64,000 bases of DNA, taken from NCBI GenBank assembly GCA_015143295.1, contig CM026566.1, positions 9,845,072 to 9,909,071 of the forward strand, given 5' to 3'. Positions 1 through 64,000 of the stretch are shown piece after piece. The position numbers and the translations under genes were made by a program. The stretch is from Tetracentron sinense. Its lineage: Eukaryota; Streptophyta; Magnoliopsida; Trochodendrales; Trochodendraceae. The stretch's first letter is position 1; every line of letters starts with the position of its first letter. A model generated the notes under the pieces. It did not search any database. It saw only the letters and a list, made by a program, of their open reading frames with translations, and was not told the DNA's origin.

Positions 1-283
1 TATCTCATAGAACTACACATGTGCAAGCCATGATGAAGTACGGCGCCCAACCAGTACTCTAGAGGCTTCGAACAATATTAGGTTTACAAGGAACCGGAAA
101 ATCATATCTCCTCGCAACCTTTGCATGATTTTCCTACAATGTTACCTATGGAACTTTATGTCATCATCATATGAGACAGTAATTAATATAAATACCCTTT
201 ATAGTTGGTTGTGTGAATATGATGTTTGTCTAATCAACATAGAAAAGTCTTTTATTGGCTTTCGAGGGCATATATGTCCAACA
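1..283 (-). repeat. LARD-1 3' LTR (partial, cut by window edge)
   Basis: Appears identical to 7601-7883. It is the beginning of the LTR in element orientation. Short frames at 125-364 and 255-476 lie across this LTR and the adjoining tract and are not believed to be genes. Confidence 0.9.
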
Positions 284-297
284 ATCTCCCACTTGCA
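284..297 (-). promoter_or_regulatory. LARD-1 polypurine tract
   Basis: On the minus strand this reads CAAGTGGGAGAT, directly before the LTR start TGTTGG. An AAGTGGGAGA-type tract beside a TGTTGG terminus is a familiar plant copia arrangement for priming plus-strand synthesis. Confidence 0.8.
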
Positions 298-3200
298 CTC
301 TAAGCCAATTAGATGTAATGCCCATCTTCTCAGTGATGTTTCTCAAACACCAATTGAGACATAACTTAATATGTATGGGTCTGTCATGTCTGCTTTACCA
401 CAACTATTGTAGTGATGCAATAACACTTGCAACTCTTGCAAATTTATTATCAATAACCATAGTTTTAAAAGACTAAACAAAAATGATACTGTCCAACAGT
501 CATTTTCAGAAGTTAACTTGCTTGTGCTTTACCATTGTGCAATGCTCCGGACTAATCTGATCAATATCTTATCATATCAACATGTGATAAATATCCGGTC
601 TAGTACAAGTATATTTTTTCATGATATCATATATCTAAGAGAAACAGATTCCATCCCATAATGGTAGAAACTCTTTTCTTGGAATCTTACTTGCACAAAA
701 ACATCATTGTTATTAGGAGAATAACAATATCATTTTCCTTTTGTCTCTAAACCATTTAGGACTAAGAAAACATAATGTCAAAGTTTTTGTCCTTCATTGC
801 ATAATTGCTAGATCAAATCTAAGAGAAGAATAATATTCATACTTCATTCACAATGAAAAGAATATTATCTCTGCATAGAGCCAGGAAAGTAATTATGCTC
901 CCACTAACCAATTTGCACACAAATGATACTTTTATTCTTAGATGAAAATCAAACATTTTGATTACTTCATCAGAATAAAAGTTAGTCCATCTACAGATTC
1001 TGGGACCTGTGGGTTCTAGTGTACTATTTAGGTATAGTGAGAGTAGAGAGTTGATCTCTATCAATTCTCATAGTTATTGGTCTATTGGGCTTCCGCTTCT
1101 AGAACAATTCTAGATTCAGTTTCTCTACTAGGAAACTTGTATTCCTGTTTACAAATATCTTTTGTTATCCAGGAATAGAGATTAAGTATCTCTAATGCGA
1201 ATCCCAAGCTCATCTTCTATCAAATCATATCCAATATAATTCGATTTAACAACACCATCATGCTATGGTTTGTTATGAGAATTATCTGAGACAGATGTAA
1301 TGAGAGTAAATTATGAAATTTCTATTAAGAGGTACTCTTCTCAATCATGGAAGACTTACCTAGCTATTTATTTATTTCAATGCGGAATTCCTTGAACTTT
1401 TCAAAGAATGTGAAATAAAGTTAGCTACCTCTTAATGGAAGATTCATATGGTTACGATCATCAAACTTTTGTCCCATTCCCAAGTAGAAGTTTTATCCAC
1501 TCAGATATCTCCTTCTCCTTAACAAACATGCAACTATTGCACTTATGCAAGATCATACCAAGCATTAGGAGCTGGAGGTTCCAATAATTAAGTTGGACTT
1601 GATGAGTATACAAACTGGACAATCCTTCCAAAGGTTTGTCTTGTATCTAATGACCAATTGCTTCACTATGAAGCACAATCCTTATACTTTCCTTTCTTCT
1701 CAGAAGAGCCTTTGTCCATACTACTAGAATACCTTTCCAATGGAAAATTTTGGATTTCTTTCCTTTGCATAAATACTCGGGATTTTGAAAATCCAATTCT
1801 TTTGAACATCTTTGCAAGTAGCATTGAACTCTTCAAAGGTTCTTAGCCATATGCAACACGTGGGATTTCAGACAATCTGATTTCCTACTTGTTCAACATA
1901 ACCATATTAAAGGACTGCGGGAGTTTGTCGAAGATCATATCCTCTAATCCCATAAATTTATCTCAATTTATCTCAGCACCAAGAATTAGGATTTATGAAT
2001 CCAATGATCTCTATCATATTCTTTGTGACTGGGTTTCCCTAGTCAACTTGGTGTCCACTTGTCCTTTTATATAGTAAGCTGCCTAGCAGCCCTATTGTAT
2101 TCTGTAAACTTCTCATATGAGATTTAACATCAGTAGTGAGAACTTGGGCAATTCTTTAGATAGTAAGCACAAACTTGAGATTCCTTTTCCATTCCAAACA
2201 CTTTGAATTGGTCAAGAGATTCTCATTAAAGTCTTGGTAAAGTGGTTATAGAATGACATGAAAATAAAACATACATCATAATATTTCACACATTATAATA
2301 TCATTAGATCAGGGCTTTCGATCTTTGATAATATTGCTCATCATTCAGTCAAATTTCATAGACCCCTCAATCTATAAAATTAGGAAATATGCTACTTCAT
2401 ATTTCTGATGAGCATTGGGTGCCTTATAATACACATGCAATCTTCCATGCTAGGATAGTACCACACATGCACTACAAGGTGGATAGTAACTATCCATCAC
2501 TGAACATCTCATGCATAACTCCTTATGTTAATCAGTGATTCCTAATTTTCTTGTGACCTCCAAGGACAACATGACTGTCACTGTGTCAGCCGTCATGTTC
2601 CTTGGTTAAGTGAAACCCATTATTCTCGGTTGTCATATGATCAAGTAGGAATATGCCCCCATGCTAGTTGACACTCCCTATCAGGCCATACACATTCCTA
2701 TCTACTATAGAAATAAAACACTAGGAGTTTAATTTAGACTGAATTATGTCTGATTCCTGTCAGAGAGACAAGACTCAGGCTAATTAATTCCTAGTCTTAT
2801 TGATAATGGAAGGTCATAGGGCAACATTATCCCGTAGGATAGATTAGCCCATTTAATTCACTTAATATTTTTCTTGAGGGAAAACAGAATATCATGAATA
2901 AATTATACATCTAATGCATATATCAAAAGCATTCACAATATTTATCATTGTATCACATGTATAAAACAATATACAAATATCATCACATGATAATAAATCA
3001 AATTTCATTTAATTAGATCAAACTAATTCCAATGAACTCCCACTAGCCCCAGAAATCTTAATGGATCTAATCCAAGGGTACAAAGGTTATTTTTAACATC
3101 AGTGGGCTTTAGATGGTTCATTCATCCATATGATGGACCATTGGTCATACCAAGCACCATGGGCCCAGAATAACAATTATAAAGTTTCCATGTGCATCAC

Positions 3201-5674
3201 TAAAGCCCATAAGTCAAAATGGACTATATTACCCTTTAATTCTCTACGAATTATTCTTAGCACATTAGGGTTCAACAACCTTAAGTCTAAAAGAAATTAT
3301 GGAAGTCTTTAAACAACTCTCTAAGACCTCTACTAGGGTCTATAAGTGTCACTCAAGCACTTCCATTAATCGTGAATATTGTTAGCTCACATCTATGCCA
3401 ATTAAGACATAATTATCTCATAATCATGCAAGTAACATATTCCACGTAAAAATTTCAACATGGGCTACATGAATCATGTCCAAAAGGGCTATAATAATGT
3501 GTTTTATTTAAACACACACTTTTTATGTTTGAACAAAACACATATTGTGGGGTTTGATCCAATTATCCAAAATTTACATAAAAACGATAATCACATTATC
3601 ACAAGGGTTATGGACTTTTCTAAGCAACTAAAGGTTATAATAAATCATCACATGAAATACATAATATAGCCGCACAATGGGTCAACATGATCATGCTATC
3701 TTAGAAATCCTATAACTACTCTTGTAGAACACCTTCCAAGATTTATTCTCCATGCGATCACCATCATCTTTGATCTTCAATATGATTTCTCTATAGAAAA
3801 ATCAGCAACTCCTAATACTAAGATTACATCATATTCAAAATAAGAAACCTTGAGAAACCACCCAAAATAGGGTGCTCAAGTGGAGTATAACTCATAAGAA
3901 GAAAGAGAAGAGAACAGAGAGAGAAGAAGAAGGCATGATCATGGAACCCATCCACCATTCAACAAGAATATTTATTAACAATTCATCAACTATGAATAAT
4001 AACATGGCATGACAAATTACTTAGAAAGTCCATAACCTCAACAAGGGTTTTGTTAACCTTAGGGAAACTCTTTCCCATATGGTTAAGGTCTCTATTAACA
4101 TTTAATAGAAATACCCTAGAGCAAAGAAAACAAGCATGACAAGAATGAATTCTTAGGATTTTTAGATCATCATTAAAAGAAAACAATTTTCCTTTAATGC
4201 TTAGAAAATCATTAAGAGAAACAATTTCTCTAAAATTTAATCTAACCTTAAAATTCATCATCACATTCCTCAATTGATAAACAAATAGAAAACACCTTAT
4301 TAAATTCGGCTAGGCTAGGGATCTAATCCCTTCCATATTATTTTGATCTAATAACTATTAAAAGACCAAAATAAAAATCAGCAAATTACTAATTTTTTTA
4401 ATATCACTTTATATTGATTCAAAATCAATAATAGGTGAATTCAAAATTTTCCATAATGGCCAACTGCTTTAGGGATTATTTGATTTAACAATTAAATAAA
4501 ATAATACCCTAAACACTAGTATTAAATGTCCATAAAAATAATTGATCTCTATCAATTAAAATTTACTTGAGATAAAACTCTGTATCTCAATCAATGACAT
4601 TTATGTGATTACTTGATTAACTATTAATCAAATAAAAACTTATAAATACTATGCAGGTCATTCTGAGCACATGTAATTGATCCAAATCAACTACAATAAT
4701 TATGGTATTATTCCCATAAACTTTTTAGGGAACCATAAAAGATATCATAATTAACATTTAATTAAATGATAGCCCGTGGACTCGAAGCAAATAATTAAAC
4801 AATTTAATTAAATCTCAGCCCGTGCTCTCGAATCAAATAATTAAACTATTTAATTAATTGATAGCCCATTAAACGATTTAATAGCATCTCATGCTCTCAA
4901 ATCAAATAATGAAATTTAGGAAAAATTTGAAAGCCTCTTGGAAAATTAATTTAGAAAACTCCTTTTCCCGCTTTAGATTTTCGACTCAAGTTTTGACCCT
5001 CAAAACGATTGATTCTGGAAAAACTTTCTTCATGAAAGTTGTAGATCTTTTCGACGGCTTCGAAACGATATACTGACGGACCTAAATCGGACTTACGGTC
5101 ACAAAGTTATGGCCGAAATACCAAAACTGTATCGATTCTTCTAATCAAATACAAATCCGAAAATCCATGAATAAATTTTAATCGAAATAAGCTTTAATCT
5201 CCAAGAAAACTTAAGCAAGGGTGTCTAACACCATGAGATTTATTAATTAACATTTAATAAATAAAATCTCATCTATTTATGCTAGCCAAAATATCAATGG
5301 GTATCTAAGTGGTATATATCAAAGGGAAAACTTGCCCGAGGCTCATAAGAATAAATTAAACAATTTAATTTAATATAAAAAGGATCTCTGAATCCTTAAA
5401 GGGCTTTAACCAAATTTATATCTCTATATACCTATCCCTAATAGAATCAAGAGAGATTTTAAAATCATCCAAAAACTGAAATTAGTATCACACTAATTTC
5501 TAGGGGCTTGATTACTCCCTCAATAACTAGAGGGGGATCCCTTAAGCCTAATAATGATTATCCAATAATCAAGAATCTAGAAGATTGATTCATTAGGGCT
5601 ACCAAAATTCATAGGGAAGGTAATCTTGATATAAATCTTGATTAAACTCAAAAATCAAAGAGAAGCATAGCCCT

Positions 5675-5687
5675 GGCTCTGATACCA
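5675..5687 (-). promoter_or_regulatory. LARD-1 primer binding site (tRNA-Met)
   Basis: The minus strand reads TGGTATCAGAGCC, the usual plant match to the 3' end of initiator tRNA-Met. One base separates it from the LTR end at 5689. Confidence 0.92.
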
Positions 5688-6186
5688 ATGAAAGTATGCC
5701 TCTTTTTAATTTTAGAAACACAGTTCTTGGGGGGCATACATCGAATCCCAAGATCTGACTAAGATTCTAATTGATTTTATTCAATGAAGGTTAGAATAAC
5801 ATTCACCTTTGCGACTTTGAAATTGTTAAGTCAAATCCACGTTAGAATAGTACTCGCAAAACTTCACAAGTGTCAAGTCTCCTGTCGATTCACACGAACC
5901 TTCTTTTTCCTTTAAAGCTTTCTCTAATGGAAGCTAATGGCCCTTCCAAATTTTCAGCTCTAGGAATCTTGAATAAAGATCCAATCTTTATTGATCAAGA
6001 ACATTTCTTGATGAACAAGATGAATTCTTGCTTTTCCTCAAGATCCAATCAAGAAGACAAAAAGAAGAGAGAGATGGGTGTGACCATACACCTCAAGGAG
6101 AGAGAGGGGAGGGCGTGAACTTGAGGAGAGGGAGAGATGAAAAAATTCTGGAGAATTATTTATATTAAAGGGCTGGGCATCCAATC

Positions 6187-6195
6187 CTTTATATA
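6187..6195 (-). promoter_or_regulatory. TATA box of LARD-1 LTR
   Basis: The minus strand reads TATATAAAG inside the 5' LTR, a good TATA match followed by a purine/pyrimidine-rich leader towards the PBS. Probable RNA polymerase II promoter; no transcript evidence. Confidence 0.6.
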
Positions 6196-6430
6196 AGTTC
6201 TCTCTTGGTTGCTTGAATTGTAATCCAATTATAATTCATTAACCTTATCCTAATCCAATTAGGATTCCTCAATAGTTTCCTTTATTGATTATTCTCCTAA
6301 TCCAATTAGGATTAATCTTAAAAGAAACCAACCTTATCCATTAGTAACTAATCTTATCCTTATCCAATAAGGAATCTTGAATTAGTAACTAACTAATGGA
6401 ATCCCTAACAATTAGGGAATCTTTAATTAG

Positions 6431-6462
<32 letters not shown>
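6431..6462. repeat. (TAAC)8 microsatellite
   Basis: Eight perfect TAAC units inside the LARD-1 5' LTR, next to looser TAAC/ATTAG repeats. Confidence 0.95.
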
Positions 6463-8170
6463 CTTATCCAATAAGGTATTAATTAATTAGAAACTAATTA
6501 AAATAATAACAATTATTATTCCTCCTTGAAGTGGGCGTCCCACCCTAGGTGGGTCCCACTCCACACGCCTAAAGGGTTTCCAAAACCCTCTTGGTCACTT
6601 GAATTATTCTTTTATAATAATTCTCAATGGGTCCTACCCATTTGGTTTTTCACATCTAATGTGATTCCACCGTTTAGAGCTTCACTATACCATATAGTGA
6701 TTACTTAGAGAAATTAATTAATTTAATTATAAATTAAATTAAATACTTTAAGAAGGTCCTTGTGTGTGGGATCTAAAGGGATCTCCTATTTCCGGTTGTG
6801 GGACCAAGTACTTCACCTTGTTGGTTGAAGCATTGTTACTAGGAAACAGCTTTCCTAAAACTCCATTAGGATCATAGAATGTTATCTAAGTCCCTGGACT
6901 TCCACCAATCACAATTAATGTCCATTAACACAATGTGATTAACCTCCAGAAATTAGAGAATTGCTTGTAAGTACCATCTCACAATATATTTACAAATAAA
7001 TCCTTCCACATTCCGATATCACATGTAAGCTTCCGGGATTGGAACAATTCCACTGTCTTAGTCCCTAGCTTATGAATAGAACTCTTTCTCATGATTACTT
7101 TTCATTGAACTGAACCTCCAAAACACTTTTGAAGAAAACATTAGAAAAGAACTGACATATATATTTATATATATTTTTCCATATTAAAAAATATCAACTT
7201 CGATAAAGACCATTTTACCGAAAAGCACCAGTACTGGATTTAACAGTTCAGTTCAACAAGTATCACCTTGATATCATTATCTCCAATTAAGGAGTTGTGG
7301 ATTCCTTATTGAGTGTTTACACACTTCTCCAAACATAGTGTACATGACCCAACGTACCCGGAGTTAGTCCTGTGTATTGGACATTGCCGATTGGCACATC
7401 AAAGCCATATAGACAAATGTCTGAGAAAATGTTAACCTCTCAGGTCTAAGGACAATTTGTCAAATGGATAACCCTAATACAATCTGACAGTGTATTCCAT
7501 AGGGTATCCACTAGTGACCCCGTTCAGTATTATGTACTTGCTACATATACACACATGTTAGTCAAGAGTCACCACTCTCTGTGAATGAGATTCATCACAC
7601 TATCTCATAGAACTACACATGTGCAAGCCATGATGAAGTACGGCGCCCAACCAGTACTCTAGAGGCTTCGAACAATATTAGGTTTACAAGGAACCGGAAA
7701 ATCATATCTCCTCGCAACCTTTGCATGATTTTCCTACAATGTTACCTATGGAACTTTATGTCATCATCATATGAGACAGTAATTAATATAAATACCCTTT
7801 ATAGTTGGTTGTGTGAATATGATGTTTGTCTAATCAACATAGAAAAGTCTTTTATTGGCTTTCGAGGGCATATATGTCCAACAAAAACGTGTGTGAGTTG
7901 CTGCCCTAGCTTGGAGAGCGTAGTCCTCACGAGCTTGAACCTTGAACTTGAAGAGACACGAGCTTGGAGTGATCTACGGTCTTCAAACCCCTTTGATTTC
8001 TTCTCAAAAGCAAACCCTAGGTTTAGAATCTCCCTCTCCTCTTTCTCTAACTCTCAAACACTCTAAGTGTAGTGAATGAAGCCCTAAAGGCTCAGGTAAG
8101 CCTTATATGTAAAGGGTATAACACCCAAATACCGAAAAAGCCCTTAATGAAATTCTGCAAAAATGCGAAG

Positions 8171-8359
8171 ACCGATCGATTTGTGGTCAGGACCGAGCGA
8201 TCGGTTGCCTACCGAGCGATCGGTGGATTGACCGAGCTCTTGGTAAAAAACAAGCTCTCTAGAAAATTTCTCCATACAAAATTTTCAACCAGTCGATAAC
8301 CTCCGATCGATCGGTTGTGGACCGATCGATCGCTACAATGGACCAAGCGATCATTGGTC
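8171..8359. promoter_or_regulatory. CpG-rich palindrome array in Tekay-O U3
   Basis: About eight exact or degenerate copies of ACCGATCGATCGGT with irregular 5-45 bp spacing. A spacer of CTCTCT, a ccatacaaaa block and cagtcgata near 8255-8310 is shared with SIRE-1 (25888 on) and Tekay-1 (10052 on). Confidence 0.75.
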
Positions 8360-8507
8360 TGCAGGTCCAAACTGTTTTGCTCATATCTTTTGACTCGTTC
8401 TTCGGATTTTAATGATTCAACTTGCGTTGGGTTCGTACTTCGAAAAGGAACATTTCTAACAATTTGAAATTTTCAATTTCTTCTTTATTTATTAATTATA
8501 CTACATT

Positions 8508-8512
8508 AAAGG
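8508..8512. repeat. Target site duplication AAAGG (left) of Tekay-1
   Basis: AAAGG directly before the LTR terminus at 8513. The same five bases follow the other LTR terminus at 57333-57337. Tekay-O sequence continues on both sides, which supports one insertion event. Confidence 0.9.
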
Positions 8513-8970
8513 TGTCGCGACCCAAAATACCCCCTAGGAGTTAGGGATACTTTGACTCGTGACCGCCATACCATACCTCCAGTATGATACATAAGGCACA
8601 CGTGGAAACCTGTCAGAGTACCTGAATATACATAGCGGAAACGAAATACAATGCACAGCGGAAAATAAAATACTAAACATAGCGGAAGCAAAAAGAATAC
8701 TCCTATAACTTGGCTCAAGTAAGAACCAACAAGTATACATGTGTGAGAAACCCAAAAGTGGAGTGGACAAACCCCACACTCACATAACGAAAGACACAAG
8801 TTCTAAGTCGGTCGATCAACAGAAATCGAAGTCACGACTCCTATCTAAAGCACCATCATCATGATAGTGATCCATGGAAGGCTCCGGGTCACGGTACTCT
8901 TCCTCGACCCAAGGTTCTTCGCCACACAAATCGAATGGAACCCGAGCACCTGCCGATCATAACAATATCG

Positions 8971-8991
8971 ACTGAGCATGGAATACTCAGT
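8971..8991. repeat. Conserved inverted repeat in Tekay-1 3' LTR
   Basis: ACTGAG and CTCAGT arms around a 9-base loop. The equivalent site is present in every Tekay LTR in the window that covers this part. A CGGCAG/GT splice-donor-like site follows about 20 bases downstream in element orientation. Confidence 0.7.
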
Positions 8992-9901
8992 GTATACAAA
9001 CTAAGAACAATAAAGCGGTTAGGCATGGAGCATACAAGACATGGAGAATGAAATCCGAACAATCCTTAAAGCATGGAAACCGTGAAAACATATGTGAGAT
9101 AATATTCGAAACCAAAACTGTAACCGTGTGAGTCAATCGATAATCATAGCCTTATGAGTTCTTGTGAGTTCATGGAGTTACTTAGAGTCATTATGATCCG
9201 TAGAGACATAGAGCATAGAGCAATACCGTAGAGCATTTCCATAGAGCATAACCTTAGAGATCTTAGAGCATTTCATTGTGATCCGTGGAGCTTGTGAGAC
9301 GATCTTAGAGCATTATCATAGAGTTTTCTTGTGAGCATGGTATGATCCTTAGAGCTTGTGAAACGATCTTAGAGAAATCATAGAGTTACTTAGAATCATT
9401 CATTATTCGTCTTTTCGTGAAAACCTTTGTTTGCACCTTAAGAAATCCATGGAAACCATCGGTTCATGCGAGACATGCGAGCATATGCACTTAATAAGAG
9501 AAATCATCATATTTAAGCATAGAATCCCTTAGAGGTATTTTATCAAACACTTAGAGTGCATCATAATAGTAATCCTTCATCCAAGTATATAATCACACCT
9601 TTTCATACATAGAATCAATACATATAGATAGGGCATATATAAGAAGAATCATATCTAGTAACTAGTAGGATTGCAAGATTGTAGTAGAGTGTATCTACCT
9701 TGGTGAAATCAAGGATTTTGATTCCCAAAGGCTTGAACAAGCAATAACCTTGTGTTCTTGGTTGAGAATCACCAAGGGAAGTGGAAGAACCTTGATCTTC
9801 CACAAGCTTGATCAACAAGTAGCTCCTCTCCTTCTTCTCTCTCTCAAAATCTCCTAAGATAGGGCACAAAGGGTTTCTGAAACCCTAAGGCACGAACTCA
9901 G

Positions 9902-9912
9902 CCTATTTATAG
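9902..9912 (-). promoter_or_regulatory. TATA box of Tekay-1 3' LTR
   Basis: The minus strand reads CTATAAATAGG, a classical plant TATA box, about 55 bases downstream of the palindrome array. The 5' LTR copy is at 56860-56870. Confidence 0.75.
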
Positions 9913-9967
9913 GCAAGGGGTGGTGTTTAAAGTCTTAAACACCCTTAATGAAGAAAAACTGCGTATG

Positions 9968-10152
9968 ACCGATCGATCGGTGCTATGGACCGAGCGATCG
10001 GAGGCTTACCGATCGATCGGTGTTATGACCGAGAGATCGGTCAAAAACACACTCTCTGGAATTTTTCCCCATACAAAAAAGTTAACCGTGCGATAGCCAT
10101 CGAGCGATCGGTAGTGGACCGATCGATCGCAGGTAATGACCGAGCGATCGGT
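9968..10152. promoter_or_regulatory. CpG-rich palindrome array in Tekay-1 3' LTR
   Basis: Copies of ACCGATCGATCGGT and one-base variants such as ACCGAGCGATCGGT, separated by a ccatacaaaaa-containing spacer. It lies upstream of the TATA box in element orientation. Perfect units carry three CpG sites. Confidence 0.8.
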
Positions 10153-10374
10153 GCTCTGTTATGTCTGGACTGTTTTGACCATATCTTTTTACTCGCTTGT
10201 CGGATTTCGACGATTCAACTTGCGTTGGATCCGTCTTTCGAAAACGAACATTTCTGACGTTTTGGAATTTCCGATTTCCCCCTTATTATTACTTAGACTA
10301 CGAAAACTTATGAAAACGGCCAATTAGCTATGAAGGTGCTATTTATTAAGGATGAAAAAGTTCGGGGTGCTACA

Positions 10375-10388
10375 TTCTCCCCCCCTTA
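10375..10388 (-). promoter_or_regulatory. Tekay-1 polypurine tract
   Basis: The minus strand reads TAAGGGGGGGAGAA, directly before the 3' LTR. A similar AAGGGGGGGAGG tract precedes the Tekay-2 3' LTR. Confidence 0.85.
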
Positions 10389-10465
10389 CAAAAATTTCGT
10401 CCCCGAAATTTGGACGATACATACCTGCGTAAAACTATAGCAAAATACAAGGGAATGCCATGGCC

Positions 10466-11764
10466 TTAAACAAATAAATGGGGGTACTTTTCTCGTACTT
10501 CGGCTTCTCGCTCCCATGTAGCCTCTTCCTTGGAATGATGCTGCCACTTCACTAGGACTAAAGGGATAGTCTTGGTTCGCAACACTTGATCACGACGATC
10601 CAGAATCTGAACTGGTTGTTCAACCAACGTAAGATCCTCTCGAATCTCAACAGGATCAAGAGCGATGACGTGAGACGGATCCGAAATGTATTTTCTAAGC
10701 ATAGAGACGTGAAATACATTATGGACCGCTGCCATGTGAGGCGGTAGTGCTACCCTGTAAGCGACCTCACCAACCCTTGTGACGATCTCAAATGGTCCCA
10801 CATACCTTGGACTGAGCTTCCCCTTCTTCCCGAATCGCATGATTCCCCGACTCGGCGAAATCTTCACAAAGACCCGGTCTCCAACTCGGAACTCTAAATC
10901 TCTACGGCGTATATCCGCATAGCTCTTCTGCCTATCCTGAGCACTTTTCAATCGTTCTCGGATAATTTTGACCCTTTCTGCGGTCCGCTCTATCAACTCA
11001 GGACCAAGAATCTTCCTCTCACCAACTTCATCCCAGTATAGCGGTGATCGACAACTCCGACCATACAGAGCTTCAAAAGGTGCCATCTGAATGCTTGCCT
11101 GATAGCTATTGTTGTAGGCAAACTCAACCAATGGCAACTGTTCCTCCCAACTACCCTGAAAATCCAGCATACAAGCTCGGAGCATATCCTCCACTACTTG
11201 ATTCACCCTCTCCGTTTGTCCATCGGTCTGAGGATGGAAGGCGGTACTGAATTCTAAACGAGAACCCATAGCATCCTGGAAAGTTTTCCAAAACCTGGAA
11301 GTAAACCGAGGATCTCGATCAGACACGATAGAAACTGGCACACCGTGCAGTCGAACCACCTCCTTAACATATAGGGCTACCAACTGATTTGCATTGAAAG
11401 TAGTTCGGTACGGAATGAAATGTGCAGACTTAGTCAACCTGTCCACAATCACCCAAATAGCATCGGAGCCCTTCACCGTTCGCGGCAAACCCACAATGAA
11501 ATCCATCGAGATGTTCTCCCATTTCCACTCCGGAATAGGAAGGGACTGCAAAAGACCTGCCGGCCTTTGATGTTCGGCTTTTACCTGCTGGCAAATCAAA
11601 CATCTGGCGACGTACTCAGCGACTTCCCTCTTCATGTTTCGCCACCAGTAGTGCTTCTTGAGATTCTGGTACATCTTGGTACCTCCCGGATGTACCGTGT
11701 ACTTTGATCGGTGAGCTTCATTCAAAATTTCATCCCTCAAAACTGTGTCGGCGGGGACACACAA
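10466..11764 (-). pseudogene. Tekay-1 pol, integrase to chromodomain
   Basis: Open frame of 432 codons encoding the integrase part of a chromovirus polyprotein. In order: an H-H-C-C zinc-binding region ([11 protein letters not shown], then CLICQQVK), the DDE catalytic core ([16 protein letters not shown], and the E in QTERVNQ), a GPY/F-like segment (KLSPRYVGPFEI) and a C-terminal chromodomain-like tail (VKWQHHSKEEATWERE). Integrase inserts the cDNA; the chromodomain in this clade is thought to guide insertion to heterochromatin. It is separated from upstream pol by several small indels, so the polyprotein as assembled is broken. Confidence 0.9.
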
Positions 11765-12249
11765 CCTGCCTTAAATGTGATAGCACCATCAGCCATTTAA
11801 AGCGAACTCCTGATTGCCGTTACTCACCGACTTGTCTCGGTAAGCAAGCAACTCAACATCTGAATTCTGTAACTCCTTGATCTGGCTCAGGATCTGTGGC
11901 CTAACCACCACATTGGACATTATCGGCCCATACGTGACATGCCTGAGAGTAGTGTCCAAATGACACATATCATGTAATAACTTCCACTCTTGCACTCTCA
12001 ATTGAGCCATAACTCCGTAAGGTTTTCTGCTAAGGGCATCGGCCTACCACGTTAGGCCTTACCTGGATGGTACTGGATGGAACAGTCGTAGTCCTTCATG
12101 AACTCCATCCAACGACGCTGCCTCATATTCAACTCCTTCTGGAGGAAAGATACTTCAAGCTCTTGTGGTCTGTGAACACCACGAACTCTTCTCCGTAGAG
12201 GTAGTGACGCCAAAGTTTCAGTGCAAAGATGACCGCAGCGAGCTCTAAG
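11765..12249 (-). pseudogene. Tekay-1 pol, RNase H end and linker, frameshifted
   Basis: This links the RT/RNase H frame to the integrase frame. It holds the end of RNase H and the linker beginning MAQLRVQEWKLL (frame 12010-11789). At least three small indels break the frame: near 12030-12060 around the ALSRK-equivalent motif, and near 11770-11800. A further one-base insertion lies just upstream near 12266. Several indels in 500 bp of an element with near-identical LTRs make sequencing or assembly error as likely as true decay. Confidence 0.75.
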
Positions 12250-13799
12250 TCATGTGTGGGGTAAGTTCTGCTCATGCTCCTTCAGCTGACGGGAAGCATA
12301 GGCGACCACCTGTTTATGCTGCATCAAAACACATCCAAGTCCCACTAGTGAAGCATCACTATAGACTTCGAAACCACCGCTCCCAGATGGAACTGTAAGA
12401 ACAGGAACCGAAGTAAGCTTCTTTTTCAACTCCAAGAAACTAGCCTCGCACTTATCACTCCAAGTGAACCTCGTGTTCTTCCGTGTGAGATAGGTAAGCG
12501 GAGCTGCTAAACTTGAAAATCCTTCCACAAACCTTCTGTAATACCCTGCCAACCCGAGGAAACTACGGATCTCGGTGACACTCTTCGGTCTTTCCCAATT
12601 CATCACCGCTTCAATCTTTGCAGGATCAACTGAAATACCTTCAGCAGATACCACGTGTCCAAGAAAAGACACCTTGTTCAGCCAGAACTCGCACTTGCTC
12701 AACTTAGCATACAGACTATGCTCTCGAAGTGTCTGCAAGACCAGACGGAGATCTCTCGTGTGATCCTCCTGTGACTGTGAATACACAAGGATATCATCTA
12801 CGAACACGATCACACATTGATCGAGAGACGATCTGAACACCCGATTCATCAAACCCATGAATGCTGCCGGTGCGTTAGTCAGTCCAAAAGACATGACCAA
12901 AAACTCGTAATGACCGTATCGAGTTCGGAATGCTGTCTTCGGAATGTCCTCTTTCTTGATCTTCAACTGATGATAACCAGATCGAAGGTCAATCTTGGAG
13001 AAAAACTGCGCACCCTTCAATTGGTCAAACAAGTCGTCTATCCGAGGCAATGGATAACGATTCTTGATCGTGACCTTGTTCAATTGCCTGTAATCAATGC
13101 ACAGACGCATTGATCCATCTTTCTTCTTCACGAAGAGAACCGGAGCTCCCCAAGGTGAAACACTTGGCCGGATAAAACCAAGGCCTTGCAATTCTTCTAA
13201 CTGCTCTTTTAACTCCTTAAGCTCAATAGGGGCCATCCTATACGGAGCTCTTGAAATCAGAACTGTGCCTGGAGCTAGCTCAATCGCAAACTCGATTGCA
13301 CGATCGGGAGGCAATCCCGGCAAGGTTTCCGGAAAAACATCCATATACTCACATACCACTGGAATGGGTGTGGAGTCTCGTACTTCTACACCCTTGAGAC
13401 TAAGAGTTGCAAAGCGGGCAATGTCTCTTCTCTGAAGTCCCCTGAAATGAAACGGCTTTAACCCCACGGGTTTAAAATGCACCACCTTCTCGAAACACGC
13501 CACGTGTCCATGGTGAGTTGAGAGCCAATCCATACCTAGGATGATATCGAAATCCCAATCCTGAATTCCCAGAAGGATCAAGTCGACTGGCAACTCGTGC
13601 TGCATGACTTGTACAACACTATCCGGATACACTTTATCTGTCTCAATAGATTTTCCCAATGGAGTCGAAATGGACAACTCCCTAAGTAGCTTGCTTGGCT
13701 CGGACGTAAAGCCTTTGGCAAAGCTTGGCGAAACGAACGAGTGAGTGGATCCTGTGTCTATCAACACTCTTGCCAAACATTCATTTACGAGCAACGAAC
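12250..13799 (-). pseudogene. Tekay-1 pol, protease-RT-RNase H
   Basis: Frame of over 510 codons. The aspartic protease motif DTGSTHSF lies near the start. Reverse transcriptase follows, with [19 protein letters not shown], the catalytic FVDDILVYS and [17 protein letters not shown]. RNase H begins near [15 protein letters not shown]. There is no convincing initiator ATG: the frame opens directly after a 3' splice-like site at 13800, so pol is probably made as a fusion with gag. It ends prematurely near 12266 at an extra base. Residues 12518-13799 are repeated almost exactly at 52470-53751. Confidence 0.9.
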
Positions 13800-13939
13800 C
13801 TGAGAATTTGAATCATCCCAGTTATAACACAACTGTACATATAGATACAAACATCGCAAAACACCACATAGGACATATATATAGATATGAATATATCATG
13901 GCAATATTAGAACTTTGACAAAGACTAGTTCGCGCGTAC
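13800..13939 (-). other. Probable spliceosomal intron between gag and pol (Tekay-1, left copy)
   Basis: On the minus strand the last gag codons run into CAAG|GTACGC, and 140 bases later TTCTCAG|G precedes the protease frame. The segment is AT-rich and T-rich near its 3' end, unlike the flanking coding DNA. Removal leaves a phase-1 split glycine codon and one continuous gag-pol frame. Equivalent segments occur at 53752-53888, 34349-34494 and 41694-41826. Confidence 0.7.
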
Positions 13940-14438
13940 CTTGCACAACATCATCAGATGCCTGTGCGTCTCTATCAGTCATGGCAAAGACTCTGCCCTG
14001 GTTTGCCTGACGAGGCTGCTGGGTAGGCTGCAAGGATCTAGAGGCCTGAGATGAAGACCCCTGAAGTGAATTCTGCCTGCCTGGAGGCCGAACTCCCTGT
14101 GATCCAGACTGTGACTGCTTGCGCGGGCAATCTCGAATCATATGGCCCACCTCGCCACAGTGGAAGCATCCACCTAACATTCTTCGGCAATCTCCAGTCT
14201 TATGCCGACGACCACATACGGCGCACTCCTCAAATGTCTGCGATGCGGAGGAAGCCGGAGGCATAACCCTCGTAGCTTGCGATGCCGTAGGACGCGGTGC
14301 CTGAGGCGCAAAAGAAGGTCTCTGAGCCGACATCGGCTGGGAGAACTGGTACGGTGCAGTCCTAGTCCTTTTCTCTGAAGAACTACTCGACTGACCCCGA
14401 GACATGCTCTTCCCGAAGCCACTGTCTCTTCTTCTCAC
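13940..14438 (-). pseudogene. Tekay-1 gag, C-terminal part, cut by N gap
   Basis: Encodes the C-terminal third of gag: a Pro/Gln/Ser-rich stretch, then a cysteine/histidine knuckle (CAVCGRRHKTGDC), a classical CCHC zinc knuckle (CFHCGEVGHMIRDC) that binds genomic RNA, and a Gln/Ser-rich tail ending in DDVVQ before the intron. The 5' part is lost in the gap but is present in the other copy (53889-55104). Without splicing, this frame gains a short unrelated tail ending at 13896. Confidence 0.85.
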
Positions 14439-14496
14439 NNNNNNNNNNNNNNNNNNNNNNNNNNNNNNNNNNNNNNNNNNNNNNNNNNNNNNNNNN
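14439..14496. other. Assembly gap (58 N)
   Basis: A run of N. Left of it is Tekay-1 gag; right of it is SIRE-1 post-pol sequence. The two sides share no element. Confidence 1.
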
Positions 14497-15860
14497 CTCC
14501 TGGGATTCAGGAGACGGGGTCCTTCAGGTCCTATGCATTGCTCTCATCATTCCCAGATCTCAATCCGAGGCCGAGGAGGACGCTAGACCCAGCACCATAC
14601 TTCAGCTTCTTCCCAATATCTCGAAGCTGATGCATGTGATAAACTCTGAGATGGGTCTTTGTTGATTTAACCTTATGTAATCGAAGTAGAGCACCAGATT
14701 TTCTAATACCCCGTGGTCCAAGAACTTAGTGATAAGGGATCCCAAATCTGAAGAGCCCACTACAGTTTCATTCGATGTCGCTTGTGTCATCAAATCGTAA
14801 TGTGTGCTGCAAGATTCCATCTCAGTGCCCGCGTATCTTTTAAGGACGAACAAAAACGGCTCTTCTTCCGCGATGTTGGCCCCAGCAGTATCATCCTTTG
14901 GTTTTATCATTGTCCGCCGGCGACTCATTTACTAATGTTTACATACAGTTTCTGGCCTCCCTTCTGATTTAGACACTTCAATGGTCAGAACCAACCCAAT
15001 GTACCTGGAGTCCCACTAACTCTCCGGTTAACTCATCAGTTTGCCATCGAGGGACAACCAAGATTGTAGCATTCACATCCAGATTTATTACCATGATTTG
15101 TCTAAAGCTCAGATTTGCAACGATACCAGATTTTAGTTGACTATCAGAAAAATTTGGAATAAATTTTCTGACAACTGAATATACGCCGTACATGCTAATT
15201 GAAATCCTTCCCCTTGAAGACGATCGGCACTGAAGCTTTAGGAGTATATCATTCAAAGTCTGATTTGAATTCCTCCGCGTCAACCCTGGATAGCCTTCTT
15301 GCTAAAATATTCATCACCGGTAAGTTTGGGCGGCCGAAGTTTTTGTTTTATTGCAAGAGGTATTTCCGCGGTCCGCTGGCCTATGACTGAATGAGACTTC
15401 TAGACTGCTTTTGATCCGCCTTTTGTTTTAGTTTCACCGCCGTTCTATCTTCTTTCTAGCCAAACAGCCTTTGGGCTTCTCAGCATTAATCAATCATCTA
15501 CGGAGTGGTCTGTTCCCTATGGAAATCCCATGACTGATTGGAGTGAATGAGTATGACTCATTGAGTTCCTCTTCCTCGAGAGGTCCTCTTGGTTGTTGAG
15601 AATCAATTTACGGCGTTTAGAAACACCGGACCATGAGGAAGGCAAACAATAACCAGCGATATTGAAAAAACCATTGTGAATGATGATGCCCTAGTTGTGA
15701 AAATCAACCAAAAGAGAAAAGGAAACAAGATTACCTTTGTAAAGCTTGGGAAACTCTTAGAATCGAAAGGAATGACCTTATGGAGGATTTGGAGGGAGTT
15801 GGAATCGAGGATCGCTCTGGAGGTCGGAGAACAGGTGAAAGAAAAAATGCGTAATGGGAG
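14497..15860 (-). pseudogene. SIRE-1 post-pol (env-like) region, decayed
   Basis: SIRE-type elements carry a second coding region after pol, often called env-like. Here the minus strand has two modest frames (15283-14978 and 14928-14602) but no complete gene. The first includes VVRKFIPNFSDSQL, which loosely resembles a domain common in plant retroelement extra ORFs; I am not sure of this. The beginning (about 15700-15600) is clearly similar to SIRE-2 near 50700-50900, including a shared aaccaagaggacctctcg stretch. The 3' LTR should follow but is lost in the gap. No function can be assigned. Confidence 0.5.
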
Positions 15861-15922
15861 TTTTATAACCCTGTTCACGAAAGACCGATCGATCGGTCCA
15901 TAACAACCGAGCGATCGATGGT
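15861..15922 (-). promoter_or_regulatory. Promoter-like module before the SIRE-1 post-pol region
   Basis: On the minus strand, one degenerate and one perfect copy of ACCGATCGATCGGT (15884-15922) are followed about 15-20 bases later by TTATAAAA (15861-15868). This is the LTR promoter arrangement in miniature. SIRE-2 has a degenerate counterpart at 50519-50575. Confidence 0.5.
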
Positions 15923-17104
15923 CTGAAAAAATTTTCATGAAATTTTAATATAAAACCATTTTTCTCCCCCTCAATCATAGAAAGTTTTAAACTGAATTTC
16001 ACCTCAAAATAACCTAATTACCATCATATAAGCAAACATTGATTTCAACAAATCATAACAAATTGTGACTCAAGAATATCTACTTTAGAATAGTCATAAA
16101 CAAGGATTATGTATACAACTACGAAGGTTCATCGGTGATCAATATTGGTTCATGCATCAATTACTCATTTAGAGTCAAGAAACATGTAGAAGTAATGTGC
16201 GAGTGTAAGCAAGGTCATTACTTGAATTTTGAGTGGTATCATCACATATGTAGATTTTGACATTATATCGCATATGGGACTCTAAAAAGTTCAAAAACTA
16301 GATTAAAACCAAGAACATCCATATAACTTATGATGAACAATTTTACCCCCAAATTTGACTGATTAAGAATTTTATTTTATAGTCAAATTGTACTCATTGT
16401 GAAAATTCTTTTTGGAGTACACATATATAGTTTTTAGCACACTGGTGACTTTCACTCAAGTGAGAAGGTAGCTCTTTCTAATGACAGTAGGGGCTTTCAC
16501 ACTAGCAATCCATATAGATACCTACTGTTTGTCTAGGTAGCCATTACTCACTGTTTGCATTCACTAGTAGCTATCACACAAACTCACTGGTAGTCCTCTC
16601 CATGTCATAATTTTATAACAAGGGGGCTCACCTTATGGAATTTTTTATGACATTGGTTGTACTAGATTTGATTAATCTAGGGAACCATATGGTATAATAT
16701 CAGATTCTTTAAATAGGAACTAATACCATCTCAAGAATCAGTCAGAGTGCATGTGCAAAATAGAACATCTTTGTATGCTCAACTCTAACTGAGATTAGTT
16801 AGCATGACCAAATTCAATCACAAGATCGAACCAACAATTGAACTATCCTTATTTTCTCAATCCTAAATAAAATTTAACCTTGGAGTTAACATTCAATTAT
16901 GATTTCAAGGAAACAAATTTATGCATAAAGATAGGAGAGAAGGTCATACAAACACATTATTTTTTGCAATATTTTTCAATTTTTTGAATGTTTTTGGATT
17001 TTTATTACTTAAAGAAAATAACAAAAAAAATAGCTCTATGACATAAATAGAACATGAAGAACACAGGCTATGAAACAAGTACATCTTTACTCAACTCCGC
17101 ACAA
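15923..17104 (-). other. SIRE-1 spacer between pol and post-pol region
   Basis: About 1.2 kb of non-coding sequence similar to SIRE-2 49600-50510 in reverse. It includes a purine tract AAATTTGGGGGTAAA (minus, 16343-16356) and an AT-rich segment. No reading frame above 60 codons looks real. Confidence 0.6.
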
Positions 17105-18126
17105 ACCTATGGATTTCCTAAGGAGTTCAAACCTAAGGGAATCTAAGGGTTTTGTTAGAATGTCGCAAATTGATTCTCTGTTTGGACATACTCTATAGAC
17201 ACAATCTTTTGCTCAACAAGATCACGGATGAAATGATGTCTTATGTCTATGTGTTTTGTGCGAGAATGTTGAACGGGATTTTTGGAAATATTGATAGCAC
17301 TAGAATTATCACAATACACAGTCATAGTGCTCTGTTCAATCCCGTAATCATTCAACATCTGCTTCATCCACAGAAGTTGAGTGCAACAACTGCCAGCTGC
17401 TATGTACTCAGCTTCTGCAGTGGACAACGAAATTGAATTCTGCTTTTTGCTAAGCCAAGAAACTAAGTAATTTCCAATATAGAAACATCCTCCTGAGGTG
17501 CTTTCCTATCATCAGCATTTCTGGCCCAATCGGCATCGGAATATCCCACTATCGTGGCATTTGTATCAAAAGAATACAAGAGGCCAAATGATAGAGTTCC
17601 ACTCACATATCGAATGATACGCTTAACTGCAAGCAAGTGAGACTCTTTTGGGCTCGCTTGATAGCGGGCACAAGCACCAACACTAAAAGCTATGTCAGGT
17701 CTAGTAGCAGTTAGGTAGAGTAAACTACCAATCATGCTTCTATAAGAAGTTTGATCAACACCTTTGCCTGTAGCATCTTTACTAAGTTTTGTAGTAGAAC
17801 TCATAGGAGTCCTTACATGCTTAGCAGAATTCATTCCAAATTTCTTCACTAGATTTTTTGCATATTTGATTTGAGATACTGAGATCCCAGAATCCAATTG
17901 CTTGATCTGAAGACCAAGAAAGAAACTTAGCTCACCAACCATGCTCATTTCAAATTCATTTTTCATTTGTTCAGCAAATGAATGAGCATGTAAGTCTAAT
18001 GTGGAACCAAACACTATGTCATCAACATATAGCTGGGCGATGACAATATCACCTTTCACATTCTTTATGAAAAGGGTTCTGTCTACTCCCCCTCTCGAAA
18101 ATCCGTTTTCCAAGAGATAAGTAGTC
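17105..18126 (-). pseudogene. SIRE-1 pol, end of RT and RNase H
   Basis: Continues pol from 20721 after the sLTR-a insertion. It carries the RT catalytic motif YVDDIVFGS, then copia RNase H landmarks TRPDIAFSVGA, STAEAEYIAA, and KHIDIRHHFIRDLVE. Breaks: a one-base deletion near 17497 (after NADDRK) and another lesion near 17163 before the usual ILTKPL end. Non-functional as it stands; very similar to SIRE-2 48540-49573. Confidence 0.88.
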
Positions 18127-18337
18127 TGTAGCACCCCGGACTTTTTCATCTTTAATGAATGGCACTCTCGTAGCTAATTGGCCGTTTCATAGTGTAATTA
18201 ATAAATAAGGGAGAAATCAAAAATTCTGAAATGTTAGAAATGTGCGTTTTTGAGAGACGAATCCAACGCAAGTTGAATCGTCGAAATCCGACGAGCGAGT
18301 CAAAAGATATGGTCAAAACAGTCCAGACATACAGAGA

Positions 18338-18508
18338 ACCGATCGCTCGGTCCAGTCAGCGATCGATCGGTCCAAAACCGATCGATCGGTAGCTATCGCA
18401 CGGTCGAACTTTTGTATGGGAAAATTGATTTTTGACCGAGATCTCGGTCAATCAACCGATCGCTCGGTAGGCAACCGATCGATCGGTCATTAACACCGAT
18501 CGCTCGGT
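18338..18508. promoter_or_regulatory. CpG-rich palindrome array in sLTR-a
   Basis: About seven copies of ACCGATCGATCGGT or near variants, including a GACCGAGATCTCGGTC palindrome, split by the cttttgtatgggaaaa spacer that other arrays share. A TTTATAAG TATA-like box follows about 60 bases downstream. Confidence 0.8.
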
Positions 18509-19639
18509 CTTCGCGTTTTTGCAGAAATTTCAGTAAGGGCTTTTTCGTCATTTGGGCATTTCACCCTTGCTTTATAAGTCTTGCACGAGCCTAAGGGTTT
18601 CATAAACCCTTAGGGCAGATATTTGAGAGAGAGTGGGAGAGGAGAAAGGGGTTCTAACCTAGGGTTTCAACTTGAGAGTGAATCAAGGGTTTAAACACCC
18701 AAGATCATCCCAAAAAGGGCGTGGATTCATCAAGTCCAACCTCAAACTCGTGTGGCATTCCCATTCCAAGCTAGGGCAGCGATCCTACGGCATTTTGAAA
18801 GGGGTTTCTTCCCCAAATCAAGCCTTCTTCAAGTAAGGGTTCTTCCCTACCATTTGAGGTTCGATTTCAAGGTTTCTTCAAGGTCAAGCCTTGATTTCAA
18901 GGTTAATACACTCTACTAACTTCATTAGTGATAACCTTGATTTTTCTTCCTCAAATATGATGATTTTATATGTTGTCGTCCCTTTTTATTGAGTTGTGAT
19001 GAAATCCCTATAATAAATAAGATAAATGGATAAAGGTGTGGGAATGTGTGAATGGATGGTGGATTGTGGCGAATGGGTGCCATGTGGGGTGATGTATGTA
19101 ATGGGATGGATAATGGTGGAAGGGCGTTTTCAACATAATGAACATACCTTTGTGATGGATGAAAAACATGCACTAAGCAACTTAAATGAAAAGGCTATAA
19201 TAGTGATGCTTACCAAGTGTTTGAGAAAATGTTTAAATGACGATTTGAATGAGTGAACTTGAATTATAAAAGCATGCATTGAATTATTCTTTCTAAAATG
19301 CCTATCTTGATCAAATGTGCTACATGTCATTTACATTTCCATATGCTCATATTAAGAATTGAAATGCTATGCTCATGTGACCATCATACTCAAGTATGTC
19401 CTCATGCCTACCACAATTTCTACACACACGCACGCATGCTTGCATGAACTGGGTTTATTTCACGAGTATTAGTGCATGAGAAATAAAACGAGAAACAAGC
19501 ATATGTCAAGGAGGTTGGTAGCCCAGGGATGTGCGGGTGCTAGCCTCTGGCTCACAAGTTAAACGAACATGAATATCAAGGGTAGGGCATATCCCTAGGA
19601 TATGTCATACCTGGCTCACAAGAAAACACGACGAGCAAG

Positions 19640-19955
19640 GATCAAGAAACATGGAAGGGTGTTAGTGTACTAAGACCAGGTATGGGCACTAACATCTGTT
19701 CCCCAACACGCATGAAAGTATGCTAGTGTACTAAGACCAGGTACGGGCACTAGTGTATGTTTCCAAGACAAGCATGAAAGGATGTTAATGTACTAAGACC
19801 AGGTACGGGCATTGACATCTGTTTCCAACAAGTATGAGAGGATACTAGTATACTAAGACCAGGTACGGGTACTAGTATCTATCTCCAAGCGAGAATCAAG
19901 AAATATGGAAGGGTGATGATGTACTAAGACCAGGTACGGGCATTGTCATCTGTTC
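19640..19955. repeat. Minisatellite in sLTR-a leader (about 61 bp x 5)
   Basis: The core TACTAAGACCAGGTACGGGC starts at about 19668, 19729, 19791, 19851 and 19922. Spacing is 60-71 bp with diverged spacers. Confidence 0.85.
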
Positions 19956-20294
19956 CCAGGCGAACAAGAAAACTCACGAGTATGTCAACAAGAACATACG
20001 CATAATACTCACTCACGAGACAAGAACCGGGCAAGAACCTAGTACGTTCGTCCAGTTCGTAGTTCGGGTACTAGCTAAACCAGAACAAAACAAGACAGGT
20101 GTGTTTTCCACGATACGAGAACAAGTCATGACTTTTGGATACGAATTTACAATGCATAAGTTGATGTTCATGATTTACTTACATGGTTATGTTGTTTTAG
20201 CTTCCGCGCTCTGAATTGGTATCTCTTGGTGACTGTATCATGTATTACATGTTATGCTATTGTTATTACTATTGTTAGTTAGTAGCTTGTACTC

Positions 20295-20315
20295 GCTGAG
20301 TATTCCATGCTCAGC
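20295..20315. repeat. Conserved inverted repeat in sLTR-a
   Basis: GCTGAG and CTCAGC arms around a 9-base loop, followed by CGGCAG/GTAC about 17 bases downstream. Same site in all Tekay LTRs here. Confidence 0.75.
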
Positions 20316-20720
20316 CGTACTTTTATGTCGGCAGGTACATTATGCAGCATATGAACTCTTGCCCCTTGGATCGAGGTAGCTCGGGGTGAGCAGGAGATTC
20401 TTCGGATGGTTACCTAGATATTAGGAGACGTGGCGTATGGCCAATGGTTGGGATGAGCGAGAGAGAGAGAGACATGTATTTTGGGATTTCCTTGGGGACT
20501 TTTCGTGTGAGCTTGAGTGGGTGACTCAAGCATTTGCACTCTTGTGATTATTGTATTCTATCCAGCTATTAATGATGTGGACACTTGGAATTACATTTAT
20601 GTTAAAGGAAATTTTAGTCTCTCTATTTTCGCATGCCTTGTTATGCTCTTGCCGGTTGACTAAGGATAGGCCGCGTCGCCAAGGTATCCTAACTCCTAGG
20701 GACTATTTTGGGGCGTGACA

Positions 20721-23628
20721 TAGTCAGCCTCTCATACCAAGCTCTTGGAGCTTGCTTTAAACCATAGAGGGCCCTTTTCAGTCGATAGACTTGATCAAGA
20801 TGATGTGGATCTTCAAACCCTTTTGGTTGTTCCACATAGACTTCTTCATGTAGAATGCCATTCAGAAATGCACTCTTAACATCCATTTGAAAAAGTTTGA
20901 ATTTCATATGGCAAGCCACAGCTAGAAGAATTCTTATTGATTCTAGCCTGGCTATAGGAGCAAACGTTTCATCGAAGTCAATACCTTCAATTTGGGTGTA
21001 TCCTTGTGCAACTAACCTAGCCTTATTTCTTATGATAGTACCTTTTTCATCAGATTTGTTCTTGAAAATCCATTTGGTACCTATCACATTTGTATTGTTA
21101 GGCCTAGGTACTAAATGCCAAACATCATTCCTAGTAAACTGAAGTAACTCTTCTTGCATTGCATTTATCCAATTATCATCTGCAAGAGCTTCAGCTACAT
21201 TCTTGGGTTCAAAAGATGAAGTATAGCAAATGTAGCTAACTTCATTTTCAATTTGTTTCCTCGTTCTCACTCCACTTTCAACATCACCAATTATATCAGT
21301 GGGGGTGTGAGGACTCATGACCCTAGGATGTGTAGGTTTTGATGGAGATGTTTGCTTATCAATAAGTGGAGTTGAAACAATTTCAACATTTTCATTTTCA
21401 GCACTTTCATCATCCTCAAGTTGCACATTTTCAACACCGGAGTCATCCACAACTACATTTATGGACTCCATAATTGTAGAGGATCTTAAGTTATAAACAC
21501 GATAAGCTCTACTGTTGGTGGAATATCCCAGAAATATCCATTCATCACTCCGGGATTCAAATTTGCCCAGTTGCTCTCTATCCTTAAGGATATAGCATTT
21601 ACTTCCGAATTCTCGAAAGTACTTGACACTAGGTTTCTTGTTATTCCACAACTCATATGGGGTTTTCTTTGTTCCAGGTCTTACAAAAACTCTATTAACT
21701 ATATAGCAAGCAGTGTTAACTGCCTCAGCCCAGAAATGAGAAGCTAGATTGTTGCTATGAAGCATAACTCTAGCCATCTCTTGGAGAACCCTGTTCTTCC
21801 TCTCTACTACACCATTCTGCTGAGGTGTAATAGGTGCAGAAAATTCATGTTTGATACCCGACTCATCACAAAATTCGTTGTACTTAGAGTTTTCAAACTC
21901 CTTTCCATGATCACTTCGAATTCGAGTGATTGGGCATCTTTTCTCATTTTGAATTTTCAGGCAAATACTTTTGAAATTGTCAAAAGCATCGGATTTCTCT
22001 CTTATAAATGCCACCCATGACATTCTTGAGAAATCATCAACCATGACTAGGATGTATCGCTTTCCACCTAGACTTTCAGTTCTTGTAGGACCCATAAGAT
22101 CCATATGAATTAATTCCAGTGGATATGAAGTAGCAATACTTGAAGTCTTCTTATGTGGGGTTCTAATTTGTTTACCAATTTGGCATGGCCCACACACAGT
22201 AGTAGAAGGCTTTCCTAGTTTGGGAACACCTCTCACAAGCTCTTGCTTAGAGATTTTACATAGGTCTTTGTAGTTCATGTGACCTAGTCTTCGGTGCCAC
22301 AAATCAACCTCCTCAATTTTAGTCTTATAACAGACATTTGAGGGATTAGGACTGGGAGTTAAGCCGTAGCAATTGTCAGTGGTTCTCAATCCTTCTAGAA
22401 CACACTTACCTTTACCATTTATGACTAAGCATTTATTTTGGGTAAAGTACACAACATGGTTATCATCACATAGTTGACTTATGCTAATTAAATTAGCTTT
22501 CAGTCCTTCAACAAACAAAGCATCTTTCAATTTAGGTATGCCTGGTGAATCGATGATTCCCTTCCCTTTGACTAAAGACTTGCTTCCATCACCAAAAGTA
22601 ACAGTCCCATCTGGACAGTCCTCAAATTGAATAAATAAGGACTTGTTACCTGTCATATGCCGAGAACACCCACTGTCGAAGTACCACATTTCTGTGTTTT
22701 GGGCTTTCAAGGCAGTATGAATGACAAAGCACTTAAGGTCTTCATTTCTTACATACACAGTCTTTAAACTTTGTTTAGATCTTTGATCATTAATCTGTGT
22801 AGTAGAGACCTTTTTCCTTTTTGTCCTCCTTGACCTTTTTCTGTTTTGTTCAGTTCTAGTTTTTTGATAAGTCAAATTGTTTCCTCTTGAATAATCATTT
22901 GGAATAAATTGACCAGTTCTTGTCCTAGAGATTTGAGCAATTCTATTAACATCATCGCTCAACATTCTAGACTTTTCAGCTAGAACCTGAATCTGCCTTT
23001 GAAGAGTCCCTTGACTTTGATTTTGGTTCCATGAACCATTTCGGGGAGCTCTCCTAAATGCATTACAATTAGGTCGAATGTGACCTCTCACACCACAAAA
23101 GTGACATGTGGGTATGAATCTTGGAAGAGGAGGAGGATTTCTTCTAACAGGAATTTGATTCCTCAAAGCATTCACTCTAGGAGCTGTATTTCTAGGCTTT
23201 ACACAATTTGTATAAGCCTTAGTACTTGATGTAGAAGGTAAATTTTCTTTAGGATCAGAATGTATTGGCTCAAACACTGCACTAGCCATTGTACCAACAG
23301 CTAAAGGACCAGCTGGTGTGTCAACATGTCCTATCCCAGATCTACTCGAATTTGATCCATACTTTCTAACTAATTCATCTAGGCAGCTAGTGTTACCAAA
23401 CATTCTTACTTCTTTTTCAAGAGTATAGACCTTCTGAATCAAGTCAGTCTTGTCTTTAAGGGTAATTTGATGTTCTTTTTCAAGAAATTTCACCTTATCA
23501 ATAAGAGAGACTTTAAAAGTTTCCAGCTCCATTTGCAGAGTTCTTAAATCTTCAATTTCTTTCATGGAAGTGTCTCTTTCAACTTCTAATTTTCTGACCA
23601 CATTAGTCAATGAGACATTCTCTTCCAA
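20721..23628 (-). pseudogene. SIRE-1 pol: protease, integrase, RT N-terminal part
   Basis: Long open frame on the minus strand. In order: a coiled-coil segment ending gag, a CCHC knuckle ([14 protein letters not shown]), the aspartic protease ([13 protein letters not shown]), the pre-integrase [15 protein letters not shown], the integrase DDE core ([30 protein letters not shown]) and copia RT ([41 protein letters not shown]). Two CCHC knuckles and this domain order fit the SIRE lineage. It is cut by sLTR-a within RT. Upstream, a one-base insertion near 23640-23665 puts gag in another frame. Confidence 0.92.
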
Positions 23629-25006
23629 AAGACATTGAACTTTTATAACAAATGCTTCTTTTTCATTTTTCCAACTGACTAACTAGTGCACTCTTCTCTT
23701 CTGCTACTAGTTTACAAATATCTCTTTCATTTTGAATGAGTTTGAGTTTTTTGCTCAAAGAGATTTTTGTTTTAGTCAGTTTCAAACTTTCAGCATACAA
23801 CTTATCATAAGTTGTTTTCAAATCTTCATCACTTTCAGAGTCAGTTTGACTCTTCTGTAAGTCATCACTAGACTCAGTATGAATACTCTCATCACTTCTA
23901 TCCTTTTCATCAACTGCAGAGGTAGTCTCAAGAATCTCAGAAAGGGAAACAGTGAAAGCCGTATGATTTCCAGTATCTTCACTTGAAGAGGAACTGTCCG
24001 ATTCTTCATTCTCGGAATCACTGTCATCCCAACAGGCATTCATCACCTTGCCCTTACTCATCTTCTTGTTAGGACAGTTAGGTGAAATATGACCGAAGCC
24101 ATGGCATTCATAACATTGAACACCTTGGGATTTCTTGTCGCCACTCTTGGAATTTTTCTTGTTTTCCCAGGGCTTAGACTTTGACTTCTCAAAAGATTTT
24201 CCTCCCTGTTTTGGATTAAACCTCTTTTTCGTTCTAAAAAATTTTCAAAATTTTTTAACGAAGAGAGCCATTTCTTCCTCATTCATTTCTCCATCACTGT
24301 CATCCTCATCCAAAGTTTCCTTGTTGGTTTTCAAGGATAAAGATTTATTCTTCTTGGATGGACGTAGATTGAGTTCATAGGTTTGGAGTGATCCAACCAA
24401 TTCCTCAATCTTCAGAGAGTCAACATTTTTACTCTCTTCGATTGCAGTGACTTTGGGTTGAAATCTCTCTGGGATAGATCTAAGGACTTTTCTAACAATT
24501 TTGGACTCAGATATTTTCTCACCTAAATTGAAACTAGCGTTGACAATGTCACTAAGTTTTGCATAGAATTCATCAAAAGTGTCATTGTCTTCCATGTTTA
24601 GATGTTCAAATTTGGTGGTTAACATTTGGAGTTTTGAGATTTTAACAGTGGTAGTACCCTCATGGGTAATTTCAAGAATGTCTCAAGCCTCCTTTGCTGT
24701 TTCACATGAAGAAATTTGTCTGAATTCTTCAGCAGTGACTGCAGTAAAGATAGCATTGAGACCTTTAGTGTTCCATCCACTTGACTCAAGCTCTTCTCTG
24801 GTCCATTCATCAGAATATTTGACTACAGTCAAATCACCTACAGTTTTTATGGGCGTAGTCCACCCATTCTGTATAGACATCCAAATTCTCTCGTCAATAG
24901 ATTTGAGAAAGGCTCTCATTCTAGCTTTCCAATAAGCATAATTATTCCCATCAAAAAGTGGGGGATGAGACATGGATCCACCTTCTCTTAGAGTACTCAT
25001 GATCAC
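23629..25006 (-). pseudogene. SIRE-1 gag with nonsense mutations
   Basis: Begins at an ATG (25006) 48 bases inside the PBS; the downstream MSTLREGG may be the real start. It has the copia gag signature with NYAYWKARMRAFLKS, then KIVRKVLRSIPERF, then a first CCHC knuckle (CYECHGFGHISPNC), an acidic Ser-rich linker and coiled-coil sequence. Two in-frame stops interrupt it (24683-24685, where SIRE-2 has Trp; and 24245-24247, where SIRE-2 has Gln). A frameshift near 23650 separates it from pol. Dead as gag. Confidence 0.9.
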
Positions 25007-25053
25007 GGATAATACAGGATCACACTTAAGGGATTAGCCTTATCAGTGAACAA

Positions 25054-25065
25054 GCTTTGATACCA
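25054..25065 (-). promoter_or_regulatory. SIRE-1 primer binding site
   Basis: The minus strand reads TGGTATCAAAGC, the tRNA-Met-type PBS with one G-to-A change. It starts two bases after the LTR end at 25068. SIRE-2 retains the unmutated form. Confidence 0.88.
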
Positions 25066-25749
25066 ATTGAAATTTATCCAGATCAATGATCTCTAAGACC
25101 TAGAGGGGGGTGAATAGGTCTATCTAATAATTTCTAACCAATTTTAATTTTTCAATTAATATGTTTAGAAATCAATGAACAAGTCAATCAGACAATCCAC
25201 ACAAATCAAACACAGAAGATTTTTTACGTGGAAAACCCTAACGGGAATAAAAACCACGGGACCTTGTCCAGCAATAAACTTCACAATGAAAAGATATCAA
25301 GTACAAGACAAGACCTTACCAAAACAGAAACGACGTTCCTAGGTATAGACTCTTACTCTTGATTTCCACGAACCAGCAGGTTCGATCTCCGCCGTAGCAG
25401 CTTCGGTTCCACACCGACCAAATCTTTTCAAGCTACTTCAAAACCACGATCACACACGATCGATCTCCTTCCACGAAGGCTCCGGATCAAACACCGGACA
25501 CACACACACAAGGTGAAGGGTTGTGAATCAATTTAAGAAATTTCAAACCCTAGAGGGATCTGATACTGATCTGAGATCACACAATGCAAGATCAAAGGTT
25601 TAGATCTATACTTGCATTCTCTAGGATCTAAGAAAGAGGAGGGATCAACAAAGATCTAATAAAAGCAATAAGAAAAACCCTAGAAGAGTATCTCAGACCT
25701 CTACTCTTTCAAAAATATCAAAGACACGAATTAGGTCTCCAAAAGGTTG

Positions 25750-25757
25750 TTTATATA
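25750..25757 (-). promoter_or_regulatory. TATA box of SIRE-1 LTR
   Basis: The minus strand reads CCTATATAAACAA, about 46 bases downstream of the palindrome array. The same context is at 43499-43507 in SIRE-2. Confidence 0.7.
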
Positions 25758-25802
25758 GGGTTTAAAAAAGAATCCAGAAAAAGAAAAATTCTTTTTACGG
25801 GG

Positions 25803-25987
25803 ACCGATCGATCGGTGCTCACTACCGATCGCTCGGTTCAAAACGGATTGATCGGTTCTAATGACCGATCGCTCGGATATAAATCATCTCTCTGGAAAAT
25901 TTCCCCATACAAAAATTTGGTCCAGTCGATAGCCACCGATCGCTCGGTAGGCCACCGATCGATCGGTCCCAATACCGAGCGATCGGT
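25803..25987. promoter_or_regulatory. CpG-rich palindrome array in SIRE-1 LTR
   Basis: Seven or so copies of ACCGATCGATCGGT and variants. The CTCTCT-led spacer with ccatacaaaa and ccagtcgata (25888-25935) aligns with the spacers in the Tekay-O and Tekay-1 arrays although SIRE is a copia element. Confidence 0.8.
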
Positions 25988-26291
25988 TGAGACAGAATTT
26001 TGTTCAAACCATATGTCTTTTCATGTTTATTTGATTCAACTAAGATCAAATAACTTTGTTAGGTTTAAAACTATCCTCCTAGGTATGTTTAGAGTTATCT
26101 AAGCCAAAACCAACCTAGGTAGGGGTCTCTAAGTCCATTACCTGTCTAGATCCAGAGTCGAAGCTTTTTCTTCTCTTTCTTCAATCTTCTTTAAGCTTTA
26201 GCTCTTCTCTTCTGACAAGTTGAACATGACTCGACTCACATGACCTATCTAATGATCACGGAATTTGCCAACACCTATTTAGGGATTTACA

Positions 26292-26534
26292 TAGAGGATT
26301 TGGGGGATTAGAAGAGAGGAGAAAGGGTTTCCTAAGCTAGGGTTTTGCTTTTGGAGAAGAATCAAAGGGGTTTTGAGACCCTAGAGCACTTCAAGTCCAG
26401 TTTTTCTCCAAGATCACGGCTCAGGCACTCGTGGAGAGCGTTCCCCAAGCTAGGGCAGCACCTCACGGTCGTTTTTGGAAGGGGTTTCTTCCTCATTTCT
26501 TCAAGGTCGGTAATTCTTACTACCCTCCTAGTTA
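26292..26534 (+). repeat. Tekay-H LTR, part 1
   Basis: Plus-oriented Tekay-type LTR leader (aaccctag-rich, caagctagggcagca) closely resembling the Tekay-2 LTR at about 31060-31310. SIRE-1 truncates it on the left and sLTR-b interrupts it on the right. It continues at 30105 and 40298. Confidence 0.85.
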
Positions 26535-26938
26535 TGTAACGCCCCAAAATACCACCTAGGAGTTAGGCTATATTTGGGCTCGTTACCTACCATACAATCA
26601 TCCTGCGGAAGCATATAAGGCAAGCTAAATAGTGAACTGAAAATTTTCTTTAATAACTTAACTGTATTCCAAGTACAACTATTTGCAATAAATGAATAGA
26701 AACTGAAACATGTACAAGCAATCCTTCACCTGGGTTACAAACTCAAGTGATACAAAATCCCCAGACATAAAACCCAAAATACATGTCTCTCTCACTCTCT
26801 GCCCAACCATGGGGTCACGTGTCAAACCCCCAACATCTGGATGACCACCCGAGCAATCTCCTGTTCCCCATGAGTCGCCTCGTTTCAAAGAAAGGAGTAC
26901 ATGTATCGTATAGCGTACCTGCCGACATAACATGTACG

Positions 26939-26959
26939 GCTGAGCATGGAATACTCAGC
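26939..26959. repeat. Conserved inverted repeat in sLTR-b
   Basis: GCTGAG and CTCAGC arms around a 9-base loop. On the minus strand a CGGCAG/GTACGC donor-like site follows. Confidence 0.72.
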
Positions 26960-27109
26960 GAGCAAAATCTACTAGCTAACAATGCTATTATAATCACAAT
27001 ATTTAATACAGTGCGTAAAAGAATACAAATCACCAAATCCATGCTTAAAACCCGTCATGAAAAACCTTTCATAAAACTTGTTCTTTTCATGGAAAACAAA
27101 CCCTCTCAT

Positions 27110-27310
27110 GTATGCTTATGAGTTCTTATGAATGCTTGTGAGCCTCATGTTTTCTTATGAATTCTTGTGAGCTTAGAGTTCTTGTGAGCTTGTGAGTACT
27201 TGTGAGCTTATGAGCTTCTTGTGAGCTTATGAGTACTTGTGAGCTTATGAGTACTTGTGAGCTTCTTGTGAGCTTATGATCCTTGTGAGCTTGTTCTCCT
27301 TGGAGACATA
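27110..27310. repeat. Degenerate minisatellite in sLTR-b leader
   Basis: Repeated cttgtgagcttatgagta words, about 10-20 bp units of variable order, in the part of the LTR where other Tekay families have their own minisatellite. Confidence 0.7.
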
Positions 27311-28574
27311 TGCAAGATCTTAGACTTGTGAGTTTCTTATGAGTTCTTGAAAAGCCTTGCGAGACTTATGATCCGTGGAGTTTATGTGAGATCTTAGACT
27401 TGATCCTTGTGAGCATGAAGTAACCGATCTTAGAATGCCAACCCAAAGTTTGGCTTAGTCAACTCTTATGCATCTATGATTCTTGCTTATGAATGCCTTT
27501 GAAAACCCTTCTTATGATTTCTTGAAATTCATGCTTATGAGAAAACCACGGTCGTGCAATACTTATCGTGCGTGGAGTGCTTGTGAGCAGTATAACATCT
27601 ATGTGGAAAGCTTTAACTAATTAAACATGTTCATGCAAGGCATAATGATCATTATAGTATACTTGAATGCCTTAATTAACTCATATGGTTCATACAAGGT
27701 ATATTAGCATCATAGCATACTTAGACAATTCTAGAATGTAGAACATTTCATTCATTGCATCACATCATAACAATCATGGCTTCTAAACCTAATTCATCAT
27801 ATCACACTTAAAATCATGGTTTATTGGAGGATAATAATACTTACACACTAGCATAACAACATTCATCCCTTTCATTGGAAAACCCCAAAATCATAAACCC
27901 TTATTTACTTGTTTGATCATGTTCTAGTTCACCCAAAATTCCCACACTTAACATTTGTATCATAGTATACTTGAAACCATGTTTCATTTAGAGATACTAT
28001 CATTTACTTACAAGTATAGCCATGTTCATTCTTGTTATTGAAAAACCCCCAATTTATAAACTACTATTTGTCTATTTGATCATAATGTAGAAAAACCCCC
28101 AATTTATAAACCCCTTTTTATCATCTTTTCATATTTTGCACAATACCAAAGTTAGATAGGTAGAATCACTAACATTCCATTCAAACATACTTTCATTCAC
28201 ATTTAGATCTTGGCATCCTAGTAAAGCTAAATCACCCATTGGGTCATCTTTTCCCATCCATGTATGATAACAAAGCTAGATAGTAGTTTTACTAACCTCT
28301 TAGAATCAATTTCTAGGTTGAAGGAAACCCCTTGAGAAAAATCCTCACTTGATTGGAATGATCGAAGCTTGATTTGGAGAAGATCAAACCCTTGTTGAAG
28401 CTTTTCTTGATTCCAAAACAAACCCTATTTGGAATCCTCAAGATCCTCTTCTTCTCTTTCTAGGAACTCTCCTTGGTTTAGGGTAAACCAAAAACCCTCC
28501 TAAAGTCTTCTATTTATAGTGTAAGGGGTGAAAAACCCCAAAAAAATCGCATCCAAGACAGTAAAATCCCGCAT

Positions 28575-28740
28575 CTACGATCGTTCGTAGCGATTTACGA
28601 TCGATCGTAGCCTTCTACGATCGATCGTAGCTTTCTACGATCAATCGTAGTTTCACCCGAGAGTTTCCAGCATTTCTGGAGATTTACAAACGATCGTAGC
28701 AACTCTACGATCGTTCGTAGGGTCCCTACGAGCGATCGCA
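28575..28740. promoter_or_regulatory. Variant palindrome array in sLTR-b (CTACGATCGATCGTAG type)
   Basis: About seven copies of the 16-bp palindrome CTACGATCGATCGTAG or variants, at the same place as the ACCGATCGATCGGT arrays in other LTRs. The GATCGATC core is shared but the arms differ. Confidence 0.75.
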
Positions 28741-30104
28741 ACTTTTGCAGAAAGTTTTCAGCATTTTTGCGTTTTCGTATTTTGGCAATAACTTTTGACT
28801 CGCTCGTCCGTTTTTGACGATTCAACTTGCGTTGGATTTGTCTTTCGAAGGAGAACAACTTTGGTGTTTTACACAATTTCTAGTTCTCTATATTTCTTAG
28901 ACCAGTTTGCCCCTAAAGCTGACTGATCCGAAACTGGGTTTCGTCAGTCCAAATTTTAAACCGACCCGACTTCAGAAATCGGTCTTTTGACCTAACACCA
29001 ACTCAAAACCAAGACAAGTGATCAACATGAACCCCGAAGAGGGTTAAATTACCTTTCCAAAAATCCAAGAATCTCTTGATTCCGATGAGCCTTGTGAACA
29101 GTAGGGCTATTTAAAGTCAAGGGTATGCTAAGGCATTCCCATTCTTGACACTTAGAACATAAGGAGTGTTTCACACTCCTTTCCTTCGGTTCCAAAACCA
29201 TACTAACACCTCATGACTCATTAATCCATAGGTTTTTAACACACCTAGGTGATCATGGGGCACACCCCAACATGCATGAGAGGCCCCGGTCTCTTTATGC
29301 CTCGCGTAACAACACTATTCACTCGCAACTCATTAACACTTAGGGTACCTTATACCCATGTTTTTACCCACTTAGAGTATGTCATACTCTTATTTTTTCA
29401 TCCAAACACCCAACAATAAACACTTAAACTAATTTGACTACTCTTATCATGCCCCTTAACCAAGTCACATAAATGGCCCTCAGCCTTTACAAGACTTGTG
29501 CCCATGGTGCTATTCAAAACATTGTGAAATGGTTTCCTGGTGGTTCTACATTCACACTTATGGTATTTTATACCCTAAATACTTGAGTATTATTATACTC
29601 TTGTTTTGAGGCTCAACATACACATATAAAGTCTTCACTTCACTTCCCCCAATATCAAGAACACATGGTAGGTCTTAAGCCTTTTAATGCATTGTACACT
29701 AACCCTATTCACCTTCAACCCTTTAAGCCCTTAGGGTATTTTACACACCCTACTTCTATTCTCATAACTCACGACCATAGGTTCTAAAACCAAACTGAGG
29801 TAACCTATTGGGCACAACCCATATGCATGGGAGGCCCCGGCCGCCACAAATCCCTTGAATCAACATTATTCATACCACTATACATTTAATGCTTTGAGTA
29901 TGGTTTTATACTCTTTGCATGTTTTCTCAAAACACCTTACACTTCTTGATTCTAACATGAAACTCACATCGCACTTAGGCTATGAGGGAAACCCTCACTC
30001 TCATTAACCAAACCCAACTTATAATAAGGGCATTTGGCCCTTACAATACTAGTGTCCTCGGCACAATTCACTTGAACAGTGAACCAAATTTCCGGGGTTC
30101 TACA

Positions 30105-30427
30105 AGTTATAGTTCCTCTTTTCCCTTTATTTCTTTTGATTTTCTTTCATTTACACATGTGCTATGAGATGGATGGTTGTGAATGGTGAATGGAGATGGA
30201 ATGGGCGATTGGATGCCAAGGGTTGTGTTGTGATGATTAAAATGGGGAGGGCATTGTATCCATAACAAACACACCTTTATGATGTGAGTAAACTCACCTA
30301 GAAAAGCATGATTTAGGTTTAAATGAATAATGAATAATGAACACACCATGTTTGATGAAATACCAAGGTGAATTAAATGAGTTGTAAATTAGGAAATACA
30401 TGCCTAATAAATTATGAATATTGATGA
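30105..30427 (+). repeat. Tekay-H LTR, part 2
   Basis: Begins with the AGTTA duplication and continues the Tekay-H LTR, parallel to Tekay-2 LTR 31306-31640. It ends at GATGA (30423-30427), the left target duplication of Tekay-2. Confidence 0.85.
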
Positions 30428-30642
30428 TGTAGAGCCCTAGACTTTTTCATGCTTAATACATGACACTTTCGTTGTCATCTTGCCTTTTTAAGAGGTATGA
30501 ATAATAAATGAGGAAGAATTTGGAAATTTCAAAATGTCAGAATTGTTCCTCTTCGAAGTACGAACACAACGCAAGTTGAATCGTCAAAATCGGACGAACG
30601 AGTCAAAAGATATGGCCAAAACAGTCTGTACCTATAGGAAAT

Positions 30643-30970
30643 TGTAGCACAGACAACGTACTCTGATAACGTATACTGTGTGCATCCGTTGTACAACTCA
30701 CCACGGGCACGTTGTGCAGCTCACCATGGGTACGTTGTACAACTCACCACGGGCACGCTGTACATGAGACAACGGACTACGGGCTTAGCACTATGCACGA
30801 CACAACGTGACAACGGGTTCGTCACCCTTGACAACGGACAACGAGTCGGCACTATTCACGGCACCACGAGTTGGCACTATTCACGGCACCACGAGTTGCA
30901 CTATTCACAGCACCACGAGTTGGCACTATTCACAGCACAATGTGTTCAGCACTATTCACGGTCCTCGCGT
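30643..30970. promoter_or_regulatory. Family-specific repeat array in Tekay-2 5' LTR
   Basis: Irregular repeats: acaactcaccacgggcacg units, then 24-25 bp units containing CACGAGTTGGCACTATTCAC. It takes the place of the GATCGATC palindrome arrays of other Tekay LTRs, between the conserved acgcaagttgaatcg box and the cagtaagggtattacgg box. The 3' LTR has one extra unit. Confidence 0.75.
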
Positions 30971-31890
30971 CATTGCTGAAATCCCAGTAAGGGTATTACG
31001 GTCTTTTGGTCAGTTCACTCTTACCTTAAGAGTTTAACCCGAGCCTTTAGGGCTTCATTCGACACTTAGAGAGTTTGATAGAATAGGAGAAAGGGGAGAA
31101 GGCGATTCCAACCTAGGGTTTCCATTTTGGAGAGAAATCAAAGGGGTTTTGAAACCCTAGATCAACCTCAAGCCCGTTTTCTTCAAGATTTCGGTTCAGG
31201 CATTGTGGAGCTCGCGATCCAAGCTAGGGCAGCAGCTACACAGTCATTTGGAAAGAGGGTTTCTTCCTCACCTCTTCAAGGTCGGTGCTTCTTACTACCC
31301 TCCTAGTTATAGTTCCTCTTTCCCCTTCTTTTCTTTTGATTTTCTTTCATTTACACATGTGTCATGAGATGGATGAATGGTGAATGGAGAATGGTAAATG
31401 TTGAATGGTGAATGGAGATGGAATGGGCGATTGGATGCCAATGGTTGTGTGTGATGAACAAATGGGGAAAGGCATTGTTTCAATAATGAACATACATGTA
31501 TGATTTGAGAAAAACCCATTTAGAAAAGCATGTTGTAGGGTAAATCCATAATGAACACACCATGTTTGATGAAATGCCAAGGTGAATAAAGTGAGCTGCA
31601 AATTAGTAAATTCATGCCTAATAAATTATGAATATCGCTAGGGCCCATGATAGTGTGTTTCCTGCTTTCCCTAAATGCTATGAATATTGAATTGCTCAAT
31701 CTTTAATGTTATGTGTGTTGTGAAATTTCCCAAATGTCATGTTTAAATTTAAATGCAAGTATGTACACGGTTCCCACGAGCACGGCATGCATGACATGAG
31801 TTATCGAGGTTTCCAAGAAGATGGATAGAGGTGGGGCATATCCTACGATATGTTTTACCTCGCTTTTCACAAGTAGACAAGAACCAACAT

Positions 31891-32050
31891 TCCACGAGGG
31901 GTCTCCCCTCACTCACAAGTGCATATCATAAAGAAGGGTCTCCCTTCCCTCGTAAGTACATACATATCATAAAGAAGGGTCTCCCTTCCCTCGCAAGTGC
32001 ATTGCATAAAGAAGGGTCTCCCTTCCCTCTCAAGGCATCTCACAAGTGCA
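31891..32050. repeat. Minisatellite in Tekay-2 5' LTR leader
   Basis: Three to four units of about 35-42 bp containing AAGAAGGGTCTCCCTTCC. Also present in the 3' LTR (about 39409-39565) and in Tekay-H (about 40552-40705). Confidence 0.85.
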
Positions 32051-32342
32051 TCTCACAAGTTACATGATCACAAGCAAGCATGCATGACATGACACGACAC
32101 GACATACAAGAATCAAGCAAGATAGACAAGACAAGCTTTCAAGTACGAAAAGATAATTCAAGTCAAGTCAAGTGCACGATGTTTTCAAGAGGATTTATCG
32201 GTTTTCTACGAATTACAAGCATGATTATAAACTGTTTTACTTCCTTGTATGATATGAATTGTTTCCGCTTGACATATATGAATTGCTCCTGATTATGTAT
32301 TGCTATTTCTATGCTATAATTGTTGTTTAGTATTTAGTACCC

Positions 32343-32363
32343 GCTGAGTATTCCATGCTCAGC
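32343..32363. repeat. Conserved inverted repeat in Tekay-2 5' LTR
   Basis: GCTGAG and CTCAGC arms around a 9-base loop, 21 bases before the GT of the donor-like site at 32384. The 3' LTR copy (39856-39876) has one arm base changed. Confidence 0.75.
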
Positions 32364-32788
32364 CGTACTTCTTATGTCGGCAGGTTCTGAGGGAGCCGCT
32401 GCTCCATTTGATGTTTGTGCTCCGGGTCCATGGGTGGAAGAGGAGTACGTCGAGGAACCTTTGGAGGAACCTCCAGTAGAGGGTTACCATTAGGTGGTGG
32501 TAGATTCTGAGTGGATTAGCTGTGGGTGAGATGAGAGTCAGATTTATGTATTTTGGCGGGCATGTCCGCACTTTCTTTTGGTTACTTTTTGTATAAACTT
32601 GGATTTGCGTATGTATATACATAGAGGTTTGGTAGTCTTCCGCTGTGCTATGTTAGAGTATGTTTCCGCTGTTTATTCCCCTATTGTATATGCTCTGTGG
32701 GTTTTGCAGGTTAGTTGTCAAGCAAGTCATGATTAGTCATCCAAAGTTCACTCTAACTCCTAGGGTGGGTTTTGGGTCGCGACAGAAG

Positions 32789-32800
32789 TGGTATCAGAGC
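32789..32800 (+). promoter_or_regulatory. Tekay-2 primer binding site
   Basis: TGGTATCAGAGC, tRNA-Met type, four bases after the LTR end. Confidence 0.93.
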
Positions 32801-33147
32801 TTAGGCTTTAGGTCTCTAGGGTCACTTAGAATCTTATACCACGGCTTGACAAGAGCATATGTTGGGAAACAAGTTAGGAAGAAAGTAAGTCGGAAGAGAG
32901 TCATGATTCCAAGTGTAAGACTAAAACTTTAGTCTTGGTCCAAATGGTTGTTTCAACCAAGTACGGGTCCTAGGGACGCTAGAATACCAAAGTATAAGTA
33001 TAATATTATGATATACTCTGATGACTTGATGTGATGTATACTAGTACTATAAAAATTTATACAAGTTGAATTATTGTGAAATGGCACCGAGATAAATTGT
33101 AGTTTCAAGAAGACTCATGTGGTGTTATTATTCTCAGGACTTTAGTC
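32801..33147 (+). other. Tekay-2 leader before gag
   Basis: Non-coding, 347 bases. It ends with TTATTCTCAG|GACTTTAG directly before the gag ATG, a good 3' splice-site shape. Tekay-1 has CTCAG|GATT in the same place. With the LTR donor at 32384 this would give a leader intron of about 754 bases that removes the PBS from the spliced mRNA. Confidence 0.5.
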
Positions 33148-34461
33148 ATGAGACGGAACACACGGGGTCGTGGGCCACATACCAGAGCTTCCTCTTCTTC
33201 ACGGGATGAGGATGAGCAGCCGGACCTCTCTCAGGTCTTAGGCTCCATTGCTGAGACACTTGCCATACTGGCGGCTCGGCAAACTATACCGGCATCAGCG
33301 ATACCTACTCCACCGCCCGGAGCTCCAGTACATCGTACAGCTGGAGTTGAGGCATTCCGGAGATTGAGGCCTCCATCCTTCCATGGGAGTGTGGACCCTC
33401 TTATTGCGGAGGCTTGGATTCTCCAGGTGGAGAAAATATTCACAGTTCTCTCTCCTACAGAGGAAGAGAAAGTAGCGTGGGCAGTTTTCATGCTAGAGGG
33501 TGAAGCCCACCATTGGTGGTTGTCCGCATTGAGGACGCGAGATTTGACTATGCAAGGTCAACCTTGGACTTGGGAGGAGTTCAAAGATACTTTTTACAAG
33601 AAGTATTTTCCGATCGATGCACGGGAAAAGAAGGAGAGAGAATTCATCAACCTTGAGCAAGGTTCGATGGCTGTGGCCGCTTATGAGGCCAAGTTCTCAG
33701 AGTTGTCGAGATTTGCGCCTCATATGGTTGCTACAGAGGCAATGAAGGCGAGAAGATTCGAGCAAGGGCTCAAGGATGTTATTATGGAAAAGGTTTCCAT
33801 TTTCAGGCATGCTACCTACACTGAAGTGGTAGACAAGGCCTTATTAGTCGAGGCCAATTCTGAAGCGGTGTCTAAGAAGAGAGAGTTGGCGAGAGGCCAA
33901 GCCAATAGTCCAGCACCTCCAGAGAGGCGGGCTCGTACCGGCCCTTATCAGTATACATGGCCAGCACCACCGATGAGGCCGACTTATGCGGCCCCAGCAC
34001 CACGGCAGTACTTGCCACAGGCACCTCGACCTCAGGCTCTTCCGGCCCCTCCGGCCTACACATATCAGGTCTGCACTTCATGCGGCAAAAGGCATCCGGC
34101 AGGAGATTGCCGAAGAGCATCTGGTGGTTGTTATCATTGCGGTCGCCAAGGCCACATGATCAGGGATTGCCCTAGCCGGCATTTACCAGGCCAGTCTCAG
34201 GGTAGTAGGCCCCCAGCACGTCCAGTAGGATCATATCAGGCGTCATCTCAGACTACCCGGTCTACGCCTCAGTCTCGCCAGGCAAACCAGGGGCGAGTTT
34301 TTGCCTTGACAGAGGGTGATGCACTTGCTTCTGATGATGTGGTGCAAGGTACGCTGTTAGAGTTAACTTCGTTATTCGTGATTATTATGTTATGCTCTAT
34401 TCTCTGTGTATGTACTTGGCATGTTATATATGTATATATACCTACATGTATACACTGTTGA
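33148..34461 (+). CDS. Tekay-2 gag
   Basis: 437-codon frame from ATGAGACGG, the same start as in Tekay-1. The structural protein forms the virus-like particle. Basic N-terminus (RRNTRGRGPHTR); a retrotransposon gag domain at about residues 105-210 with HHWWLSALRTRD, FYKKYFP, FINLEQGSMAVAAYEAKFSEL and RFAPHM; a Pro/Ala-rich linker; a CTSCGKRHPAGDC knuckle then a CYHCGRQGHMIRDC CCHC knuckle at about 309-341; and a Gln/Ser-rich tail. Homology to other gags ends at residue 400 (34348). The last 36 codons come from the probable intron and include a hydrophobic stretch (LTSLFVIIMLCSILCV), so two gag C-termini are possible depending on splicing. Confidence 0.93.
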   Translation: MRRNTRGRGPHTRASSSSRDEDEQPDLSQVLGSIAETLAILAARQTIPASAIPTPPPGAPVHRTAGVEAFRRLRPPSFHGSVDPLIAEAWILQVEKIFTVLSPTEEEKVAWAVFMLEGEAHHWWLSALRTRDLTMQGQPWTWEEFKDTFYKKYFPIDAREKKEREFINLEQGSMAVAAYEAKFSELSRFAPHMVATEAMKARRFEQGLKDVIMEKVSIFRHATYTEVVDKALLVEANSEAVSKKRELARGQANSPAPPERRARTGPYQYTWPAPPMRPTYAAPAPRQYLPQAPRPQALPAPPAYTYQVCTSCGKRHPAGDCRRASGGCYHCGRQGHMIRDCPSRHLPGQSQGSRPPARPVGSYQASSQTTRSTPQSRQANQGRVFALTEGDALASDDVVQGTLLELTSLFVIIMLCSILCVCTWHVIYVYIPTCIHC

Positions 34462-34494
34462 TGCATGGATTGACTTAGTTAGTTAAAATTTCAG
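34349..34494 (+). other. Probable spliceosomal intron between gag and pol (Tekay-2)
   Basis: Donor CAAG|GTACGC and acceptor AAATTTCAG|GAACC, 146 bases, AT-rich. It sits between the gag tail DDVVQ and the protease. Removal keeps phase (one base left from gag, two from pol) and fuses gag and pol in frame. Without splicing, pol has no good start and lies in a different frame from gag. Confidence 0.72.
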
Positions 34495-37238
34495 GAACCC
34501 TACTAGTCAATGAGTATTTGGCTCGAGTATTGATTGATACCGGGTCTACTCATTCATTTGTCTCGCCGAGTTTTTCAGAGGGCTTTTCTGTGGAGCCTAC
34601 TCAGCTAGAACCGGAGTTAGCCATTTCGACTCCTCTCGGCAAAACAGTATTGGCAGATAAAGTGTGTAGAAATAGTGTGGTCCAAGTTGGAAGCCACGAG
34701 TTGGCGGTTGATCTCATTGTCCTTGGATTCCAAGACTTTGATGTTATATTGGGAATGGATTGGTTAGCAGCACATCATGGGCATGTAGCTTGCTTTGAGA
34801 AAATGGTACTCTTCAAGCCAGTAGAAGGAAAACAATTCCACTTTCGAGGGTTGAGAAGTAGATCTATTGCTAGTTTTACGGCGTTGGGCTTAGCTAACCC
34901 CGGGGCAAAGGACTCATCGACTATTCCGGTTGTGAGTGAGTTCCTGGATGTATTTCCAGAGGAGTTGCCAGGATTACCTCCAGACAGGGAGATTGAGTTT
35001 GTGATCGAGCTTGCACCAAGCACATCTCCTGTTTTCAGAGCTCTATACAGAATGGCCCCTATTGATCTCAAGGAGTTGAAGACTCAGTTGGAAGAATTAC
35101 AAGGTCTTGGTTTCATTCGACCAAGTGTCTCTCCGTGGGGAGCCCCGGTGTTGTTTGTTAAGAAGAAAGATGGCTCGATGCGGATGTATGTCGATTACCG
35201 GCAATTGAACAAAGTCACCATAAAGAATAGGTATCCCTTGCCTAGGATTGATGACTTGTTCGATCAGTTGAAGGGAGCGAGATTTTTCTCGAAGATAGAT
35301 CTTCGATCGGGTTATCACCAGTTGAAGATTAAGGCGGAAGATGTTCCCAAAACTGCTTTCAGGACTCGGTATGGGCACTACGAGTTCTTGGTAATGGCTT
35401 TTGGACTCACGAACGCGCCGGCAACCTTTATGGATTTGATGAACCGGGTGTTCCGGCCACACCTTGATAGGTGCGTGATTGTATTTGTGGATGACATCTT
35501 GGTCTATTCCCAGACACGGGAAGATCACACACGCGACCTATGCCTTGTTTTAGAAATGCTAAGAGAGCACAAGCTATACGCCAAACTTAGCAAGTGTGAG
35601 TTTTGGTTGGAAGAGGTGGCATTCTTAGGCCACGTTGTTTCTGCAGAAGGTATCTCGGTAGATCCGAAGAAGATCGAAGCAGTTATGAGTTGGGCGAGGC
35701 CCAAGAGTGTTACTGAGATACGTAGTTTTCTTGGGTTGGCAGGCTACTACAGGAGATTCGTAGAGGGTTTCTCTAGCCTTGCAGCACCGCTCACTTACCT
35801 GACAAGGAAGAATGCCAAGTTTGTATGGAGTGATAAGTGCAAGATCAGTTTCACGGAACTGAAGAAGAGGCTTACTACAGCCCCTGTCCTTACTGTGCCA
35901 TCTGGACCTTATGGGTATGAGGTGTATAGTGATGCCTCACACGTTGGACTTGGGTGTGTACTCATGCAGCATAAGAAAGTCATTGCCTATGCATCAAGGC
36001 AATTGAAGGAGCATGAGAAGAATTATCCCACGCACGACTTGGAGCTTGCGGCGGTCGTGTTTGCACTTAAGATTTGGCGTCATTACCTTTATGGGGTGGA
36101 GTTTTATGTGTTCACTGATCACAAGAGTCTCAAGTATCTCTTTTCCCAAAAGGAACTAAATCTAAGGCAACGGCGTTGGATGGAATTTCTGAAGGACTAT
36201 GATTGTACCATTCAATACCACCCGGGCAAAGCAAATGTAGTGGCTGATGCTTTGAGTAGAAAACCTCAAGGGTTGTTAGCACACATGTTAGTTCAAGAAT
36301 GGAAGCTACTAGAAGATTTGGCAAATCTGGACATCAGTGTGAATAACTCTGTCCGTGGTCCTATCTTGGCAAATGTTACGGTTCGGCCGTACATTATAGA
36401 TTTGATCCAAGAATATCAAGCCATGGATGCTGAATTGTCGGCTTATCGGGACAAGGAAGTTGCTAAGGGTAGTGAGGACTTCTCTCTCACTAGTCGGGGT
36501 GCTATCACATTCAAAGGAAGGTTGTGTGTTCCGGCCAACGCAGATCTTCCACGAGAGATCATGGATGAGGCACATCGTTCGAAGTACACAGTGCATCCAG
36601 GGGGTACAAAGATGTACCGAAACCTCAAGAGTCACTTTTGGTGGCGGAATATGAAGAGGGATGTTGCGGAATATGTAGCACGGTGCTTGGTGTGTCAACA
36701 AGTGAAAGCAGAACACATGCGACCTGCCGGTCTATTGCATTCCCTTCCTATTCCCGAGTGGAAATGGGAAAACATATCCATGGATTTCATAGTTGGCTTG
36801 CCAAAGACAGCAAGGGGCTCAGATGCGATATGGGTAGTAGTGGATCGTTTGACAAAGTCCGCTCATTTCTTACCCTACCGTACTACCTTAAACTCTAGTC
36901 AGTTGGCTGCACTATACATCAAGGAAGTAGTTAGACTACATGGGGTGCCAGTCAGTATTGTGTCAGATCGGGATCCAAGATTCACGTCAACATTTTGGAA
37001 AAGTTTCCAAGAGGCTATGGGTTCCCAACTTGATTTCAGCACCGCCTTTCATCCACAAACGGATGGACAAACCGAGAGAGTGAACCAAGTCATTGAAGAC
37101 ATGCTTCGGGCTTGTATGTTGGATTTCAGAGGCAGTTGGGAAGAGCACTTGCCATTGGTTGAATTTGCCTATAATAACAGCTATCAGGCAAGTATTCAAA
37201 TGGCACCATTTGAGGCCTTTGTATGGGCGAAGTTGTAG
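34495..37238 (+). pseudogene. Tekay-2 pol: protease, RT, RNase H, integrase (one frameshift)
   Basis: More than 900 codons open. Aspartic protease DTGSTHSF near residue 10; RT with [33 protein letters not shown] and the catalytic FVDDILVYS; RNase H with [30 protein letters not shown] and [10 protein letters not shown]; integrase with an H-H-C-C region ([19 protein letters not shown]) and DDE residues in [16 protein letters not shown] and QTERVNQ. Near 37218-37220 a CCTTTG replaces the CCTTG seen in the related copy, shifting the frame after APFEA and ending translation 5 codons later. The remaining coding part continues in another frame to 37821. All catalytic residues I can check are present. 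Confidence 0.93.
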
Positions 37239-37821
37239 GTCTCCTCTCTATTGGGATGAGGTAGGCGAAAGGAAAGTACTTGGTCCGGAGTTGATTGAGC
37301 AAACTGCAAACACAGTTAAGATCATTTGGGATCGATTGAAAGCCGCTCAAGATCGCCAGAAAAGTTATGCGGACACACGCCGTAGGGACTTGGAATTTCA
37401 AGTAGGGGATCAAGTTTTTGTGAAAGTATCTCCTAGCAAAGGGATCATGAGATTTGGGAAGCGAGGCAAGCTCAGTCCTCGGTATGTTGGGCCTTTTGAG
37501 ATTATCACACGGGTTGGTGAAGTTGCTTATCGAGTAGCTCTTCCACCTCACATGGCTGCAGTTCATAACGTCTTCCATGTGTCCATGCTTCGGAAGTATC
37601 TTGCGGATCCTTCGCATGTCATAGACTTGGAACAGTTGGAGATTCGAGAGGACCTCACCTTAATTGAAAAGCCAGTCCAGATTTTAGATCGAAGGAATCA
37701 GGTGCTTCGCAACAAGACAATCCCTTTGGTTCTTGTGCAATGGCAACACCATGCTCGGGAAGAAGCTACATGGGAGCGTGAAGCCGAAGTCAAAGCAAAG
37801 TACCCAGAATTACTTGAATGA
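37221..37821 (+). pseudogene. Tekay-2 pol C-terminus: integrase end and chromodomain
   Basis: Downstream of the single-base frameshift. Continues with [16 protein letters not shown], the GPY/F-like KLSPRYVGPFEI and the chromodomain-like VQWQHHAREEATWERE, and ends at 37821. It aligns end to end with the Tekay-1 integrase frame. The chromodomain identifies a chromovirus. Confidence 0.92.
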
Positions 37822-37908
37822 GTTTCTGTGTGAAGTCTGTATATGACTTGTAATGTTCTTTTTGATTTGTAATGCAAGTAGTGTCTGAATTTCGAAGACG
37901 AAATTTTT

Positions 37909-37921
37909 ATAAGGGGGGGAG
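37909..37921 (+). promoter_or_regulatory. Tekay-2 polypurine tract
   Basis: ATAAGGGGGGGAGGA, directly before the 3' LTR start at 37924. Confidence 0.9.
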
Positions 37922-37923
37922 GA

Positions 37924-40297
37924 TGTATAGCCCCAGACTTTTTCATGCTTAATACATGACACTTTCATTGTCATCTGCCTTTTTAAGAGGTATGATTAAT
38001 AAATGAGGAAAAATTTGGGAATTTCGAAATGTCAGAATTGTTCCTCTTCGAAGTACGAACACAACGCAAGTTGAATCGTCAAAATCGGACGAACGAGTCA
38101 AAAGATATGGCCAAAACAGTCTGTACCTGTAGGAAATCGTAGCACAGACAACGTACTCTGATAACGTATACTGTGTGCATCCGTTGTACAACTCACCACG
38201 GGCACGTTGTGCAGCTCACCACGGGTACGTTGTACAACTCACCACGGGCACGCTGTACATGAGACAACGGACTACGGGCTCAGCACTATGCACAACACAA
38301 CGTGACAATGGGTTCGTCACCCTTGACAATGGACAACGAGTCGGCACTATTCACGGCACCACGAGTTGGCACTATTCACGGCACCACGAGTTGGCACTAT
38401 TCACGGCACCACGAGTTGCACTATTCACAGCACCACGAGTTGGCACTATTCACAGCACAATGTGTTCAGCACTATTCACGGTCCTCGCGTCATTGCTGAA
38501 ATCCCAGTAAGGGTATTACGGTCTTTTGGTCAGTTCACTCTTACCCTAAGAGTTTAACTCGAGCCTTTAGGGCTTCATTCGACACTTAGAGAGTTTGAGA
38601 GAATAGGAGAAAGGGGAGAAGGCGATTCCAACCTAGGGTTTCCATTTTGGAGAGAAATCAAAGGGGTTTTGAAACCCTAGATCAACCTCAAGCCCGTTTT
38701 CTTCAAGATTTCGGTTCAGGCATTGTGGAGCTCGCGATCCAAGCTAGGGCAGCAGCTACACAGTCATTTGGAAAGAGGGTTTCTTCCTCACCTCTTCAAG
38801 GTCGGTGCTTCTTACTACCCTCCTAGTTATAGTTCCTTTTTCCCCTTCTTTTCTTTTGATTTTCTTTCATTTACACATGTGTCATGAGATGGATGAATGG
38901 TGAATGGAGAATGGTAAATGGTTAATGGTGAATGGAGATGGAATGGGCGATTGGTTGCCAATGGTTGTGTGATGAACAAATGGGGAAGGGCATTGTTTCA
39001 ATAATGAACATACATGTATGATTTGAGAAAAACCCATTTAGAAAAGCATGTTGTAGGGTAAATCCATAATGAACACACCATGTTTGATGAAATGCCAAGG
39101 TGAATAAAGTGAGCTGCAAATTAGTAAATTCATGCCTAATAAATTCTGAATATCGCTAGGGCCCATGATAGTGTGTTTCCTGCTTTCCCTAAATGCTATG
39201 AATATTGAATTGCTCAATCTTTAATGTTATGTGTGTTGTGAAATTTCCCAAATGTCATGTTTAAATTTAAATGCAAGTATGTACACGGTTCCCACGAGCA
39301 CGGCATGCATGACATGAGTTATCGAGGTTTCCAAGAAGATGGATAGAGGTGGGGCATATCCTACGATATGTTTTACCTCGCTTTTCACAAGTAGACAAGA
39401 ACCAACATTCCACGAGGGGTCTCCCCTCACTCACAAGTGCATATCATAAAGAAGGGTCTCCCTGCCCTCGTAAGTACATACATATCATAAAGAAGGGTCT
39501 CCCTTCCCTCGCAAGTGCATTGCATAAAGAAGGGTCTCCCTTCCCTCTCAAGGCATCTCACAAGTGCATCTCACAAGTTACATGATCACAAGCAAGCATG
39601 CATGACATGACACGACATACAAGAATCAAGCAAGATAGACAAGACAAGCTTTCAAGTACGAAAAGATAATTCAAGTCAAGTCAAGTGCACGATGTTTTCA
39701 AGAGGATTTATCGGTTTTCTACGAATTACAAGCATGATTATAAACTGTTTTACTTCCTTGTATGATATGAATTGTTTCCGCTTGACATATATGAATTGCT
39801 CCTGATTATGTATTGCCATTTCCATGCTATAATTGTTGTTTAGTATTTAGTACCCGCTGAGTATTCCATGCTCAGTCGTACTTCTTATGTCGGCAGGTTC
39901 TGAGGGAGCCGCTGCTCCATTTGATGTTTGTGCTCCGGGTCCATGGGTGGAAGAGGAGTACGTCGAGGAACCTTTGGAGGAACCTCCAGTAGAGGGTTAC
40001 CATTAGGTGGTGGTAGATTCTGAGTGGATTAGCTGTGGGTGAGATGAGAGTCAGATTTATGTATTTTGGCGGGCATGTCCGCACTTTCTTTTGGTTACTT
40101 TTTGTATAAACTTGGATTTGCGTATGTATATACATAAAGGTTTGGTAGTCTTCCGCTGTGCTATGTTAGAGTATGTTTCCGCTATTTATTCCTCTATTGT
40201 ATATGCTCTGTGGGTTTTGCAGGTTAGTTGTCAAGCAAGTCATGATTAGTCGTCCAAAGTTCACTCTAACTCCTAGGGTGGGTTTTGGGTCGCGACA
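37924..40297 (+). repeat. Tekay-2 3' LTR (2374 bp)
   Basis: TGTATAGCCCCAG...GGGTCGCGACA. Nearly identical to the 5' LTR; it is longer mainly through one extra CACGAGTTG unit near 38390. The array is at about 38140-38490 and the minisatellite at about 39409-39565. Confidence 0.95.
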
Positions 40298-41483
40298 GAT
40301 AAGGCCTATGATAGTGTGTTTCTTGCTTTCCCTAAATGATATGAATATTACATTGCTCAATCATTGATGTTATATGTGTTGTGAAATTACCCAAATATCA
40401 TATTTAAATTTAAATGCAAGTATGTACACGGTTCCCACGAGCACGGCATGCATGACATGATTTATCGAGGTTTTCAAGAACATGGTTAGAGGTGGGACAT
40501 ATCCTACGATATGTTTTACCTCACTTTTCACAAGAAAACAAGAACCAACATTCCACGAGGGGTCTCCCCTCACTCACAAGTGCATATCATGAAGAAGGGC
40601 CTCCCTTCCCTCGCAAGTACATACATATCATGAAGAAGGGTCTCCCTTCCCTCGCAAGTGCATTGCATAAAGAAGGGTCTCCCTTCCCTCTCAAGGCATC
40701 TCTCAAGCGCACCTCACAAGGATATCTCACAAGTGTATCTCGAAAGTTACATGATCACAAGCAAGCACGCATGACATGCATGACATGACACGTACGACAC
40801 GCTCGACAAGATCAAGTAAGACAAACACGACAAGCTTTCAAGTACGAAAAGATATTTCAAGCCAAGTCAAGTGCACGATGTTTTCAGGAGGTTTTATCGG
40901 CTTTCTACGAAATACAAGCATGATTATAAATTGCTTTACTTCCTTGTATGATATGAATTGTTTCCGTCTAACATATATGAATTGCTCCTGATTTATGTAT
41001 TGCCATTTTTATGCTATGACTATTGGATAGTATTTGGTACCCGCTGAGTATTCCATTCTTAGCCGTACTTCTTATGTCGGCAGGTTTTGGGGGAGTTGCT
41101 GCTCCATTTGATGTTTGTGCTCCTGGTCCATGGGTGGAAGAGGAGTACGTCGAGGAGCCTTTGGAGGAACCTCCCGTAGAGGGTTATCAATAGGTGGTGT
41201 TAGATTCTGAGTGGATTAGCTGTGGGTGAGATGAGAGATATACATTCATGTATTTTGGCGGGTCTGTCCGCACTTTCTTTTGGATTCCTTTTGTGTAAAC
41301 TTGGATTCGTATATACATAGAGGTTTGTTTAGACTTCCGCTGTGTTATGTTAGAGTATGTTTCCGCTGTTTATATCCTCTATTGTATATGCTCTGTGGGT
41401 TTTTGCAGGTTGGTTGTCAAGCAAGTCATGGTTAGTCGTCCAAAGTTCACTCTAATTCCTAGGGTGGGTTTTGGGTCACGACA
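40298..41483 (+). repeat. Tekay-H LTR, part 3
   Basis: Begins with the right duplication GATAA and continues the Tekay-H LTR to its end GGGTCACGACA. It is parallel to 31640-32784 of Tekay-2 with more substitutions. The inverted repeat at 41043 is degraded. Total Tekay-H present is about 1.75 kb of an expected 2.36 kb; the first 600 bases lie beyond SIRE-1 and are not seen. Confidence 0.88.
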
Positions 41484-41693
41484 ACAACTCATTCTGCCCC
41501 ACATGGACTACACAATCCATGTATATCCGGTTCGTTTCTGCCAACTTGCCGAGCGGAGTTGAGATGGTTAATTCCTGCTTCAACTGACTGGACTCGGATG
41601 GGAATCCCTTCGCAAAGCTAGGCGATACAAAAGGGTGAGTGGATCCTATGTCGATCAACACTCAAACTAGGCATTCGTTCACTAATAACGCGC
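41484..41693 (-). pseudogene. Tekay-3 protease fragment
   Basis: The minus strand encodes a decayed start of protease ([17 protein letters not shown]; the catalytic DTG is now DIG). A TGA occurs soon after the 3' splice-like site. It is cut by the Tekay-H LTR at 41483. Confidence 0.8.
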
Positions 41694-41826
41694 CTGTGTG
41701 ATTAAATAATTTGCATCAATAGATTTCATGCAAGAATACATAAGTATAGGTAGCATGTTATACACCAACTATATATAATATAATAGCACGCATTGACAAC
41801 TTAGAAAATTTAGCATTGTAGCGTAC
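41694..41826 (-). other. Probable spliceosomal intron between gag and pol (Tekay-3)
   Basis: CAAG|GTACGC donor and CACACAG|G acceptor on the minus strand, 133 bases, AT-rich. Same position and phase as in Tekay-1 and Tekay-2, even though the flanking exons have decayed. Confidence 0.65.
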
Positions 41827-42926
41827 CTTGCCCGCCATCATCGGATGCACATGCATCTCGTTCCGACAAGGCAAAGACCCGGCCCTAGTTTGCCTTGCGA
41901 GGCGCTGGTGTGGGCCTAGATGCTGAAGCCTATGAGGATCCCTGCTGGGAAGTCTGTCGAATAGGGGACCTGCTCCCTTGAGGCTGGATGGGCGGTAACT
42001 GCTTACGAGGGCAATCCCGGATCATATGATTCACATCTCCACAGTGAAAACACCCACCTGAATTTTTCGACACTCTTCGATTCTGTGTCTCCGGCCACAA
42101 TAAGAGCATTCTTCAAATGCCGATGAGGATGAAGGTGGCATATATCGGGTGGCCTGTGAAAAGGCGGGACGAGGTACCAGTGTAGTAGTCGACCGTGATG
42201 CCTGTGGTTCCAGGGGAGGCCTCTGTGACTGCATCAACCTGGATGCCTGATATGGGGCTGTCCTAACCCTCTTCTCTGCCGAATCACTAGACTGGCCTCT
42301 TACCATCTCTTACCTCTTGAAGAATTCTTCTCAGCAAACTTCGCCTTGCTCACAACTTCTCGCCAGGTGCCTACCTGGAACAATGAGACTCTGTCTCTAA
42401 TGGAGGGTTTTAATCCCTGCTCAAACGTCCTGACCTGCATGTGCTCGGATGCAATCAAGTGAGGTGAAAATCTAGACAACTTTATGAAAGCAGCCTCATA
42501 GTCGGCTACACTCAACTCTCCCTGCTCCAGAGTCATGAACTCAATCTCCTTCTGTTCTCTGACAGCCGCTGGAAATACTGCTTGTAAAAGACATCCAGAC
42601 ACTCTAGCCTGTCCATGGTTCTCCTGAAATGGTGGAATTCATCTGTCTCGGTGCGGCTCTCCACTAATGTTTGGCTGCACCTTCCATCACGAAGGTGGCC
42701 CAGTCCACTCGCTACTCATCCGTGCAATGGAGTGCTCTGAAAATTTTCTCTAGTTGCATCACCCATGCTTCCACGACCATATAGTCAGTAGTACCGAAGA
42801 AGGTAGGAGGACACAATCTCCTAAATGCCTCCAATCTTGAAGCATGGTGTACTGGAGGTGGTGGAGGTGTAGAAGGAGTAACGACGACTAGCCTAGCTGC
42901 TAGCATAGCCAAAGTTTCAACTATAG
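41827..42926 (-). pseudogene. Tekay-3 gag, frameshifted, truncated at N-terminus
   Basis: Recognisable gag in several frames: VETLAMLAAR near the start, LEAFRRLCPPTFFG, AVREQKEIEFMTLEQGELSVADYE split by frameshifts, and a zinc-knuckle region (CSYCGRRHRIEEC, then a damaged CCHC). Frame pieces lie at 42978-42712, 42602-42300 and 42306-42031. SIRE-2 interrupts it at 42926, about twenty codons after the expected start. It is clearly older than Tekay-1 and Tekay-2. Confidence 0.85.
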
Positions 42927-43269
42927 TGTAAATCCAGAAATAGGTGTTGGCAAATTCCATGATCAATAGAGAGGACATGTGTGTTGTGTCTTGTTCAATT
43001 TGTCGGAAGAGTTAAAGTTTCGAGAAGATTGAAGGTATTGAAGAAAAAGCTTCTACTCCGGATCTAGACAGGTAATGGACTTAGAGACCCCTACCCCAGA
43101 AATGAATTAACAAATATGAAGCAAGACCTACTCCCTCCCATCCCTTTGGATTTACTTAGATAACTCTAAACATACCTAGGAGGATAGTTTTAAGCCTAAC
43201 AAAGTCTTTTGGTCTTATTTGAATCAAACAAAAATAAAAGAAAATTGTTTTGGCTAAAATTCTGTCTCA

Positions 43270-43453
43270 ACCGATCGCTCGGTGTTAAGACCGATCGATC
43301 GGTGGCCTACCGAGCAATCGGTGGCTATCGACTCGTCAAAACCTTTGTATGGGGTATTTTTCCAGAGAGGTAATTTTTAACCGATCTCTTGGTGAAAATA
43401 GTGATCGATCGGTTTTGGACCGAGCGATCGGTTATAAGCACCGATCGATCGGT
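43270..43453. promoter_or_regulatory. CpG-rich palindrome array in SIRE-2 LTR
   Basis: Seven or so copies of ACCGATCGATCGGT and variants, with the ctttgtatgggg...ccagagagg spacer in the middle. The TATA box follows about 46 bases after the last unit. Confidence 0.8.
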
Positions 43454-43498
43454 CCTCGTAAACATTATTTTTATTTTTCTGGACTCTTTTCTAAACCC

Positions 43499-43507
43499 TA
43501 TATAAAC
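43499..43507 (+). promoter_or_regulatory. TATA box of SIRE-2 LTR
   Basis: CCCTATATAAACAAA context, shared with SIRE-1. Confidence 0.7.
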
Positions 43508-44188
43508 AAATTTTTGGAGACCTAATTCGTATCTTTGTTTGTTTTTGAAAGAGTAGAGGTCTGAGAAACCCTTCTAGGGCTTTTTCCATTGTTCCTCATA
43601 GATCTTTAGTGATCCCTCCTTTTTCAATCATCCTAGAGAATGCAAGTATAGATCTATACTTTTGTTCTTGCATGTGTGATCTCAGATCTGTATGAGATCC
43701 CTCTAGGGTTTGAAGCTTTCTAAATTGATTCACAACCCTACACTTTGTGTGTGTGTCCGGTGTATGATCCGGAGCCTTCGTGGAAGGAGATCGATCGTGT
43801 GTGATCGTGGTATTGAAGTAGCTTGAGAAGATTTGGTCGGTCAGGAACCGAAGCTGCTACAGCGGAGATCGAACCTGCTGGTTTGTGGAAATCAAGAGTA
43901 AGATTCTGTACCTAGGAACGTCGAGTCCGTTTTGGGTAAGGTCTTGTCTTGTACTTGAATTCTTCTTATAGTGAAGTTTGTTGCTGGACGAGGTCCCGTG
44001 GTTTTTTCCCGTAAGGGTTTTCCACGTAAAAATCTGCTGTGTTTGATTTATGTGGATTTTTTGTGTGAATTGTTTATTGATTTCTAAACTAATTATTTGA
44101 AAAATTAAAAAATTGGTTAGAAGTTCTTAGATAGACCTATTCACCCCCCCTCTAGGTCATAGAGATCATTTATCAGAGTAATTTCAAT

Positions 44189-44200
44189 TGGTATCAGAGC
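44189..44200 (+). promoter_or_regulatory. SIRE-2 primer binding site
   Basis: TGGTATCAGAGC, tRNA-Met type, two bases after the LTR end. Confidence 0.93.
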
Positions 44201-44252
44201 GGGTTCACCTTTAAGACTAAACCCTTTAGTGTGATCCTGTATATCTTACTCT

Positions 44253-45342
44253 GTGATCATGAGTACTCTAAGAGAGGGCGGTTCAGTCTCTCATCCCCCA
44301 CTGTTCGATGAGAATAATTACGCATATTGGAAAGCCCATATGAGAGCATTCCTTAAATCAATTGACGAGAGAATTTGGATGTCTATTCAAAATGGGTGGA
44401 CTACGCCTGTGAAAACTCTAGGTGATTTGACTATCGTCAAATATTCTAATGAATGGACTAGAGAAGAGCTTGAGACAAGTGGTTGGAATACTAAAGGACT
44501 CAATGCTATCTTTACTGCAGTCACAGCTGAGGAATTCAGACGAATTTCTTCATGTGAAACAGCAAAGGAGGCATGGGACATTCTTGAGATTACCCATGAG
44601 GGTACCACCACTGTTAAAATCTCAAAACTCCAAATGTTAACCACCAAATTTGAATATTTGAAAATGGAAGACGATGACACATTTGATGAATTTTATGCAA
44701 AACTTAGTGACATTGTCGATACTAGTTTCAACTTATGTGAAAGATTAACTAAGTCCAAGATAGTTAGAAAATTCCTTAGATCTCTACCAGAGAGATTTCA
44801 TCCCAAGGTCACTGCTATTGAAGAGAGTAAAAATGTTGACTCTCTGAAGATTGAAGAATTAGTTGGTTCACTCCAAACTTATGAACTCAATCTTCGACCA
44901 TCCAAGAAGACCAAATCTTTAGCCTTGAAATCAATTAAGGAATCTTTGGATGAGGATAACATTGATGGAGAGATGGATGAGGAAGAAATGGCTCTCTTCG
45001 TTAAAAAATTTCAAAAATTTTTTAAAACGAAAAAAGAGGTTCAATTCTAAACAAGGAGGAAAATCTTTTGAGAAGTCAAAGTCTAAGCCCAGGGAAATCA
45101 AGAAAAATTCCAAGAGTGGCGACAAGAAACCCCAAGGTGTTCAATGTTATGAATGTCATGGCTTCGATCATATTTCACCTAACTGTCCTAACAAGAAGAA
45201 AAGTAAGGGCAAGGTGATGAATGCCTATTAGGATGACAGTGATTCCGAGAATGAAGAATCAGACAATTCCTCTTCAAGTGAGGAAACTGATAATCATACT
45301 GCTTTCACTGTATCCCTTTCTAGGATTCTTGAGACTGCCTCA
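44253..45342 (+). pseudogene. SIRE-2 gag
   Basis: 265 codons open from 44253, with NYAYWKAHMRAFLKS, WNTKGLNAIFTAVTAEEF and KIVRKFLRSLPERF. An extra A in the homopolymer at about 45030-45035 shifts the frame. The first CCHC knuckle (CYECHGFDHISPNC, with D where G is usual) follows in the next frame, then an in-frame TAG at 45229-45231. The acidic linker after it reads on into the pol frame. Intact where SIRE-1 has its first nonsense codon. Confidence 0.9.
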
Positions 45343-47606
45343 GTGGATGATGAGAAGCATAGAAGTGATGAAAGTAGTCACACTGAGTCTAGTAGAGACA
45401 CTGAGAAGAGTCATACTGAGTCTGAAAGTGATGAAGATTTGAAAACAACTTATGATAAGTTGTATTCTGAAAGTTTGAAACTGACTAAAGCAAAAATCTC
45501 TTTGAGCAAAAAACTCAAAATCGTTCAAAATGAAAGAGATACTTGTAAACTAGAAGCAAAGGAGAAGAATGCTCTAGTTAGTCAGCTTGAAAATGAGAAA
45601 GAAACTTTTGTTGAAAGAGTTAAATGTCTTTTGGAAGAAAATGTCTCATTGACTAATGTGGTCAGAAGATTAGAAGTTGAAAGAGACACTTCCTTGAAAG
45701 AAGTTGAAGAGTCAAGGACTCTATTAGTGCAGCTGGAATTTTTAAAAGATTCTCTTATTGATAAGGTAAAATTTTTTGAAAAAGAACATCATGTAACCCT
45801 TAAAGACAAGACTGACTTGATTCAGAAGGTCTACACTCTTGAGAAAGAAGTAAGAATGTTTGGAAATACTAACTGCCTAGATGAATTAGTTAGAAAATAT
45901 GGATCAAATTCTAATAGATCTGGGATAGGACATGCTGACACACTAGCTGGTCCTTTAGCTGTTGGTACAATGGCTAGTGCTGTGTTTGAACCAATACATT
46001 CTGATCCCAAAGTGAATGTACCATCTACATCAAGTACTAAGGCTTATACAAATGTTGTAAAGCCTAGAAATGCAGCTCCTAGGGTGAATGCTTTGAGGAA
46101 TCAAATTCCTTTTAGGAGAAATCCTCCTCCTCTTTCTAGATTCATACCCACATGTCACTTTTGTGGTGTAAGAGGTCACATTCGACCAAACTGTAATGCG
46201 TTTAGAAGAGCTCTTAGAAATGGTTCATGGAACCAAAATCAAAGTCAAGGAAATCTTAAAATGCAAATTCAAGTTCTAGCTGAAAAATCTAGAATTTTGA
46301 GCCAAGATGTCAATAGGATTGCTCAAATGTCTAGAAATGAAAATGGTCCATTCACTCCTTATGATTACTCAAGAGGAAAGAATGTGACAAATCATTATGC
46401 TAGAACTAAACAGAACAGAAAGAGGTCTAGAAGGTCTAAAAAGAAAAAGGTCTCTACTACACAGAACAATATTCAAATGTCAAAACAAAGTTTAAAAACT
46501 GTGTATGTGAGAAAGGATGACCTTAAGTGCCTTGTCATTCATACTGCCTTTAAAGCCCAAAACACAGAAATGTGGTACTTCGACAGTGGGTGTTCTCGGC
46601 ATATGACAGGTAACAAGTCCCTATTTACTCAATTTGAGGACTGTCTAGATGGGACTGTTACTTTTGGTGATGGAAGCAAGTCATTAGTTAAAGGGAAGGG
46701 TATCATCGATTCACCAAGCATACCAAAATTGAAAAATGCCTTGTTTGTTGAAGGACTGAAAGCTAATTTGATTAGCATAAGTCAACTATGTGATGATAAC
46801 CATGTTGTGCACTTTACCCAAAATAAATGCTTAGTCATTAATGGTAAAGGTAAGTGTGTTCTAGAAGGGTTGAGAACCACTGACAATTGCTACGGCTTAA
46901 TCCCTAGTTCTAATTTCTCAAATGTCTGTAATAGGGCTAAAATTGAGGAAGTTGATTTGTGGCACCGAAGGCTAGGTCACATGAATTTCAAAGACCTATG
47001 CAAAATCTCAAAGCAAGAACTTGTAAGAGGTGTGCCCAAACTAGGAAAGCCTTCTACTGCTGTGTGTGGGCCATGTCAGATTGGTAAACAAATTAGAACC
47101 CCACATAAGAAGACTTTAAGTATTGCAACTACATATCCATTGGAATTAATTCATATGGATCTTATAGGTCCTACAAGAACTGAAAGTCTAGGTGGAAAGC
47201 GATACATCCTAGTCATGGTTGATGATTTCTCCAGAATGTCATGGGTGGCATTTATAAGAGAGAAATCCGATGCTTCTGAAAATTTCAAAAATATTTGCTT
47301 GAAAATTCAAAATGAGAAAAGATGCCCAATCACTCGAATTCGAAGTGATCATGGAAAGGAGTTTGAAAACTCTATGTACAATGACTTTTGTAATGAGTCG
47401 GGTATCAAACATGAATTTTATGCACCCATTACACCTCAGCAGAATGGTGTTGTGGAGAGGAGGAACAGGGATCTCCAAGAGATGGCTAGAGTTATGCTTC
47501 ATAGCAATAATCTTGCTTCTCATTTGTGGGCTGAAGTAGTTAACACTGCTTGCTATATAGTTAATCGAGTTTTTTTAAGGCCTGGAACAAAGAAAACCCC
47601 ATATGA
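45343..47606 (+). pseudogene. SIRE-2 late gag, protease, integrase
   Basis: Open frame beginning in the acidic/coiled-coil part of gag. In order: heptad-like coiled coil (about residues 20-150), a second CCHC knuckle ([14 protein letters not shown]), protease [13 protein letters not shown], pre-integrase [15 protein letters not shown], integrase core [20 protein letters not shown] and [11 protein letters not shown] small deletion near 47605 (after KKTPY) breaks the frame. Confidence 0.92.
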
Positions 47607-49573
47607 TTGTGGAATAACAAGAAACCTAGTGTCAAGTACTTTCAAGAATTCAAAAGTAAATGCTATATCCTTAAGGATAGAGAGCAACTGGGCAAATTTG
47701 AATCCCGGAGTGATGAAGGGATATTTCTTGGGTATTCCACAAACAGTAGAGCTTATCGAGTGTATAACTTGAAAACCTCTACAATTATGGAGTCCATTAA
47801 TGTAGTTGTGGATGACTCTGGTGTTGAAAATGTGCAACTGGAGGATGATGATAGTGCTGGAAATGAAAATGTTGAAACTTCTTCAACTCCACTTGTTACT
47901 AAGCAATCATCTCCATTAAAACCTACACATCCAAGGGTCATAAGTCCTCACACCTCCACAGATATTATTGGTGATCTTGAAAGTGGAGTGAGAAGAAGGA
48001 AATAAATTGAAAATGAAGTTAGCTACATTTGCTATACTTCATCTTTTGAACCCAAGAATGTAGCTAAAGCCCTTGCAGATGATAATTGGATCAATGCAAT
48101 GCAAGAAGAGTTACTTCAGTTTACTAGGAATGATGTTTGGTATTTAGTACCTAGGCCTAACAATACTAATGTGATAGGTACCAAATGGATTTTCAAGAAT
48201 AAATCCAATGAAAAAGGTACTATCATAAGAAATAAGGCTAGGTTAGTTGCACAAGGATACACCTAAATCGAAGGCATTGACTTCGATGAGACCTTTGCTC
48301 CTATTGCCAGGCTAGAATCAATCAGAATTCTTCTAGCTGTGGCTTGCCATATGAAACTCAAGCTTTTTCAAATGGATGTTAAGAGTGCTTTTTTGAATGG
48401 CATTCTACAGGAAGAAGTCTATGTGGAACAACCAAAAGGGTTTGAAGATCCACATCACCTTGATCAAGTCTATCGATTAAAAAGGGCCCTCTATGGTTTA
48501 AAGCAAGCTCCAAGAGCTTGGTATGAGAGGTTGACTACTTATCTCTTGGAAAAGGGATTTTCGAGAGGGGAGTAGACATAACCCTTTTCATAAAGAATGT
48601 GAAAGGTGATATTATCATCACCCAGATATATGTTGATGACATTGTGTTTGGTTCCACATTAGACTTACATGCTCTATCATTTGCTGAACAAATGAAAAAT
48701 GAATTTGAAATGAGCATGGTTGGTGAGCTGAGTTTCTTCCTTGGTCTTCAGATCAAGCAATTAGATTCTGGGATCTCAGTATCTCAAATCAAATATGCTA
48801 AAAATCTTGTGAAGAAATTTAGTATGAGTTTTGCTAAGCATGCTAGTACTCCTATGAGTTCTACAACAAAACTTAGTAAAGATACATCAGGCAAGGATCT
48901 TGATCAAACTTCTTACAGAAGCATGATTGGTAGTTTTCTCTACCTAACTGCCACTAGACCAGACATTGCCTTTAGTGTTGGAGCATGTGCCCGCTATCAA
49001 GCGAGCCCAAAAGAGTCTCACTTACTTGCAGTCAAGCGTATCATTCGATATGTAAGTGGAACTCCATCATTTGGCCTCTGGTATTCTTTTGATACCAGTG
49101 CCACAATAGTTGGATATTCCGATGCCGACTAGGCCGGAAATGCTGATGATAGGAAGAGCACCTCCGGAGGGTGTTTCTATATTAGAAAATGCTTAGTTGC
49201 TTGGCTTAGCAAAAAGCAGAATTCAATTTTATTGTCCACTGCTGAAGCTGAGTATATAGCAGCTAGCAGTTGTTGCACTCAACTTCTGTGGATGAAGCAG
49301 ATGTTGCATGATTACGGGATTGAACAGGGCACTATGACTGTGTATTGTGATAATTCAAGTGCTATCAATATTTCTAAAAATCCCATTCAACATTCTCGCA
49401 CAAAACACATTGACATTAGGCATCACTTCATTTGTGATTTAGTTGAGCAAAATGTTGTGTGTATTGAGTATGTCCAAACAGAGAAACAATATGCAGACAT
49501 TCTCACAAAACCCTTAGATTCCCTTAGGTTTGAGTTCCTTAGGAAATCCATTGGTTTGTGCGGAGTTGAGTGA
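47607..49573 (+). pseudogene. SIRE-2 pol: integrase end, RT, RNase H
   Basis: Same order as SIRE-1 without the sLTR-a insertion. RT motifs: [41 protein letters not shown], and YVDDIVFGS. RNase H: TRPDIAFSVGA, STAEAEYIAAS, and ADILTKPLDSLRFEFL near the end. Lesions: TAA at 48003-48005, TAA at 48264-48266, a frameshift near 48570, and TAG at 49130-49132 in place of Trp. The true C-terminus (GLCGVE) is present. Confidence 0.92.
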
Positions 49574-50518
49574 TGGTGTGCTTTCTTCATAGCCTATGTG
49601 TTCTTCTTGTTTCATTTAAGTCATAGAGCTATTAGTTCAATCTAGTGATTTAAAATGGTCATGATCACCAATCTCAGTTAGAGTTGAGTAAACAAAGATG
49701 TTATGTGTTGCACATGCACTCTAACTGATTTTTGAGATGATATTAGTTCCTATTTATAGATTCTAATATTATATCATATGGTTCCCTAGTTTAATCAAAT
49801 CTAGTATAACCAAAGTGATTAAAATTCCATAAGGTGAGCCCACGGAGTTTTAAAAACGTATGACATGGATAGGACTACTTGAGTTGTGTTTCGTGATAGC
49901 TTAGTGAAATGCAAACAGGAGGAATGGCTACCGAGACAAACAGTAGGGTATTATTTTATGGGTTGCCTAGTGTGAAAGCCCCCACTGTCATAGAGAGTGC
50001 GACTTCTTACTTGTGTGAAAGTCACCAGGGTCCAAAGAACAGATAATGTGGAATGTGATGATAAAATGAAATGGACTGTATTGATCAAATTTGGGGGGTA
50101 AACATGCTCATCATAATTCTATGGATGTCTCTGGTTTGTAATTCTAGTTTTGGAACATTCGAGAGTACCTTTATGCTAATGTCAAAATCTGTTTGGGATG
50201 ATGAAACCAACCTCAGAGTCATGTTATGAAGTTTTAATATTACACCCACATTACTTTGAGTGTTTTTGACTTAAATGTGGATTTGATGCAAAAAATCATA
50301 ATTAATTCACTTATGGAGAAACTAAAAGTTCTTTAAATAATCCTTGAATGGGTTATTCAATGTAAGAATTCTTGGTGAATATTCTTATGATTTTGGATGA
50401 AATAAATGTTTGCATAAGTCATTTATAGGTGATGAGGTGAAAATGAGTTTTAAATCTTGCTTGGTGAGGGGTAGAGAAAATTTGTTTTAAGAAAAAATTT
50501 CGAAAAATTTTCCAGACC
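49574..50518 (+). other. SIRE-2 spacer after pol
   Basis: Non-coding, similar in reverse to SIRE-1 15923-17104. It includes the purine tract AAATTTGGGGGGTAAA at 50087-50101. Confidence 0.6.
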
Positions 50519-50575
50519 ACCGAGCGCCGGTGTTAAGAACAGATCGAGCGGTCTTTTCGGGAACAGGTTATAAAA
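50519..50575 (+). promoter_or_regulatory. Promoter-like module before the SIRE-2 post-pol region
   Basis: Two degenerate palindrome units (ACCGAGCGCCGGT and a GATCGAGCGGT unit), then TTATAAAA at 50568-50575. It aligns with SIRE-1 15861-15922, where one unit is perfect. Confidence 0.45.
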
Positions 50576-52369
50576 CCTATGTCTCATTTTACTATTCTTT
50601 AGTCTCCGAAAACTCGTAGAGCGGAGCTCTCGGTTCTTCTACTCCCAAGCCTTTACGATCATTTCTTTCTTACTCCCAAGGGTTTCTAAGCATATAAAAG
50701 GTAACTTTGTTAATTTTCTGATTTTGGTTTTACTTTCACTCTAGGGCATCAAAATCCTGATGGTTCTCATACTCCTTAGTTATTTTGCATTCCTCATGTC
50801 CGTGTTCTCTAAACGCCCGGAGATGGGTCCTAAACAAACCAAGAGGACCTCTCGCGGAAGCGGATCTCAAGGAGCCTACTCTACTCCCATAGGTCAGAGG
50901 ATTCAATAGGGGCTAGACCAATCCATAGAATGGCTGATTCTACTTTGAAAATCGCCAAAAGTTCTTGGCAGATAATAAAACCCGGGAAACCAAAAGGAAC
51001 AAAGGCTGTTCGTCCTCGAATGTTCTATTGGGTCCCTTCATTAGCCCTACTGCTGCTTGGCTTTAGAGGAGTATTTTAGCCAAAAGGCTGTAGGTGAAAA
51101 TGGGGCATTAGAATTTCGATTTTGGTTATTATCACCTTCCTAAGTCATGTACCGATCGTCAATGGGAAGGATTCTCACTTTATCCGGTCCTGCTCCTATT
51201 CAGGAGTCTAGGAATTTACTTCAAATTTCTCTGAATCAACTCTAAAACCTAGTCTTTTAAATTAGATCTTTAGAAAAATACTGGTTGGAAACTAATAATC
51301 ATGGCTAAAATTTCTTGGTGTCCCGAGTTCCAGATGCATTATCGTAGAAATATAAGGAAGATGAGGAGAAAAAATCTATAAACAATGTTAGTCCCCTTTC
51401 TTTTGGTGCTCCTACACTTTGGGATGGTTCCTTCATGGAAGTATCTAAAACTCACGAGGGATGCAAGACGGTGTAAACTAGAATGAGGCCAATATCACCC
51501 AAAGGGCTCTACTGCGCCCTTAGGGAAGATAGACACGATTTTTGTTAGTCTCCTTAATGGGACATGATATTAATATTGCCGCACAATTAGTGATTTGATG
51601 ATTCAAGCACCTCAAACTCAAAAGGTAGTTGAGCTCTTCATTTGGTTCCATGATAACTAAAATCTTGATTTCAAGGGTCATTGCTCCTCCTGGTGTTTCC
51701 TACTCGAAATACGAGGGTCAACAACAAAAAAAGACCTTAGCTCAGAGGTATCAATGCGTAAGTGGAGAAATGAGGGAGGGAAGCAGAAGTGGTATGGGTC
51801 CTCTCAGCCACCTCCGCCTGATTGAGATATTGCAAGAATGATGATGGAGATGGCAAGATGGATATCCAGACTCATGTTTCATATACCAGGACGTCACTAC
51901 AGAGATCTGAGGTTAACTTAGATAACGTGATGCAGCAGCGCTGAGTGTTCCAGCGGAGGTTTGTGATTTTAGAGCATATTATGAGTCCATCCACTTCTGA
52001 TGAAGAGGAGTGCGCGTTGAGTTGATGGGTACTAGGCTTACTCATATATTTCATGTATTTAGTTTAGGCGTGTAGTGTGGTCCTAAGTTATTTTGAGACA
52101 TTGGATGATTTTGTCTTGGTTGTACGAGTACATACCACTATGGATGATTATTGATTGGATGATACTATATGAGATGATATTGTACTTTTACTCTATTTTT
52201 TGTTCTTCATATCCCTATGATCATTTACATACATTCATTTATTCCAGTATACCTTGGCATTTCGAGCCAAAAAGGGGGAGAGCGTGCATGAATATGATGA
52301 ACATAATCAACTGTCTGGATGCACTTTAAAATAGAGAACTGTATAGAGAACTATTTATGAATTTATTAT
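50576..52369 (+). pseudogene. SIRE-2 post-pol (env-like) region, decayed
   Basis: A possible start (MSVFSKRPEMGPKQTKRTS near 50798) follows a short GT...AG-like segment (AAAAG|GTAACT to CACTCTAG|GG, about 44 bases; SIRE-1 has a similar one). The frame closes after about 38 codons and the rest is full of stops. Near the right end, a tail ending HFEPKRGR with a purine tract AAAAAGGGGGAG (about 52270) resembles the usual end of SIRE-type elements just before the 3' LTR. The gap starts about 90 bases later, so no 3' LTR is seen. Confidence 0.5.
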
Positions 52370-52469
52370 NNNNNNNNNNNNNNNNNNNNNNNNNNNNNNN
52401 NNNNNNNNNNNNNNNNNNNNNNNNNNNNNNNNNNNNNNNNNNNNNNNNNNNNNNNNNNNNNNNNNNNNN
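52370..52469. other. Assembly gap (100 N)
   Basis: Exactly 100 N, a conventional unknown-size gap. Left is SIRE-2; right is Tekay-1 pol. Confidence 1.
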
Positions 52470-53751
52470 GAAAGCCTTCCACACACCTTATGTAATACCC
52501 TGCCAAACCGAGGAAACTACGAATCTCGGTGACACTCTTCGGCCTTTCCCAATTCATCACCGCTTCAATCTTTGCAGGATCAACTGAAATACCTTCTGCA
52601 GATACCACGTGTCCAAGAAAAGACACCTTGTTCAGCCAGAACTCGCACTTGCTCAACTTAGCATACAGACTATGCTCTCGAAGTGTCTGCAAGACCGACG
52701 GAGATCTCTCGTGTGATCTTCCTGTGACTGTGAATACACAAGGATATCATCTACGGAACACGATCACACATTGATCGAGAGACGATCTGAACACCGATTC
52801 ATCAAACCCATGAATGCTGCGGTGCGTTAGTCAGTCCAAAAGACATGACCAAAAACTCGTAATGACCGTATCGAGTTCGGAATGCTGTCTTCGGAATGTC
52901 CTCTTTCTTGATCTTCAACTGATGATAACCAGATCGAAGGTCAATCTTGGAGAAAAACTGCGCACCCTTCAATTGGTCAAACAAGTCGTCTATCCGAGGC
53001 AATGGATAACGATTCTTGATCGTGACCTTGTTCAATTGCCTGTAATCAATGCACAGACGCATTGATCCATCTTTCTTCTTCACGAAGAGAACTGGAGCTC
53101 CCCAAGGTGAAACACTTGGCCGGATAAAACCAAGGCCTTGCAATTCTTCTAACTGCTCTTTTAACTCCTTAAGCTCAATAGGGGCCATCCTATACGGAGC
53201 TCTCGAAATCGGAACTGTGCCTGGAGCTAGCTCAATCGCAAACTCGATTGCACGATCGGGAGGCAATCCCGGCAAGGTTTCTGGAAAAACATCCATATAC
53301 TCACATACCACTGGAATGGGTGTGGAGTCTCGCACTTCTACACCCTCGAGACTAAGAGCTGCAAAGCGGGCAATGTCTCTTCTCTGAAGTCCCCTGAAAT
53401 GAAACGGCTTTAACCCCACGGGTTTAAAATGCACCACCTTCTCGAAACACGCCACGTGTCCATGGTGAGTTGAGAGCCAATCCATACCTAGGATGACATC
53501 GAAATCCCAATCCTGAATTCCCAGAAGGATCAAGTCGACTGGCAACTCGTGCTGCATGACTTGTACAACACTATCCGGATACACTTTATCTGTCTCAATA
53601 GATTTTCCCAATGGAGTTGAAATGGACAACTCCCTAGGTAGCTTGCTTGGCTCGGACGTAAAGCCTTTGGCAAAGCTTGGTGAAACGAACGAGTGAGTGG
53701 ATCCTGTGTCTATCAACACTCTTGCCAAACATTCATTTACGAGCAACGAAC
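52470..53751 (-). pseudogene. Tekay-1 pol, protease and RT (right copy, partial)
   Basis: Near-duplicate of 12518-13799. Protease DTGSTHSF and RT to the FGLTNAP motif are open from 53751 to about 52820. Then several single-base losses or gains relative to the left copy break the frame (near 52820, 52795, 52757, 52720 and 52697), concentrated next to the gap. Clustered indels at a contig end suggest base-calling error rather than mutation. Confidence 0.88.
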
Positions 53752-53888
53752 CTGAGAATTTGAATCATCCAGTTATAACACAACTGTACATATAGATACA
53801 AACATCGCAAAACACCACATAGGACATATATGGATACGAATATATCATGGCAATATTAGAACTTTGACAAAGACTAGTTCGCGCGTAC
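53752..53888 (-). other. Probable spliceosomal intron between gag and pol (Tekay-1, right copy)
   Basis: 137 bases, CAAG|GTACGC donor and TTCTCAG|G acceptor on the minus strand. Gag from the ATG at 55104 to 53889 is 405 codons plus one base, so phase is 1 as in Tekay-2. Confidence 0.7.
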
Positions 53889-55104
53889 CTTGCACAACAT
53901 CATCAGATGCCTGTGCGTCTCTATCAGTCATGGCAAAGACTCTGCCCTGGTTTGCCTGACGAGGCTGCTGGGTAGGCTGCAAGGATCTAGAGGCCTGAGA
54001 TGAAGACCCCTGAAGTGAATTCTGCCTGCCTGGAGGCCGAACTCCCTGTGATCCAGACTGTGACTGCTTGCGCGGGCAATCTCGAATCATATGGCCCACC
54101 TCGCCACAGTGGAAGCATCCACCTGACATTCTTCGGCAATCTCCAGTCTTATGCCGACGACCACATACGGCGCACTCCTCAAATGTCTGCGATGCGGAGG
54201 AAGCCGGAGGCATAACCCTCGTAGCTTGCGATGCCGTAGGACGCGGTGCCTGAGGCGCAAAAGAAGGTCTCTGAGCCGAAATCGGCTGGGAGAACTGGTA
54301 CGGTGCAGTCCTAGTCCTTTTCTCTGAAGAACTACTCGACTGACCCCGAGACATGCTCTTCCCGAAGCCACTGTCTCTTCTTCTCACGAAGTCTTCCGCA
54401 TTCTTTTCGGCGATCTTTGCCTTCCCTACTATCTCTCTCCAAGACTCTACCTGGAGAATGGACACCCGATCTCGGATGAAAGCCTTCAAGCCCATCTCAA
54501 ACTTCCTGACCTGTAGGTCTTCAGTAGCCACCAAGTGCGGAGCAAACCTGGACAACTCGGTGAACTTAGCCTCATACTCGGCTACGCTCATCGACCCTTG
54601 CTCCAAAAGCATAAACTCTCTCGCCTTTTGTTCCCGAATAAACCTGGGAAAGTACTGTTCCCTGAAGGTCTCTAAGAACTCCGCCCAAGTCCAGGGCACA
54701 CCTGCCTTAGCAACATCTCTCTGCCTTTGGGCAGCTCTCCACCAGTGTTCGGCTTCACCTTCCATCACGAAGGAAGCCCATTCTACCCTTTGCTCATCGG
54801 TACAACGGAGAGCCCGGAAGGTCTTCTCCAGCTGCATAATCCAAGACTCGGCCACCATGGGGTCCAGAGTGCCATAGAATGTAGGAGGCCGCAGTCTCCT
54901 AAAAGCTTCGAGCCCCGCGATGTGATGCACCGGTGTAGGCACAGGCGTGGACGGTGGGGTAGGCATAGGCCTTGCTGCCAACAATGCTAAAGTCTCGGCT
55001 ATGGAGTCCATCGCATTCGTGAAGTACAACGGTTCCTCTTCTCTCGGAACTTCACTCTCGGCCCTCCGAGTATGGTAACCTCGACCCCGATTGCCACGTC
55101 TCAT
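53889..55104 (-). CDS. Tekay-1 gag (right copy, complete)
   Basis: Structural protein of the particle. I choose the ATG at 55104 (MRRGNRGRG) because Tekay-2 starts with the same MRR...RGRG; an in-frame ATG at 55164 would add 20 unrelated residues and lies upstream of a 3' splice-like site (55116). Features: basic N-terminus; gag domain at about residues 110-210 with EHWWRAAQRQRD, FREQYFPRF, LLEQGSMSVAEYEAKFTEL and RFAPHLV; a Pro/Ser-rich linker; CAVCGRRHKTGDC and CFHCGEVGHMIRDC knuckles near residues 320-350; and a Gln/Ser-rich tail. The unspliced frame continues to 53845 with a short tail. No lesion seen. Confidence 0.92.
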
Positions 55105-55471
55105 GATATCGAATCCTGAGATCAATTTGGCAAAACATGAGTCTAACTGGATACCAAACCTCACATATCATATAGCAATTCAATAATCATGAAATGCTAT
55201 ACCGCACATAGTATACATCGAGGTATATATACATCATCATATAATTATACTTTAGAGCCTATACTAGCACCTCGCATAGGACCACATCAATCTCGGATCC
55301 TATACTGACCTAAGGATTCACTTGATACCGGTTATGTCGTGGTAACAAGCCTAAGACAACTGAGTCCTTCTGAGTTCTAAGTTCAACTCATAGGAATTAC
55401 TTCCGCTTAGACCAAGCCTGAGTGACCTAACTAAGTCTGTCATTAGACATAACTAGCTCTGATACCAAGTC
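55105..55471 (-). other. Tekay-1 leader with primer binding site
   Basis: Non-coding. PBS TGGTATCAGAGCT on the minus strand at 55455-55467, four bases from the LTR. A splice-acceptor-like CTCAG|GATT ends at 55116, eleven bases before the gag ATG. Confidence 0.85.
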
Positions 55472-57332
55472 TGTCGCGACCCAAAATACCCCCTAGGAGT
55501 TAGGGATACTTTGACTCGTGACCGCCATACCATACCTCCAGTATGATACATAAGGCACACGTGGAAACCTGTCAGAGTACCTGAATATACATAGCGGAAA
55601 CGAAATACAATGCACAGCGGAAAATAAAATACTAAACATAGCGGAAGCAAAAGAATACTCCTATAACTTGGCTCAAGTAAGAACCAACAAGTATACATGT
55701 GTGAGAAACCCAAAAGTGGAGTGGACAAACCCCACACTCACATAACGAAAGACACAAGTTCTAAGTCGGTCGATCAACAGAAATCGAAGTCACGACTCCT
55801 ATCTAAAGCACCATCATCATGATAGTGATCCATGGAAGGCTCCGGGTCACGGTACTCTTCCTCGACCCAAGGTTCTTCGCCACACAAATCGAATGGAACC
55901 CGAGCACCTGCCGATCATAACAATATCGACTGAGCATGGAATACTCAGTGTATACAAACTAAGAACAATAAAGCGGTTAGGCATGGAGCATACAAGACAT
56001 GGAGAATGAAATCCGAACAATCCTTAAAGCATGGAAACCGTGAAAACATATGTGAGATAATATTCGAAACCAAAACTGTAACCGTGTGAGTCAATCGATA
56101 ATCATAGCCTTATGAGTTCTTGTGAGTTCATGGAGTTACTTAGAGTCATTATGATCCGTAGAGACATAGAGCATAGAGCAATACCGTAGAGCATTTCCAT
56201 AGAGCATAACCTTAGAGATCTTAGAGCATTTCATTGTGATCCGTGGAGCTTGTGAGACGATCTTAGAGCATTATCATAGAGTTTTCTTGTGAGCATGGTA
56301 TGATCCTTAGAGCTTGTGAAACGATCTTAGAGAAATCATAGAGTTACTTAGAATCATTCATTATTCGTCTTTTCGTGAAAACCTTTGTTTGCACCTTAAG
56401 AAATCCATGGAAACCATCGGTTCATGCGAGACATGCGAGCATATGCACTTAATAAGAGAAATCATCATATTTAAGCATAGAATCCCTTAGAGGTATTTTA
56501 TCAAACACTTAGAGTGCATCATAATAGTAATCCTTCATCCAAGTATATAATCACACCTTTTCATACATAGAATCAATACATATAGATAGGGCATATATAA
56601 GAAGAATCATATCTAGTAACTAGTAGGATTGCAAGATTGTAGTAGAGTGTATCTACCTTGGTGAAATCAAGGATTTTGATTCCCAAAGGCTTGAACAAGC
56701 AATAACCTTGTGTTCTTGGTTGAGAATCACCAAGGGAAGTGGAAGAACCTTGATCTTCCACAAGCTTGATCAACAAGTAGCTCCTCTCCTTCTTCTCTCT
56801 CTCAAAATCTCCTAAGATAGGGCACAAAGGGTTTCTGAAACCCTAAGGCACGAACTCAGCCTATTTATAGGCAAGGGGTGGTGTTTAAAGTCTTAAACAC
56901 CCTTAATGAAGAAAAACTGCGTATGACCGATCGATCGGTGCTATGGACCGAGCGATCGGAGGCTTACCGATCGATCGGTGTTATGACCGAGAGATCGGTC
57001 AAAAACACACTCTCTGGAATTTTTCCCCATACAAAAAAGTTAACCGTGCGATAGCCATCGAGCGATCGGTAGTGGACCGATCGATCGCAGGTAATGACCG
57101 AGCGATCGGTGCTCTGTTATGTCTGGACTGTTTTGACCATATCTTTTTACTCGCTTGTCGGATTTCGACGATTCAACTTGCGTTGGATCCGTCTTTCGAA
57201 AACGAACATTTCTGACGTTTTGGAATTTCCGATTTCCCCCTTATTATTACTTAGACTACGAAAACTTATGAAAACGGCCAATTAGCTATGAAGGTGCTAT
57301 TTATTAAGGATGAAAAAGTTCGGGGTGCTACA
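55472..57332 (-). repeat. Tekay-1 5' LTR (1861 bp)
   Basis: Matches 8513-10374 apart from one A in a homopolymer. The palindrome array is at 56926-57110, the TATA box at 56860-56870, the inverted repeat at 55929-55949 and the donor-like CGGCAG/GTG at 55907. Its outer end is followed by AAAGG. Confidence 0.95.
56926..57110. promoter_or_regulatory. CpG-rich palindrome array in Tekay-1 5' LTR
   Basis: Same units and order as 9968-10152. As the 5' LTR copy, this is the one placed to drive transcription of Tekay-1. Confidence 0.8.
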
Positions 57333-57392
57333 AAAGGCAAATTGGCTACGAAAGTGTCATGCATTAAGCATGAAAAAGTCCGGGGCTCTACA
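57333..57392 (-). repeat. Tekay-O LTR, right end
   Basis: The right AAAGG duplication (57333-57337), then the first 55 bases of the Tekay-O LTR in element order. The terminus TGTAGAGCCCCGG lies at 57392 on the minus strand. It abuts the Tat-1 gag. Confidence 0.85.
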
Positions 57393-58531
57393 TCATATCA
57401 ACCAGCTCAGCCCACACCCCAGACTTTTACAAGGATAGGATTGAGAGGTTAGAAAAATTGGTGAAGAGGACCCAGGGGTCTTACAATTTAGCATCCACTG
57501 AATTTCGAGATATGTGTCTGCATCCGGGGATTCAATTACCTCGAGACTTCAAAATGCCCGAATTTGAGAAATACAATGGAAAAGGATGCCCGAAGACACA
57601 CCTAAAAGTTTATTGTGGAGAGTTGTTCCAGCTAGAGCACAGTTACAAGCTGTTGGTGCAGCTATTTCAGAGAAGTTTGAAGGGACCAACCATACAGTGG
57701 TTCACCAAGGTTAACTCAACCAAGGTCCGCACATGGGAAGGCCTCTGTGAGGCGTTTGTTGCTCAATACTCCTACAATATTGACTTAGTCCCACAGAGAG
57801 TAAATCTGGAGAGAATGACTCAAAGAGAGAATGAATCCTTTATCGAATATTCTGTTCGATGGAGAGAAAATACTGGAAAGATGAACACTCCTCTGTCTGA
57901 GGATGAGTTGGTGACCACATTCCTCCGTAAACTCAAGCATCCATTCAAGACTCAGCTAGCAGCCCAACCTATTTCCAACTTCAGCATTATGGCCAAATGT
58001 AGGGCCAGGATTGAGGCTACAATGGGAGATGTGGGAGCAGTTGATATGTTCTCAGGATACAAGGGGGCGTCATCCTCTAATCATCCTCAACCACCGTGAA
58101 AATATACACAGAGAAGAGAGGATGAGGGGAAAATGGTGACAGCAATGCCTATCCATATTCCCCATTTATCCAAGCAACCCCGACAACCCGAGCAGACTCA
58201 GCAACAGCTTCCCTTGCAGCAGATGATATTTGAGCAGAAAAAGAGAAGAGTCTTCTTGCCCATGCCATATACCATGATGCAACTTCTCCCTTATCTACTA
58301 GATAAGAAATTGGTTATGCTGAGGGAACCCAAGTTGCCACCAGTCATGCTGCCAAGGTCATACAGGGCTAACCAGCATTGTGGGTATCATCAAGCCCGAG
58401 GGCATTCCACCGATATGTGTTTTGATCTAATGCACACAATCCAAGACATGCTTGAAACTGAAAAGATTCAGTTTGAACCAGGGAACACTGACATCAACCA
58501 GGCCACTCTCCCTAATCATGCAGCAGCATAA
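57393..58531 (+). pseudogene. Tat-1 gag, truncated at N-terminus, one nonsense codon
   Basis: The frame is open from 57395 with FYKDRIERLEK, so the start was lost to the Tekay-O insertion. Typical Tat-lineage gag: LCLHPGIQLPRDFK-like N-part (here MCLHPGIQLPRDFK), FEKYNGKGCPKTHL, an RRSLKGP-like QRSLKGPTIQWF, ERMTQRENESFIEYSVRWRE and a C-terminal region with LPMPYTMMQLLPYLL, then CGYHQARGHSTDMC, resembling the CEYH...GHSTE.C knuckle of this clade. A TGA at 58097-58099 splits it. No protease, RT or integrase follows. Confidence 0.85.
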
Positions 58532-60540
58532 AATCGAGGCGCACCAGCCTGAGCCACTCTATAGCCGACTTTGAGCAGTCTCACCAGTTTTTTATTTTTT
58601 TGGTTTATTCCATAATTTCTTTTTTGCAAATGGCTATGATGGCCCAAGTTGAAGTTTTCCCAGTCAATTAGTCACCTGTCTTTATTTTCTGCACTTGAGT
58701 TTGTACATCCTTTCATACTCTAATGAAATTCCCCACTTTTGTTAAATCTGTCTTGCTTATTACTCCGAGATGCCTAGTTTTGGGAACAGAACTAGATTCT
58801 GAGCCCATAAAGGGCAATTGCATGATCATCGGGTGAGTAATCCCAAAACTCATGACCCTCATGAATTAGAAAGGTATTCTGCTCCCCAAAGATTTCAAGG
58901 CGAGCTACCAATCCATCAGAAGACAAGAAGCAAAGGAGTGAAGGAGACCTCCCCGAGCTATCAAGATCAAGCATATTTGAACAAGGATAATGCAATGACC
59001 ACACATGCACTTGACCAATCAAAGAAAGGATAGGAGGCCATCCTTGGTTAAACCTTAAAATCCCTTTCGTACCCATGCAATAACATACAGTAGTTAGCGT
59101 GTCGAGCCTAATAGCCTTTCTTTCTAAACCCATACACTGGGGCACCCTATGAATGACAAATCAACACAGCAGAATTCAACCAATCAAAAGTGAAGCTTAT
59201 TTGAACTATGGCATGACCTGATTCCACTGATGGTGGATATGTAGGCAACCTAAAAATAGGTTCCGTCACATTATGACAACTTTTCATCAATACCAGACAA
59301 CTATCTCTATACAGAGCACAAAGAATCAACAAAAAAAAAGCAAAGAAAAAAAAAGAGAAAAAAAAAGAGAAGAAAGAAAAGAGCAAAAACGACAAATCTC
59401 CAAAATGATGAAAAGAAGCCAACTGGATTTGTCTCTGCTTGCAGCAACAAACAAACATACATTTTAAGGTGTCCTACCCCCGACAAGAAAACTTTGAGCC
59501 TCAATTGTTTCTACCCCTACTACGTTTCGTCTTAGTAACTAAGCCCTCTTTGGTCTTTGAAAGGTCTTGAGCATCAGTGGTCAGAAGCATTAATCTCTAC
59601 CATTTTACCAGGCAATGATGGGAGAAGACAGATCAGCTTATCAAAAATCGCAGGCCTAGTGAAAACCAGAAATGGCACTGAGGCACAAAAATTATGCGAG
59701 CCCAGCCCTGGCATTGTTGTCAGGGACAAAAAAGGGAACAAATTAATCAATTACGCAGGCATGAGTGAAAACCGGGAACGGCCTCACTGCGCAAAAATTA
59801 TGCGACCCCAAGACTTGGTCATTCCAAGGGTAAAAAAAGGGAATAAAGACAAGTTTCTGATTTCACGGGCTTAGTATGGAATTATCAATCCAAGCTAGAG
59901 CGCAAAAATAACGTGAACCCAGTCCTGGTGAAACCTGTTAAGGTCCATGGGCAAAAAAGGGAAAATCAAAGTTCAAGCTTTCAGCAACTCATAATTAAGC
60001 TCTATCAACAACGATCGGCTAGTACAGTTAAGCACTAGCAACATACAATCAAGCTCCACCAAGAACAATCGTCTAATACACTCAAGCACTATCAAATGCA
60101 TTAGGCATCTAGCAAGGACATCCATGAGCAGATTTACCTATCTATTTCAGAAGCTATCAACCGAGACTTATTCAATTCCTTTCTAAGGCAAAGGAATCCT
60201 AGTTAGACTTCCCATCAACAAGCAATATCGGACATCTTTCAAAATACTTATGTCAATCTGTCAGTCTGTCAAGTCATTCTGTTAATCTATCACCAAGACA
60301 TCAGTTTGTCATGTCAAGTCAGTCAATCAGGGTCATGTCCTCACACAAGTCGGTTCAAACTTGGGTAATCCTTTCGGTGGTGCAATCGGTTCTCCTGAAC
60401 TTGAGACTGGTTCAAGTAGATTATCCTACCAGAATATTTCAGTTGGAAAAATCCAGGCATAACCTTAGTGCAGTATCGATACATCAGGCAGAAGGTAAAT
60501 ATTGGATAAAGGCTCAGGGTCGTGCTCCACTCTCTCAACC
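58532..60540 (+). other. Tat-1 non-coding region after gag
   Basis: No real frame. A segment at 59231-59275 (gtggatatgtaggcaacct then ggttccgtcac) is a signature I associate with Tat-type elements lacking pol. An A-rich purine tract (59327-59395) follows. At 59640-59960 there are about three imperfect units of roughly 125 bp with gaaaacc and gcaaaaattatgcga words. Confidence 0.6.
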
Positions 60541-60549
60541 CTCATACCC

Positions 60550-60930
60550 CATTATTCATTTCATTTGCTTACTTATGGGTAAGCCACGTGGCTATCCCCT
60601 TTCATGCATTTACATTTTGCTTACTCATGAGCCAGCCATGTGGCTATCTCCATTTATACATATATCGCATTCATTTCTTGCTTTGCAATCATACTCAGTG
60701 AGGACGATTGTGTAACCAAACCTCACTAACCTTACATGTTGCTTTCCCATGGGTTAGTCGTGTGGCTTTCCCCATTCATACATCTTTTCTTGTAAAATGG
60801 AACAACCACATGCTTGTCTCCATTCATCATACACTGCTTGCTTACAAACTTGCTCGTGGACTAGCCGTGTGGCTATCTCCACTTATACATCTGCTTGCTT
60901 GCTTGTACGAAAGTGGTCGTGTGACCCTTT
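60550..60930. repeat. Tat-1 degenerate repeats (gtggctatc type)
   Basis: Four to five diverged units with a ccatgtggctatctcc-like core, about 75-130 bp apart, leading into the 43-bp array. They look like older members of the same repeat process. Confidence 0.6.
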
Positions 60931-60962
60931 CAAATTTGACTTTATTCATCTTGATGGCATCG

Positions 60963-61560
60963 TACCCGGTGGGGCAACCGCGCGGTTGTCTGCACCAAAG
61001 CATCTTACCCGGTGGGGCAACCACGCAGTTGTCTACACCATGACATAGTACCCGGTGGGGCAACTGCGCGGTTGTCTGCACCATAGCATCTTACCCAGTG
61101 GGGCAATCACGCGGTTGTCTGTACCATGACATAGTACCCAGTGGGGCAACCGCGCGGTTCTCTACACCATAGCATAGTGCTCGGTGGGGCAATTGCACAG
61201 TTATGAGCATCATGGCATAGTACCCGATGGGCCAACCGCGCGGTTGTCTGCACCATGACATAGTACCCGGTGGGGCAACCGCACGGTTGTCTGCACCATA
61301 GCATCTTACTCGGTGGGGCAACCGCACGGTTGTCTGCACCATAGCATCTTACCCGGTGGGGCAACAGCGCGGTTGTCTGCACCATAGCATCTTACCCGAT
61401 GGGACAACTATGTGGTTGTCTGCACCATAACATAGTACCCGGTGGGGCAATCGCGCGGTTGTCTGCACCATGGCATAGTACCCAGTGGGGTAACCGCACG
61501 GTTGTCAGCACTAATTGCATCTTACCCATTTTTTGAAAGAGTAACTGAACGGTTGTCTGA
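60963..61560. repeat. Tat-1 43-bp tandem array (about 13 units)
   Basis: Units begin TACCCGGTGGGGCAACC and contain gcggttgtctgcacca. Starts are 43 bases apart from 60963 to about 61479, and a degenerate last unit starts near 61523. Long open frames on both strands here arise from the repeat and are not genes. Confidence 0.92.
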
Positions 61561-61659
61561 TTAACCTTTAGTTTTGGCCTCTCGTGAAGCTGGTTGTATA
61601 ACCAACCTTCACTCATTTGTATCTTTCACCACATGTTCAAATTTCACCGCACATCACTA

Positions 61660-62240
61660 TAATACTTGCTCACTCTTAAATGAGTAACTGACACGGTTGT
61701 CTGATCGACCATCAATTGCGGCCTCTTGTGTAGTCAGTCTTGTACACTTCACTACACTATAATACTTGCTCACTCTTAAAGGGGTAACTGACACGGTTGA
61801 ACCATCAGTTGCGGCCTCTTGTGAAGCCAGTCTTGCACTCTTCACACACTGCACTGCAATACTTGCTCACTCTTAAAGGAGTAATTGACACGGTTGTCTG
61901 ATTAACCATCAGTTGCGGCCTCTTGTGAAGTCAGTCTTGCTCTTCACGCACCGCACTACATTACTTGCTCCCTCTTAAAGGAGTAACTGGCACGGTTGTC
62001 GACCATCAGTTGCAGCCTCTTGTGAAACAAGTCTTGCACACTTTACACACATCATTGCATTACTTGCTCACTCTTAAAGGAGTAACTGACATGGTTGTCT
62101 GATCGACCATCAGTTGCGGCCTTTTGTGAAGCCAGTCTTGCACACTCCACCACACTGCAGTGCATTACTTGCTCACTCTTAAAGGAGTAACTGACAGGGT
62201 TGTCTGATTGACCATCAGTTGCAACCTCTAGTGAAGCCAA
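61660..62240. repeat. Tat-1 100-bp tandem array (6 units)
   Basis: ACTTGCTCACTCTTAAAG starts at about 61664, 61764, 61861, 61963, 62062 and 62167, each followed by a gtaactgacacggttgtc block and a gcggcctcttgtgaag block. It shares the ggttgtctg core with the 43-bp array. Confidence 0.9.
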
Positions 62241-62545
62241 TTTTACAAGAATCATCATTCACTTGCATTTCACCCACTTGCATCCTGCACCCCGCTATTT
62301 GGTCATGTGATCAATTAGCAAGCAACTTCATACACCATAATCCTCTCCATCCCCAGCAAGTGCCGACTTAGCACGAGCACACCCTTCCTTTATCACCCAT
62401 CAATCATCTAGTCTATGGTAAGCAGTATAAGCAGAATTTATTTTTTCTTAAGATTTACATGTTTTTTACACACAAGCGTGCAAAATTGAAGCGTTATCAG
62501 CCTTTGTCGTTTATGTGCCTGCACTCTCCGACAAAGCGGGGTAAC
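62241..62545 (+). other. Tat-1 3' internal end with polypurine tract
   Basis: Non-coding. Ends with ACAAAGCGGGGTAAC (62531-62545), a purine-rich tract beside the LTR start. Confidence 0.65.
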
Positions 62546-63074
62546 TGTAAACACCCCAATTTTGCACCCCCTAGTCTCTTTCACACCTCTAAAAACCCTT
62601 TAAAAAACCCTCTTTTAATACCCTCTTTCTATGGGCTTCGATTTCTAAAAAAGCCCCTCAGGTAAAAAATGACCAAAATACCCCTAAAAAAGTGTAAAAA
62701 AGTTTTCATTTTGTCCAATATGATTTTTAAATTTTTTTTTTGAATTTTGGCTATTTTTGGAATTAAATTCGACTTAAAACAGTAGAAAATGACTGAAATG
62801 CCCCTAGAGTGCAAAATGACCAAAATGCCCCTAAAAAGTGCTCAAAAGTTATGATTTCATCTTAAATAATTTTACAAAATTTTTGGTTCAATTTTGGCTA
62901 TTTATGGGCTCAAAACGGCAAAAACAGTTTTTCGCCAAATAAGAGCATAAATCAAAAAAACCCAAAAAATAGTTTTTTGAAGGGCCAAACAGGCCCCAAG
63001 GGGCAACCTCGCCCTTTTAAAAGGCGCGAGACCATGTGGGCCCCACTTGCACTACAAACTTCATTTTTTATTAT
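62546..63074 (+). repeat. Tat-1 3' LTR, first 529 bases
   Basis: Starts TGTAAACACCCCAATTTTGC, typical of Tat-type LTRs. Contains several tgaccaaaatgcccctaaa words. Interrupted at 63075 by Tekay-R; the rest lies outside the window. Confidence 0.75.
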
Positions 63075-63512
63075 TGTCGCGCTCCAAAATACCCCCTAGG
63101 AGTTTAGGGATACTTTAGGCGTGACTATACGTACCTGCCAAACCATCCTGTCATGAACAAGATAATTTAAGTGCTAAAACAATGAAAATCAGAGCACGGA
63201 AGCTAAACATAAATGCGGAAGCGTAAACTAACTTTTTCTTTTTTTCTAAGATTTCCAAAATAGTATTCCAAGTTAATATATATACAACATGTCTAAGTCT
63301 AAGGTGGACAGGCCCACCTATCAAAATGTCAAAAGACATAAGCACCCTCTCGTACTCTCCCCTTAACAGTAATCGAGGTACGGCCATACGTCAAGGTCTC
63401 GGTCCGCTTGAGACTGCAATGGGATAGACGGCTCTCTCTCCTCTATATATTCTTCTTCGACCCAAGGCTCCGGGTCGAGGGCTCCCTCAGTACCTGCCGA
63501 CATGAAAGTACG

Positions 63513-63533
63513 GCTGAGCATGGAATGCTCAGC
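63513..63533. repeat. Conserved inverted repeat in Tekay-R
   Basis: GCTGAG and CTCAGC arms around a 9-base loop with one loop change. Confidence 0.72.
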
Positions 63534-63804
63534 GAGTACAAGCTACTGGCTATCCATAACAATAATAAACATGCAAGGAGTAGTACAATACCAATCATCA
63601 ATTCAAGGCAATAGTAAAATCATAGAATTAAATAATATTAACCATGGAGCAATATTATCATCTTGATGTACGTGCATGAATGCAAAAACGCCGATAAAAC
63701 TCATGCTTGAAACCCGTTTCCATGTCTCGGTATGCATTGTAGAAATCATGTATGCGTGCATGCATGAATGTCTTGTCATCATCTTGTAACCTTGCATCTT
63801 GTAA

Positions 63805-64000
63805 CTTGTGAGCCAGAGGCTAGCACCCGAACCTCCCTGGGCTGCCAACCTCCTTGATATATGGTTTTCTTGTGAGCCAGAGGCTAGTACCCGAATGTCC
63901 CTGGGCTACCAACCTCCTTGACAATATGTGATTTTTATTACTTGCTTAGTTTTCTTGTGAGCCAGAGGCTAGTACCCAAATGTCCCTGGGCTACCAACCT
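63805..64000. repeat. Minisatellite in Tekay-R leader (65-85 bp units)
   Basis: CTTGTGAGCCAGAGGCTAG starts at about 63805, 63869 and 63954, each followed by cctgggct and ccaacctcctt blocks. Continues past the window. Confidence 0.8.

Follow-up and report, generated by a model that had tools for sequence, protein, structure and literature searches.

A seven-box palindrome module in LTRs of copia and Tekay-type gypsy elements of Tetracentron sinense is probably shared by descent

The window, by which we mean the whole 64-kb stretch of DNA analysed here, consists of plant retrotransposons inserted into one another. It contains two copies of a copia element, designated S1 (minus strand) and S2 (plus strand), which can be aligned over 5.6 kb at 89% identity. 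S1 contains matches to the domains gag_pre-integrs, rve and RVT_2, and S2 to the same three together with a copia gag. Among the best 120 of 2607 matches in a protein search with the S2 gag, sequences from Nepenthes, Olea, Vitis and Fraxinus were near the top, at 49-65% identity; in viral contigs, eight stretches matched a peptide pattern of this gag and none was confirmed as a relative. A relaxed self-comparison found no second LTR copy, and hence no 3′ LTR, for either S1 or S2 in the window. The other elements considered here are Ty3/gypsy retrotransposons, of which Tekay A and B have matches to RVT_1, integrase and Chromo domains (a Ty3/gypsy pol with a chromodomain), and Tekay C, D and E are assigned to the Tekay type by LTR similarity alone. 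The lineage names SIRE and Tekay are carried over from a previous, sequence-only reading of this DNA and are provisional.

25068-26291, minus strand: 5′ LTR of copia element S1
42927-44186, plus strand: 5′ LTR of copia element S2
8513-10374 and 55472-57332: LTRs of Tekay A, with the 5-bp duplication AAAGG on both sides
30423-32786 and 37919-40299: LTRs of Tekay B
18127-20720: solo LTR Tekay C, with a TAGTC duplication, inside the RT region of S1
up to 8512, resuming at 57338-57392 past element A: LTR fragment Tekay D, split by A
26535-30104: solo LTR Tekay E, with an AGTTA duplication, inside a B-like LTR
14439-14496 and 52370-52469: N gaps

An empty site matching the insertion of Tekay C is present in S2, and one matching the insertion of Tekay E is present in Tekay B. 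Because the two LTRs of Tekay A are 99.95% identical and have a common AAAGG outside both, we count them as one insertion and rejected the treatment of their arrays as two cases; the independent cases considered below thus number five (Tekay A, C and D, copia S1 and S2). Within this single AAAGG-marked insertion, positions 12517-14438 repeat an internal stretch of Tekay A at 52471-54387 with 98.4% identity, each copy adjoining an N gap. The gaps and this repeat make the scaffolding there doubtful, and the placement of the inner contig looks doubtful as well. Two further repeats were observed. Positions 1-284 and 7601-7884 form a 284-bp direct repeat, 100% identical, which may represent the two LTRs of a very young element truncated by the window start. 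The Tekay B LTR is also present a third time, as an incomplete copy at 40300-41483 that follows 37919-40299 immediately as a direct repeat, with 88% identity.

A 14-bp palindrome, ACCGATCGATCGGT, with the core CCG-N6-CGG, has 41 matches at no more than two mismatches in the window, whereas 100 shuffled sequences gave 0.11 on average. Its matches are organized into a recurrent module of seven boxes, arranged as three plus four around a conserved spacer and located upstream of a TATA-like box.

25803..25987, minus strand: seven-box module in the S1 5′ LTR; TATA-like box from 25757 downwards
43270..43453, plus strand: seven-box module in the S2 5′ LTR; TATA-like box from 43499
9968..10152, minus strand: seven-box module in the Tekay A LTR 8513-10374; TATA-like box from 9911 downwards
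56926..57110, minus strand: seven-box module in the other Tekay A LTR, 55472-57332 (non-independent)
18338..18508, plus strand: seven-box module in the Tekay C solo LTR, with a 12-bp deletion in the long spacer
8171..8359, minus strand: module in the Tekay D fragment; the outer boxes are degenerate, as is one of the inner ones

The box intervals are 20-21/19/71/20-21/19/21 bp across S1, S2, A, C and D, except that the long interval in C is 58 instead of 71, owing to the 12-bp spacer deletion and one further base. The last box precedes the TATA-like box by 45 bp in S1 and S2, 56 bp in A, 64 bp in C and 63 bp in D. All six arrays had been listed in the sequence-only reading and all were found by our scan with ACCGATCGATCGGT; its placement of the arrays upstream of a TATA box also holds, at 45-64 bp in five LTRs. 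It had overlooked the pair of boxes at 15884-15919 in the copia linker, an array built from a second palindrome (CTACGATCGATCGTAG) and the box-less LTRs of Tekay B, all of which are described below. The ratio of observed to expected CpG in the modules is 1.52-1.99; in S1 and S2 it is 1.79, at a GC content of 0.48-0.51 and a length of only 184-185 bp, and the upstream flanks of Tekay A and C are also CpG-high (1.53 and 1.39). Elsewhere in the window, a tandem array of about 13 units of 43 bp occupies 60957-61511, several units having the palindrome AACCGCGCGGTT, again with ACCG...CGGT ends, and another tandem array follows at 61650-62235.

The resemblance between the copia and Tekay modules extends from the boxes to the spacer. 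The six pairs of a copia with a Tekay spacer have local alignment scores of 26-59, and in five of them, in agreement with the spacer match originally proposed between SIRE and Tekay LTRs, none of 2000 dinucleotide shuffles reached the observed score (1 of 2000 did for S2-C). A second background is provided by 1276 real 200-base windows of the window sequence, in which the best scores outside the module were 32 for S1 and 28 for S2 as the query. Against this background the match stands out for the pairs with A and D (S1-A 47, S1-D 59, S2-A 34, S2-D 47), marginal for S1-C, the score of which (33) barely exceeds the best real window, and within the background for S2-C (26). The S1-D pair is identical at 45 of 57 aligned columns of a spacer of about 58 bp.

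Outside the modules the two superfamilies have little in common. Upstream, the scores of the S1 and S2 flanks against A, C, D and B were met by 374-979 of 1000 shuffles, and under lenient scoring by 220-1000 of 1000. Downstream, the S1-D pair reached a score of 24 under lenient scoring, above all 1000 shuffles (maximum 23), with 29 of 1000 shuffles as high under strict scoring; for S2-D, 439 of 1000 shuffles were as high under lenient scoring, and for the other six lenient downstream pairs, B included, 49-462 of 1000. The downstream edge of the module is less clean for the S1-D pair. With nothing above chance upstream and this one lenient score downstream, the homologous unit measures about 185 bp. 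The sequence-only reading had proposed a promoter module common to both superfamilies, with a weaker match continuing to a gattcaact/ccatat box. Its arrays, spacer and TATA position are borne out, and box, three-plus-four layout and spacer are indeed the same in both superfamilies; the upstream flanks do not match, and homologous extension toward the gattcaact/ccatat box was rejected.

The modules are unevenly conserved. When all five are aligned, no variation is seen in 70 of the 98 columns that fall in boxes or in 31 of the 57 in the long spacer, compared with 3 of 29 columns in the short gaps between boxes (Fisher P versus short gaps, 3e-9 for boxes and 6e-5 for the long spacer). Identity in the short gaps is 48-76% within families; across families it is 48 of 174 cells (28%) versus 22% expected from composition, and this proximity to chance indicates that the split is old. 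Transfer of a module and recruitment of the same host factor under strong selection, originally presented as alternatives, are compatible with each other, and the retention of boxes and spacer, but not of the short gaps, favours descent plus constraint. As judged from these alignments, the module appears to have long resided in both superfamilies, with selection holding its boxes and spacer. A tree of the modules sets S1 and S2 apart from A, C and D with support of 100/98, a division that would fit one old transfer, in either direction; like the rest of the comparison, it is based on five modules from one window. By long-spacer distances, D is closer to the copia modules than to A and C in 78% of bootstraps, and whole-module distances give the reverse placement in 99.9%. 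We dropped any statement on the direction of transfer.

Within the Tekay-type LTRs, the U3 slot occupied by the module in A, C and D contains other arrays in E and B.

28575..28741, minus strand: seven CTACGATCGATCGTAG-type boxes, three plus four, in Tekay E
30640..30961, plus strand: U3 slot of the Tekay B LTR 30423-32786, with 23-bp and 25-bp repeats and no boxes
38136..38481, plus strand: U3 slot of the second LTR of Tekay B (37919-40299), similar in content to the first

The boxes of Tekay E are spaced at intervals of 21, 21, 49, 20, 20 and 20 bp and end 56 bp before a TATA-like box. They share the core CGATCGATCG with the ACCGATCGATCGGT boxes and differ from them in the arms, and the Tekay E spacer has no homology to those of S1, S2, A, C or D in either orientation. 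Its upstream flank, by contrast with this spacer, is related to those of A, C, D and B (scores 71-103, with 0 of 500 shuffles as high in each case). Tekay B is likewise similar to A, C and D in the upstream flank (73-84% identity), with weaker similarity downstream (50-67%). The U3 slot of these elements thus looks swappable, to judge from a homologous upstream flank that adjoins differing arrays in A/C/D, E and B. The upstream flank of D is 83-84% identical to B versus 78-80% to A and C. A nested position of Tekay B among the box-bearing Tekays was considered and dropped, as the five-row tree cannot be rooted and the downstream tree pairs C with B; when Tekay E is added to the flank tree, two of its three inner forks are unsupported. 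Just upstream of the slot, all of Tekay A-E have in common a strongly conserved segment some 70 bp long (CCAACGCAAGTTGAATCGTC...). It is present despite the differing slots, and is probably a second regulatory element.

10170-10240, 18254-18320, 8380-8440, 30560-30620 and 28790-28850: the five copies of the CCAACGCAAGTTGAATCGTC block

Apart from the copia domains, two features of S1 and S2 point to the Sirevirus lineage. The junction between the 5′ LTR and the internal region, CA/ATTGG/TATCAGAGC, is exact in S2 and has one change in S1, and a polyC-rich integrase signal (CCCCCCTCTAGG in S1, CCCCCCCTCTAGG in S2) is located some 40 bp inside the end of the LTR. Single AGGGGGAG octamers occur in the S1 linker (15964), in the S2 linker (52273) and in S1 pol (18086); the last such octamer of a Sirevirus is expected 10 bp before the 3′ LTR, which is absent from the window for both copies. 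Junction, polyC signal and octamers are Sirevirus hallmarks according to the excerpted text of PMC2829016. The same excerpts (Bousios et al. 2010) describe the RM boxes of these elements as palindromic, repeated and CpG-rich, located 200-400 bp into the LTR and shortly before the TATA box, with additional RM boxes downstream of pol and upstream of the envelope gene. The clusters of S1 and S2 start 304 bp and 343 bp into the LTR, within this range and likewise shortly before the TATA-like box. RM boxes number at least eight copies per element, and S1 has seven in the LTR and two in the linker, S2 seven in the LTR and a degenerate linker pair.

15884..15919, minus strand: pair of boxes beyond the pol region of S1, at 16 bp from the TATA-like box GGTTATAAAAC that follows
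50519..50552, plus strand: degenerate S2 counterpart of the linker pair, 16 bp before GGTTATAAAAC

The S1 pair and its TATA-like box constitute a candidate internal promoter. The region behind the pair is decayed and may be envelope-like. Pair and TATA-like box would thereby be specific sequences to consider as the internal promoter of the envelope gene, which PMC2829016, as far as its excerpted text goes, favoured but did not conclusively identify. Below the TATA-like box, S1 (15867-15600, minus strand) and S2 (50569-50900, plus strand) can still be aligned, with AAAGGTAA...CTAGGGCATCA kept in both; these motifs are splice-like, yet lie about 44 bp apart, which is short for a plant intron.

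Our preferred reading, to which we assign a probability of about 0.65, is that the ACCGATCGATCGGT arrays are homologous copies of a single U3 enhancer module, similar in type to the RM boxes of Sireviruses and common by descent to a Sirevirus lineage and several Tekay-type LTRs. Several other explanations can be envisioned. The same boxes and spacer could have arisen independently in the two superfamilies via the same host factors, and the constraint on both boxes and spacer is in line with such convergence, as is the turnover of the slot in Tekay E and B. Conversely, matches as specific as those of the ~58-bp spacer (S1-D, 45 of 57 columns), combined with the exact interval pattern, are hard to reconcile with it. 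Moreover, Tekay E retains the three-plus-four layout with an unrelated spacer, so that function does not seem to force a shared spacer, and we regard convergence as unlikely. About equally low is the probability that both lineages took the module from a third source, be it a promoter of the host or a mobile element of some other kind: the module edge that faces the LTR start is sharp, as would be the case for a captured cassette, but no copy of the module occurs in the window outside LTRs and the copia linker. Viral and prokaryotic contig collections, which contain no plant genomes, also gave none, with 0 matches to the double box in both collections and 0 to a 26-base spacer pattern in the viral one.

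Alternatively, the palindromes could be kept for their structure, as hairpins of the U3 RNA (serving small RNAs, packaging or another role) or by extrusion of the DNA. In maize, clusters of palindromes in Sirevirus LTRs are hotspots of small-RNA mapping, as reported in the excerpted texts of PMC5311732 and PMC10760457, and random flips of the boxes gave structures as stable as the native one in only 13 of 200 cases for S2 and 17 of 200 for Tekay E. For S1, A, C and D, however, such flips were as stable in 165-194 of 200 cases, and in all six arrays a shuffled box order was as stable as the native order in 55-200 of 200. Across 37 boxes, changes in dyad pairs were one-sided in 43 instances versus compensated in 3. 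With one-sided changes so prevalent and the native order folding no better than shuffled ones, selection for RNA hairpins is not favoured as the main explanation, and we consider a structural role of any kind improbable. Far less credible still is an assembly chimera, raised in the sequence-only reading as a possible refutation, in which misjoined contigs merely simulate the array in copia LTRs. The two N gaps and the adjoining 98.4% repeat would accommodate misjoining, but S1 and S2 share the module within a single 5.6-kb alignment, in opposite orientations and at different sites; a single stretch without gaps (14497-52369) contains S1, S2, B, C and E; and Tekay C, inserted in S1 with its target duplication and with the empty site in S2, is matched by E in having both a duplication and an empty site.

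Under the preferred reading of homology by descent, a single ancient passage of the module between Ty1/copia and Ty3/gypsy would have been followed by its maintenance as an enhancer for a putative dimeric host transcription factor, which is the simplest reading of the boxes. Such a symmetric factor would bind the boxes and activate transcription, and neighbouring boxes, 19-21 bp apart, would be separated by about two helical turns. The commonest box deviation is found in either dyad half (T-C 14, G-A 5, G-C 2 of 37 boxes), which suits a symmetric protein site. Literature searches for a plant factor that recognizes a CCG-N6-CGG palindrome, with LBD proteins as a possible lead, yielded no candidate. 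A broader proposition, which we put forward tentatively and hold to be possible rather than probable, is that of a plug-in enhancer slot: arrays would cross the copia/gypsy boundary and be replaced within Tekay, and the arms of the boxes (ACCGATCGATCGGT versus CTACGATCGATCGTAG, on the core CGATCGATCG) would change jointly, as if tracking the specificity of one host factor. The tissue- or stress-specific firing of transposons depends on LTR promoters, and the occurrence of the same cluster in two unrelated kinds of transposon suggests that promoter parts can move between distant families. If a whole module can cross between superfamilies whose LTRs have no common origin, the history of promoters would be uncoupled from that of the transposons bearing them, and several unrelated elements that fill genomes may be governed by a single host factor or silencing response.

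Related situations are known from other transposons. A maize Sirevirus palindrome, CACCGGACNNNGTCCGGTG, is also present in Helitrons, and Ty3 elements lack an obvious structure peak, according to the excerpted text of PMC10760457. The maize palindrome and the module described here are thus alike in not being confined to a single type of transposon. They differ in sequence and in the second host, Helitrons rather than Ty3/gypsy elements, and the excerpts describe no multi-box layout or spacer for the maize case. In the Tnt1 superfamily, as related in PMC2829016 (excerpts), the U3 regulatory region varies among relatives, much as it does in Tekay A/C/D versus B versus E, although that change took place inside one copia group and does not involve sharing across superfamilies. 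The closest known system remains the RM boxes of Sireviruses, which S1 and S2 resemble in palindromes, CpG richness, position and the extra boxes after pol, whereas the core signature is CGG-CCG there and CCG-N6-CGG here (excerpts of PMC2829016). The Tnd-1 box (ACAATCGATTGT) in the original set likewise lacks the CGG-CCG signature, in the same excerpts. Since S1 and S2 fit the RM boxes in all but this CGG/CCG order, the copia half of our observation adds a new box sequence to a feature already described. RM boxes were called Sirevirus-specific relative to other Ty1/copia elements, and Ty3/gypsy LTRs were left unanalysed, as far as the excerpted text of PMC2829016 goes; here, the same module is present in three Tekay-type LTRs. 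In the open-licence literature, searched through listings and excerpts, we found neither RM-type boxes nor a U3 module shared with other elements described for LTRs of Ty3/gypsy elements. The copia half of the pattern being already known from Sireviruses, the new part is the presence of the same module in chromovirus LTRs.
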